From positions 91,593,319 to 91,657,318 of the forward strand of contig CP136066.1 of NCBI GenBank assembly GCA_032622095.1: a stretch of DNA of 64,000 nt, written 5' to 3'. This document shows, piece by piece, positions 1-64,000 of this stretch. Made by a program: the position numbers and the translations under genes. Origin of the DNA: Siphonodentalium dalli (Eukaryota; Mollusca; Scaphopoda; Gadilida; Siphonodentaliidae). The notes below the pieces were generated by a model. That model was not told the DNA's origin. It did not search any database and worked only from the letters and a program-made list of their open reading frames with translations. The stretch's first letter is position 1. Every line of letters begins with the position of its first letter.

Positions 1-165
1 TATGAAACATTCAAGAACATATATATTTTTGAAAAATATAATAATGCCAGCGCTCTTTCTGAAACGATGTGAATAACCATCCTGATTATAGTCGATTTTC
101 AACAACTAATACAACCAGTATTATTAATGTTTCGCAACAAATATGTTTTTGAATGTTTCATACGC
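1..165. repeat. Short inverted repeat at the window edge
   Basis: TATGAAACATTCAAGAACATAT at 1 is mirrored by ATATGTTTTTGAATGTTTCATA ending at about 163. About 24-bp arms, a small foldback of unknown family, about 190 bp beyond the last visible 7B2 exon. Confidence 0.7.
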
Positions 166-351
166 ATAATGGCTTATCCTGGATATGTTCAGATTATCGG
201 AACACCGTGAAAAAGACAACTTAAAAAACAGTACTTTTTGTTAGCAGCATCAGTTTACCCTAACAGCATCATAGCAATTAAGCAGGACCCAACCGCATCA
301 TAGCACATTAGCAGGGCCACTTGACCAGGGGTTTTAATGAGAGCCACATAC

Positions 352-438
352 CATTCGCTTGTGTCTGTACATCCCTGGTGATTTTTTGGCAACGAGACCT
401 TCTCGCTTTTCGCCACCGAAAAATGAGTTATCCATGTC
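352..438 (-). CDS. SCG5: 7B2 exon preceding the C-terminal peptide (furin-type site)
   Basis: Minus-strand acceptor TTTCTTGTAG precedes 438. The 87-nt exon is in phase 0, as the previous exon requires, and encodes 29 residues including EGLVAKKSP and ending MYRHKRM. RHKR fits the furin consensus RX(K/R)R found just before the inhibitory peptide in known 7B2. The likely donor is GTATGT at 351. If it is not used, translation continues VCGSH and stops at TAA (336-334). I favour splicing, because no inhibitory peptide would otherwise be encoded. The alternative, that the AKKSP block itself is a diverged C-terminal peptide, cannot be excluded. Confidence 0.75.
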
Positions 439-3400
439 CTACAAGAAAGATGTAAATTGCCTCAGAAGGTTCTCATTTGTACTTCTATTTTAAATAAAGT
501 CATGGACAAATAGGAACTCAATATTTATTATTGTGTGAACAGTTTCTATACTGAATGGATTCTCCCATTTAGTTATAAAAGTCTACTATGGAATGGTCTA
601 TTATTCATCTTGAGGGGTATTCATATAAAAAATAAGCAGATGGCAGATAGTAAAAACGCAGACTGAGTCATAATTATTGGAGAGAAACGTTCAGATAATA
701 AGTTATTAATTAGTTAATAATAACTTATTATATGGACATTTCCTATAGGATAACTACTCATCAATGAGTATTTAGTATAGAAAGGGTTAAAGCTGCATTC
801 TGTGATCCAAGCCAATTTTTATGACTCTATTTTTCTTCATAACGGGATGGAAGCTGCGCTGGTGCAGCATTAAATATCCTGTGTCAGTGCATTCTCTTAT
901 ATACAGTAATGCCCTAAATAATCGACTCCTAAACCACAGCAGAATTATGGGTAACTTTTCAGGATTTAATCGTAGTGGGAAATATGGCTTGTTGCCATTC
1001 ATCAACAAGCCATATTTAGGGCATTACTGTATACGTGTCTCCCATACGGAGCCTCCCATATATAAGGGAATGCATTGGCTTTAATGTTAGGCGACCTCGC
1101 ATATATAACAGAATGCATTGGAACAGGGATTTCAGTTAACCCTTTCTATACTAAATACTTATTGATGAGTAGTTCAATTAGGAAATATTCAGATAATACT
1201 GGTAAGTTCAACAAACAGCCATAGATAATTTTTTGAATTTATTATCTGAACATTTCCCACCGATGAATATGAGTCATTCTTCTCTTGTATTATCTGTTTT
1301 TCTGTATTTTCTGTATTTATCTGGGTTTTTTTATTACCCAAACACCCCTCTAAATGAATAATAGACCATTGCAGTGTGTAATTTTATAACTGAATGTGAG
1401 AATCCATTCAGTATAGAAAGGAATGCTTGTTCAACAAACCACCTGAACATCCCTAAAAATGAACCAATGGGAATCAAGTAACTTCTCATTTGTACACATC
1501 ATGCAACGAGTATTCGTGCAACCATCAAAGAGCTGAAGAAACATTAAGAATTCCAGGCTAATTATTAGGAAACATGTGTTACATTAATGCCCTAAATAAT
1601 CGACTCCTTAACCACTGCAGAATTATGGGTAACTTTTCAGGACTTAGTCGGAAATATGACTTGTTGCAATTCAACGGAAAGCTCTCAGTGAGAGCTGTCC
1701 GATGAATGGCAACAAGCCATATTTCCGACTAAATCCTGAAAAGTTACCCATAATTCTGCTGTGATTATTATAAAGGAGTCGATTATTTAGGGCATTACTA
1801 TGTTACTTTGATTTAGTTCATGATCAAGCCTGGATATAGTGTGCCAACATTTTGAGGTCCCCAGAGGGGGAATATATTGACGCTATCCACACAGCAGGCT
1901 AGCATTACCAAATTCACCCTCTGGGGACCTCATTCTGCATTGGCCTCATCTTCTGGGAAGTACTATCTAAAGTCTCAAATTAACATTGTTTTAGTTATTA
2001 TTTCCCTTGCAGAACATAAACTTCATAAATCGAGGTGATTAATAGGTGAACCAACTTCAACTGGGGAACTACAACCTGATCCTAGGTCTCCCATAGCAGT
2101 TGAGACCTCAATCAGAATGAGATCCCCAGAGGGTGAATTTGTTGATGCTAGCCTGCTGTGCGGGATAGCGTCACTAAATTCACTCTCTGGGAACCTCATT
2201 CTGCAAATGTCAGACACACTATATCCAAGCTTGTTTATGATTAACTGAGAAGTTCCAAAAACAAATAATTTATTTTGCAAATGAGTTCTAATGATATGCT
2301 GCTTGAAGTCGGAAATGTGAGCACTATGATATGTTCCAGGTTAACCCTTTACCCAACAGGAGGGCCCTGTGCCAATGCATTCTCTTATATATGCGAGTCG
2401 ACCATAGCTTCCATAGGTCGCCTCGCATATATAAGAGAATGCATTGGCTTAACACATTAAAAATTATAAAATTGTTAAAGAATGTAAGAAAAAATGGTAA
2501 AAAGTGTTAAAAAACAGATTTTTTTTAGGCCAATGCATTCTCTTATATATGCGAGGCGACCTATGGTCGACTCGCATATATAAGAGAATGCATTGGCACA
2601 GGGCATAACTGTAACTATCACAATGTGGTCAAGGAGCTGGTTCCAATGATATCCATATTTGTATGGTTCTATTGAGACAGACCGAAGATATTTTAGGCTG
2701 TTGAAGCTTTATTTGGCCGGTTTTGGCCGGTTTGTTGGGTAAAGTGTTAATTAAAAATAATTATACATGTTTAACCTGTAAGTTATGAGAGGCCAAAATT
2801 AACATTTATTTTAACCTTTTATGATGGGAACTGCGCTGGTGCAGCTTTTAAGATGCTGTACCAGTGCATTCTCTTATATATGTGAGTCTCACATATATAA
2901 GAAAATGGACTGGCTTTATACAAGGTTCCCTATGGGAGACTCGCATATAAGAGAATGCATTGGCACAGGGTTTTTGCAAAATTTCACGAAGCTCCAGTAA
3001 TGGAGGGGTTAATGTTACTACTGAAACACAATCCAATTACACTCAAGTGAAAATCAGTGTAGAGGAACTCAATTCATTTCAACATGGATCCATTTTGAGT
3101 TGTAAGACCAACTATGAAACAACTATGGTTTTACAATTAAAAAATTAACCTATAATTAGTAAGAATTAGTAGAGAAATTTAACCATTTCATGATGGGAGC
3201 TGTGCTGGTGCAGCATTAAATACCCTATTACCATGTTCCAGTGCATTCTCTTATATATTCATGTCTCCCATAGGGAGCCTCTGTATATAGGGATCCTCTG
3301 TGAAATAAGAAAATGCACTGGCTTACAATGTCAAGTTAAATATATAAGAGGATACATTGGAACAGGGTTTCAGCAAATTTTCAGGAAGCTCCAGTCAAAC

Positions 3401-6400
3401 GTGATTGCACTTCAGCACAATTGAATCACTTTTCATTGCAATTGATTGCACTGCAATTGAATTGCATGGTGCAATTATTAATAAATGTGAATTTGGCCAC
3501 AGAAGTTAGTTGTATCCTCACCAGTGAAGAAAGATCTCCGTCCATTTCGGCTGATTTGCTGTTCCCTCCATTCTTTGGACATTCAAACATGTGTTCTTGA
3601 TCACATTCACATTTTTGGTTAGCATTGAACTGTCTGTTATTTTCCGCAGTATTTTCGAAGTTTTCAAGGCAATTGTCTTTGGCTGCTGAGAAATTATATG
3701 TCATAAGTTACCACACCATGCCTGAGTTTAGTGTGTCTGTCATTTGCAGAATAAGGTCCCCAGGGGGGGGGGGGCATTATACTAAGCATCTTGTCCTTAC
3801 CATTCTCACTTCAGACAGACAAGTTTCAGCCAGACCTATCTTACTCTTTTATATTATACTAGCAGATTAGCCCGCCTCTGGCGGCTTTGTCAGAAACATG
3901 ACTATATGAGCGTATATGAGCAAGGACACGGGCGCATGCAAAATTGGACCCGATTTGACCTTGAAATCACCATTTTGAAGGTCAAGGTCAGGTCCTGGTC
4001 ACGATTTGACCCGTCCAATACATTCCCCGGACAAAAGTACACCTGGCGTTGTTTGTCCCATGGCTTTGTTTGAAAAAGCAATTGCAACAGCTTCCGAGAC
4101 ACGTGTGTTGCACCTCGATATCAAATTTCGTCGAAATCCGCCATTTTGACAGGATTTTACCTTGAATTGACAATTTTGAAGGTCAAGGTCACGTCGTGGT
4201 CAAAACACCCCCCCCCCCGGACAATAGTATCCCTAGGTATAAAATTTCGTCGAAATCCGACAGTTTTACCCGATTTGACGCACACACATATACATGTATA
4301 TCATTTGTGGGTAGCCGTTTCAAGGTCAAGGTCACCTCGCGGTGAAAAACTGACCCGATGAAAATCTCCCCCGTTCCTTGGAACCCCTAAGTACGAAATT
4401 AAGTACGAAATTTCGTCTCGAGACGATTGAGCCGTATTTATACTCGTCGTGTATATAAACGCTCTTTATCAACGACACTGTGGATACGAACGCTCTTTAA
4501 CTATCACGCGATTAACCCCACAATTCCAAGGACGGCGGCAGTGGGAATGGAGAATGAGTGGTCGGACATTCTCATAAGCGGTCCGACGACACTGTCCGTG
4601 GATTTTTACCATTAGATAGGGAGTTTGGTCTCAATCGGTCCAGCCGTTTTCGAGTCTATATTAGCGTCTATATATACACATATAGCAGGTTAGCCCGCCA
4701 CTGGCGGCGTTGGTCCGAAACATGGCATTTTTTTTCGCTTTTCAATGAGTTAAATCGTGCGTTTTTAAGGAGGTATGATTTAAACTGACCCGATGATGTC
4801 GTTACGTGCGCTCGCGCAACAGTATGGCGATCAGACAGATTCGTAGGTTGGTGTCACCCTACTCCGTTTCACTCCATGACGTCACCAAAAACGACGTAAA
4901 ACCTCGTGGCGTTCTGACATTTTTACTGTGCCGCGTTTTTGCTATGTTTATTTTATGTGTTGTTTTCGATTATTTGTTTGTCGCCGATATCGCCATTTGT
5001 CGGGATTCCCTGTTTCTATATTTAAAACTGGCATGCTCGTAGTGAGCCTCGATTTCGATTTTTTCTCCCAGGTCAAAATACGTCAGAGTTGTGACAAAAA
5101 TAGATCGACCTACATTTTCTCCATCAGAACTCTACATCAAAGAGTCTATTGACTCCTTCGGGACCTATGTACATAGACTCCTTCATTTGGGTAATTTTAC
5201 TTATAATTAGGAAGTTTTATCATTTTTGGTTCGTGCGAAGACCTCTTTTTATCGTGCGGGGAAAGAGAGACATTCAAAACGCGATTTCGTAATTCGACGC
5301 AATAGGCTGAATAGCCTAACCTTCAGCCGAGTTCCGGGTCAAATACGACGAATGACGCAACACAAAACAAAACGGATATGTTGACACAAACACCGTTTGA
5401 AGAGTTTATTATTACATAAAATGATAGTTATTGATTAATTATTGATTAATTATTGATATTTATTGTTGCATATTGGCTGCTATCAATATTTACACAAATA
5501 GTATTAATTATTTCTTATAATTGCTCCTTTGGTCAACTTTGACTATCGAAAAATGAAAATCAAAATATGCCGCTGAAAAAAATGTAATCGATATTAAAGT
5601 CTCATCCTTTCGGCAACATGGAATTGGTTTTAATTACTTAAATGATTAATATAGTAATTTGCATTTATCTGTGATGAAATGAGAAATGGTAATTTTTCTA
5701 ACATTAAATTAAATAAAATAAATTAAGTAAAATACAGTGAAATTATTTTTTAAATTATTGTTTATTACATTTTTGCGCACGTTGGCATCTCTCTGAGTGC
5801 ATTCTAGTTGTTGTTGGCATTCAGGGCTTCGGGTCGTTGTTGTTGGCATCACGGCTCGGGGCTACCCGAAAAATCTCACATTGCCGTATAGGGGAAATAG
5901 GATTGCGTGTATGTTTTGTTTGTGTTTTTCAATGAGTTAATATTGGGTTTTTCAATATTTTACCCGATTTGACCTTGAATTGATCATTTTCAAGGTCAAG
6001 GTCATGTCAGGGTCACAATATATAATTTGTGGGTACCCGTTTGAAGGTTAAGACTGACCCGAAGAAAAATTCCCCCGTTCCTAGGAACGACAGACATAAG
6101 AATGTTTCACACAATGCGACGTCGACGATCCCCGTGTGTTTTTACACTTATGTACGAAGTTTGAGCTCACCTAGGGCGGAAAAACTTACCCGATCCGCGT
6201 TCTTATGAACACAACACGCTCCGCGTTCTTAGGAACACAGCACGCTCATGTCATACACGCCCAGACCCAGAAGATGTATGATTTTTTTTAACCTGCCCGT
6301 GGCCATTGAGCAGCCCCTGACAGAGGTTGTCCACCCTTACGAGATGGTCAATAGTCCCCGCAAAGTTAATCCCGTCGTGAACCCCATCCTCGCAAAGAGC

Positions 6401-9400
6401 GGACAGTCAATTAATCCCGTCGTGAACGCCATCACAAACGCGACGTAATTTTGTTTGGTATCATGTGTTGCGTTCTTAAAATAGGAAAGCACTTGTTCCC
6501 GTATACGTTTGCGTAAAAACGAAATTGTGAGTGTTGGTTTGTAACCGGGATTTATGAGAAGCATTATGCCTATAACTACCCCCCCCCCCCCCCAAGCCCT
6601 GACCTAAGTGTCATACATACTATAACAATGATGTTGTAAGAGTACTATGGCATCCAATAAATCTCCCCGCATAGGAAACCACTCAATGTTCCCGTATATC
6701 TCTCTGCAGATGCTAATAACGTTGAATGGTAAACAGACGCTCTTTATCGCGATGCGTCAAAAACAAACGCTCATTAAATAATCACTTGATTAACCCACGC
6801 CGTGCCTTTGCGGTGATTTGGGAGTGGATAAAGGGTGCTCAGAGCTTCTCCAAAACGCGACAACTACCCTTAGATGGGAAGTTTGAACTCAATCGAGCCA
6901 GCCGTTTTCGATTCTATAAAGTACATATATATATATATACGGAAGTCTCAAAATATATAGTATAGACTAGCTAGTGGGCTGTTTCCCCTCTGCTTTCATC
7001 CGGATCTAACATCGAAATCCGTCCGTTTTACCAGATTTGACCTTGAATTGACCATTTTGAAGGTCAATGTCAGGTGGGGGTCACGATTTGACCCGTCCAA
7101 AACACCCCCCGGACAAAAGTAGCCCTAGATATCAAATTTCGTCGAAATCCGTCCGGCAGTTTTCCCGGCCATTGCTAACAAACAGACAGACAGACAGACA
7201 GAAGTCCCAAAATATATAGTAGATAGATGTTGATATATGCAGAGATCGAGTATGTCATTTCGTACCCTATCCAACTCACCTGTGTGACCTTTTGGGCATG
7301 GATTTGGGGGGTTGCAGTATGCTGGCAATCCACGATCAGATTTGGCTTCTTTTGGGTCTGTTTTGCTCTTTTCGTCGCCGACTGAAAATAATATTAGGCA
7401 TATACATGTATTGATAATTTTCTTGTTTCCAACAGAGCCTCTTGTACTATATCTGAATTATAAAGCCAGTGTAGTAAGTTCAATATCTAACAACAGCTCG
7501 AATAATATGAGGCGGGATATATATCATGTGAAACAATGATCGAAATCCATGGGTGGACGGAATTCTTGCGATGCACGATGAGATGATCATGCAAAATAAT
7601 ATATATAGTAATCCCTTATACGTGTGCCACAGTGCAACTATTGCAATTAAAGCGACACTTTGATTATTCCTGTACAAAGAAGCATGCAATGGGTCCCGTT
7701 TCTTAAAGGCATGGTTGGCATTGGCTGTAGGTTATAATTTAAAAGTAAAATTTACCAAATTATGAATTTCCTCAAGAATATACCGCACTAATAGTATAGT
7801 ACATATAATGACAGTATATATGAATATTGCGATTTTACTTACAAAACACACTTTGTGTAAACCGATCATTTGTTTATATATAACTCGTACAGAGTGTGCG
7901 ATGAGCAAAACACTCAACACCGTGGGAATTGTTTTGTTTGTGATAGTGATTCACGGCGACCCATTCAAAACTGAACTATTGAGTGCTGAGGATTAGCGAG
8001 CGCTATATCGGGATGTTGTAAACAATATGGTGTCAATTTGAACCAAAGTTCATTAGTGGTGTATCCCTGGTGATGAGTGGTTTGCGTATCGCACCCTCTT
8101 TACTCACTATACTGTATCATAATATATATGGACTTTGTTTACTAACAAGGCGTCCGACCTAAATGACAATAACATGCTATTTATGAGATATTTATAATAT
8201 GATTGGTATAAGAACAATATATGTCCATATTTTAATATTCTTTCTGTTTATGGCGATTATAATTTAAGCATAAGCTGTCAATCCACGGAATACTGCAAAA
8301 CACTTGGTTGACACAATGTCATACTTGGCCATTTACAGTAATGCCCTAAATAATCAACTCCTTAACCACAGCATAATTGTGGGTAACTTTTCAGGATTTA
8401 GCCGGAAATATGGCTTGTTGCCATTCATGGGAAAGGTCTCAGTGAGAGCTTTCCGAACTAAAAATAATCTATTGTTTCCATGTTCTGGTTCGATCCGGGG
8501 AACCAGATAGAAAACCAAAGCAAGTCACATTGATTCCCCCAGGAAAAGACAAAATGGAAACAAGCTTGGTTCCATATGGATCAGAGTGTCTGTTTTGTAC
8601 TTGATTTGTACTTGATTTGGATCTTTATTTTAGTATGTATGCTTAGTTCTTCGTTTAGTTCCTCTACTGTGGCAAACCTGGGAACCAGTTTTGGTTCCCC
8701 GGATAACCAAATTGTCTCTGTGTGAAGTTCAACTGAAAACGACCCAAACCATGTTTGTGACTACTGTTGATTTAGTTTGAACAACTATTTCCTTAAATTT
8801 ACGCCATTAAATACGTCAAATAGTCTTTATCTTGGACTAGTTCCGTACGTGGACAAACAACGCATAACTACGCGAAACGTCACCGCAGGCCTTATATATA
8901 TAAGCCGCTGTTAGTTTCACGTCCCACTTATTGATTTAAGTATGTTTTATGGAGGTTTAGGATCAAGTAGTACATAAGATCTACAACTCGTCCCCAGTTT
9001 ATAGCGACATTTACCAAACTCGTCCAGTAAATTAGGTCTGGACCCATACTATATCCAAAGGCTCGGTCGGTCCAGTCCTACTTTTCTGGACTCGATCGTT
9101 TTGTAAATTTCTTCTGTAAACTGAGGACGAGTTATATATATCCTTTATGTATACAACGCATTACTTAATTAACCCTTGCTTACCGTTTATGGACTGGTAA
9201 TCCATAAGTTTGCTGCTCTCTGGTATCTCCTGAGCTCGTGGCTGATTTTCAGCATGTGGTTCCTCCTTGTCGTATGTGTACGGCGGTCCCATCGGGTCGC
9301 CGTAATCCAGTCCGGGCCCGCCCATCCCGTTCCATTGAAGTTCGTTGTCGTAGAGTTTCATATTGTCGTTGGCCTCGTTTCTGTATCCGTCATCTTCGTC

Positions 9401-9548
9401 CTGCATGACATCTGGATTGATGCTGTCGTACAGCATTCTGTCCAATGAATCATACCCATAAGCTGAGTCCAGATAGCTGGCCGACGCAGTGGTGGCGACC
9501 GCCACCAACACCCAGAGGGACGCTTGCATGACCGGAGGAGAACTTATT
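352..9548 (-). CDS. SCG5: Neuroendocrine protein 7B2 (secretogranin V), partial gene, four coding exons
   Basis: 7B2 is a secretory-pathway protein that binds proPC2 (PCSK2), helps it mature and transport, and inhibits it through a C-terminal peptide until furin-type cleavage. Read here on the minus strand, four exons join with consistent phases (1, 1, 0, 0) into 233 residues. Order: signal peptide (about residues 1-18), acidic Tyr/Asp-rich region, the LPAYCNPPNPCPKGHT block (residues 134-149) that is the hallmark of the family, a cysteine block with NCLENFENT and CECDQEHMFEC (155-185), then a basic stretch ending RHKR (229-232). Cysteines are at 138, 144, 155, 175, 177 and 185. The last coding exon with the PC2-inhibitory peptide is not found and should lie left of position 1. 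A non-coding 5' exon must exist, because the first coding exon begins with a splice acceptor. Family recognition is from memory of 7B2 proteins; exon ends are read directly. Confidence 0.9.
541..790 (+). mobile_element. E-family palindromic MITE
   Basis: TTTCTATACTGAATGGATTCTCC at the left and TTTAGTATAGAAAGGGTTAA at the right, with inner CAGATAATAAGTT / AACTTATTAT stems. The left TTAACCC end is eroded in this copy. Lies in the 7B2 intron between the 438 and 3522 exon ends. Confidence 0.8.
836..1140. mobile_element. C-family element split by an A-family insertion
   Basis: The C sequence GGAAGCTGCGCTGGTGCAGC ... TTCTCTTATATA is interrupted at 902 by an A element and resumes at 1033 with CGTGTCTCCCATACGGAG. 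The interruption falls in the TATA of the C core, which fits TA target choice by A. Confidence 0.85.
902..1033. mobile_element. A-family (Tc1/mariner-like) element, internally deleted
   Basis: Ends CAGTAATGCCCTAAATAATC and TTTAGGGCATTACTG flanked by TA on both sides. At about 130 bp it is shorter than full A copies (about 205-230 bp), having lost most of the right arm. Confidence 0.85.
1136..1421 (-). mobile_element. E-family palindromic MITE
   Basis: TTAACCCTTTCTATACTAAAT at the left end and TTCAGTATAGAAAGG at the right; reverse orientation to the copy at 541. It shares its left TTAA with the end of the split C element. Confidence 0.8.
1581..1802. mobile_element. A-family palindromic element, full length
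   Basis: ATTAATGCCCTAAATAATCG ... CGATTATTTAGGGCATTACT. The two halves are mirror images throughout, meeting near GAGAGCTGTCCGATGAATGG. No coding sequence. Confidence 0.9.
1823..2250. mobile_element. D-family element with two inner palindromes
   Basis: AAGCCTGGATATAGTGTG at the left is mirrored by CACACTATATCCAAGCTT at the right. Inside, GAGGTCCCCAGAGGG and CCCTCTGGGGACCTCATTC pair twice. About 430 bp, no coding sequence. Confidence 0.8.
2341..2750 (+). mobile_element. B-family MITE (TTAACCC ends)
   Basis: Starts TTAACCCTTTACCCAACAGG and ends TTGTTGGGTAAAGTGTTAA. It contains two palindromes built from ATTCTCTTATATATGCGAG arms around TCGACCATAG...GGTCG loops, arranged as mirror images of each other around a AAAATTATAAAATTG spacer. 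The TTAA ends and CCC/GGG termini fit piggyBac-type non-autonomous elements. Confidence 0.85.
2811..3012 (+). mobile_element. C-family MITE, partial
   Basis: TTAACCTTTTATGATGGGAAC at the left, one ATTCTCTTATATATGTGAG palindrome, and GGAGGGGTTAA at the right. Confidence 0.75.
3179..3396 (+). mobile_element. C-family MITE, diverged
   Basis: TTAACCATTTCATGATGGGAG left end, GTCTCCCATAGGGAGCC core, eroded right end. It lies about 125 bp from the donor end of the 7B2 cysteine-rich exon. Confidence 0.75.
3522..3685 (-). CDS. SCG5: 7B2 cysteine-rich exon
   Basis: Acceptor TTTCTCAG precedes 3685 on the minus strand; donor GTGAGG begins at 3521. The exon has 164 nt and ends in phase 0. The protein contains DNCLENFENT and, 20 residues on, KCECDQEHMFEC, matching the part of invertebrate 7B2 that follows the PPNPCP block. 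Four cysteines lie here (155, 175, 177, 185). The tail is hydrophilic (GGNSKSAEMDGDLSSL). A C-family repeat ends only about 125 bp downstream in the next intron. Confidence 0.92.
3715..3775 (+). repeat. D-family fragment ending in a G12 tract
   Basis: TGTGTCTGTCATTTGCAGAA followed by TAAGGTCCCCA and twelve G's; the rest of the D element is missing. It lies about 30 bp upstream (in gene sense) of the 7B2 exon acceptor at 3686. Confidence 0.7.
3850..4800 (+). repeat. G-family interspersed repeat (GGTCAAGGTCA-rich)
   Basis: Contains GCCCGCCTCTGGCGG near its start, repeated TTTGAAGGTCAAGGTCA and AAATTTCGTCGAAATCCG, and a C9-C10 tract at 4210. It ends in GTTTTCGAGTCTATATTAG and TATA repeats. A second GCCCGCCACTGGCGG start follows at 4691. 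Unclassified, likely non-autonomous. In a 7B2 intron. Confidence 0.7.
4803..5556 (+). mobile_element. 0.75-kb element, copy 1 (duplicated at 58862)
   Basis: GTGCGCTCGCGCAACAGTAT at the left end and TGGTCAACTTTGACTATCG at the right end match 58865-59540 at high identity. Copy 1 has extra segments (TTGTTTGTCGCCGATATC, and a CGATTTTTTCTCCCAGGTC block) missing from copy 2. No complete gene; short ORFs are frame-broken between copies. Confidence 0.88.
5900..7222 (+). repeat. G-family interspersed repeats, two tandem-lying copies
   Basis: The copy at about 5925-6960 has CATTTTCAAGGTCAAGGTCA, a C15 tract at 6579 and GCCGTTTTCGATTCTATAAA before TATA repeats. A shorter copy at 6966-7222 has TTTGAAGGTCAATGTCAGG and AAATTTCGTCGAAATCCGTC and ends in CAGACAGACAGACAGA. 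The second copy ends only about 60 bp from the 7B2 exon at 7280. Confidence 0.7.
7280..7381 (-). CDS. SCG5: 7B2 exon with proline-rich PC2-binding segment
   Basis: Minus-strand acceptor TATTTTCAG precedes 7381, and donor GTGAGT follows 7280. The exon is 102 nt (2 + 33 codons + 1). Its translation ends GLPAYCNPPNPCPKGHT, the conserved proline-rich motif through which 7B2 contacts proPC2 in characterised homologues. The upstream half is charged and Lys-rich. The phases fit exactly with the exons on both sides: V116 and A150 are split codons. Confidence 0.92.
7382..9183 (-). other. 7B2 intron, mostly without recognisable features
   Basis: Apart from the half A element at 8334-8458 I see no repeat family here. 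There is a loose inverted pair around GGGGAACCAG (8495) and CTGGGAACCAG (8688). Confidence 0.6.
8334..8458 (+). mobile_element. A-family element, left half only
   Basis: TACAGTAATGCCCTAAATAA through GTCTCAGTGAGAGCTTTCCG, then unrelated sequence; the right arm is lost. In the 7B2 intron. Confidence 0.8.
9184..9548 (-). CDS. SCG5: 7B2 first coding exon (signal peptide and acidic region)
   Basis: On the minus strand a pyrimidine-rich tract ending in TGTGTGGACAG is followed by exon sequence from 9548. The chosen ATG is at 9529-9527 and starts MQASLWVLVAVATTASAS, a classic signal peptide with a small-residue cleavage motif (ASA). An open frame continues upstream into the intron but lacks a plausible start. 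The mature part is rich in Asp, Glu, Tyr and Asn and has no cysteine. The exon ends in AACG before the donor GTAAGC (intron from 9183), leaving phase 1. The coding part is 346 nt, 115 codons plus one base. This N-terminal region is the least conserved part of 7B2 and would not be recognised alone; the downstream exons identify it. Confidence 0.85.
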
Positions 9549-9693
9549 CTGTCCACACAAAAAAAGAAAAAAGGAAGACATATTATATGATTAATATAAT
9601 TTATTAATTTGTTCAGTAAGTTTGCATGGTTGTTGTTGTTGTTGTTGTTGTTTTTTTTTTGCCGTATTTGACACACATCAGGACGTTGTCAGA

Positions 9694-10072
9694 CTTTAAA
9701 GACATATTATGTACTTGTTTTGGGTGCGTGAAACTGATCAGTTAGTATCCAGGCGCTATGCCAACTGGAGGAATGTACCATTCTACTAATATCGCCGAAA
9801 ATCTGGAAGCAAATCGACCATACCATTCCATAGAAAACATCGTCTGAACTACGCTCAAATGCAGATATTTACTACTCGATTCTGGACGCATCTATCTGCG
9901 ACAAACTAACGAAAACGATTTCGCCATCGAGAGTCACTGCATTTAATTAATATAAGAATGACAGTGTGTGTTGTAAATTTGGATTAATATTCGTAAAAAT
10001 AACTACTTTGAGCAAGATTATTCTCAATATCTGTTTGGTCACCCAATCGGAGTGTTTCACATCACTTTAAAG
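9694..10072 (+). repeat. L-family interspersed repeat, copy 1
   Basis: About 380 bp that matches 36826-37202: shared blocks include ATTCTACTAA, GAGAGTCA(C/G)TGCATTTAAT, ACTTTGAGCAAGATTATTCT and GGAGTGTTTCACATCACTTT at the end. Not palindromic. Unclassified. Confidence 0.8.
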
Positions 10073-10087
10073 ATGCATTAACCCAAG

Positions 10088-10142
10088 TTAACCCTTTACC
10101 CAACAGAACGGCCCTGTGCCAATGCATTCTCTTATATATGAG
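10088..10142 (+). mobile_element. B-family fragment
   Basis: TTAACCCTTTACCCAACAGA to ATTCTCTTATATATG, then unrelated sequence. Confidence 0.75.
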
Positions 10143-10348
10143 GGTGTAAAACGTGTTTTTGACATTTAAACAACCACCCACCCCAACATACCTTGCTGCA
10201 ACGTTTAGCACCCCACTGTCGGTATCGTAAAACCAAATAAGTGGACACCAGCAGCGCAATGCAACAGCCTCGCCAGATAATATTTATACTGCATGGGAGC
10301 ATATAACTGGCTTCCACTGCTGTTTGAGTTTTGATTATCCTAGACTTC

Positions 10349-10707
10349 TTAACCCTTTACCCAAACAGAAGGGCCCTGTGCCAATGCATTCTCTTATATA
10401 TGCGAGTCGACCATAGGTCGCCTCGCATATATAAGAGAATGCATTGGCTTAATACATTAAAAATTATAAAATTGTTAAAGAATGTAAGAAAAAATGGTAA
10501 AAAGTGTTAAAAAAAGATTTTGTTTAGGCCAATGCATTCTCTTATATATGCGAGGCGACCTATGGTCGACTCGCATATATAAGAGAATGCATTGGCACAG
10601 GGCATCACAGTGTGGTCAATGAGCCGGTTCCAATGATATCCATATTTGTATGGTTTTATTGAGACAGACCCAAGATAATTTAGGCTGTTTGTTGGGTAAA
10701 GGGTTAA
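10349..10707 (+). mobile_element. B-family MITE
   Basis: TTAACCCTTTACCCAAACAG to TTGTTGGGTAAAGGGTTAA, with both ATTCTCTTATATATGCGAG palindromes intact. Confidence 0.88.
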
Positions 10708-11282
10708 TGCTCCCAAGTCACCATTTCTTTGGCTTCGGTGGTAAACAATATTTGAATTGAGTCGAGGAAAACACCTATACAAGCTCAGAGTGATCAGATA
10801 TAGATTTTTGAAATTTTTTATTTCTCGACATGTGTAGTTATTAGTGGCCTGATAAAAAGTCTTCAAACCGACGATATCGGACCAAAATGCGGATGAAGTT
10901 GGATAACTCTAAAATCATGTTGTTTTGGCGTTAGATATATTGGCTATCCGGCCACATTTGGTTGAACAAAATGTTTATAAACAACACGTTTTGTGACAAT
11001 TTTATACTATAGTTGACTGTGCACTGTTGGCATTATTTTTGGACATTTAATCGATAATGATAACTTCAGTTTAAAAAAAGTTTGTTGTTGGAATCTGATG
11101 ATATGGAGACCATCGAATCGGATTGAGTACCTTTAATTACTAAATATGTTCTATCTTTCCCCGACAACACTTCCAAAAGAACAACAACAACAACACCACC
11201 AATGCTTAGTCCAAGCTTCCTTCGATGTATAGCTGGTTTGTGTCCAAGGAAACTTGGACTAATTGCGATCAATGCTATTGGG

Positions 11283-11640
11283 GTACTGTACACTAAATCC
11301 GACTAGTTATAGGACCATCTCCTTTTATACATAACAGAATATATGCAACAAATGAATTAATTTGAGCTATGGACTAGTGTAAAATATACGTGTGTGCTCT
11401 ATGAATGAGGCAAACAACATGGTAATTATAATGAAAATGATTTTATGACTGCATGGAGTCATAAATTCATTTTCATTATAATTACAATGTTGTTTGCATC
11501 GTTGATAGAAACACGAGTTTATTTTGCACTAATCCATGGCTCATATTCATTTATTTGTTTCATATATTCTGTTGAGTATAAAAGGAGATGGTCCCATAAA
11601 TGGCAGAATATAGTGTACAGTACCCCTTTAAATCACGTTA
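11283..11640. mobile_element. F-family palindromic element
   Basis: GGACCATCTCCTTTTATAC at the left and GTATAAAAGGAGATGGTCC at the right, with an inner pair TAATTATAATGAAAATGA / TCATTTTCATTATAATTA. About 350 bp, no coding sequence. Confidence 0.85.
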
Positions 11641-12407
11641 TTATTTAAAAAAAATGAAAATCATACACACTATACGCACAGAGCTGACAGTGTAGTGTTA
11701 TAAAAAATAGCTACATTTTCTGTCCCTGTTCGTGAAAAAAAAATATTTCACAGGTGACAGAACCTCATGTTGACTATTTTCTCTGATTCAAAAGTATTTG
11801 ATCTCATTCAAAATGTAATGACCCTGAATGTATACATAAGTTCGTGGAAATGATATGCACCATCTTTATTGATGGAGGAAAGGCCGCACATAAAACACGA
11901 AATGATGCTTAAACCATTCACCACGTCAGCAACTGACAATATATCTTTAAATATAATTTCCCTCTAATCAAGATGAATCTTCGGATTTTTTCGTTTTCTT
12001 CGACTTTCATTTTTGCCCACCAAAACGTGAGACAAATAAAGATTCTTTTGACTAACTCTTGCAAATAATTATATGTATTAGCCAGCAAACGAAACAGACA
12101 AACCCGATTTTCAACAAATATATATACAAACTCCTGAGTGACTGGGGGTGGGTGACCGGCGATCTGTATTTATGTTCAACTTGTTTTCGGTAGTCATGTT
12201 GTTTTGTCATTACTATTTATTTTCCAGTGTAATAACATATGGGAGAGGGTGTACCCATACGTGAGTCAGCACTTGTCCTCGATCCAATTCAATTGCATAT
12301 ATACAAGTGTATGTGACATATATAGCATTACATAAATTGTTACATAAATTAGACAAATACACATGTCTAAACTAGCACATAGAATATTATCAGCGATAAT
12401 ATGCATC

Positions 12408-12852
12408 TTAAGGGTACTCAATCCGAAGTAATGCTCGCAAATTACTATTTCCTTGGCTTTGGGGGTAAAAAATATTTGATTCGAGTCGAGGAACCCACCC
12501 ATCAAAGCTCAGAGTGATCAGATATCGATGTTTAAAATCTATTATTTTAATTTGAGGTGGCCCAGTAAACAGTCGACGAGAAGAATTTCTCTGAACAAAT
12601 TGCGGATGAAGATGGATAACTCTAAAATCAAGTGGCTTTTTGTGTCAGATATTTGACAAACCGGCAACATTTCGTTGACCAAAATGTTGATAAATAACAG
12701 GTTTTGGGCAATTTTATACTATAGTTGACTGTGGTTAGCATTATTGTTGGGCAATTAATCGATTCTGATAACTGAAGCGGCATTTTTAAAAATGTTGTTG
12801 TTGGAATCTGATGATATGGGAACCATCGAATCGGATTGAGTACCTTTAAATA
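12408..12852 (+). repeat. K-family repeat, copy 2
   Basis: AATCCGAAGTAATGCTCGCA, AGCTCAGAGTGATCAGATAT and GGAATCTGATGATATGG blocks in order, ending GGATTGAGTACCTTTAAA. Confidence 0.75.
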
Positions 12853-13414
12853 ATTATATATGTTAATTAAATGCTCCGCATAAAGACAATTAATGCATGG
12901 CTTTTCGGTGATCAAAGCGTCAGGGTCTGCCAATTCGATAAAAATGACGGTACTGTTTCTTAATATTTACAACATCATACCTGAATCAGATGGACCCTTC
13001 AACACAGGGACGTGGATAAAAGGTATATGTTGGGGTGTCAACATTTGAATTTCCAACTTCACACCCAACCCCATCCGAACCATACCAAACTCACGAGTTT
13101 GCGTAATTCTGTTTACGCGCCTCCTCATTTGGGCTTTGATTTTTCCCTTCTGTTTCCACAACTGTTCACCCACAGGCCTGAATGGTAGCCTATTTAGCCT
13201 ATTTTATATGGATGAGTGGTCTTGTAGCCAGGGAGAGGAGCAGAATCCACTGCAATGGTTCGGCCATGTGTGAGAAATATTTAAGATCTGAATCTGAAAA
13301 TAGCAAAATCCTAACATCTATATATAGATGTTATAGGATTTTGCTAATTTTAGCAATATATAGTAGACTAACGACAGGCGAATTCACGTACACCCCGATT
13401 TGTTTTTCGTAAAA

Positions 13415-13603
13415 TACAGTAATGTCCTAAGTAATCAATTCCCTAACCACAGCAGAATTATGGGTAACTTTTCAGGATTTAGTCGGAAATATGGCTTGTT
13501 GCCATTTATCTGAAAGCTCTCAGTGAGAGCTTTCCGATGAATGTTCCTGAAAAGTTACCCATAATTCTGCTGTGGGGAGTCGATTACTTAGGGCATCACT
13601 GTA
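13415..13603. mobile_element. A-family palindromic element
   Basis: TACAGTAATGTCCTAAGTAATC to GGGCATCACTGTA with mirror-image halves; slightly diverged, with an internal deletion in the right arm. Confidence 0.88.
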
Positions 13604-13620
13604 TTTGTTCCCATATTCAT

Positions 13621-13885
13621 TTAATCCTTCCATGACTGGAGATTCCGGAAATTTTGTGAAAACACTGTGCCAATGCATTCTCTTCTATATGTGAGTCTCC
13701 CATAGGGAGCATCGCATATATAAGAGAATGCAATGGCCTAACAATATTTACCTTGTAAGCCAGTGCATTCTCTTATATATGCGAGGCTCCCTATGGGAGA
13801 CTTGCATATATAAGAGAAAGCACTGGCACAGGATCTTTAATGCTGCACCAGCACAGCTCCCATCATGAACCTCATGAAAGGTTTA
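13621..13885 (+). mobile_element. C-family MITE
   Basis: TTAATCCTTCCATGACTGGAG to TCATGAAAGGTTTAA, with both GTCTCCCATAGGGAGC palindromes around a TAACAATATTTACCTTG spacer. It follows an A element by 17 bp. Confidence 0.85.
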
Positions 13886-14634
13886 ATATAAATAATTATC
13901 TGATGATGATATTTCGCATGTTAAAACCATTGTTATGTAAATATTTCTGTTACAGCGATTTGCCAACAAGCATCGCTAATTGCGCAGGTAATTCAAATAT
14001 GAGAGACTAAGAAAAAAATTCGGAAAATTTATGTTCAAGTTTTTTGAAAAACTCCGACATATAATTTGGTGAGGTCAGAGAGACAGCTGGCGCTGGGCAT
14101 CTACAGATGAAGATAGCACGATAACTTGGAACAAATATCAACTGATTTTGTTGATATTTGGTTTATGAGACTTGCTCTACGATGTCTTGATCAAGTTCGA
14201 AAACCAGCCAGGTCCACATATGTTGGGCGGAGTTATACGGCCGTTATTTAGTTAATTTTTGTGAATTTTAATTGCGATCAGCACAATAACTTTGGTGAGG
14301 TCGTTTTGCAGGGGAATATTTAGTATGTTAGACTTCCTCAACATGCTTTTCCGATGTTTACATGTTTACGTTTTTATTGGACTTTGGTATTTAATTGGAC
14401 TTTGATCGGCAAAGTAATTAAAACAGTAATGTTTACATAACAATGGTTTGAACATCTGAAATCTTGTTATTGAAGAATTATTGATAATAATAGTAAGAAC
14501 AAAGTTGTTATATCTTACACATACTTTTTGATGATAATTGTTTTACAGACGATCGTGACTTTTAACATGTAACCACTGTGAAGGCATTGGGTCCCTTTAA
14601 TCATTCAATTATATTGATCATAAATACAGTAATG

Positions 14635-14841
14635 CCCTAAATAATCGACTCCTTAACCACAGCAGAATTATGGGTAACTTTTCAGGATTTAATCGGAAAT
14701 ATGGCTTGTTGCCATTCATCGGAAAGCTCTCAGTGAGAGCTTTCCGATGAATGGCAACAAGCCATATTTCCAACTAAATACTGAAAAATTACCCATAATT
14801 CTGCTGCAGTTAAGGAGTCGATTATTTAGGACATTACTGTA
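14635..14841. mobile_element. A-family palindromic element, near perfect
   Basis: TACAGTAATGCCCTAAATAA to TTTAGGACATTACTGTA. The halves match almost throughout and meet at GAAAGCTCTCAGTGAGAGC. Confidence 0.92.
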
Positions 14842-17800
14842 TGTCCTGAAAAAATGTTGAAATATGCCGTCTCAACTGATTTATCCATTTTATTCAATTA
14901 TGACAAGTCACCCACATATGAGGCTGTCCTATTTGATGAATTCCGTCTCTCGATGTTATTTGACTTCCTCTATTAGATAGGGTGTTTGGCATGGATTCAA
15001 CCACACTGAACTACTGCTGACAAGATCCCAATTAAATTTAGGATTTTTTTTATCCCAAAGGAAACATGCATGCTTATAAATATTGTATAACTCCAAATTT
15101 GGTTCCTGACTGAAATATAATGAAAATATTTGTCTCTGATTTATACAATTCAGACCAAACCAAAGTTTTTGTAAGATGTTATTTGATATTTTTACTGCTG
15201 AATATTTTAAATAAGAAGGCAAGACCTGTTTGAAATGGGCCAAAATAGTGTCCTACATCATTGGAAAGCTTATGTTGAGTAAATTCCATATGATCAAGCC
15301 TATGTTTGGTATGTTATTTGTTGTATGGCAACATTATTTTATTTCTTGACTAAAATTATGTTATAGCTATCAACTTTTGATTTTTGGTATTCCAGAGCCC
15401 AAGTTACCACACTGGAGATCCGTGAACTCGAACAACGGTTGAGAACTCGAACAACGGTTAACATTGACGGACGGAAAGTATAATTTTTATGATATATACC
15501 CATGCAATGTGCCATGATTCAAATATTTTCCGAGTTCATTCTGTGTGTACATACTGGTTCTATTGCATGATCGTCAAAACTCCAGTGTTTAATCAAATTT
15601 GTTTGTATATATGGGCTGATAATTGAAAAATATTCCTCCGACTCCAGGGGGGGGGGGGTGTGAATTTTTTTTTCTGGCACGTATGCCGGGGTGGGTGGAC
15701 CACCCACCAACAAGCAATTTTTTCCGCAACTAAAAAAAAAAATTCCTGCTTGTTTTTTAGTGTTTTGGCAATGAGTTGGGCTTCAAACCCACTTTGAATG
15801 AGAGAAATAATGTAATTCTAACTGTAAACTGACTGCAGGCAGTTATCGTGTTGTATTTTGTTGCAAATTTTGAAATCCAAGATGGCCGCTGGCAGCCATG
15901 TTTTTTTGGCCGAATGACCTCAAAATGACTCATTCCTATTTACATGTCCATGTTAACATCCATGATAAATAGTATGCACAGAAATTCATATACAGCTGTT
16001 TACAGTGAATTCCCCCCCCCCCGCAAATCTCTGTTTTAGTGTTAAAAGGGGGGGTGGGTGTCAGAAAATGGTCGGAAAAAACTGCCGAAAACGGAAAAAA
16101 ATTTGGCGGTGGGGGTGGCTGGGTACAAAAAATGATCGAAAGGGAAACAATGCCATACGTGCCTGAAATTTTTTTCCGACCCCCCCCCCCCCCTGCCGAC
16201 TCTCTCTCTCGAGCATATTTTCTTGTTCGATGGAACTGTGCACAGTCGCCTGCATGTCCACCCATATTTAACAGCAAAAATACCCTCCTCGATATTCACA
16301 TGCCAAGCGTTACGTGTGAAAGTGGGTCACCGACGAAAACGCGACATAATCAACTCGAGGGTTGAAGCTCGGAATGAACTCGTACAACGGTTACTCAAAA
16401 ATGGTTTAAATCACGGACAACGGTTTTCGATACCACGCGCATAGGTTAAGCTTCCAATGGAATGTTCTGCAAAGTAAATCCTGCCGACGAAATTTGATGG
16501 CTAAATGGTCCATGCATGTTAGTTGAAACCCCGTCTATAACATATTGCATGTATTATAGTATGCCATCAGCCGACTATTGTTGTTATATAGCATATAGTT
16601 TTATTTCCCCAAATGAACAACCAAATACAACTTGTGATATTTTGAAGCAGTATATTCTGCATCCTTCCTTTACCATAAACATGTGTAGAATGAAACCCAC
16701 GAATAGAATCGTATAAATTGTTAAAAGTTCAATGTGATTATACTACCACACTCAGACTTTAATCTGAAATAATATCATCTCTGTGAATTAAATACTATTA
16801 TATATGGACAAAACCAAGTATATGCGCACTTTATATAGCTTAGCACTCGTATATCATAGCGCGGATACAGCGCGGAACGGAGGCGCCTGTCTTATTTCTT
16901 AAGCTGCTTTCACGTACATGCGTTTAAGTTACGCATGGTGCGTACACCTTTCACATAAGTGCGTAGAACTATCTGTTAGATTTCCGCATAACGCAAGCGT
17001 TTCACACCCACGCAATGCATTTAGCTTGTTCAAAATGGATTCATCAAAAGATGTAACTTATGGCATTACTGTAATTAACAGTTTTTGACTGGCTATACTA
17101 TATACCAGCAGGGGCGAGGGACCATGACTATATGGTTCGGCCCGGTGTGAGAATGTTTTTTAATCTGATCATGCATATTGCAAAATCCTAGCATCTATAA
17201 TAGACTGGCCTCAAGCCTTCCAGTTGTTGGAAATGTTCAACTTTATACCCCTCTAAGGTTGGAAAATTCCAACTGATGTGACCATTTCAGTCCAAAAAGT
17301 TAGACCAATACTAGGAAAATAAGCAAATGTAGGTCTAAAAACAAAAAGTCACCACTAATAAATAGTTGGTTAACGTTGACCAGTATGCAATTTCCAACTG
17401 TTGAAGATTTTGACAAATTCTCACCCACCCCCATGTCGCCACGTCCCTGTTTCAGCGTCGCACCATATATAGGCAGACTTATAGCAGGACTATATAGTTA
17501 CCCAAGCTCGATGATTTTGCACGTAGCAGATGTTGAACAGTTGCAAATAAGGAAAATATTTGTAAAACATAGAATCTGTGAAAATAACACTAACATTTAT
17601 GACATGAGGTCCCATGAAATGATTTGGTCTAAGATAAGGTTCGCAACTAACCTGCGTGCTGTTCTTTTCCTTTTGTCTGTTCAAACTTGTGTTGTTCTCC
17701 TCGACAATCTGTTGACAATAAGATGGCTGCTTCCTATGAGATTTTTGCTTTTTCGATAAAATCAGCATAATATAGTCATAGTGACGTAGGGAAACTGTTA

Positions 17801-18116
17801 TCATCGTCACGGTGAGATCGATAAAAGAAATCGATAGGCGCCGGCAGTGTGGGCACCGACCATCGGCGTGCATACGTCCGGGTCGTGTATGTCTGGAGAA
17901 ATCGATCGATCATCACCATGTGTGGCCACAGGTGTCGATTAAAAGTGTCAAAGATATATTCAGGGTTCCACGCCTCCGCTTATATATACGATACATACAA
18001 TTATATGTGAAATCGAAAATAGTATGGCTTTTACTAAATTGACGTCGTGTTGGCGAACACATCTTTAGAAACCGCATGTGAGTTACGAATACAAAATAAG
18101 ACAGTCTGATATACAC
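14842..18116. other. Intergenic or 7B2 5'-intron region with few features
   Basis: It contains an H fragment (15868-15985), a G-tract pair at 15648 and about 16012-16192 where poly-C, G-rich and C-rich blocks alternate, and CpG-containing sequence near 16900-17000 and 17800-17900. One or more 7B2 5' exons and its promoter could lie here, but I cannot place them. Confidence 0.5.
15868..15985 (-). repeat. H-unit fragment
   Basis: Holds CCAAGATGGCCGCTGGCAGC, the TTTTTTGGCCGAATGACC block and ACATGTCCATGTTAACATCC in one stretch, which is the reverse complement of part of an H unit. Confidence 0.65.
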
Positions 18117-18630
18117 TCTTAGAAAACATTTGTATAAATTCTATAAACAATACGTTTTACATTTTATTTTAAACAAAATTGTGTAGAAATGACACATTCG
18201 TGACATATATGTGTGTCGGTGGAATTTCCTCAACGTTGAATGAGAGAATATCGGTATATGAGTGTATCATTCATTATTATTATGTTTTATATTGGAGACA
18301 CAAAACTCATAAAGGCTATCACCGAACAACAAATTGGCAGCAGTTTTACAATTTGATATAGACTGTAGTTGTGTCAAAACTGAACAGCACATAATTGTGT
18401 AGCACAGGGTTTTAAAGCTGCTGCCAGGTTTTTAATATGGTAGCTTTTACGAGGTTTGTGTCTCAAATAGAACATATCTCATCTACTAACTATAATATAC
18501 TAACATATTCTCTCTTATATTCTCTTTCGAGAAAAGTCCACTATCACGTAATTATGGCATTTCTACACAATTTTTGTTTAAAGATAAAATGTAACACATT
18601 GTGTAGAATTTATACACATTTGTTAATGGT
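18117..18630. mobile_element. Foldback element with TTGTGTAGAA-type stems
   Basis: TTTTAAACAAAATTGTGTAGAAATG at about 18168 pairs with CATTTCTACACAATTTTTGTT at about 18559, and the ATTTGTATAAATTCTA / TAGAATTTATACACATTTG ends also pair. About 500 bp. No coding sequence recognised. Confidence 0.7.
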
Positions 18631-19194
18631 GTATACATGCAAATTAAAGATAACCGATCATATTTGACACCATAAATTTACTTTCGCATGTTACCGGTAC
18701 GTTTTTTGTACTTGAACATTGTTAGATCGATATCCTATATTAATTGGACGTTTTGTTGGTGAGATAACGACTTTCAAAATAGAAAATGTAATACGTTTTG
18801 AATGTTTGTCAGGCGAGAAAAATTTCCAATGATGTTCACTGATAAAGAACGTCGATATATATACTGTAAATTCACAAAGTGATTGGTAAAAATGAGCGTT
18901 CTCAATTATAAGATCTTTTGTATTTCTGTTCAACGTAAAACCAATGGATGCTTTTATTTATTTTCGCTGCGCCACACGATTGGTGGAATTTGCAAGTACA
19001 TATATATATATATATGGCTTAGGGAATTTGGACTAATTAATTTGTTGTTAAATCGGTCGGTGCATCTTTAAATGTCTATAATATTCGGTAGTGTAACTTT
19101 ACATTATCGAACTACATGTATATGCATACATGTGTAAATAAAATAAATATATGCATGCATATGGATATAGAAACCCCACGTCTCGGCGATGCCA

Positions 19195-19600
19195 ATTAAA
19201 GATGCATAATCCGAATTAATTACTCTCGCAAATTACTATTTCCTTTACTTCGGTGGTAAAACATATATATTTGATTCGAGTCGAGGAACCCAACCATCAA
19301 AGCTCAGACTGATCATATATCGATTTTTGAAATCTATTATTTTTCACCACCGATAATTTTTAGTGGCAGAGTAAACAGTCGACGAGAAGAAGGTCTCGGA
19401 GAAATTGCGGATGAAGATGGATAAGTCTAAAATCAAGTGTTTTATTTTTGTGTCAGATATTTGACAAACCGGCAAAATTTCATGGTACAAAATGGTGATA
19501 AATAACAGCTATAGGTTTTGAGTAATTTTTTGCTATATTTGACTGTGGTTAGCATTATGTTTGGCAATTAATAGATTTTGATAACTGTGTTAGACATAAT
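19195..19600 (+). repeat. K-family repeat, copy 3
   Basis: AAAGATGCATAATCCGAATT, the TCGAGTCGAGGAACCCA block and GATGAAGATGGATAAGTC, ending near AGATTTTGATAACTGTG. Confidence 0.75.
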
Positions 19601-20399
19601 TATATTTTATTGACTGATTTTCTAGACTCCAGAAACAAAAAGGAAACAACTAGGTAGGTGCATGCAAACGGATCATGCAGATATGCTTATTTCAAGAGAT
19701 GGTTACGATAAATATAGGCCTATAATTACTTCACTTAAACGGGTGCACTTAATTGCATCAATGAGACAAAATAAACTGTCCATTAATATTATGTACGGTA
19801 TAGTATACGGTATATAATTTACACGGACCATCCAGTAATATAAATTGCTTTAAGAGTAATTGCATTCTGTTAAAGAGGCCTTCGAATTGGGTTAATGTGG
19901 AATAACGTAATTTTTATTTAAGTCTGTAAAACGGCTACATGTATCATCAAGCATATTAGTATGTAAACATTATACTGTTTCAGTGGCATTACCATTCAAA
20001 GTCAAATCATCGATCTATATTTAATATACGTCGATGGTCAAATTTAATTAGATACAAAAGTTTAAGAAAATTAAAACTTGACGGTAAACATTGGAAACGG
20101 CCAAAGCATTCACAAATGTTCTGAAAATCATATTCTTAGCCATGTTTTTTTTATAATTCGAAAAAAAAAAAAAAATTAATTGAAAAAAAGAAAATGTTTT
20201 GTTAAATTGGCTGATTAAACTAGGACATACACTAAATATTTGTATATCGATATTTCGAGATAATACGGTGGCTGATTTAGGACATAAAACAATAAAAAAT
20301 TAAATTAAAAAAAATAATTTATTTTTGAAAACAAAAATCGAAATTTTTAAACAACGAAAATGTGCACAAAGCGCGCACAGGGGGTGCCGTTGAATGTTT

Positions 20400-20649
20400 A
20401 AATATATTTAATGTCAAGTGCTAGAGCCACAGGCCCCAAGCGTACTCTCAATTCAGCCTAGTGATATATAATTTAAAAGATTTATCAACATGCCAAACAA
20501 TGAACCATGCGCTGAACATTGCCAGTGTCGGTTCACAAGCGGAAAACGGTACGCAAAATGCAGTACGTATTATCGATTTCACATCCGGTTGTCGAAATGG
20601 CTGGAAAATGATGGAAAGGAGTCCAATTTAAGCTGAAATAACCACCGCC
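20400..20649 (+). promoter_or_regulatory. Probable ACTR10 promoter and 5' leader with two short upstream ORFs
   Basis: The 250 bp before the ACTR10 start is the only CpG-containing stretch in an otherwise AT-rich kilobase, with ACATCCGG (an ETS-like core on the reverse strand) at about 20581 and no TATA box I would trust. If the transcript starts upstream of 20597 it carries two tiny ORFs, 20597-20611 (four codons) and 20608-20631 (seven codons). Both end before the main ATG at 20650. The transcription start is not determinable from sequence. Confidence 0.4.
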
Positions 20650-20726
20650 ATGCCACTTTTTGAAGGTCTGAGTTTCACTGGGGAGAGAAGTGTTGTTGTT
20701 CTTGATATTGGCCATGCTTACACAAA
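20650..20726 (+). CDS. ACTR10: ACTR10 exon 1 (residues 1-26)
   Basis: Encodes MPLFEGLSFTGERSVVVLDIG..., the actin-fold start with the DIG of phosphate loop 1 at residues 19-21. The donor is GTGAGT at 20727. It ends in phase 2; Lys26 is completed by the next exon. Confidence 0.96.
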
Positions 20727-23700
20727 GTGAGTTCATTTAAATTCCTTTCAATTTTCGAGCATACAAGATATATTCACAAAACACCAAAAAACAAAAAGTT
20801 CGAAAAAAAAACAACACAAACCTCAGAATATGAGATTAGTGAGAATGACTCATATGAATCGAAATTATGTTGTACAACAAGTCTGTGACGTTACAATTAG
20901 CTATATTCAATTTAATTTTCATAGTTTCAACTGCACGATTCGAACATAATTATCCAATTTTGACCATTTGTTTGTTGTTCGTTGTGTTCTCAGACTCAGT
21001 TCTGTGATCAGGTCTGGGTGAACCTGAAATGGAGCTACTATAGCCAGAAGTAGCTATTATTGCCCGATCTAGCTACTGGAAAATCGTCTGCGATGGGTAA
21101 ATTTGCGTTTATGATACTAAAACAAATTTTCCGGTTGTCAAACACATCGTCATCCACTTTGGCACATTTGAAAACACGTCTATGGGCTCTTTCACGTTAA
21201 AGGTTGACCACAAGTGGCCAAATAGGGTGCAAAAAAAGTGTTTTTCAAATAACTTTTTCTTCATTAATTCATGTTAGGAACATCATACTGGATCGGGAAC
21301 TAAAGTTTCAGAGCAGGAGCAAGTGTATTTTGATTTTTCAGGTTTGGTCTATGCAGGATTCCCTCAAAATTTAAAATACTGAACAACTAATTTCTAATGT
21401 CTGAATTTTAATTATTATGCATCTGTTTCCGGAATGATATCACATGACCTTGAGCATTGAACAATCAGAGAACATGTATGTCAAAATTACTGGAAAAATC
21501 TTTGAATTTCCATATTTTTTTAATTTATATGTAAATTATGAACTCTTAATATTCATATTCCCCAATTGTTATTCTCTGATAATAGAAAATGCTTCAGTAG
21601 TGTAAAGATTTTACTTCTCAAGTTGAAGTGCATGCTTCAAGGATTGTAATATTGAAAGCATTTTCAAAATCGGACAAAAATTGACTCAACAAGAGCATAT
21701 TTAAAAATTGCCAATTTCCACTGACTTATTCTCGGAGAGGACATACTTTTTTAACATTCATTCACTGTAGACATCAGAGTCTTGTAACTCAATCTTAGAA
21801 AGATTGCTGATTTTCATTGCCTTGTTATATATTTTAGAGAACTTGAATAGACCTGTCAAACTGAGAAATGTGAAGATGAACATATTGAGACACGTTGGCA
21901 ACATGACTCGACAAATGATAAGTTGGGGCAAAATCTGTTGTCCCATAACCGGTTTTTATGTGTACCCATACCATCGTATGTTATACGTAATGTTGACGTT
22001 CGGATTGACCACTCATCGTCCGTCCGTCTGTCTATCCGTATGTAGACATTTTACGCATGGTGCGATAACTCAAACATTTTCTATCCAATCGGAACAAAAT
22101 TTTGTACGAGTTTCTCATCCCAAAATGCAGGATGAGTTTGAAAATGGGTTTGATATGATTTTTAAATAGAGGTATGGGCCTTTTTCGACTTAGAATTCAA
22201 GCATGCTGCGATGACTGAAACATGTTTTTATCTGGTATTTTGGTTTGTGATTTCTCAGCCCAAAATACAGATCAAGTTCGAATATGGGTTTGATACAATT
22301 TTTTTTACTGGAGTGATGGCCCTTTTTTTGACTTACAATTATTCAGATGTGAGATTTACTAATTAATACAGGCTTTACTGTATAAGAGACACCTGCAGAC
22401 AAGGCGAATTATTGAACTAGAGTTATTTTTAGCTGTCATATGTTAGCCCTATTATAATATGTAACTGATTGGCATTCACAAATGAATGGACTCTCCCATT
22501 TCATTCTAAAAGTATAAATTGGAATAGTCTATTGTCCATTTGTATGGATGTTTTCAGAATATGAGCAGACAGAGCGAACCCACATTTAATGTAGTAATGC
22601 ACTATTTAAAATTCAAAATTATTTGCAGTCTCACTGAGCCGATTTCCATAATACTTGGTATGGAGACATAGTTTATAATTTGTTCATAGTGTCATGGTTG
22701 AGTCGATTTTAGGGGACAATGAGGGGTGAGAAGATTAATATTGAGGGCTATGGGGTTGTCATGGATTTAATGTCGAGACAGAAATCAATTGATGCTTTTC
22801 TACCGGTATGTATGAAACAAATCTATTGAGTGCTATAGAGCATTTGGAAAATGGGCTATCTTCAGTTTATCATGTCAGGGGCTTCAAGCGGTCCTAGTCA
22901 GGAGGCATTAAAAGGGTCAGATAACTCTAAATAAATAAGAACTTCAAAAATCTTTTTCTCCAGTCCAAGAAGGCAGATAAACATTGTTAATACTTGGTGT
23001 GGATTATTGCGATGAACCATAATTTCCAATTTGTTCATCCTGTCATGGTTCATTGAAATTTAGGGGCCATGGAGCGCTTAGATTAACATTGATTATTATT
23101 GATTTAGCGTCCAAGCTACTTGTAAAACATTGTAATGTGTGAAATCATTCTATTGGGGGTACTTACTGTTTTTTATATGAACTGTGGTAATCTGTATTGA
23201 GTGTATCGAGGGGTCATAGGGGCAGAATCCTCATGTTATGGCTGTATAAATATATGGATAATACTTTTGTATGGTGTAAACTATTTTATTGAGAGCTATA
23301 TACAGACCACCAGGGTATGAACTGTGTTTATTTATCTCAGTGTATGGGTCCTATGGTATTCCAATGTTATTATAAGTACACACACATGGATTATTCCTAT
23401 AATATTGCAAGTAAGTGCAGATACTCTGTAATCTGTTAAAAAATGTGTCCTCTCCGATAATTCAAGACAATTATATTTAACTATTGAGAAACACATGTTT
23501 TACGAACAACACTTCCATCAAACCACTTGTAATCAATGACATGATTATCAATAATCAAGAAATTCTTCAGATTGACAATTTACTCAGACAATTGCAGTTG
23601 AGCAGACCTGAATTGCCTCAATGGAAATAAATGAAATAACACATTAGTAGCTCAAATTGGACACAGCATGTTGCATAAACTGTATTTTAATATAGTATAT

Positions 23701-26700
23701 TATTACTACACCCCATTCTCATTAACAGAATGGTTAAAGTTCAATATAAACCAATGTCTTCCAGAAAATCTCTGGGTTCTATGCTTGAATTCTCGGAGAG
23801 GACATTTTTTTTTAACATTTAAGGAGATGCTGTACCAAATCGGGATGGTTCAGCCCACCAATTAAAGTTTATACACCCTCAATACTAGTGACAGTTTACC
23901 CACAATACAAAATGATTTTCTCATTTCATTAATATTAGCAGTTGACAAAGATTCTCGGAAAGGACAGATTTTAACGGAATTTATGTGCACATATTTTGGA
24001 GAATTGAATATAATTTAAATAGACTAATACACAGAAAACGAATTTTACCATTAATCTTCTATACCATGAAATGTCCAACTGAACTATATTCCTGATCCAT
24101 GGTTATTGTAAATTGTGTTTATGAAAAGCTTTATTTTAGATTCACATGCTATAAATCATTTAACGGAATATCTCAATAACCTTCAAATTCATATATCATC
24201 AAACTGAATGCACGAAATCACTCAAAATTTTCACCACATGATCAAGCAGACATAAGCTAAAGGTTAAATGAGGACATTTTTGGCAAACCCATAAATTAAA
24301 ATAAATATAAGGAATACAAAATCATCACAGCAATGATTGGCCACTCAAAATATGCCAAAATTGGTACTCATCGCCCTATAATTTTGTTATTTTTTCCAAT
24401 ATAGTAGTGAAATTTTGTCTGCAGGTTGGGCTGTGCGTCAGTACTATAGAAATATTATTAAGACACTCCAAACACAATGACAAATGCATCATTTTCCCTC
24501 CTATCTGAAAAATTCATTTTGTCAACCTTTAACGTGAAAGAGCCCCTATGCAGATAATTAGTGTTTCGCAGAGGTATGCTTTTTATCGGAAAATTAAGAT
24601 AAAAGTTTGCAAAACTAATTAAAGATTGTACCATTTGAAGTTACATTGGAAATCTTCGTTTATTCTTTAAAAAAGCAAGAGCTGTAGTAGTCCAACAAAT
24701 TAGACTTTCGGATTAATAGGAATTTTAATATTTGGACATTTATGGACCTTTTAATCCTTCAGTCTAATGGAACACGTGAAAAATTTGAACGCTACGAAGC
24801 CACATTTTTTATGTGGCAAGGGCATGCCCCGTTAACTTACACTGTTCACGTCCAATGACACAAATAAAACCATAAATAAAAAGCACATACCTGTTGTTGG
24901 AATGTTAAATATCATGACTGAACTAACTAGCATAAATTTGTGTCACTATTAATCCATATAATTTTATAACAACTCAACCGACAGAAATATTCAAACCCGT
25001 CTACGCTAGCGAACACAAACGAAAAAGAAAGCGCGCGCATGCGTAATAGATCAGAAATCTGGGAAAACCCACGAAATTAACATAATTTATTTGTATTTGA
25101 AAATGGTGATATGTTTTCCAATCCGGGATTAAACTAACAAATCTGTAATTCTGACAACTTTTATATCATAATCTATGTTTGAACACAAAGAATACTATCT
25201 CCGCTACTCATGTATTTGTAGAAAATTTCAGATAGAATGGTATTTTGAAGGGGTTATATCGGTGGTCACTGGTGTTGACCTGCTTCAAAATTTGTGCAAT
25301 CTTGGTTTTCAGCTCTTTTATTAGACTAGAAGGATTAATACAATCGTAAATGTCCAAATATTAAAATATGTATTAATCCGAATAGTCTAATTTGTTGGAC
25401 TAGAGCTGTAGCAGCGAAATGTGCTCATAATTCGCCATTTTGTCCAAGCTAACCCACCTGACTGCATCGACCAATCAAATGTAGGTTATATACTTTTAAT
25501 CGGTGTTTTAAAATATATTCTTGTCTGTTAAAAAGTCCATGGCTAATTTTCCTACGACGAACAAGATCGAACTATTTGACAAAATATAGAGCAATATAGT
25601 AAATTATTGCTCTAAAGTTGTTTATATCGGTACCAATAATCATTTATTTTCATCAGGCCGGTTTGAGACCAGATCGGGGGTAACATTTCGTTCAGAAATT
25701 GGGAAATACTGATTTTGACTATCATGACTGAAAATATGCACCGTTGCCAATCAAATTCACATGGAAGCAAAATCAAACGCTCCCTGAGCCGTAACAATTC
25801 AATTCGTTGCGTACGATGCCTTGTCTGCGCACCGACTGACCCACTGGGACTGATGGATGACATGTAGCCAGATTTAATACCTGCCAGTATTTCCGTCGTA
25901 ACAGTGGAGAAATTCATGAAGTTGGTACCAAGCACACATAGACTAAACAATTCTCAACTTTGTCATTGTATATATCCATATATTTTTATTACAACTCGGT
26001 TTACATGTCAAGCAAAATTAGCAACGCAGACTGAATCGCCCTGCCATGGACTTTTTAACAGACAAGAATATATTTTAAAACACCGATTAAAAGAATATAA
26101 CCTACATTTGATTGGTCGATGCAGTCAGGTGGGTTAGCTTGGACAAAATGGCGAATTATGAGCACATTTCGCTGCTACAGGGACTGTAACAGAAACGGAA
26201 ATGGGTCAGCTCATCTCAGGGCCCACTACATTGTAGGCCCAGTCGACCTGGGCCAGCTTGTCCCGAGCCAGCTTGCCCCGGGCTGGCTTGGCCAAAGGGA
26301 TTTGAAAACAAATTTGTCTTTCTTTGTTGTCTTTTTGTTTTTTTCTCTCTCGGGAGGTAGATTGGATAGTTGGGTTGTGATAACAACAATGATAAAAACA
26401 ATGAACAATATACAAACTTTTATACATATACATATAACACACAAACAAAATAGGTTTGACTGGTGGTGATGTAGTGATTGTCGTTGATGTTGATGACATG
26501 GCGATCATTGTGGGGGATGAGGATGTGGACGTGGTGGTGAGATATGGCGATTTCGTCGTTGGATTGTGATGACATTGGTGTTGGCAAGCAGGTTGAACAT
26601 ACAAGTATGTGTGTATATGCCCGTACCAACTCGATGTGAGCTACATGTAAGTTGACCACTTGTGGGTCTGAAGTTCCTTGCATCCCACCCTTTAAGCCAG

Positions 26701-29700
26701 TGCTCAGTGGCAGATCCAGAAAATTTGTACATAACATTGAAAACAACGCTTTTTCCTGTGTTCTGGGTGCAGTTTAGGTACATGTAGCTTAATATTAGGC
26801 CTATATGTGGCGACTGCCAATAACATTCAGTATAATTACGGAATACTATTATGGAGAATTTGGGTATCTCTCCACAGAACGTGTGATCTAAGCTAGGTTG
26901 TGTTACTCACCTTGTAGAAACACCCCAACTCCTGTCATGAGTGACCCTGGTCACGATGAGGCCGGCCTCGTCTGTGCGGGTTGGCAGCCATTCCAGCCAA
27001 CACTAGGCAAGTCCACTTCACTGCATGTTTAAGAGTCAACTGATTTGCCCACCTGGGTTCATATATCAGCTGGGAACTGCATGCTTTTAGGGTTAATACA
27101 CAATCACACCTCTGGGTCAGTCATGATCTCTTAAGATTGGAGCACTGAGGCTATCAGTAATCACTGACTGACCCAAATAGGTCATGCAGAGCCTGATCTA
27201 ATGATCCCAATCTGAACCCAGAACACTATTAAGGTGGGACTTTATAATACCTAGCTGTATAAAGGAGTCAATACAGGTATATTTATAATCCAAATTATAC
27301 CACACTATAGAGGGTTAGTGATGGAAGATCAAAGCTCCTTTGAACAATGAACTTATTTTCTGAAAGCCTGTGCAAATGATAGTGAATTATCGGGGCGACA
27401 TGATGTTTTGGCGTGCTGGACATACCTAAGGAATGAGCCCCGGAATCACCAGGTTGCCTATGGTTTGGGCCAGTGCATGGGAGAATATTTTTTAATTCAG
27501 AGTGAATAGTCGCAAAATCTTGGCTTCTAAGCCTTCTATATAGTACTAGTATAGACTATAGAGTTGTTTCGACTGGCAATACAATGCATCTATCCAACCA
27601 CTTAACCCTTTACCCAACAAACCGGCCAAAACCGGCCAAATAAAGCTTCAACAGCCTAAAATATCTTCGGTCTGTCTCAATAAAACCATACAAATATGGA
27701 TATCATTGGAACCGGCTCATTGACCACATTGTGATGGTTATAGTTATACCCTGTGCCAATGCATTCTCCTATATATGCGAGTCGACCATAGGTCGCCTCG
27801 CATATATAAGAGAATGCATTGGCCTAAACAAAATCTTTTTTTAACACTTTTTACCATTTTTTCTTACATTCTTTAACAATTTTATAATTTTTAATGTGTT
27901 AAGCCAATGCATTCTCTTATATATGCGAGGCGACCTATGGTCGACTCGCATATATAAGAGAATGCATTGGCACAGGGCCCTTCTGTTGGTTAAAGGGTTA
28001 ATTTCCTCCATTGCCCATGCTGATTTTTTCAGTTTTACTCCCAAAAGCCGTCAGCTTCATGCTGCACCAGCAAAATAAGTCATCAACACTTAGCTGAATG
28101 GGTGGTCCGATCATACTCCGATCGTGTACTCGTTTTATTAGTATAAACATAGTTTTTCACCAAAAAATATCTGACACCAAACTGATTAACTAGTATTCCA
28201 ATTCCCTGTTCATCTACATTCTGGTTACATCCATAATGTTAATTTAAAATATAGCATGTAGATTAATTTAATATCTGTTTTGTAAATGTTTGGGTTTTAT
28301 TCTTTATTATTAAGCAATGGCAGATGCGTATTTGTCGTGACCTAAAGATGTCTTATTATCACACATTTGTTCCAATTAGGGTGACACAACATGTGATGGA
28401 AGATATAACCAATTTTAAATTCCATGCATATACATGTATACCATTATTTTGTCTGAGGCAAACATCCATACTATTGAATGATCAGATTACATTGTATAAC
28501 ATATAGAGTGTATTCAACTCATATTTATCCTTCATTTGCTCTTTGCATATAGATGGATATAAGGGTTTTCCCAAATTAACCCAGGGACAGTGAGAGAGAA
28601 TCAGATAAATTTATTCAGAATGTGAAAACAGTTCAATATTGTTATTCATGCATTTGCCAGTTTCTCGTTCAAACCGTACTAATGTGATTATTGACTATTA
28701 TCTTTGTAAATAAACATGCCTAAAGTACTTCCATCAAATTTAAATCAATGTTCATGGAATCAGTGCTTAATTATGATTTCAATCTTGTCTTTTTACAGAT
28801 GTGGTTTGGCTGGAGAAACAGGTCCAAGATGTATAATCCCAACAGAAGTTAAATGCACCAAAACGGGCAAGGTAAGGAACCCCATGTCTGTCATACTAAT
28901 ATCCCAATTATTAATTTAGTAATTAATACTAACATCTTCAGTTCAGAAAAGATTATAATAGACTTTATTTAGTTTTTATGAGGACCAAAAGCAAATGTTC
29001 AACTAATTCTTTCAACAAGCAAACAACCTTACACATATTTAAATTCAGTTTTGAATTTGCACACTTTAAATTCGCGCACCTATTATGCCCGAATTCAAAA
29101 CTGACAAAAATATTTTCGTAAAAGTCTTGTATCTGATGACAGTTTAAGTTCTTAGTCGTTTCTGAGAATACATGTGTATATTAAACATGATCACAGCAGA
29201 TTTGCATCATGAAGACCATTAACTGCATCATCATTTTGCTGCGGTGATGGATGTTAATATGCTCCAAATAATTATTCTAATATTGAAATAGTCATGGACT
29301 GGACATCAGTGAAATGAACACGAAAACATAAAACCACAACAGCGAAAGCAACTGACTTCAGAAAAAGCAACACTAATGCAGTCTATATGGTCATGGTGTC
29401 ACTTCAGGGTGGTGCATAGGGGGACATGCATTCATGCACATGTAATCTAGAATATGTGTATTTCTTACAAGCATTTTAACTTCCTCGACGTTGCCATGAT
29501 GTAGACGTCACTTGGCATTGAGTAAAGGTTTTTAATTTTTTATATTGGTTTACTGAATGTAAATATAGGCCTACATGTATAGGTGTACACACATAAATAC
29601 CTGTTCAGTCAAACATTTCGTAATGTATTCAACATAACCCTCTTCATAAATTGACAGCCGAAACAATGTCGGCAACTACACAGTTGTGTAAAATTCAATG

Positions 29701-32700
29701 ATACTGTACATGTACAGGAGAAATTTGTCTTGTATCAGAATTCGAGGACCAACTAGCAGTCCTCCAAATAGGCCACGGAAATAAGCAATGCCATGGAAAA
29801 TGCCATGGCATCTTCTAACATGCCATAGCATTTAAAATTTGCCGTGGGACATTTTTCCTAATTTCGAGGGCTGTACTAGAATACTACTGTAATCGGTATT
29901 TAGAAGTTTTATTTTCCAGAGAAATCAAATATCTCAAATCAATGTTATTGGCCATTGACAGGAAATATTTCCAACAGTGAGGTGTTCTGCCAATGTGTTG
30001 TTTTTACAAAAACACAGCATTTTATTTTCAATGTGAAATTCAGCCCTGTACCCTGGGCCTTTTTTCAGGCCCTGTACGATTTGCCAAATGCGAAGCCTGC
30101 AGTATTTGTGTATGGTATATTATACAAACATTATGCTAGTACTAGTATGCTCTGAACATTTTATACAACTTTATCTTTCTCTTTATTAATATCGCTTTTG
30201 ATTTTAATCTTTTTTACAGCTATGTCGTATTTGGGAGTTTGAAGATGTTCAACAACTGTATGAGAACCTGAAAAACTTTCTGTTTGTACTCTATTTCAGG
30301 TAAGGTTTACTCAATCCTTTCATGACTGCAGCTTCCTGAAATTTTGCGAAAACCGTGTGCCAATGCATTCTCTTATATATGCGAGTCGCTCATAGGGAGC
30401 CTCACATATATAAGAGAATATGGTATATTGGCCTAACAATATTTACCTTAGCCTGGTAAGCCAGAGCATTCTGTTATATATGCGAGGCTCCCTATGGGAG
30501 ACTCACATATATAAGAGAATGCACTGGCACAGGATCTTTAATGCTTCACCAGCGCAGCTCCCATCATGAAAGGGTTAAAAGATATGCTCTCATCACACAG
30601 CACTGTATGACTAAATGTCTACATGTCACATATTTTATTATCTGAACATTTCCCACCAAAGAAAATGAATCCTTCTGCACTTGTATTATCTTTTCATCTT
30701 ACTGTTGTCTGCTAATTTATCCTGAACAGCCCTCAAAATGAAGAATAGGCTATTCCTATGTATAATTTTATAACTGATGGGAGAATCCATTTAGTAAAGA
30801 ACGGGTTAAAGACACCTCAATCCTGAGTTCTAATCCTCTTCCATATTTATAAAGGAGTGCTTAGATGAATCCATTCTTTATGCTGTTACTGTTACATGTA
30901 TGTACATAAATTGGTGGATTCTGGGTGACTTTCTGCATGTTTGGGAGATCCTGGTTAACTGTATGTACATAGTACAATTTGGCTGAAGTACATGTGTATA
31001 GCTTCAGATACTTCGAAATTTTTGAATAATATCTATTTTTGTTATAGGCATCTGCTTGTGAATTCCAAGGACCGACGAATTGTTGTTTGCGAATCTCTGA
31101 TGTGTCCTACAGCATTCCGAGATACGATGGCGAAGGTTTTATTTGAGCATTATGAGGTGAGTAAACAATGTTCAAAGATAAATTAAATAAGATAGAATTC
31201 GTCCACTATAAGTTAAATATATGTATTTATATTTTCAGATGTTTACTATTATATAGTAGATAAAGTTGGCAATAACACTTTAATTTGGTCAACAACAATG
31301 GTGATGGAAAATTATAAAATTGTTAAAGAATGTAACAAAAAATGGTAAAAAAAGTTTTTTTTTTAGGCCAATGCATTCTCTTATATATGCGAGGCGACCT
31401 ATGGTCGACTCGCATATATAAGAGAATGCATTGGCACAGGGCATAACTGTAACTATCACAATGTGGTCAAGGAGCCGGTTCCAATGATATCCATATTTGT
31501 ATGGTTCTATTGAGACAGACCGAAGATATTTTAGGCTGTTGAAGCTTTATTTGACCGGTTTTGGCCGTTTTGTTTGGTAAAGGGTTAAGAACATGTTGCC
31601 AGAAGTGGAAGACTATTTTATATAATTAGATTCTTGGTTACAGAATAATTGTTGTGAGAATTAGTCAAAAAGCACACTTCGATTGGACATGCCGTGCATA
31701 AAATTGTAAAGAATCTTGAACAAATAAACTTTTTAACTCTTTCTTTTCTAAATGGATTCTCTCACTCAGTTATAAAAGTATACATTGGAATGGTCTATTA
31801 TTCATCTAAAGGGATGTCCAGGTTATAAGAGCTAATGACAGACAGAAAAAAGCTAATACAAGTGCAGAAGGATTCATATTTTTTGGTGGGAAATGTCCAT
31901 AATAAGTTCACCAGACTATTATCGTTTGTTGACTACTCGCCAATGAGTATTTAGTATAGAAAGTGTTAAAAAGGTAAAGTACACTAAATCTGTCCATTTA
32001 TGGGACCATCTCCTTTCATACTCAACATAATATATGCAACAAATGAATGAATACGAACATGGATTTGTGCAAAATACACTTGTGTGTTCTATGAACGATG
32101 CAAATAACATGGTAATTATAATGAAAATGAATTTATGACTGGAGTCATAAATTCATTTTCATTATAATTACCATGTGTATTTTGCACTAATCCATGTCTC
32201 AAATTCATTCATTTGTTGCATATATTTTGTTGAGTATGAAAGGAGATGGTCCCATAAATGATGCTTATTCATAATTCTTACCTTGAAACAAAAAAAATGT
32301 GCATTTTTTATTCAAGTTTATGCTTAACTGTCTCTTACAGGTATCCTCAGTGATGTTCGCACCAAATCATGTTGTTCCATTACTGACTTTGGGTGTAAAC
32401 ACTGGACTGGTGCTAGATGTTGGATACTCAGAGGCTCTTGTTGTACCTATATCCTTTAGCACTATTTTCTATTACATACCATTGGTTCCCCAATGATTAT
32501 TGAGAGTGGTAGCATTATATCTGTATACCGTAGGTTCTGGCATTGCAAAACTGTGTGATCAATTTGATTGCTTTTCAATTAAATTCTTTGTGAAGCCATG
32601 TTTATTTTTCCGGACTAATTGCATATTTCTGTTCATATGTATATATTTGCTTTCACTTTAATATTTCATTGTAGTTGGGGTCCTTGTTGCCTTGTAGTCC

Positions 32701-35700
32701 AGTGCATTTATGAGAAAAAATGCCAAACCCGGAACTAATTGTAACAGAATTTGTTTTTGTTGGAGTAAGTACATAAACCCTCCATAAACAACATACTAAA
32801 AATCGGCAAAAATCGGAAAAAGGGAAATTGGTGAATTTCGTGAAATAAATTTGGGGAAATTTGGTCAAATCATCAATTTATGGATTTTCATGGATGTTTA
32901 TAAAAACAATCAAATTCACAAATCCTACAAATAGGATGTGTATTGTGTCGTCCTCAGTTTCCTGAACCCAGTACTGAAAACCAGTCCCAGATTCATTACG
33001 TATTTTTCGAGTTGTGTGCCTTCAAAAATGCAAGTTTACCTGATTTCGGCCCATTTTCGGGGCCTCACTTTCGAAGAATGAGCCAAAATGCCTTATTTAT
33101 GATTAATTATAAAAAAAAACTAGAGCAAACTGAAGGGATTTTTCACTGTTTTAGTAATTTCCTCACTAGATTAAACACAAAATATGATTAATATGTGCAT
33201 CTATAATTAAGAAGAAGATTATATTCTCAAACAAAATGTGTGTTCCATTGTATGGACTTAGCCAATTTTGCCTCTGACACTGAACGTGTGTGATGAAATG
33301 CAATATTTGAGGTCATATAACTCAATAATTTAATACCCATATGCCATGCGTTTCTTATAACCTTTTAAGTATGTTGGATTGAACAAATTGTAAAGGTATT
33401 AACAGGACATTATTTAAGAAAATCAACTTATGGCCCTTTGAATACTTAGTCTTAGCTTGTTTCCAAAGATGCCAGTTTGAGGCATTTTTTTCCATTCTAA
33501 AAGGTTTTGGGCCATAAAAACAAAAAACAATGGGTGTTTTAATGTGTAAAATTATTTGAACTTTCCTCCCACAACACTTAAGTGATAAAAAATTAGCCTT
33601 ACATTGGTCATGCCATAGTATGTCACTAGATTTCTTTCATTTTTCAGGAAACTGACTACAAATTCTAACGTTGGTATAGGGGTAGGAAAAATCACAAAAT
33701 GCAATCTTATCACCAAATTACAGCCATTTCAGACACATTGTTGTTTTCTTCCAGTTTATGTACATTCCTGTTGCATTATAAAACTGCTTAATACATTATC
33801 GGACGTTGATTTAGAATTTTATGGTTATGTTGTATAAAAACAATCTCAAAATGCCAATTTGACATTTCACTGCCAAATTATGACAACAAATATTATAGCT
33901 CTGTCAATAAACATAAACAAAGGAAATATGAAATTATGCATGAAAGAACAATGTAAGCAGAAGCTGTTAATATAAAGTTTTATGCTTCAAGATGCATAAT
34001 TTTGAAGTTTTTGTTGATATGCTTTCCCCTACCCCATTGTTCTGCCGTTCAAATTTGGAGTAAGTTTCCATAATGATGAGTGAAATCCAGTGACATTCAT
34101 TGGTATAACCATTGAAATGCTATTTTCTCAACAAAAAAATGATTTAAGAGGACAGATCACATAATTTTACACAATAAACTTTCGTTAATTATTCTGAATA
34201 TGCCTAAAATCCTTTTAAAATTGACAAAAACGCCCCACAATAGCATTTTCGGAAAAGAGGCTAGACTTAAGAGTTCATAGGACCATAATTTTATTTTCTT
34301 CACCAATGTATTTGGAAATTACTTCACAATTTCTTCAATCTAGTATTCTCAAAATGTTTTGAGAAAAGCAGAGCATATGGATATTAATTTATTGAGTTAC
34401 ATGACCTCAAATATGGCATTTCATCACACAAGTTCTGTGTCAAGGCAAATTTGGCTAAGTACATACAATGGAACACACATTTTGTTTGAGAATATTTTAT
34501 TCTACTTATTCATAGATGCACATATTAATCATATTTTGTGTTTAATCTAGTGAGGAAATTACTAAAACAGTGAAAAAGTCATTAATTTGGCACTAGTTTT
34601 TTAAATAATTAACCATATAATACGGCATTTGGCTCATTCTGTGAAATTAAGGCTCCAAAATCAGGTAAACTCGCGTTTTTGATAGCACACAACTCGAAAA
34701 ATACTTAAGGAATCTGGGAATGGTTTCCAGTTCTGGATTCAGGAAAATGTGGTCGACAAAATAGGCATGATATTTGTAGGACTTGTAAATTTGAATTTTT
34801 TATATACATTCATGAAAATCTATATATTGATGATTTGACCAAATTTTCCCAATTTATTTTTCACGAAATTCACTAATTTCCCTTTTTCCGATTTTTGCCG
34901 ATTTGTAGTATGTTGTTTACGGAGGGTATATGTACCAATTCCAGCAAAAAAAAATTCTGTTGCAATTAGTTCTGGGTAAAACCATAAATGCACTGGACTA
35001 AAGGTGCACAGCACATTAGGAGGTCATAAGCTGTCCCGCAATGGTGAAGAACAAGCCTTGAGATAGGGTGTCTGTCATTTGCAGAATGAGGTCCCCAGAG
35101 GGTGAATTTAGTGATGCTACCCCACATAGTGGGTTAGCATCACCAAATTCACCCTCTGGGGACCTCATTCTGCAAATGACAGACACCCTATTTCAAGGCT
35201 TGGTGAAGAAAGTACAGTTCTCGAAAGAAGCTTCTGTTGTTTGGGGGGGGGGGGGGGGATATGAAATGGTCCAGTCGGGACTCGGTAGCATGATTATCTA
35301 CATCTTTAAATAATTCCAATCAATGCTATCCATTCTAACTAATTATTTCACCCTTTCATGACGGGAGTTGCACTGTTGCAGCATTAAAGATCCTATGCCA
35401 GTGCATTCTCTTATATATGCTAGTCTCCCTTAGGGAGCCTCGCATATATAAGAAAATACTGGCTTACACGGTCAAGGTAAATATTCTTAGGCCAATTAAT
35501 TGTCTTATATATGCGAGGCTCTCATAGATAACAGAATACACTGGGTTACAATGTCAAGGTAAATATTGTTAGGCATTAAGAGAATGCATTGGCACAGGGT
35601 TTTTGCAAATTTTCTCCATTCATGGAAGGGTTAAATAATTCCAATCAATGCTATCTGTTGCTAACTCATTACCTAAGAAATGAAGAGTGCCTTAATGTTG

Positions 35701-38700
35701 TCTTAGGATGTTAACTGTGAGAAACATTCATTAAACTGCATTTACCCCAAGCATGATTTTTATTCATTAGTGGAAGCATGGTTAATTTATAGTCTTGTCT
35801 GGCAAATTTTTTAGTGTCCCCAGAGGCTAGCATCACCAAATTCACCCTCTGGGGACCTCATTCTGCATGGCCTCATCTTCTATGGGAGACATAGATTCAA
35901 TTTGAAGTTCCCAAATGGTGAATATTGTGATTTACATCCTTTGGGAACCTCGATTATGCAATGTGTCTTCTGCCAATGTGGTGATTTGGAGAGACCTAAC
36001 TAAAAAAGAAATAGAATCTATGTGAAGAAGTTTCTATAGAAATTTGATAATAAAGAAACTTTCCCGAGAAGATGAGGCCTAAGCAGAATGAGGTCCTCAG
36101 AAGGTGAATATATTGATGCTAGCCTGCTAGGATAGCATCACTAAATTCACCCTCTGGGGACCTCATTCTGCAAATGACAGACACACTATAATCAGGCTTG
36201 TTTCCGGGACATCTGTCATGATTGGGATATGATGGTGAATGTTCCGTACCCTGTGTTGTTAAAGTCCTATCGTAATGCTATGGGAAAAGAAGAAGTAATA
36301 TCAGATGTATGTAAGTATTTATGAATTATAACTGTTTCCTTGACTTTCGATAAGTGTATGATGGTATAACTATCATGAAGGCATGGGAAGCTGCTCCCAG
36401 AGGAGGCAAAGCAATTCACAAGTACGTATCACGTAAGCCTCAGGCTATTAAACAAGTATGTATCATGTAAGCCTCAGGCTATTAAACAAGTACGTATCAT
36501 GTAAGCCTCAGGCTATTAAACAAGTACGTATCATGTAAGCCTCAGGCTATTAAACAAGTACGTATCATGTAAGCCTCAGGCTATTAAACAAGTACGTATC
36601 ATGTAAGCCTCAGGCTATTAAACCAGTACGTATCATGTAAGCCTCAGGCTATTAAACAAGTACGTATCATGTAAGCCTCAGGCTATTAAACAAGTACGTA
36701 TCATGTTAGCCTCAGGCTATTAAACAAGTACGTATCATGTAAGCCTTAGGCTATTAAACAAGTACGTATCATGTAAGCCTCAGGCTTTTAAACAAGTATG
36801 TTTCCTGGAAAGTTTGCCAAAATAGCATTAAAGACATACTATGGACTTGTTCGCGTTCGTGAAACTGGAAAGTTAATATTCAGGCATTATGCCAACCTGG
36901 AGAATGTAGCATTCTACTAACATTGCTCAAAATTTCAAAGAAAATCGACCACACCACTCGATAAAACATCGTCAAAACTACACTCTATTGCAAATATTTA
37001 CATCTGGATTCGGGACGCAACAATCGGCGACAAACAAAAACAAATGATTTCCGCATCGAGAGTCAGTGCATTTAATTAATATATCAGAATGATGATGTGT
37101 GTTGTCAATTTGGATTAATATTCCTGAACATAACTACTTTGAGCAAGATTATTCTCCATTTCTATTTGACCACCCTACCGGAGTGTTTCACATCACTTTA
37201 ACAATTTCTTTACCAAATACTCAGTTATGATTACTTCTCTTAGGAAATATTCAGAAAATAAATTCAACAAACTCCAGTAGTCTGTTTGTTATGAGATAAT
37301 GCTCTGGCATAGGGTTTTCAATGCCAGGGTTCCCGCGGGTCCTTGAAAACCGAATCCCGGACATTTCCCCACCGGACATTTCCCCACCCACCCTTGAAAT
37401 GGCAAAGCGGACATTTCCCCACCCGGACATTTACCCACCGGACATTTCCCCACTTACTCAATATCAAAGCGGACATTTCCCCACCCCGCTGGTGAAATGG
37501 CAAAGCGGACATTTACCCTCTATGGGTGTGTGGTATTAATAATTGACTATTACTATGGGTGTGTGTTAAAATCAGATTTATTTCAATGAACGAAATTATA
37601 TACACGGAACAGCAATAACAACAAAATGGTAAGATACATAACAAAACACTTAATCTTTCTTAACTCTAATGGAAAGGCTAACAATGTCAAGGAAATTCTT
37701 TTTGCCGCTGTCGAAGTCTACACACAGTTTATGAAGCGCTGACATCTGTCGTCATACTCTCTTCGATGGCGGCTCACCCAGTCTTAATCTCTCGATGTCG
37801 GTTCTTAGTACTGTCACAACATTGTTTCAACATGCGTTGATGTCCCAAACTATCGTCAAACACTCTTTCATGTTTGTCAAAACACTCTTTCATGTTTGTC
37901 AAAACACTCTTTCATGTTTGTCAAAACATTACATCGGCTGAGGTGACATCTCTTGAGATGGCCTCACTGACCAGGCTTCACAACAGTACAAACATTCTTT
38001 GATGTCCGCGAATTTATTAGCAGGGTGGGTATATGTCCCTTTGTCATTTCACCGGCGGGGTGGGGAAATGTCCGGTGGGTAAATGTCCTGGTGGGGAAGT
38101 GTCCGGGTGGGGAAATGTCCGCTTTTGAAAGTGGGGAAATGTCCGGTGGGGAAATGTCAGGTTACCTGAAAACCCTTGAATACCCTTGAATTTAAAAATC
38201 ATTGCAAGATATATTTCACGATAGTGGAGCTGGAGTGAATTATGAATATGTGCCTTCTGCAAAGAGTTTGATAAAAGATTGTAGATTATGATGCAAGTTG
38301 TGTTTTGTATTAATTTCACACCCTTGTGTGGATAAGTTTAATTCAATCCATGACTGTGACTACCATTGATACTAAAACTACCTTTACTGTGATTTATGGC
38401 TAATGAAAAACCAGTAATTAGATGTGCATCACATAAGAGGATTGTTAACATTATGGCTTGTGTTCCTCTTGATGTATACAACAATATGTATTCAATGGTT
38501 GTTATCCATTGAATACATGTGTCTCATGCCCACATGTTGAATAAATACTGTTAACACAGCACCCTACTTTTTCCAGGTTACAGGCTTTCCACCCCGCAGG
38601 TTCTTGAAAACCCTTGAATTTTTAGCATATAACTCCTTGAAAACCCTTGAATTTTGACCCGAATACTCCTTGAAAACCCTTGAATTTCATATGAAAATAG

Positions 38701-41700
38701 CTGCAAGAACCCTGAATGCTTCATCAGTGCAGCTCCTGTCATGAAAGGGTTAACACTGAATAAACTAAGCCTATTTCCATTAATTTTTAAAAAGCGCTAT
38801 AATGAGTATGAACCTTCATTTCAGACGAATAAAAGAGAACTTGTTGGAGTGTGGAATGTGTACGACAAGCAAAGGGGCACCAAAGCCAATCAGCACTGTA
38901 GCAGGTAATCATCAAAATACAGCAGGGTTTATCTCCCATCAAGGCTGCAAATAGTTTGTCTTTGCAGAATGAGGTCCCCAGAGGGTGAATTTAGTGACAC
39001 TATCCCACACAGTGTTCACCCTCTGAGGACCTCATTCTGCTTTGAGGAATTGGAAACTTGTGGTATCAGCCATTGTTGTAGGGAAAACCCGCACTAAATA
39101 TAGAATGCTGAACTTTTCATTAAACTGGTACCGAGTCAGAAAGGAAGTACAGATTGGGTAATCATAAAATAAAAGGAATTTAATTGCTGTGATTAATGTA
39201 ATCCAGAGGGACCTGTGATGTGATATTATATTATCCCTGTCTATAATTAATGGAATTTTCAATTCAGTTGTAAAAGTATACATTGGAATGGTCTATTATT
39301 CATTTGGAGGGGTGTTCAGAAAACACGAGCAGACGACAGTATGACAAAAAGATAATACAAGGGCAGAAGGAATTATTTTCTTTGGTGGGAAACGTTCAGA
39401 TAATAAATTCAACAAAACAACCTATTATCTGAACATTTCCTAAGGGAACTACTCGTTAAGGCCCACTTAATTTTTGATTCAACAATTATTTTTTTTATAG
39501 TGCCTTGTTATACAGTTTTAATAACAATGTATGCCATAAAATATGATAAAAATGCTATAATTCATCACCATGTGGAAAGTCCGTGTCTCAGAAGGTGCCC
39601 ACAGAGTAATAGAAAATAGCTGAAATCGTAAAATCATTTCCCCTGTTATGACTCCCAGAATGCAACAGAATTCAAACTACAGTTTATTTTTCAATGGAAG
39701 CACTGATGGAAGGGGAATAAATCTATATCTAAATATATACAGTTATTCCCATTCCATTGAAATTAATATACTTTGTGCAGAAATTTGAGCACATGACAGT
39801 CTTTATCTCAACAAAAACAACATGTTCACAGTTTATTACATCCAATAAGTTGAAAATAAAATGTTTTGGAGCTTCCTCTTTCAAATGGTATATACATGTA
39901 ATATGGCATATATTTTATATAATGTGATCTGGGGGTTCGAAAATTAAGTGGGCCTTTAATGAGTATTTAGTAAAGAACACTCTTTTGTCGGAATTTTTGG
40001 CCACATGGCCTTCATCAGCTTTATGAAGAAGCAGTTACTATATATTCAAGAGGACATAATAAATTATAAACAATTAATGACAATGACTTTTTGATTGAAA
40101 TTATATCACAATATGTGATGACGTACATGTACGTCTAATGATGGCAAGAATTGCTTTTACTGTTCATCCAGTTGGGTATTCATGTGTCCAAGATTTAGTT
40201 TTTAATTCCATTTTTTTGAATGTCAGCCATTCTCTTTCCAGATACTTTAACAGAGGAAGTTCTAGAAGATATAAAAGGTATAATAGATGTTTTTTTGTCC
40301 AAGATAAACATGTAATTGAAACATTTATGTGTGATGGGAACACCCGTTTTTAGCTCAATATGACAAAGTCAAGTTTGAGCTATTGCTATGGATTGGCATA
40401 TGTTTATATGTCCATGCATCTGTGTGTCTGTGTATGATCCATCAACAATTTACTTTTGTATACCGTACAGGTCACATCTCTCATCTGAGCATCACCAAAC
40501 TTAACATGGATGAGGTGGCAAATTTTAAAAAAAATCATGGCTGCCAGCAGCCATCTTGGACTTCAAAGTTGAAACGATCGGCACACCCTGTAGCCCGCAC
40601 TTATTGCAGAATTGTTTTGAAAATATACTGGCATGTTTAGGATCACTTCTAAATGGGAGCCATCAAATTTGAATGATTGTCAATGAAAAATAATGCCATT
40701 GGCAGCCATCTTTGAGTTTACTCTTTCCATGGCACCTTGCAGCTGACATTTATTGGAGAAATGTTTTCGAAATTTACAGTCATGTTCAGGATTACTTCTA
40801 GATGGGAGCTGTCGAATTTGAACGATATTCCTTCAAAAATATGGATGCCGACAGCCATCTGGGATTTTACTCTTTGCATCATTAAATATTTCGGCATGAC
40901 CTACTGCCAACATTTTTCATCCAGTTGATCCCAAATGGCTCTTCGAGTTGACCTCTGGTGTTACTTAAACTTTAAACTTTCCGCATTCCATTTATTGCTC
41001 TAATATCTGTAATGTAAGACATTATCCCCTCTCCAAGTTGAGCCACATTGTCATTGACACTTTTGTTGCTGTTGAATTCACAAGTGTAACAAAATATGTG
41101 TTTTAGAATTGTATTCCTGCAATGTCAGCAAAGATCTTGGTCAGCACCGTTATAAAAGTATATTGGAATGGTCTATTATTCATCTGCAGGGATGCTCGGG
41201 GATGTCAACAAGGTCTTGGTCAGCATTATTGTTATAGAGTCTCTGGAATCTCTGCATTTCCAACTGTACCCATCTCCCTGACTTAACCCTTTCTTTACTG
41301 AATGGATTCTCCCATTCAGTTTATATAAAGTTGTAAATTGGAATGGTCTATTATTCATCTGAAGGATGTTCAGGAAATATAAGCTGACGACAGACAGACA
41401 AACAGGTAGTTCAAGTGCAGAAGGATTCCTATTCATTGGAGGGAAGTGTTCAGATGATACGTTCAACAAACATATGGCCATTTGTTGAACTTATTAGCTG
41501 AACATTTCCTAAGGGAACTACTCATCAATGAGTATTTAGTATAGGAAGGGTTCATTCAAATTGCAGCTCTCACCGATTTGTCCACTGAAGTTTTCTGACA
41601 TTAGTTAAAGGCATTTACAGACAGATTCGCATCATCTGCAATTTATTATCTAATGCTGAATTAAAATAAATATAATATCATGGAGGCTTTCATGTGGTGA

Positions 41701-44700
41701 GGTTGTTAACAGCTCTGTAATTTGGCATCAAGTGTGTTTCCACCATTTACGACTACAAGGACTGACAGATTTGTCGATTGATTTTGTCAGAGTGTTCCTG
41801 TAAACTTGTCCTTTCAAACTCTCTATTGATTAAAGATATTGAGCACCACCCTAAATGATTGGATTCTTTTAAACAATAGTACAAACAAAACACAAACCCC
41901 AAAGTATGATGTAAATAAACGATGAACTTTCAGAAAATATGCTTATCACGATAATTACATCGTTCATGGTGCCATCTATACGGAAGCCTGAAAATATGGT
42001 GCTGGACATTTACAGAATGAGATCCCCAGAGGGCATACAGTGGGCCAGCATTACCAAATTCTTCCTCTGGGGACCTAATTCTGCATGGCCTCATCTGCTA
42101 TGTGAGACCTAGACACATATTTAGAATCCCAAGTGGTGAAGATGGTGATGTGCACCCATTGGGCACCTCGCTTATGCATTAACCCTTTCAGTGCCAGGTT
42201 CGATTTTTGTATCAACCCATATACCCTGTGCCAATGCATTCTATGGTCGACTCGCATATATAAGAGAATGCATTGGCCTAACAATTTTTCATCATTTGTT
42301 ATTATTTTTTACAATTTTAATAATTTTTTCTTATATTCTTTAACAGACTTATTTTGTAGGCTTAGTGCCAGGGAATCTTATGTTTTTCATGGGCATCATA
42401 ATTATTACTATGAAATACTTGGTGATAGTTTTGAGTTATAACATGCCCCTAATGTTTTATCCAGTTTGTTTTTAAATTCGCTATAGCATGCTTAAGCATA
42501 CCTAAAAAAAATTCAACCCAAAAAAAAACAAAAAAACATTTTATTTTTTTATGGCCGATTTTACAGACCGTAAATTAGGGCCGATGAGATCGGCCCCTGG
42601 CACTGAAAGGGTTAAACTAAAATAAGAAAGAAAAAGAAACTTTCTAAAGAAACTAAAATAAAATTGTTAATTTGATTATAAAGATACCTTCTCGAGAAGA
42701 TGAGGCCTAAGCAGACTAAGGTCCCCAGAAGGTGAATTTAGTGATGCTAACCTGCTGTGTGGGGTAGCATCACTAAATTCACCTTCTGGGGGCCTCATTT
42801 TGAAAAAATCGGCACAATATTTTCAAACCTGTCTATAAGGACCATCAAACTGGGACAAATCGTTAGTTACTGCAAATGGCTCTAATTTCGTTACAATCGA
42901 TTTCGTGGTTCAGCAATTAACAATTTTTTGGGGGTTCTTAAATTTGTGGGTCTGTCGCTTTTAATAATGACTATCAAGCTCAAATGTATGAAGTGCAGAC
43001 AACTTATAGGTTGATGTGAATTGAGCAGATGATCTGACTGCAGGCATAATTCATTATTGTTGGATCAGGCTTTTGTTCTCATTGTGGACTAGCGGAGAAA
43101 GTAACATGATATTACTTCAGCCATCATACGCTGGATGAAACTACATGTACTCATTCCTCAAAACATTCAATGAGACTGAATGAGTATGGCCATATCTGCC
43201 GCATTCAAGCTGTTGTTGTTGTTTAATTTGAATTGCCCGACAGTTGGTTTAATGAACATTTTATTTAGAAACTCTGTGTATCCCACTCCCATGATATTGT
43301 CGAAAATTGCAACCACATGACATTATTTTAAATCAGCTAAAATTTTCTTGATGAACGTATTTCGAGGGGATTTTAACGCTTTCTATACTGATTACTCATT
43401 GATGAGTAGTTATCTCTTAGGAAAACATTTCCTCCCAAAGAATAGGAATCCTTGAACTATGGACTATGTTCTTGTATTATTATCTGTCATTTGCTTATTT
43501 TTCCTGAAAACCCCTTCAGATGAAAAATATACCCTTCCAATGTATTCTTTTATAACTGAGTGGGAGAATCCATCTAGTAAAGATAGGGTTAAGTCAGCTA
43601 AAATTTTCTTGATGAACATATTTCGTGGGGGATATTATATTCGTTGTTGTAAAACCAAAATAATTGGACCACCACGAAAAAATGTGCTTTGATCTAAGAA
43701 TAAAGACATAAATGAGTTTTTTCACCAATTCACTCACTTTTTCAGTGAGATGCTGTTTTGTGACCAGTTTCTCAAGAGCTAAACAGATTCACAGTGTTCT
43801 AGTCAATGGGGAAGACCAAAATAATGTAAGTGAAGCGTAGATGATTAAAGATGCATATTCCGATTTAACGCCCCTAAATGACTATTTCTTCGGCTTCGGG
43901 GTGAACAATATTTGAATTGAGTCAAAGAACCCACCCATCAAAGCTCAGAGTTATCAGATTTCAATTTTTCGATGTAAATACTATGTGTTTACATTTGTGA
44001 TAATACGTTTTGGGGAATTACAATTTGAACTAGGAATCACCATATATGGAACTTGTAAACCACACTCGCTCATCATCCAAACTGCCCAGAAATACATTAT
44101 TATAGGACTTTTTCGGCAGATATGATAACGTGATCGGTATTGTTGTGAGTATTTATTGGTAATAAACAAATTTGGATATAAACTAAATCAGCTTTTGATG
44201 AAATTCCATTGTTGTTGTTCATGGATGATATGGGGATTATGTATCTTTAACCATTCAAACCTCGGCATTGTCAAATCAATATGTGAGGCTCATTGGGATA
44301 GTAATGAGGAGATTGTATAATATTGATACGTTACTGTTATATTACCACAGCTGCCTAATCCACCACCTGACGTGCAATATCCACTGGAAGGGAATCTCAA
44401 GTTGAATATCACTGGAACTGTCAGGTAAGAATTCAAGCTGTCTAACCTTTTCATTAATGACTCTCCCATGTAGTTAAAACAGTATACAATGGATTGGTTC
44501 ATTATTCATTTGTATGGATAACCAGAACAGTCTAACCCTCTTATTACTGAATAGATTCTCCCATTTAGTTGTACAAGTGTTATATGGATTTGTCCTTTGT
44601 TCATTTGTAGGGATGGTCAGATAATATAAGCAGAAGACAGGCTGAAAAATAAGCTAAAGTTAAAGAAACATCCTTATTAGCTCAACTTACTTTGTAAGTT

Positions 44701-47700
44701 TGAGCTATTGCCATGGCTTGGCGTCCGTGTGTGCGTGTGTCTGTGTGTCCGTCAACAATTTCCTTTGGCGCGGGCTACAGGTCGTACCTTTGGTCTGATC
44801 TTTATTAAATTTGTCATGAATGTTGACATTGACATGTAGATGGGAACGAGTCATTTTGGGGTCATTCGGCCAAAAAACATGGCTGCTGGCTGCCATCTTG
44901 GATTTCAAAATTAAATCCATTGGCTGGGCTACAGGTCGTACTGTTTGTCTAATCATTATGAAATTTGCCATGGATGTTAATATTGACATGTAGATGGGAA
45001 CGAGTCATTTTTGGGTCGCTCGGCCAAAAAACATGGCCGCCAGCAGCCATCTTGGATTTTACTCTTTGCATGACTAAATCCTTTGGCGCGGGCTACAGGT
45101 CGTAGCTTTGGTCAGATCTTCATGAAACTTGTCATGGATGTTAACAATGACATGTAGATGGGAACGAGTCATTTTGGGGTCATTCGGCCAAAAAACATGG
45201 GCGCGGCTATCTTTGATTTCAAAATTCAATCCATTAGCACGGGCTACAGGTCGTATCTTTTGTCTGATCATCATGAAATTTGTCATGGATGTTAATATTG
45301 GCATGTAGATGGGAACAAGTCATCTTGGGGTCGTTCGGCCAAAAAACATGGCCGCCAGCAGCCATCTTGGATTTTACTCTTTGCATGACTAAATCCTTTG
45401 GCACGGGCTACAGGTCGTACCTTTTGTCTGATCTTTATGAAATTTGTAATGAATGTTGACCTTGGCATGTAGATGGGAACGAGTCATTTTGGAGTCGTTC
45501 AGTCAAAAACATGGCTGCCAGCAGCCATCTTGGATTTTACTCTTTGCATGACTAAATCCTTTGGCGCGGGCAACAGGTCGTAGCTTTGGTCGGATCTTCA
45601 TGAAATTTGTCATGGATGTTAATATTGACATGTAGATGGGAACGAGTCATTATGGGGTCATTCGGCCAAAAAACATGGCCACCAGCGGCCATCTTGGATT
45701 TCAAAATTCAATCCATTAGCATGGGCTACAGGTCGTATCTATTTTCGGATCATCATTAAATTTGTCATGGATGTTAATATTGACATGTAGATGGGAACGA
45801 GTAATTTTGGGGTCATTCGGCCAAAAAACATGGCCACCAGCAGCCATCTTGGATTTTACTCTTTGTTTGACTAAATCCTTTGGCACGGGCCACAGGTCGT
45901 AGCTTTGGTCTGATCATCATGATATTTGTGATGGATGTTAATATTGACATGTAGATGGGAACGAGTAATTTTGGGGTCATTTGGCCTAAAAACATGGCCA
46001 CCAGCAGCCATCTTGGATTTTACTCTTTGTTTGACTAAATCCTTTGGCACGGGCTACAGGTCCTACCTTTGGTCGGATCATTATGAAATTTGTAACAGCT
46101 GTTGACATTGACATGTAGCATGGGCTACAGGTCATACTGTTCGTCTGATCATCATGAAATATGTCATGGATGTTACATGTAATATTGACATGTAGATGGG
46201 AACGAGTAATTTTGGGGTTGTTCAGCCAAAAAACTTCTCCGCCAGCAGCCATCTTGGATTTTACTCTTTGCATGACTAAATCCTTTGGCACGGGCTACAA
46301 GTTGTATCGTCGGTCTGATCATCATGAGATTTGTCATGGATGTTAACAATGACATGTAAATGGGAATGAGTCTTTTTGGGGTCATTTGGCAAAAAAACAT
46401 GGCTGCCAGGGGCCATCTTGGTTTTTACTCTTTGCATAACTAGGCCTTTGAACTTTCCACATTCCTAATCACTCCATTGACTGTAACACTTGAAATTATT
46501 CCCTTTCCAAGTTGAGCTACAGTGTCATTGACACTTTCATGTTGATCATGCCATGAATCTAGACTCTGGCTAACGCCCGTAGAGATCATATTCCACCAGT
46601 ACAAAACCTTGGAACTTTTTGAAGTTTTGACAGGGAACCTTATAAAGTCAAAAAATTAATGCGGGGAATATATTTCTCAGTTATTATCTGTTCCTTAATA
46701 ATGTACTTCACTGTAGGTGAAGGTTCCAACTCGAATTTTCACGATTTAAGTGAATTTATGAGCGATTTGCATACTATGGCCCTTGGTAAGCAATCTCAGG
46801 TGAAGGTTCCAGCTCGAATTTTCACGATTTAAGTGAATTTATGAGCAATTTACATACTATGGCCCTTGGTAAGCAATCTCAGACTCGGAAACAAAATTGC
46901 CAGTAAAACTCTTTGTTTTGGCCTTATACTTAGGGAATAAACATGCTATATGGTGCGATTTTGGGATGTTTATTGGTGGGTTTTACTATGGAAAAATCAG
47001 TTTTACCTGGTGACATTGATGCTAAAATTCAAAACTATCCAAAATAAAATATTATGACATGCCAATACAGTTCTTAATCATTCCTGAAATTAGACTTAAT
47101 GACAGCCGTGCATGATGTAAATGTACATAAATGTATACCCTGTACATTTATACTATACTGTGTTTTCTTCTGAAGAATTTTAATTCTGCTACAGTTGGCC
47201 AAATTATACTTATGTCGTTTCATTAGTTATGAGCATCATAGACATGAACTGGATCTAAGAAACATTACATCAAGACTATTGATATAGGCCGCTAACTTCA
47301 AAATGTCACTTCATAGTTTACACGTACCGGTATATCGATTAAAACACAAACTGCTTTTTTTCCCCCTGTATTTCGCTGTGTGCTTTGAGTAAGGCCATTA
47401 AAATATCTGTGTTCTCAGGCAACGGGACCTCAATTTTGAGATGAGGGAGGGAGGCTATTGATTTTTTTTTCTCAAAATCTGGAAAACATTCTACAGAATT
47501 TGTTTTTTATTTTCATTGTTAAAATCCAATATTTGTAACAGAAAATATTGAAAAAAAAGTGTTTGACGAGGCTTTTTTAACCCTTTGAGTGCCAGGTCCG
47601 ATTTTTGTATCAACCCATATACCCTGTGCCAATGCATTCTCTTATATATGCGTGTCGACCATAGGTCGACTCGCATATATAAGAGAATGCATTGGCCTAA

Positions 47701-50700
47701 CAATTTTTCATCATTTGTTATTATTTTTTACAATTTTAATAATTTTTTAAAAATCTAAAAAAAAAACAATTATTTTTTATTTATTTTATTTTTTTAGGGC
47801 CGATTTTACAGACTGTAAATTAGGGCCGATGAGATCGGCCCCTGTCACTGAAAGGGTTAAAGAAAATTTCAGTGCGGAGGGAGGTGTTGAAAATGTTCTT
47901 TATTTGCCCTAAGGTATATTGCATATTTTTCAGGGAACATTCCTGTGAAGTACTGTTTGAGCGAGACAATGATGAGATCTCTATAGCGACGCTTATTTTA
48001 GATTCATTGATAAAAGTAAGTATGTGAGGCATCATACTGACCTGATCATGTCCTGTCATCTACGATTCGGCTGCTCAATCAAAATATTACCTTCATCATT
48101 ATCTTCGCAGTCTGCACATAATAATGGAAGTAATAACTACATTAATTTTTAACATGAAGGATTGCAAATTTCTTAATTTTGTATAACCTTTTTTTATTTT
48201 AGCCTAGTTTATGCCTTGGTGACCCATATGTTACCAGAAGGGTTACACAAACTGTTATATTACTAATACTGGTATTATTACCTAGCAATGAGTAACTGAT
48301 TGAAGTAATAATTTGAAATGTCCATTTTGGGACTTGATTGAGCAATAATTAAGGTGAGATTTGGTGATTTTGAGATCTACAAAAAACTTTCGGTCGGTCT
48401 GTTTTTGTTCGCTTCGTTTTCGGAATTCTCCAGGCGAACTGAACAAAATGAAATTTGATATGGTTGTTCACCACTGAGGACATTCAGAGGAGTGCTCAAT
48501 CATTTTGTTTGGATTTTCCATTCTAGAGTTATTCATCTTTGTTTATCTAGAAATGTTGTTTTTTTGCCTGTCTGCCTGAGTATCTCAGCCATGGGTTATA
48601 GGATCTTGATGAAATTTGATATGGATGTTCATCATCATGAGGGCTATCAATGAAGTGTCAAACGATGTTGTTTGCATTTTCCATTCTAAAGTTATTAACC
48701 TTTGTTTATCTGGAAATATTGATTTTTTTGTCCGTCCACACAAATATCTCAGTACGGGTTTTTTATCAAATCTCAATGAAATTTGTATGTATGTTCACCA
48801 TAATGACGACTTCCAAAGAAGTTTTAATTAGTTTTGTTTGCATTTTCCTTTGTAGGGTTATTTTTCTTTGTTTATATAGAAATATTGATATTTTATCTGT
48901 CTACATGAATGTCTCAACCATGGTCATCAGATATCAACAGATCGACAGCTTTAAAAAAAAAAGAGGATCTGTTGTGATATAAAATTGTCATGGTTCTGTC
49001 ACTTCTACTTAATATATTCCCACCCTAGGTGGTGTGCCACATGTAGGTAAGCACCAGGCGACAGCCCCGCTTTTTTTATGTGTACCCATACCATAGTATG
49101 GTAAACATAGTATTGACGTCCAGATTGACCACTCCTCATTTGTCCATCAATCTGTCTGTAGACACACATCGTGCGATAACTCAAATTTGTTTTATCTGAT
49201 TGGAACCAAATTATTTTCAAAGTTATGGTACTTTTTTTACTTAGAATTCACGCATGCTGCGATAACTCCAAAGATGTTTATCTGATTGGAACCAAATTTG
49301 TATGAGTTTCTCCGCCCAAAATACAGATCGAGTTTGGATATGGGTTTGATCCAATATTTTTTTAATGGAGTTATGGCCCTTTTTCGTTTAAAAAATTATT
49401 TTAATTTTATTAAATATTTTTTTTTTAGATTCACCTCTTTGCTCAATTTAACCAAATAAAAATATCAATTTTTTTTTTAATGTGGTGTACTAGCTTAATA
49501 ATTGAGTAGTTTTCTGTGTAGGTCCATTTAAACTTTCCAACTCCTGACATAGCTCAGGCGTGGAAACCCCCTTAATAAAACACTCATTGAATATTCTTAT
49601 ATAATCAGAGGTGATGTTCTGATTTGAAAATTCCTAAAATCACTGACATCTCAGTTACCAGAGGATTAAATTATCCATGTTTAAACATATTAAATTAACA
49701 CTCTGAACCATGTGCTTTATGTTATATTTGTCTCTTCAAATATCTAGTGCCCAATCGATACAAGAAAGGAGTTGGCGGAGAATATCGTCGTGACGGGAGG
49801 AACAGCTATGTTGTCGGGTTTCTACCACAGATTGAAATGCGAGTTAGATGATCTCCTGACGGACCCTAAATACAGCACAGAACTAGCATTGAAAAGCTTA
49901 AAGTTCTACAAACCTCCCAGTAAAGAGAACTACACATCATGGCTCGGAGGTCTGTAATATCTAGTGATAAGGCAATAACGAAAAAAACCTCTCTGACTGA
50001 ATTTAAATTATCTGGAGACACATTCGCTGATGATCAAATCCGTTTCTGATATACAGTAAAACCTCTACAAACCAAACACCCTTTGAACTGACCTTTCTGT
50101 TTGGTTTAGTGAGGTGTTTGGTTTATAGAAAATTGCACTGTCATGAAACATGAAGCTACCTTTACAAAAAAAGTGATCAAGATGCAAATTTATAACTTTA
50201 CAAAACAACACATTAATAAAAATAAATAAAACTATCGATGCAAATGTATGGATAAAAAACTTTTAATGCCTGTCTCAATGATGATCTTGTCACATTTTTA
50301 ATTATGTAGCTGATCGACGATTTGCCGATTCCATGTTTTATACGAAGCTCTTTCTTGGACAGCTTTTGAATAGCATAATTGTAGATCATTTAATAAACTT
50401 ACTTCTGTTCTTGGAATGCAATGCCGTGTGCTAAGTATGTGTAACTGTTCAATTATTCTGGATGAAAATGTCTTGGTGACAAATTGACCACTAGGTATTT
50501 ATAGAGAACTTGTGTTCATGTTGACAAATAGGGCTCTTACGATACACCAATACATATCACAATGTTTGCTCTCAATACGATATTAGTGTCGCAATTCACT
50601 TTACACTTGAAAACTTATTGAAATTTTAACCCGCAGTGATGATTGGTGGCCTGGTATAATGATAATTCCATTTCTCATTTCTAATGACATACCATTCAAT

Positions 50701-53348
50701 GCCTAAGCTTATAAAGTAACACTGAAATAATTAAATCTATCCTTCAGATTTAGTTGGACACAAGTGTTGAATGCTAGATTTACCACACACAGCCACTAAG
50801 GAACTGTACATGTAGTTTACAAAATATATAAAAATGTGGGAATAAGGTCATTGTGGTATGTCTGTTAAAATGAATCACAATTTCAATTAAACATTACTGA
50901 CCTATTGACAATGTTTGGGAAAACTCCATCCAACCATAGTCTATCATCTGATGTTAAATACAATACCTGTTAATATTTTACAATTTCATGCCGCAGGTAA
51001 GAAAGTACAGTAATGCCCTAAATAATCTACTCCTTAACCACAGCAGAATTATGGGTAATTTTTCAGGATTTAGTCGGAAATATGGCTTCTTGCCATTCAT
51101 TGGAAAGCTCATTCATCGGAAAGCTCTCACTGAGAGCTTTCCGATGAATAGCAACAAGCCATATTTCCAACTAAATCCTGAAAAATTACCCATAATTCTG
51201 CTGTGGTTAAGGAGTCGATTATTTAGGGCATTAATGTATGCCTGGGCATGGATCGAAGAGTTTCGCTCTTCCATGTCTTGGATTATGAGCATGAATGCAT
51301 ACATGTATTTTGTCTTTTCTCCTTTGTTATTGTTTTTTCTCAATAACAAAATTATTAAAAAAAAAAAAACTGATGTAAAAACAAACTGCCAATGATATAA
51401 TCCAACTGAATTTTCAAATTGTTTGTGAAGGTGTGAAACAAAAATAGTGATATCTAATCAGACACCTGTTGTTATTGTCAGGCTAAATGCATTATTGAAC
51501 AATAGACTACTGACTATTGTATGTTAGACAATGGTATGGCGACACTGATCAGACATGCATGTCTGTTCGGTTTTCAGAGGTCAAAATGCATGTACATGTA
51601 TTCGGTTACGGTCTCAAAATCCTGTTTGGTGTTCGGAAAGTGAAGGTTTCTGATTGCAGAAGTAATTTTTTGTGAGGATAAATTTGGAACCAGACAATTC
51701 ATTTGGTCAATTTATGTAGGGTTCGATTTTAGAGGGTCCAGTTTGGAGAAGTTTTACTGAAAATGCATGTTGGCAATTTGAACCTATATACTCATTGAAT
51801 CTCATATTGTTGCAATGTTTTGGACATTTTCACTTATCAAAGATAATTATGAACGTGACTGTACCAGTACACTGGACTAAATTTTTGTGGGAGTGGGATA
51901 CAATTTTGTATTTATACCCCCACTTTCGAAGAAAATGGGGGGTATACTGGATTGAGTGCGTCTGTCCGTCACGCTTTCTCCCTCCGTGTGTCCGTCGTAC
52001 CGTCCGTGCGTCCGTCTAACCTCATAACTCGAACAACTATGAACCAATTTCAATAATATTTTGTATGCAATCTCCGTAGGACTGCCTCTCCGCATGATGC
52101 TAATTGCTGTTTGGTCCGACTTTTTTTTTTAAAGTTACGCCTCATTTTCGACTTAAGAAAATTTCTCAATTTTTCGGTTTCCGGATAATATCTCAAGTTT
52201 GGATCCTTTAATTGCAAATATCGTTTTTTTTGTAGATCAGTCATATCAAGATACAGGTTGAGTTCGAATTTGAGTTTGATCCGATGATTTTTTCTAGAGT
52301 AATGGACTTTTTTCGACTTAGAAAATTCAATTTTCTTCTCTTTTTTTTGGTTTCCAGATCATAACTAAAGTTTGGACTGTTCAATTGAAAATTCCGTTTT
52401 TGTGTGAGTCAATGATATTAAAATACAGGTCAAGTTCGAATTTGAGTTTGATCCAATGATTTTTCTCAGAGTTATGGGCTTTTCGACTTAGAAAATTAAA
52501 TTTTTCTTTGGTTTCCGGATCATAACTCAAGATGGATTGTTTAATTGGAAATTCTGTTTTTTTTGTGGGTCATTCATATCAAAATACAGGTCAAGTTCGA
52601 ATTTGAGTTTGATCCAATGATTTTTCCCAAAGTTATGGGCCTTTTGACTTTGACATTTTTTTTTTTATAATTTTCTGTTTTTCTGTATGAGGGTACCTTC
52701 ATGGTGTAATCAACTCCTCCTACAGTTTTGATCATAGATATTTGAAACTTCCTTTTTTTTTGGATGCTATCACACTCGACAAAAGCCATCTTAGATGTTA
52801 AGGTTGCGTTTATTTTCTACCCTTTTTTGGGTTTCTGCAATCATTCCAACAAATATGAACCAATATCAAAATTATTAATCCAAATTTTTCTTTAAAGTTA
52901 AAAATCTTTTTTGTTGGGTTTACGGATAATGCGGGTTGAATTTGCCACGGTGGGCGTATGCTAGCACACCTCTTGTTATTTTTATTTGTATGTGGCCATA
53001 AAACGCCAGAGGATCAAGGTTTTTTGGCCAAGTGATTCCCTGAGAATCAAACTATTATTTTTATATGGCCTAAATTATTCTCCAAAATATAGGATATATC
53101 TTAGTTTAGGTGTCTACTAGTATGTTCATAAATAATTTGCTTCCAATAACACAAGTGTTTATTTTGTTTATTTCTCTTCTTTCATAGGTGCATTATTGGG
53201 ATCGTTGGAAACACTGCCAATGAAGTCGGTGTCTAAAGATTCATACTTAAAATTAAATAAACTTCCAGATTGGTGCTCTCTAGATGCCGATTCTGAAAAT
53301 GAAATGGACAGTCGTGAAGTGAGCGTTGAGAAAAAAGTCAACTTATGA
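20650..53348 (+). CDS. ACTR10: Actin-related protein 10 (Arp11), dynactin pointed-end subunit; complete 13-exon gene
   Basis: Arp10/Arp11 caps the pointed end of the Arp1 mini-filament in dynactin, with the p62, p25 and p27 subunits, and supports dynein cargo transport in the cytoplasm. Thirteen exons join without a frame break: 77+73+80+109+108+68+80+36+80+74+82+202+161 = 1230 nt, 409 residues plus stop (about 417 in human, from memory). Recognisable blocks are [23 protein letters not shown] (residues 15-37, first phosphate loop), HLLVNSKDRR, LVLDVGYSEALVVP (137-149, second loop), [41 protein letters not shown] (301-312), YTSWLGG and LPDWCSL near the end. The start context ACCACCGCCATGC is a good Kozak site and the N-terminus aligns with the family. 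Intron 5 is U12-type; the others are GT-AG. Introns total about 31 kb and are filled with repeats. Confidence 0.96.
21955..22345 (+). repeat. J-family repeat
   Basis: TATGTGTACCCATACCATCG, the CGTCCGTCCGTCTGTC block and GAGTTTGAAAATGGGTTTGA, then a second half-unit with ACAGATCAAGTTCGAATATG. Located inside the 21183-24546 foldback. Confidence 0.75.
22486..22570 (+). mobile_element. E-family fragment
   Basis: AATGGACTCTCCCATTTCATT to TGAGCAGACAGAG; only the left third of an E element. Confidence 0.6.
24675..25407. mobile_element. Inverted-repeat element, about 0.7 kb
   Basis: The left arm near 24690 (GTCCAACAAATTAGAC, then GGATTAAT and an ATATTTGGACATTTA block) is mirrored at 25323-25407 (TAAATGTCCAAATAT ... 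GTCTAATTTGTTGGAC). The interior carries CpG-rich sequence (GCGCGCGCATGCG) near 25030. Arms about 85 bp. No ORF recognised. Confidence 0.75.
25397..26182. mobile_element. Inverted-repeat element with arms of about 145 bp
   Basis: Sequence 25400-25545, including GCTAACCCACCTGACTGCAT and TTGTCTGTTAAAAAGTCCATGG, returns inverted at 26043-26182. Arms are nearly identical, which suggests recent insertion. Its left end abuts the right end of the previous foldback, so the two may share an arm or form one composite. Confidence 0.8.
27603..28001 (-). mobile_element. B-family MITE
   Basis: TTAACCCTTTACCCAACAAAC to TTCTGTTGGTTAAAGGGTTAA, with two intact palindromes; reverse orientation to the copy at 2341. 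In ACTR10 intron 1. Confidence 0.88.
28799..28871 (+). CDS. ACTR10: ACTR10 exon 2 (residues 26-50)
   Basis: Acceptor TTTTTACAG, then A completing Lys26 and [14 protein letters not shown], a strongly conserved Arp10 block. The donor is GTAAGG, phase 0. Intron 1 before it is 8.07 kb and holds the 21.2-24.5, 24.7-25.4 and 25.4-26.2 kb foldbacks and a B element. Confidence 0.96.
30220..30299 (+). CDS. ACTR10: ACTR10 exon 3 (residues 51-77)
   Basis: Acceptor TTTTTTACAG. It encodes LCRIWEFEDVQQLYENLKNF followed by LFVLYFR, matching the Arp10 ELYSYLKEFIHILYFR region. The donor GTAAGG at 30300 is followed after about 11 bp by a C-family repeat. Confidence 0.94.
30311..30578 (+). mobile_element. C-family MITE 11 bp downstream of the ACTR10 exon 3 donor
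   Basis: TCAATCCTTTCATGACTGCAG to TCCCATCATGAAAGGGTTAA. Both palindromic cores are present. It almost abuts the GTAAGG donor at 30300. Confidence 0.87.
30632..30811 (-). mobile_element. E-family fragment
   Basis: TTATTATCTGAACATTTCCC to GTAAAGAACGGGTTAA; the left part is missing. It follows the C element at 30311 in ACTR10 intron 3. Confidence 0.75.
31048..31156 (+). CDS. ACTR10: ACTR10 exon 4 (residues 77-113)
   Basis: Acceptor TGTTATAG. It encodes HLLVNSKDRRIVVCESLMCP and then TAFRDTMAKVLFEHYE, matching Arp10 HLLVNPRDRRVVIIES. The donor is GTGAGT, phase 0. Confidence 0.96.
31307..31588 (+). mobile_element. B-family MITE, right half
   Basis: Begins in the central AAAATTATAAAATTG spacer and ends TGTTTGGTAAAGGGTTAA; one intact ATTCTCTTATATATGCGAG palindrome. 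In ACTR10 intron 4. Confidence 0.85.
31733..31969 (+). mobile_element. E-family MITE
   Basis: TTAACTCTTTCTTTTCTAAATGG to TTTAGTATAGAAAGTGTTAA, in ACTR10 intron 4. An F element follows at once. Confidence 0.8.
31977..32264. mobile_element. F-family palindromic element, second copy
   Basis: GGGACCATCTCCTTTCATAC ... GTATGAAAGGAGATGGTCCC with the central CATAAATTCATTTTCATTAT mirror. It ends about 75 bp before the ACTR10 exon 5 acceptor. Confidence 0.88.
32341..32448 (+). CDS. ACTR10: ACTR10 exon 5 (residues 114-149), ends at a U12-type donor
   Basis: Acceptor CTCTTACAG. It encodes VSSVMFAPNHVVPLLTLG, then VNTGLVLDVGYSEALVVP with phosphate loop 2 (Asp139). The exon ends in phase 0 at CCT, followed immediately by ATATCCTTT, a perfect minor-spliceosome AT-AC-class donor. 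No usable GT donor fits the homology. Confidence 0.95.
32697..34999. mobile_element. 2.3-kb foldback element inside the U12 intron
   Basis: Left end TAGTCCAGTGCATTTATG is mirrored by CATAAATGCACTGGACTA at the right end. Further inward, the CGGAAAAAGGGAAATTGGTG, TTTGGTCAAATCATCAAT and ACCTCAAATATGGCATTTC blocks recur in inverted order, so the arms are about 1.1 kb with a centre near 33.85 kb. The arms have diverged by point changes and small indels. There is no transposase-like ORF. Non-autonomous foldback element; superfamily not determined. Confidence 0.85.
35068..35200. mobile_element. D-family short palindrome
   Basis: GGGTGTCTGTCATTTGCAGA mirrored by TCTGCAAATGACAGACACCC, with CCCCAGAGGGTGAATTTAG stems and a CCCACATAGTGGG loop. 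It is a single-palindrome form of the larger D element. Confidence 0.88.
35347..35634 (+). mobile_element. C-family MITE
   Basis: TTCACCCTTTCATGACGGGAG to CCATTCATGGAAGGGTTAA with partly decayed cores, inside ACTR10 intron 5. A G14 tract lies just upstream (35245-35258). Confidence 0.8.
35812..36210. mobile_element. D-family element, long form
   Basis: Paired CCCCAGAGG...CCTCTGGGGACCTCATTC blocks at 35818-35864 and 36090-36172, with GCCTCATCTTCT mirrored by AGAAGATGAGGCCTAAGC. It ends GACAGACACACTATAATCAGG. The left part is truncated. Confidence 0.8.
36354..36421 (+). CDS. ACTR10: ACTR10 exon 6 (residues 150-172)
   Basis: It encodes [20 protein letters not shown] then IHK, aligning with Arp10 [23 protein letters not shown]. 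The 68 nt end in phase 2 at donor GTACGT (36422). The last four exon bases and the donor are the first unit of a 34-bp tandem array running to about 36800. Confidence 0.92.
36418..36800 (+). repeat. 34-bp minisatellite containing the exon 6 donor splice site, about 11 units
   Basis: Period 34 bp. Each unit carries CAAGTACGTATCATGTAAG followed by CCTCAGGCTATTAAA. Unit one straddles the exon 6/intron 6 boundary, so the array repeats both the real donor (AA|GTACGT) and a second donor-like AT|GTAAGC. Units differ by single bases (GTATGT, CACGTAAG, CCTTAGG), and the array decays into an L-family repeat at about 36826. Confidence 0.95.
36826..37202 (+). repeat. L-family interspersed repeat, copy 2
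   Basis: Begins right after the 34-bp splice-site minisatellite (AAAGACATACTATGGACTTG) and ends GGAGTGTTTCACATCACTTT. Same orientation as the copy at 9694. Confidence 0.8.
37318..38200. mobile_element. Foldback element with arrays of a CGGACATTTCCCCACC motif
   Basis: CGGACATTTCCCCAC appears repeatedly at 37368-37510 and in reverse complement (GTGGGGAAATGTCCG) at 38050-38158, so two small tandem arrays face each other. A 22-bp unit (AAAACACTCTTTCATGTTTGTC) is repeated about three times at 37855-37927 in the interior. Outer flanks carry CCTTGAAAACC-type sequence. Lies in ACTR10 intron 6. No ORF recognised. Confidence 0.8.
38595..38705 (+). repeat. Short tandem CTTGAAAACCCTTGAATTT repeat
   Basis: Three units of about 35-40 bp centred on CCTTGAAAACCCTTGAATTT lie just before the tail of a C-family element. 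Related sequence is found at the outer ends of the 37.3-38.2 kb foldback. Confidence 0.75.
38713..38753 (+). mobile_element. C-family tail fragment
   Basis: TGAATGCTTCATCAGTGCAG then CTGTCATGAAAGGGTTAA; ends 71 bp before ACTR10 exon 7. Confidence 0.75.
38825..38904 (+). CDS. ACTR10: ACTR10 exon 7 (residues 172-199)
   Basis: Acceptor CATTTCAG. It encodes RIKENLLECGMCTTSKGAPK followed by PISTVA, corresponding to the ELETQLLEQC region and the variable loop after it. The phases fit on both sides (2 in, 1 out). The donor is GTAATC. Confidence 0.9.
38966..39042. mobile_element. D-family short palindrome
   Basis: GCAGAATGAGGTCCCCAGAG mirrored by CTGAGGACCTCATTCTGC, with a CCCACACAGTG centre. About 60 bp after ACTR10 exon 7. 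Confidence 0.85.
39238..39980 (+). mobile_element. E-family MITE split by another TTAA element
   Basis: The E body (GTATACATTGGAATGGTCTA ... ATTTCCTAAGGGAACTACTC) is interrupted after GTTAA at 39459 and resumes with TTAATGAGTATTTAGTA at 39956. Confidence 0.85.
39460..39955. mobile_element. Roughly 500-bp element with TIR GGCCCACTTAATTTT, inserted at TTAA
   Basis: Left end GGCCCACTTAATTTTTGA and right end TCGAAAATTAAGTGGGCC are inverted repeats. The E element around it supplies the empty site CTC(G/A)TTAATGAG, so TTAA at 39456-39459 and 39956-39959 is a clear target duplication. Interior AT-rich, no ORF. Confidence 0.85.
40242..40277 (+). CDS. ACTR10: ACTR10 exon 8, 36-nt micro-exon (residues 199-211)
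   Basis: Acceptor CTTTCCAG, donor GTATAA. The 36 nt encode DTLTEEVLEDIK, matching the Arp10 SVPEGVLEDIK helix. The phases (1 in, 1 out) fit both neighbours. Its small size makes it easy for gene finders to miss. Confidence 0.9.
40351..41070 (+). repeat. H element, short diverged copy (about 3 units)
   Basis: Starts TAGCTCAATATGACAAAG and ends TGTCATTGACACTTT. Units are more diverged than in the two longer copies. It begins about 75 bp after ACTR10 exon 8, in intron 8. Confidence 0.8.
41284..41552 (+). mobile_element. E-family MITE
   Basis: TTAACCCTTTCTTTACTGAAT to TTTAGTATAGGAAGGGTT, in ACTR10 intron 8. Confidence 0.85.
42000..42805. mobile_element. D-family element split by a B-like insertion
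   Basis: The left part (GAGATCCCCAGAGGG ... CACCTCGCTTATGCATT) ends at 42178. The right part (AAGATGAGGCCTAAGCAGAC ... CACCTTCTGGGGGCCTCATTTTG) continues the usual D order after 42615. Confidence 0.8.
42179..42615 (+). mobile_element. B-prime MITE (AACCCTTTCAGTGCC ends)
   Basis: TTAACCCTTTCAGTGCCAGG to CCTGGCACTGAAAGGGTTAA. It shares the ATTCTC...TATATAAGAGAATGCATTGG core with B but has different outer arms including GGGCCGATGAGATCGGCCCC. One core palindrome is shortened. Second copy at 47577. Confidence 0.88.
43373..43592 (-). mobile_element. E-family MITE
   Basis: TTAACGCTTTCTATACTGAT to TCTAGTAAAGATAGGGTTAA; ends about 150 bp before ACTR10 exon 9. Confidence 0.8.
43746..43825 (+). CDS. 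ACTR10: ACTR10 exon 9 (residues 211-237)
   Basis: Acceptor CTTTTTCAG. It encodes VRCCFVTSFSRAKQIHSVLV then NGEDQNN, aligning with Arp10 ARTCFVSDLKRGLKIQ. The donor is GTAAGT, phase 0. Confidence 0.93.
43846..44260 (+). repeat. K-family repeat, copy 4
   Basis: AAAGATGCATATTCCGATTT, CTTCGGCTTCGGGGTGAAC and CAAAGCTCAGAGTTATCAGA blocks. It lies in ACTR10 intron 9, starting about 25 bp after the exon 9 donor. Confidence 0.7.
44351..44424 (+). CDS. ACTR10: ACTR10 exon 10 (residues 238-262)
   Basis: Acceptor TTACCACAG. It encodes LPNPPPDVQYPLEGNLKLNI then TGTVR, aligning with Arp10 [24 protein letters not shown]. The donor is GTAAGA, phase 2. Confidence 0.95.
44450..44665 (+). mobile_element. E-family fragments, two partial copies
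   Basis: TTCATTAATGACTCTCCCATGTAG ... and CTCTTATTACTGAATAGATTC ... AATATAAGCAGAAGACAGGC follow each other directly. Both lack the right arm. Begins 26 bp after ACTR10 exon 10. Confidence 0.6.
44678..46545 (+). repeat. H element, tandem units of about 155 bp (around 11 units)
   Basis: Starts TAGCTCAACTTACTTTG and ends near TGTCATTGACACTTTC. In between, units of roughly 150-170 bp repeat GACATGTAGATGGGAACGAG, then GGGTCATTCGGCCAAAAAAC, a CAGCAGCCATCTTGGATTT block, a GGGCTACAGGTCGTA block and CATCATGAAATTTGTCATGG. Lies in ACTR10 intron 10. Confidence 0.9.
47577..47860 (+). mobile_element. B-prime MITE, second copy
   Basis: TTAACCCTTTGAGTGCCAGG to CACTGAAAGGGTTAA, with one intact palindrome (GTCGACCATAGGTCGAC loop). 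It ends 73 bp before ACTR10 exon 11. Confidence 0.88.
47934..48015 (+). CDS. ACTR10: ACTR10 exon 11 (residues 262-289)
   Basis: Acceptor TATTTTTCAG. It encodes EHSCEVLFERDNDEISIATL then ILDSLIK, closely matching Arp10 [25 protein letters not shown]. The donor is GTAAGT, phase 0. Confidence 0.96.
49075..49450 (+). repeat. J-family repeat (GTACCCATACCATAGTATGG)
   Basis: TTATGTGTACCCATACCATA, GTCCATCAATCTGTCTGTAG, CAGATCGAGTTTGGATATGG and GGAGTTATGGCCCTTTTTCG blocks match copies at 21955-22345 and 56213-56650. In ACTR10 intron 11. Unclassified. Confidence 0.8.
49748..49949 (+). CDS. ACTR10: ACTR10 exon 12 (residues 290-357)
   Basis: Acceptor AAATATCTAG, weak in pyrimidines. It encodes [20 protein letters not shown] and onward to PPSKENYTSWLGG. 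The GG at 306-307 is the conserved C-terminal actin-fold nucleotide-loop motif. The donor is GTCTGT, weak at +3. If it is not spliced, translation ends two codons later at TAA. The longest exon, 202 nt, phase 1. Confidence 0.96.
51006..51238. mobile_element. A-family palindromic element with a short internal duplication
   Basis: TACAGTAATGCCCTAAATAA to TTTAGGGCATTAATGTA. GGAAAGCTC ATTCATC is repeated once near the centre. In ACTR10 intron 12. Confidence 0.9.
51915..52960 (+). repeat. J-related tandem-like repeat in ACTR10 intron 12
   Basis: Opens ACCCCCACTTTCGAAGAAAA with GTCCGTCCGTC-type sequence, then three or four units of about 150 bp sharing CAGGTCAAGTTCGAATTTGA, GTTTGATCCAATGATTTTT and TTCGACTTAGAAAATT. 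Unclassified. Confidence 0.75.
53188..53348 (+). CDS. ACTR10: ACTR10 exon 13, terminal coding exon (residues 357-409)
   Basis: Acceptor TCTTTCATAG. It encodes ALLGSLETLPMKSVSKDSYL, then KLNKLPDWCSL and an acidic-basic tail ending VEKKVNL before TGA at 53346-53348. LPDWCSL is a family signature near the Arp10 C-terminus. An E-family repeat begins 212 bp after the stop. The first AATAAA downstream (53675-53680) lies inside that repeat, so the poly(A) site is uncertain. Confidence 0.95.
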
Positions 53349-53559
53349 AAAATAATGTTGATTGTTCGGTAGCATGGACAGTGAAGAATTCAGCTTTGTC
53401 AACTTATGGAAATGTGTGTTGATTCTTAGTCTTAGTCTATCGGGAGCAGTCACAAAATCCTTGTTGAGAAAACTCAGATTGTGAAAATGTTCACTGATTC
53501 TAAGAGTGAAGGAGATGGGGTCATTATCACAATGCACCGAGCACATTTTTAACTGGCTT

Positions 53560-53808
53560 TTAAACTTTTCTATACTAAATGGAATCTGCCAGTCAATTAA
53601 AAAGTGTACATCAGAATTGCCAATTATTGATTTGCAGGAATGTAGAGGTAATTAATATAAGCAGACAACATATAAATAAAAGTGCAGAAAGAGTCCTATT
53701 TATTGAGGGAAATATTCAGATAATAAGTTCCACAAACGACCTGTATTATCTGAACATTTTCTACGGGATAACTACTCATCAATGATGCTTTAGTATAGAA
53801 GGGATAAA
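53560..53808 (+). mobile_element. E-family MITE in the ACTR10 3' flank
   Basis: TTAAACTTTTCTATACTAAATGG to CTTTAGTATAGAAGGG. It contains AATAAA at 53675-53680. It begins 212 bp after the ACTR10 stop codon and may lie in the 3' UTR. Confidence 0.8.
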
Positions 53809-54527
53809 CCGGGTAATTGTTACCCAGGATTAACTATTTTTGTAAAGAGTTAGTCTGTAGTTTATATTTTGAGCAGGCAGGTTTAATAACAAAATGTCAT
53901 AATTATTCCGAATTCACATGTTAAGTAGCGTTCAGACAAATCTACTATGTTTGTCCATACATTGCTTTGACACATTCCATTGCCTGCCTTAAACCGTCCG
54001 CACACGTTATAATGCAGAGCTTCCGATTAATAATTACAGCTAACAAGTCCAATATTGGAATAATGCAATGTTGCAAATCAATCTGTCTGTAATAATTTAA
54101 TTCTACAATGTCAAATCCCAACAACTAGAACTGTATTGACATATAAACAAGTCAATTGTCCTTCGCTTCGATGATTGATTGAAAACAAGAAACGTCATGA
54201 TGCACACCATATAAGGTATATGTTATGCCTTATGTAAAAAATAGAATCTCTCCATTGGCATTGTGTGTGTGTTAACGAATACAATGTAATGGACGCATCG
54301 CAGCCATCTGAACATCTTAGTGTTAGTGTCTGTATTCCATTATCAACGCAACCGACTCGTCTGAACACTACTGTAGACTCCTTCAATCAAGACCGTGCAT
54401 ATCTCAAAACTGGAAAGGCTTATAACCATGATTTAACCTCGAAATGCAACAACAAAACCAGGTCATCAGTGACAGTGTTGCCCCACTTTGGGTCTTAAGC
54501 ATTACAAGTAACACATCATCGATTGGT

Positions 54528-54770
54528 TTAACCATTACATGATTGGAGCTTCCTGAAATTTTGTGAAAACCCTGTGCCAATGCATTTATATGCATTATAT
54601 ATATGAGTCTCCCATAGGGAGCCTTGCATATATGAGAGAATGCATTGGCCTAACAATATTTACCTTGACCTTGTAAGCCAGTGCAATCTCTTATATATAC
54701 AACGCTCCCTGTGGAAGACTCGTATATATAACAGAATGCACTGACATGGGATCTGTTATGCTGCACCCAG
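54528..54770 (+). mobile_element. C-family MITE, diverged
   Basis: TTAACCATTACATGATTGGAG, GTCTCCCATAGGGAGCC, CAATATTTACCTTGACC, then a decayed right end. Confidence 0.8.
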
Positions 54771-55060
54771 TTAAGACAGCACTTTCCAGCCCACAAGAAC
54801 GCGGGATTAATCCATGATTGACATGTGTGGTTGCCTGTAAAGATTTCTAGTGACACAGGTCTTAATAATTTTGTGAATGAAAGATGTTACCCTAATAAAT
54901 TCTTTCATCAACACCCTTGTGACTGTGTTTTTGAAGCATCCAGAAGTGAAACATTTCAAGATATGACGATTCGTGTTTTTCAATAATTATTCCTATTATT
55001 TTTCATTTCCTTGACTCATGTCTTGGAATCTTATAGTGAAATTAGTGTTCCAAATTCCTT

Positions 55061-55326
55061 TCACCCTTCCATGACTGGAGCTTCCTGAAATTTTGCGAAA
55101 ACCCTGTGCCAATGCATTCTCTTATATATGCGAGTCTCCCATAGGGAGCCTTGCATATATGAGAGAATACATTGGCCTAACAATATTTACCTTGACCTTG
55201 TAAGCCAGTGCAATCTCTTATATATGTGAGGCTCAATCCCTGTTGGAGACTTGCATATATAAGAGAATGCACTGGCACATAATATTTAATGCTGCACCAG
55301 CACAGCTCCCGTCATGAAAGGGTTAA
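55061..55326 (+). mobile_element. C-family MITE
   Basis: TTCACCCTTCCATGACTGGAG to CCCGTCATGAAAGGGTTAA with both core palindromes. Confidence 0.87.
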
Positions 55327-55455
55327 GTCATTCATCTAGACAAACATTCTCAAGGAAGTATTTAATTTGAAGAACTAACTTGAGTCATTCAAGAATTATG
55401 GAGATTTTACACATTCTTTTATATATGCTAGGCTCCCTATAGGAGACTACCATAT

Positions 55456-55720
55456 CCATGTAGGTGAAAATAACAGCATGGTAACCTGAACAGTCCATTT
55501 ATTATAAAAGTCAAATCCTTAACCCTTTCATGACAGGTGCTGCATGCTGCAGCATTAAATGTTATGTGGTAGCGCATTCTGTTATATATGGTAACAGAAT
55601 GCACTACCACATAACATTTAATGCTGCAGCATGCAGCACCTGTCATGAAAGGGTTACGGATTTGACTTTTATAATAAATGGACTGTTCAGGTTACCATGC
55701 TGTTATTTTCACCTTCATGG
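55456..55720. repeat. 265-bp near-perfect palindrome
   Basis: Starting CCATGTAGGTGAAAATAAC and ending GTTATTTTCACCTTCATGG, the two halves match almost base for base about a centre near 55588. The inner 138 bp (55519-55656) is a C-type element with CCTTTCATGACAGGTGCTG at its start. The outer ~60 bp on each side are also mirror images and are not part of other C copies. Confidence 0.93.
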
Positions 55721-56212
55721 ACCATGAGGTTGAAACATTGACCATTCTATGATTATTCATTGATTATAACGAATTCATGATAAACTAAGAGGGGAGTATG
55801 GGGTGCTACCTACATATTGCTTTTGAGGTTTGATGCATTCAGCAAATATAATGACTATTTTCGGTGACTGAATTATGTTTTCCATTGTCTTTTACTTTAC
55901 ATGTATAGTGCTTCATTTTAACTTATTTATCAATCATGTCTCAATAAAACAGGATTCATCTACAGGTGTCTTTTGAATCATCATGAAAGAGAAATGCAGA
56001 TGACCAATATCTCAATGGGGATTCTTCTTCACGATAAATTGTAGGTCCTGGCAGAGTTGTATTTCTGTTGGGACAATATCGCACTACGGATTCATAGATA
56101 TTGTACCCGTATCACAACCATGGTCTGTGCTGGCCCAAAATTAACTTTTGCCAAAACTTTTTTGGTCAAATTTGCTTAGAAGTTGCCAAAGGATAATTGT
56201 CCGAAATTCAGA

Positions 56213-56650
56213 TTAGGGTGTCTATGAAACATTGGTTCTTATATAGTGTCGATGTTCTGATTGACCACTCGTCGTTTGTCCATCTCTCCGTCTGTCTGTC
56301 CTCCATAAACACTTTACGCATGGTTCGATAACTCAAACATTTCCTATTTTCTATCCGATCTGAACCAAGTTTTGTATGTGAGTTTCTCAGCCAAATATAC
56401 AGATCGAGTTCATATATGTGTTTGATCCGAGTTTTTTTTATGTGGTTATGGCCCTTTTTCAATGTAGAATTCATGCATGTTGTGATAACTTAAACATTTT
56501 TTATCTGAACGGAACCAAATTGTGTATGTTAGTTTATCAGCCCAAAATACAGATCGAGTTCAATTTCGGGTTTGATACAATTATTTTAATGGAGTTATGG
56601 CCCTTTTTCGAAAATTAAAAAAAATTGAATTTTTTTTATAGATTCAGCTC
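56213..56650 (+). repeat. J-family repeat, directly before an H element
   Basis: GATTGACCACTCGTCGTTTG, CAGATCGAGTTCATATATG, then a second half-unit with CAGATCGAGTTCAATTTCGG and GGAGTTATGGCCCTTTTTCG. Confidence 0.78.
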
Positions 56651-56670
56651 CTTGCTCCTTGCTCAGTTTT

Positions 56671-58093
56671 TAGCTCAACTTTACTTTGTAAAGTTTTAGC
56701 TATTGCCATGGCTTTGTCGTCCGTCGTGCGTGTGTGTGTGCGTGTGTGCGTGATGCGTCAACAATTTCCTTTAGCATGGGCTACAGGTCGTACCTTTGGT
56801 CGGATCATTATGAAATTTGTCATAGCTGTTGACATTGACATGTAGATGGGAACGAGTCATTTTGGATTCATTCGGGAAAAAAACATGGGCTACAGGTCGT
56901 ACTGTTCGTCTGATCATTATGAAATTTGTCATGGATGTTAACATTGACATGTAGATGGGAACGAGTAATTTTGGGGTTGTTCGGCCAAAAAACATGGCCA
57001 CCGGCAGCCATCTTAGATTTTACTCTTTGCATGACGAAATTCTTTGGCACGGCCTACAAGTCGTACCTTTGGTCGGATCATCATAAATATTTTCATGGAT
57101 GTTAACAATGACATGTAGATGGGAACAAGTCATTTTGGGGTCATTCGGCCAAAAAACATGGCCGCCAGCAGCCATTTTGGATTTTACTCTTTGTATGACT
57201 AAATCCTTTAGCACGGGCTACAGGTCGTACCTTTAGTCTGATCATCATGAAATTTGTCATGACTGTTGAAATTGGAATGTAGATGGGAACAAGTAATTTT
57301 GGGGTCATTCGGACAAACAACATGGCCGCCAGCAGCCATCTTGGATTTCAAAATTCAATCCATTAGCACGGGCTACAGGACGTACCTTTGGTCCGATCTT
57401 TATGAAATTTGTCATGAATGTTGACATTGTCATGTAGATGGGAACGAGTTATTTTGGGGTCATTCGGCAAAAAACATGGCCACCAGCCGCCATTTTGGAT
57501 TTCAAAATTCAATCCATTGGCGCGGGCTACAGGTCATACTGCTCGTCTGATCATCATGAAATTTGTCAAGGATGTTAATATTGACATGTCGATGGGAACG
57601 AGTCATTTTGGGGTCATAGGCCAAAAAAAATGGCCACCAGAAGCCATCTTGGATTTAACTCTTTGCATGACTAAATACTTTGGCGCGGCCTACATGTCGT
57701 AGCTTTGGTCAGATCTTCATGAAATTTGTTACGGATATTAACAATGACATGTATATGGGAATTATTCATTCATTTGGCCTAAAAACATGGCTGCCAGCAG
57801 CCATCTGGGATTTTACTCTTTGCATGACTAAATCCTTTGACACAGGCTACAGGTCGTATCATTTGTCAGATCATCATGAAATTTGTACTGGATGTTAATA
57901 ATGACATGTAAATGGGAACGAGTCTTTTTGGGGTCATTTGGCAAAAAAACATGGCTGCCAGCGGCCATCTTAGATTTTACTCTTTGCATAACTAGGCCTT
58001 TCAACTTTCCACATTCCTAATCGCTCCATTGACTTTAACACATGAAATAATTCCCTTTCCAAGTTGAGCTACAGTGTCATTGACACTTTCATT
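56671..58093 (+). repeat. H element, second full copy (about 8 units)
   Basis: Same ends (TAGCTCAACTTTACTTTG ... TGTCATTGACACTTTC) and same internal units as the copy at 44678, downstream of ACTR10. It directly follows a J-family sequence (56213-56650). Confidence 0.9.
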
Positions 58094-58860
58094 AATGTGG
58101 TGTACTAGTTTAGAAATTAGATAGATTTCTGTGTAGGTTTCTGAAAAAGGGGTTTCCATGCCTAAGCTATGTCAGGTGGAAAGTAATGAACAACCATTGA
58201 ATATTCTTATATATAATTATAGGTGACATTCTGAATTGAAAATTCCTAAAATCATTGGCATTTCAAGTTACCAGAAGATCAAATTATCCATTATGTTAAT
58301 CAATTATGCACTTCAATGGGCCTGGCAATCATAGGCTGGATGACCATCTGTCTGGAGTTTCATTTGTTTATAATGTGTCAGATGTGATTAATGGCTTGCT
58401 TGTAACCATGTCCGATTGTACCCATTCTAAATGTCAATTGGTCAGTATAAATTGAGTTTCTCCTGTGAAGCTCCATGACTTTGTATTGCTCTGTTTTATC
58501 CCATTGTGTTCATATTGTACATTCAGGTTTATGATGATATACAACATCTCACCTGTACCAGTATATATTTTGCATGTGCTTTGATGTCAACAAATTAATG
58601 ATGAGCATCCACCCGCATTGCTTAATAGAATCATATGTCGGTATTTTAGCAGCTTTATGTAAACACAAACAATGGTGGCCTATTCATTTGCACTTGGTAG
58701 TGATTGATTAATTAGCTATGATGGAGTATTTATTTTATACCAGAAAATTTGAAATAAAATCAATATTAATTTATATAACCGTTTCCAGACAGGGGGTCTT
58801 TGATTCATATTTATTATTTTATACCGAGGAAACTTGTTACAGGAAGAGATAAGACCATCT
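58094..58860. other. Intergenic, no recognisable feature
   Basis: AT-rich sequence between the H element and the second copy of the 0.7-kb element. No coherent ORF or repeat family that I can name; short stretches near 58100-58240 resemble 49470-49650 (both carry TAATGTGGTGTACTAG). Confidence 0.5.
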
Positions 58861-59552
58861 TTACGTGCGCTCGCGCAACAGTATGGCGATCAGACAGATT
58901 CGTAGGTTGGTGTCACCCTGCTCCGTTTCACTCCATGACGTCACCAAAAACGACGTAAAACCTTGTGGCGTTCTGACATTTTTACTGTGCCGCGTTTTTG
59001 CTATGTTTATTTTATGTGTTGTTTTCGATTATTGCCATTTGTCGGGATTCCCTGTTTCTATATTTAAAACGGCATGCTCATAGTGAGCCTCGATTTATGA
59101 CAAAAATAGATCGACCTACATTTTCTCCATCAGAACTCTATATTAAAGAGTCTATAGACTCCTTCCGGACCTACATAGACTCCTTCATTTGGGTATTTTT
59201 ACTTATAATTGGGAAATTTTATCATTTTTGGTTCGTGCGAAGACCTCTTTTTATCGTGCGAGAAAAGAGAGACATTCAAAACGCGATTTCGTAATTCGAC
59301 GCAATAGGCTGAATAGCCTAACCTTCAGCTGAGTTCCGGGTCAAATACGACGAATGACGTAACACAAAACAAAACGCATTTGTTGACACAAACACCGTTT
59401 GAAGAGTTTATTATTACATAAAATGATCGTTATTGATTAATTATTGATATTTATTGTTGCATATTGGCTGCTATCAATATTTACACAAATGGTATTAATT
59501 ATTTCTTATAATTGCTCCTTTGGTCAACTTTGACTATCGGAAAATGAAAATA
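58861..59552 (+). mobile_element. 0.7-kb element, copy 2 of the 4803 element
   Basis: Near-identical to 4803-5556 apart from several deletions of about 10-40 bp. Flanking sequence is unrelated (mid-intron G-family DNA at copy 1, AT-rich intergenic DNA at copy 2), so this is dispersal by insertion rather than a larger segmental duplication. Confidence 0.88.
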
Positions 59553-60944
59553 TGTAGTCCGGGAGCTAATAGGGGTACCCTTGCACCCCCCTGGGACTTA
59601 ACTTCACCCCATTTATTTTGTTCCTTATTATGTCCTTCAACTTTTAAGCAATGTTAACAAGAAAAAAAAGTGGCCGTGTAGACTCCAGACAAGATGGCGT
59701 CCATCATGGCCACCGTTTTTCAGACCAGACCCTAACCCTAGGTCAGTTTTATGCAAATTATAGCAGGAAAATCTTGTAAAATGTATACAAATGTATATAT
59801 TTTCGTGAAGCTAAGACATAATGACACTTTTTTGGGCCAAAATTGAAACTCACCATCCAAGATGGCCGCCAAAATGGCCGCCGGAAGTTGAAAATATGAC
59901 ATTTTTTCACAAATATCTTCTAGATCAATTCATGCTGTTTGGAACTGGTTGAGTAATATGACTTTATTTAGTGTTGTGTATATTAACTGATCATTGGAGC
60001 AATTAAATGTGCAACTAATGGGGTCCTAGCCCCTTCTGATCCCTCAAAAATTCGATTTTACAGAACGCGGTACAAAATTTTACAAAAAATCACAATTGGG
60101 ATTCTAGTCATATTTCAAAAAGAAATGAAAAGAACATTGTAATGTAAATGAGGCATATCATTACCTATGAATATTCCAAAAAATCTTACCTTGGCTCAAA
60201 ATGGCTGCGAAAATGGCCGCCAAAATATGGAAAATGGTAAATATTGCCCCAGGGTGTCCTGCAATCGCATACAAGTTGTGGTTGATGTATACAATTGGCT
60301 AATCTGTATTCTATACATTGCATACTAACATCTCTGATGCACCATGGATCATTTTTACTATTGTCACCACTGACATCACCAGAAATATGGGATTTTTCTC
60401 TCACAAACTTGACATAAATATCGGCAAAAATTCACTTTTCAGGGTTCGACCATTTGTTCAAGTAAAATGCAACTATCTTTGGTATCAAAGGTGTTTATTG
60501 TTTTGGTCTATCTTAAGTGTGTCACACGGTGGTGTTTAAAGACTAAAATGCTCAAGATGGCTTCCAAAATGGCAACCAAATTTGTAAAAAGTTAAAAGTT
60601 AACATATCCCGAACATTATTCTCTGCGTTATCCGAAAAAGATAGCAAATTGTGACTCACTTGGTTATTATATGTGTTAGTTAATTAACTGACAACTACGT
60701 TCTATTCTGTTTGTCCCAGTTCCGTATGGGGCATGACAAATTCATTTTAAAGTTGCAGTATGGAATTTTGCGGAGAACCTCTTTTGTGATTCTGGCCATA
60801 TTATTGAAAGGAAATGGGCAGAACTTTGAGACGGAACTGAGATGAACCATCATGATATGTGGGTATTCAGGCCCACTATGATACAAATTTATCATCTGGA
60901 TACAGGGTGGAAGCCAAGATGGCAGCCACGAAGTTACTCTATGG

Positions 60945-61650
60945 TCATAGATGAGGATAATAGGTATACAGGGAGTTATTGTATGGTCATGAATGGTGTG
61001 TGGGTATATAGGGAGTCCCCTGTTGGTGACGGTGGGACCTATATTTATATATGTTGTGGATGTGTTATCATTGGTGGTGTATGGGGAGTAGATGTATGAT
61101 CATGGATGGCGTGTATATAACATATGAGTGGCAAGTATGGAACTTATGAGTGGTCGTATGTGCGGGTATTGGTATATCTGGAAGGGCTCACCATTAGTAT
61201 TGTGCATATGTATACCTGGATTGAATCTATGGTCATGTGTATGGCGAATAGGTATACATGTAGTGGCTGTATGGTCCATGGTTAGGTGAATATGTATACA
61301 ATGAGTGACTGTATGATCGTGAATGTAGTGAATATGTATACATAGAGTGACTTTTTGGTCATGTGTCGGGTGTAGGTGTATACCTGGTGTTCATGCATGT
61401 TGACTCGTGGCTGTATCGTCATTTGTGTTATGTACGGGTATAACCAAGTATGGTTGCATGATCAGGTGTACGTGTATAAAGTTGGCATTTGTGTGGTATT
61501 TATGTACATATGGAGTGAGTTGGGTAATGGGTGGGTTGTACATGTGTATCTTGGGTGGCTATCGCTTTCCACAATAACTCAAGGGTATGATAATCAATAG
61601 AGAGGTCATGTCAGAGAGTTATCCATCTTGATAATGTTTATGTAGATGGG
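60945..61650 (-). repeat. Degenerate minisatellite, inverted orientation
   Basis: Loosely repeated units of about 45-50 bp with GTATACAGGGAGTGACTGTATGGTCATG-like wording, broken into shorter variants. It is the reverse complement of the array at 61680-63260. Confidence 0.8.
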
Positions 61651-61679
61651 GGACGTTAAGCTGTATACATGTATACCTG

Positions 61680-63260
61680 ACCCATGACCACGGGTGACCA
61701 TATAGCCATGCGTCACAATGCCGGCACACCGGGTATACTCCTAAGCATGACCCATAACCATATAGTCACTCCTTGTATACCCATTCATCTCACCATTGGC
61801 CATAAGGTCACCCCCTGTATACATATTCTCCAAACGCATGGTCAAATAGACAATCAATATCTACATCAACACCATAAAGTCATTCCGGTATACATATGCA
61901 CCTCACCAATGGCCATATAGCCACTCGCTTCATACACGTACCCTCACCCATGTCACCTGGTATACTCCTTCACCTGACCTATGCCCATATAGTCACCCCG
62001 TGTGTACCTATTCAAAACATTCATACATGATCATGGCCAATCCTTGTGTACATATTCACCTCAACATTGGCCATGTCATTCCCTGTATCCCTATTTGTCA
62101 CACCATAGCCGACTAGCCACTCAAGATATACTAATACACCCCATCCATGTCAGTATAGTCACTTCATGTATGCATATGCACCTCATCCATGGCAATATAG
62201 CCACTCGCTATATACTCATATCCCTCGCCCATGACAATAAAGCAACATGTGTGTATGCTGGTATAACCTACACATGACCATACCGCCACGAGTCACCAAA
62301 CAGGAACACCAGGTATACGCCTGACACATGACCATTTAGTCACCCCCTGTATAGATGTTCATTACATTTGTGACCATACAGTCACTACTTGTATACCTAC
62401 ATGTACTCATCTCACCATTAACAATACAGTCACTACTTGTATACCTATTCGACACACATAGTCATATAACCACTCGATATACATAATCAGCCCACCCTAG
62501 ACTATAGATTCACTCCAGGTATACATGTAAACCTCACTAATGGCCATTCATCCCTTCCAGATATACAAAAAAAAACGCACACACGACCACTCCATACTTG
62601 CATATACACCTCACACATGACAATTCAGCAATTCACTGCATAATCATACACGCCATCCATGATAATACAGCTAAGCCTTATACACCCACAAATGATAATA
62701 CATCCACGAGATATATAAATATACATCCCACCATTACCACACGGACACTCCCTATATACCCACACCCTCGATAATGTCCACCCAGCTTAATCCAGGTATT
62801 CATATTCAATCATGACCATACAGTCATTCCATGTATACCTGTACACATTACCCGTAACCATAAAATCACTCCCTATTTATCCACACACCCCATCCATGAT
62901 CATACAGACAACACATGCACATACCACCCATGACCTTACAGTCACTCCATATATACATAATCAACACATAGATGACCATGTAGCTATATCCATACACCAC
63001 ACCAATGACCATACAGGTACACCGGTTGCACCCGTACTGAATATACATAATCATACACCATAGAGTCACTCCATGCATACGATTGACCTCACACCTGACC
63101 ATGACGTCTCCCTGTATACCTAGATGCATATTACCATGGACAACCCACTCATAACCATATAGTCACTCATTGTATACCTACTCACATCAGTCATGACATA
63201 CAATAACTCCCTGTATACCTATTCACCTCACATATGATCATAGAGTAACTCCCTGGCTAT
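61680..63260 (+). repeat. Degenerate minisatellite, about 45-50 bp period
   Basis: More than thirty units carrying CCATGACCATA, AGTCACTCC, TGTATACC and ATTCACCTCAC. Units diverge strongly from each other, so the array is old. Open frames in it on both strands are by-products of the repeat. Confidence 0.85.
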
Positions 63261-64000
63261 GATCTTTGCATCCACACTGTATCCTGTTGACATTTTATAA
63301 TAATGGACCAGAATAGCCAAAGATTATGGTCCATCTCAGTTCTGTATCAAAGTTCTGCCCATTTCCTTTCAATAAATGTGGCCAAAATCACAAAAGAGGT
63401 TCTCGGCAAAATTGCATACTTTAAAATGAATTTGTCATGCCCCATACGGAACTGAGACAACCAGAATAGAACATGTAGTTGTCAGTTAATTAACTAACAT
63501 GTATAATAACCAAGTGAGTCACAATATGCTACCTTTTCGGATAATGCAGAGAATGTTCGGGATATATGTAAAAAAATAACATTCTACAAATTTGGTTGCC
63601 ATTTTGGAAGCCATCTTGAGCAATTTAGTCTATAAACACCGTAGTGAGACACATTTAAGATAGACCAAAACAATAAACACCTTTTAATCCAAAGATAGTT
63701 ATATTTTACCTGAAAAAATGGTCCAAACCTGAAAAGTGAATTTTTGCCAATATTTATGTCAAGTTTTTGAGAGAAAACCCCAATATTTTTGACGATGTCA
63801 GGGGTGACCATAGTAAGAATTAACCATGGTGCATCAGACATGTTAGTATTCAATGTATAGAATGCAGAATAGCCAATTTTATACACCAACCACAAATTGT
63901 AAGCGATTGCAGGACACGCTGGTGTAATATTTACCATTTTCCATATTTTGGCGGCCATTTTGAGCCAAAGTAAGAATTTTGGTTCCAGTGATTTGGAATA

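Follow-up and report, generated by a model that had tools for sequence, protein, structure and literature searches.

ACTR10 intron 5 of the scaphopod Siphonodentalium dalli: a probable U12-type intron with apparent AT-AA termini

The ACTR10 gene and its exons

The DNA analysed (the window) is a 64-kb stretch (64,000 nucleotides) of contig CP136066.1 from the assembly GCA_032622095.1, and positions are counted from its first letter. Judged by its sequence, it contains an intact-looking copy of the dynactin gene ACTR10 (Arp11). Taking intron 5 as 32449-36353 gave a model of 13 exons in a single open frame of 409 residues; unless otherwise stated, the exons below are simply parts of this 13-exon open-frame model.

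20650..20726, plus strand: exon 1, with the start codon
28799..28871, plus strand: exon 2
30220..30299, plus strand: exon 3
31048..31156, plus strand: exon 4
32341..32448, plus strand: exon 5, 108 nt, ungapped against Arp11
36354..36421, plus strand: exon 6, 68 nt, leaving in phase 2 and encoding VYDGITIMKAWEAAPRGGKAIH(K)
38825..38904, plus strand: exon 7, tentative, weakly conserved, frame kept in the model
40242..40277, plus strand: exon 8
43746..43825, plus strand: exon 9
44351..44424, plus strand: exon 10
47934..48015, plus strand: exon 11
49748..49949, plus strand: exon 12
53188..53348, plus strand: exon 13, with the stop codon

Comparison with the PDB gave four Arp11/ACTR10 chains with E-values of 4.1e-75 to 1.7e-74, far better than the next match, an actin (3.8e-18). 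In the alignment with human ACTR10, 201 of 405 aligned residues were identical and the intron 5 junction was ungapped; the exon 5/6 junction was likewise aligned to the Arp11 chains without gaps. By E-values and human identity the protein is closer to Arp11 than to actin or the other Arps. This bears out the name given to the gene in an earlier sequence-only reading, as does the model its numbering of the intron, the fifth of 12. The other 11 introns are GT-AG, and AT-AA is seen in intron 5 alone. The candidate for exon 7 was the top one of eight, with a score that was reached by 3/100 shuffled queries.

A spliced retrocopy, which could have stood in for a cDNA, was sought genome-wide. Exons 5 and 6 gave one match each, both inside the window (E <= 0.001), so a paralogue or retrocopy does not confuse the reading. 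A search for relatives in viral contigs gave 72 pattern matches, none of which was confirmed.

Splice signals of intron 5

32449..36353, plus strand: ACTR10 intron 5, U12-type, 3905 nt, apparent AT-AA termini
32449..32457, plus strand: 5' splice site ATATCCTTT, an exact minor-intron donor
36336..36344, plus strand: branch site TTCCTTGAC, with A36343 bulged in the predicted U12 duplex

Exon 5 is preceded by TTACAG, is in phase 0 at both ends and finishes with the residues ...EALVVP, the last codon being CCT. The border at 32448/32449 reads ...GTA CCT|ATATCCTTTAGC and that at 36353/36354 reads ...CGATAA|GTG TAT GAT GGT. Against the donor pattern [A/G]TATCCTTT, intron 5 has 0/9 mismatches and the other 11 ACTR10 introns have 3-7; against the branch-site pattern TTCCTTRAC the corresponding figures are 0 and 2-4. 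The bases are thus those of an exact minor-spliceosome donor and branch site, as had been described, and the sequence evidence also supports the earlier call of a U12-type intron with AT-AA termini, albeit apparent ones.

Taken singly, neither motif is remarkable: on both strands of the window ATATCCTTT is found twice (1.38 expected) and TTCCTTRAC three times (1.43 expected). Their placement at ends fixed by homology, however, is not chance. If the donor may fall at any of 7 positions about the exon end that homology fixes, and the branch site at any of 15, the simple product of the window frequencies for both being in place is ~1.3e-8.

The branch site is close to the 3' end of the intron, as in other minor introns: the branch A lies 10 nt from the end, the last 12 nt of the intron are GACTTTCGATAA, and the reported optimum for this distance is 11-13 nt (PMC3584512). 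Intron 5 is in phase 0, which counts against the U12 reading as on average 22% of minor introns are in this phase (PMC10639083).

The minor spliceosome and in-genome controls

Rfam matches over the cut-offs were found in the genome for U12 (2), U6atac (4), U11 (4) and U4atac (3), showing that the minor spliceosome is represented at the level of genes. The Pfam CCDC84 (CENATAC) family gave two exon-size matches on the same strand, ~105 kb apart. CENATAC is reported to promote the splicing of AT-AN introns, listed as AT-AC, AT-AA, AT-AG and AT-AT (PMC8280824). The U12 RNA of this genome contains AAGGAA, which pairs with TTCCTT, and the predicted duplex bulges the branch A. Pairing with the snRNAs, whether by duplex energy or by helix length, is not in itself distinctive for these sites: helices as long occur on the plus strand of the window at 3,759/63,988 positions for U6atac, 6,021/63,988 for U11 and 2,087/63,991 for U12, and duplexes as strong in 491/777 (U11) and 51/777 (U12) intron windows.

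Two human genes with A-type introns were used as controls: a sodium-channel segment, human sodium channels having such an intron at the place used, and LKB1/STK11, presumably another gene of this kind. The sodium-channel segment had four genome matches, and acceptors were judged at two of these loci (L015 and L016 were left out); both were U2-type (TTTCAG|GT in L013, TTCCAG|GT in L014). STK11 had 140 genome matches, and the one locus judged, L017, was also U2-type (TTTCAG|GT). The motif [AG]TATCCTT was absent from either strand of all five control loci (L013-L017). With 3/3 judged acceptors U2-type, the two control genes gave no second A-type intron in the genome, and they neither support nor refute the AT-AA reading.

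The acceptor and alternative joins

36352..36353, plus strand: 3' terminal AA of intron 5, the apparent acceptor
36353..36354, plus strand: overlapping AG, a rival acceptor with a 1-nt shift, giving a 1-nt AA/AG tandem acceptor
36351..36353, plus strand: TAA in frame with exon 6, the final three intron bases

The tandem arrangement, with an AG one base downstream of the AA, was absent from the sequence-only reading. As the in-frame TAA immediately precedes exon 6, an in-frame acceptor further upstream is impossible.

Joins were scored with the end of exon 5 between 32415 and 32519 and the start of exon 6 between 36291 and 36415, giving 1,319 in-frame, stop-free joins. The AT-AA join 32449..36353 scored 126, the highest of those starting GT, GC or AT and ending in A followed by any base. 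The best GC-AG join scored 114 and the best GT-AG join 87. Joins scoring 124-127, on a par or nearly on a par with AT-AA, had the termini CC-GT, TC-TG, TA-TA, AT-GT and TA-AG. It had been claimed that the frame and the alignment force the AA; this is so if ATATCCTTT is taken as the donor but not otherwise, given the in-frame GC-AG join and these near-equal ones. A GT-AG junction keeping the conserved residues would have spoken against the claim, and none was found: all four in-frame local GT-AG joins lose the conserved VYDG. No convincing U2-type alternative was seen among the local in-frame joins scanned.

Interpretation

The best explanation, to which we give a probability of about 0.86, is that intron 5 is an A-type minor (U12-dependent) intron with AA as its acceptor and a Pro-Val join. 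U11 and later U6atac would pair with ATATCCTTT, and U12 would pair with TTCCTTGAC, bulging A36343. The close acceptor AA at 36352-36353 would then be used in the second step, joining CCT to GTG. We infer that the intron is spliced and that this happens mainly at AA; from the behaviour of AT-AN introns in human cells, CENATAC may be needed. Most likely the terminal base was formerly C (AT-AC) and then changed to A. The AT-AA class and a minor intron in ACTR10 have both been reported already.

The overlapping AG, one base past the AA and near the usual distance from the branch site, may account for part, or even the greater part, of the splicing. In the corresponding rival the same U12 intron is cut mostly at this AG, as AT-AG at 32449..36354; the mRNA would be frameshifted and prone to decay, and AA would be used for a minor share or about as often. 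An AT-AG splice site has been reported in ACTR10 of human and some primates (PMC4176328); on the other hand, AT-AG mixtures are disfavoured (PMC3584512), and the AG join breaks the frame, giving ...VVPCMMV and then a stop. As this product is truncated and there is no second genomic match, at least some of the output of a working gene has to come from the AA join, and we regard predominant AG use as distinctly unlikely. It is very unlikely that the AA is an assembly error or a private allele of a true or usual AT-AC end. One C/A difference, a C read as A, would be enough to account for everything, but there is no long homopolymer at the site and animals do have an AT-AA class (PMC10639083).

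A U2-type GC-AG intron, 32459..36354, which scored 114, would be in frame with an AG end, keeping most of VYDG and adding three residues (VVPISFMYDG). GC donors need a strong consensus, which TTTA|GCACTATTT lacks; such a join would also ignore the exact U12 donor and insert residues where the conserved stretch otherwise aligns without gaps, making it highly improbable. Least probable of all is A-to-inosine editing of the last intron base, by which the intron would be read as an in-register AT-AG. Acceptor editing of GT-AA to GT-AG has been reported in human (PMC4176328), and intron 5 contains one long inverted repeat together with smaller foldbacks; of their arms, the nearest end 151-182 nt before the acceptor. 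The long repeat, however, ends ~1.35 kb upstream, and the fold of the acceptor region is no better than that of shuffled sequences (z -0.89; 37/200 shuffles as good).

Beyond the acceptor lies a repeat of the exon 6 donor:

36418..36798, plus strand: array of 11.2 tandem copies of a 34-bp unit, in which the exon 6 5' splice site is repeated

AAGTAYGTA occurs in it 10 times, including the donor of exon 6 itself, and a 161-base query had 10/10 of its matches at this locus. It is conceivable, though we think it unlikely, that the 3' end acts as a switch in which the AA join is productive and the AG join leads to decay, with the donor minisatellite strengthening exon 6 definition. The array of donor copies would then offset the weak AA acceptor at the 68-nt exon, and the level of ACTR10, hence the supply of dynactin, would vary with CENATAC and with the length of the array.

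For the preferred reading, AA splicing of an A-type minor intron, the locus offers a clean test case for the choice of the last base by the minor spliceosome: ACTR10 is conserved, has a single match, and AA is in frame where AG is not. Non-canonical minor introns are hard to annotate.

Comparison with known systems

AT-AA introns had been called rare. They are uncommon, yet they are the commonest non-canonical class of minor introns in animals and plants (PMC10639083), and intron 5 shares their donor class and, apparently, their termini. What the window adds is the G directly after the AA, creating an AG one base later. A human U12 intron in PRMT1, of AT-AC type, also has an AA 3' terminus (PMC3564746); splicing at that AA leads to decay, whereas the AA join in the window keeps the conserved frame. 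The array resembles the USSE, in which tandem U12-type 5' splice sites activate an upstream acceptor (PMC3584512), in having tandem 5' splice-site sequences downstream of an acceptor. It differs in that its copies resemble U2-type donors and make up a 34-bp minisatellite, and the likeness is one of sequence.

The closest parallel is in the same gene, as vertebrate ACTR10 holds a U12-type intron (PMC3564746; PMC2831892), listed as a twintron in human and as GA-AG in zebrafish. In the literature searched no printed position for it was found, and the main text of papers naming ACTR10 and U12 had no occurrence of 'AT-AA'. Presumably it is this intron that has the AT-AG site in human and GT at its 5' end in other mammals (PMC4176328). 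The U2 products of the human twintron are 219 aa long (residues 199-417, counted from Met199), a start which suggests that the intron lies upstream of codon 199, like intron 5 of the window (human 150/151). Orthology of the two is likely, although the human twintron differs in its U2-type alternative, for which local in-frame joins gave no convincing counterpart here. The value of ACTR10 lies in the variation of its splice-site ends among vertebrates (reported as GT-AG, AT-AG and GA-AG), which provides natural variants of one gene that could be compared for their dependence on CENATAC.

The ACTR10 gene

The gene for the dynactin subunit Arp11 lies on the plus strand of the window. Its exons were assembled from tblastn matches, inspection of the frame and a constrained search for exon 7, giving one uninterrupted reading frame of 409 codons and a terminal stop; in the alignment with the human protein, 201 of 405 residues are identical.

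20650 to 53348, plus strand: ACTR10 gene model, 13 exons
32449 to 36353, plus strand: ACTR10 intron 5, 3905 nt, phase 0
36336 to 36344, plus strand: branch site of intron 5, TTCCTTGAC

When the joined recognisable exon peptides were compared with the PDB, four Arp11/ACTR10 chains were found (4.1e-75 to 1.7e-74), the next match being actin (3.8e-18). The first 172 residues align with ACTR10 over their whole length, interrupted by a single gap. Exon 7 is weakly conserved and tentative, its score being reached by 3 of 100 shuffled queries. Exons 5 and 6 gave one match apiece in the 2.23-Gb, 9-contig genome, both within the window.

Splice signals and termini of intron 5

Eleven of the 12 introns in the model have GT-AG ends; intron 5 begins ATATCCTTT and ends CGATAA. 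A sequence-only reading had called it a U12-type intron with exact donor and branch site, and this was upheld: the donor matches the minor-intron consensus at all 9 positions and the branch site is likewise exact, whereas the other 11 introns carry 3 to 7 donor mismatches and, in the best 9-mer of their final 40 nt, 2 to 4 branch-site mismatches. Downstream of the branch A (A36343) the intron continues for 10 nt. As each motif alone is expected about 1.4 times in the window by chance, the weight of the motifs lies in where they stand; the joint chance of the two placements is about 1.3e-8 (product of window frequencies).

The TAA immediately before exon 6 is a stop in the exon 6 frame, so no in-frame acceptor is possible upstream, and the Arp11 alignment crosses the exon 5/6 junction without a gap at human Pro150/Ile151. 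All in-frame, stop-free joins with exon 5 ending at 32415-32519 and exon 6 starting at 36291-36415 were enumerated (n = 1,319). The AT-AA join 32449..36353, with a score of 126, is the best of those starting GT, GC or AT and ending in A plus any base; the remaining joins scoring 124-127 have CC-GT, TC-TG, TA-TA, AT-GT or TA-AG termini. The best GC-AG join (114) inserts three residues and has a poor donor. A GT-AG junction keeping the conserved residues was also sought, but the four in-frame candidates (best score 87) all lose VYDG, which opens exon 6 (human IYEG). An AG sits one base downstream of the AA; its use would give ...VVPCMMV and then a stop. Frame, homology and donor favour the AT-AA ends proposed from sequence, and we infer that intron 5 is cut at AA in S. 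dalli.

A single-base error or an allele could nevertheless mask an AT-AC intron. The phase of intron 5 was counted against the minor-intron reading, because phase 0 averages 22% of minor introns according to PMC10639083. Controls for further A-type introns, a sodium-channel segment and STK11, were U2-type in all three loci judged, so that the genome's use of such introns rests on its snRNAs, its CENATAC-family matches and intron 5. The STK11 search also returned many kinase-domain matches on one strand of a contig (G000:C2:149827083-150592590), often spaced 2-3 kb with some larger gaps, which look like a large tandem family.

Minor spliceosome

In the minor spliceosome the donor is bound by base pairing first to U11 and afterwards to U6atac, and the branch site by pairing to U12. 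Intron 5 would most probably follow this pathway, with cleavage at the close AA. AT introns are reported to tolerate any final base, AC being preferred (PMC4176328); AT-AG mixtures are described as disfavoured (PMC3584512), and CENATAC as promoting AT-AN introns (PMC8280824).

The genome has matches above the Rfam cut-offs to U12 (2), U6atac (4), U11 (4) and U4atac (3). Pfam CCDC84 (CENATAC family) is matched twice, each time over the size of an exon. The four U11 matches lie within about 8 kb on one contig (G000:C5:33341765-33350092) and three share one score. The U12 RNA contains AAGGAA, complementary to TTCCTT, and the predicted duplex with the branch site bulges A36343. Pairing as long occurs at 2,087 of 63,991 plus-strand positions of the window, and a duplex as strong in 51 of 777 intron windows; as such pairings are not unusual in themselves, compatibility is shown rather than proof.

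Repeats within ACTR10

31995 to 32260: near-perfect hairpin, intron 4; its end lies some 80 bp before exon 5
32690 to 35004: inverted-repeat element, about 2.3 kb, intron 5 (arms 32690-33670 and 34046-35004)
35052 to 35202 and 36083 to 36171: short foldback repeats, intron 5
36418 to 36798: 34-bp minisatellite, 11.2 copies
44761 to 46358: intron 10, with overlapping tandem repeats (periods 164, 241, 315 and 482 bp)

The inverted-repeat arms are 80% alike across 985 nt. One arm has at least 40 genomic matches, and since the 40 scored (the arm itself included) are at 98-100% identity, the element looks like a young, abundant foldback. The short foldbacks are mutually related and MITE-like, with complementarity of 96% in the 74-nt arms and 88% in the 43-nt arms; in the intron 4 hairpin the figures are 98% for the 58-nt arms and 100% for the 34-nt arms.

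The minisatellite directly adjoins exon 6, beginning on its 5' splice site, and carries the donor-like AAGTAYGTA 10 times, exon 6's own donor among them. All 10 genome matches to a 161-base query over the array were at this locus, in a search that skips simple repeats. As a tandem 5' splice-site repeat, USSE, acts as an enhancer in another system (PMC3584512), the array is a testable lead, although a role as splicing enhancer seems improbable.

Comparison with known minor introns

Human ACTR10 has a U12-type intron, a twintron (PMC3564746), and zebrafish ACTR10 has one in GA-AG form, the equivalent introns of other vertebrates having AT-AC or GT-AG ends (PMC2831892). For some primates PMC4176328 reports an ACTR10 site of the AT-AG kind, which has GT in other mammals; it is taken to belong to the same intron. 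The text of these three papers does not give its position, and "AT-AA" does not occur in their main text; ACTR10 is not mentioned in PMC8280824 or PMC10639083, which treat AT-AA and AT-AN introns. PMC3564746 lists the U2 products of the human twintron as 219 residues, exactly the length from Met199 (199 to 417), suggesting an intron upstream of codon 199; this fits 150/151 without proving that position. An ACTR10 AT-AA variant may already be listed in supplements or intron databases.

The finding on intron 5 is real and its original interpretation well supported. It has practical use for annotation and is of moderate scientific interest. Among orthologous minor introns of animals about 3.8% belong to non-canonical classes, of which AT-AA is the commonest (PMC10639083), and ACTR10 intron 5, with its apparent AT-AA ends, is a new example of this already known class.
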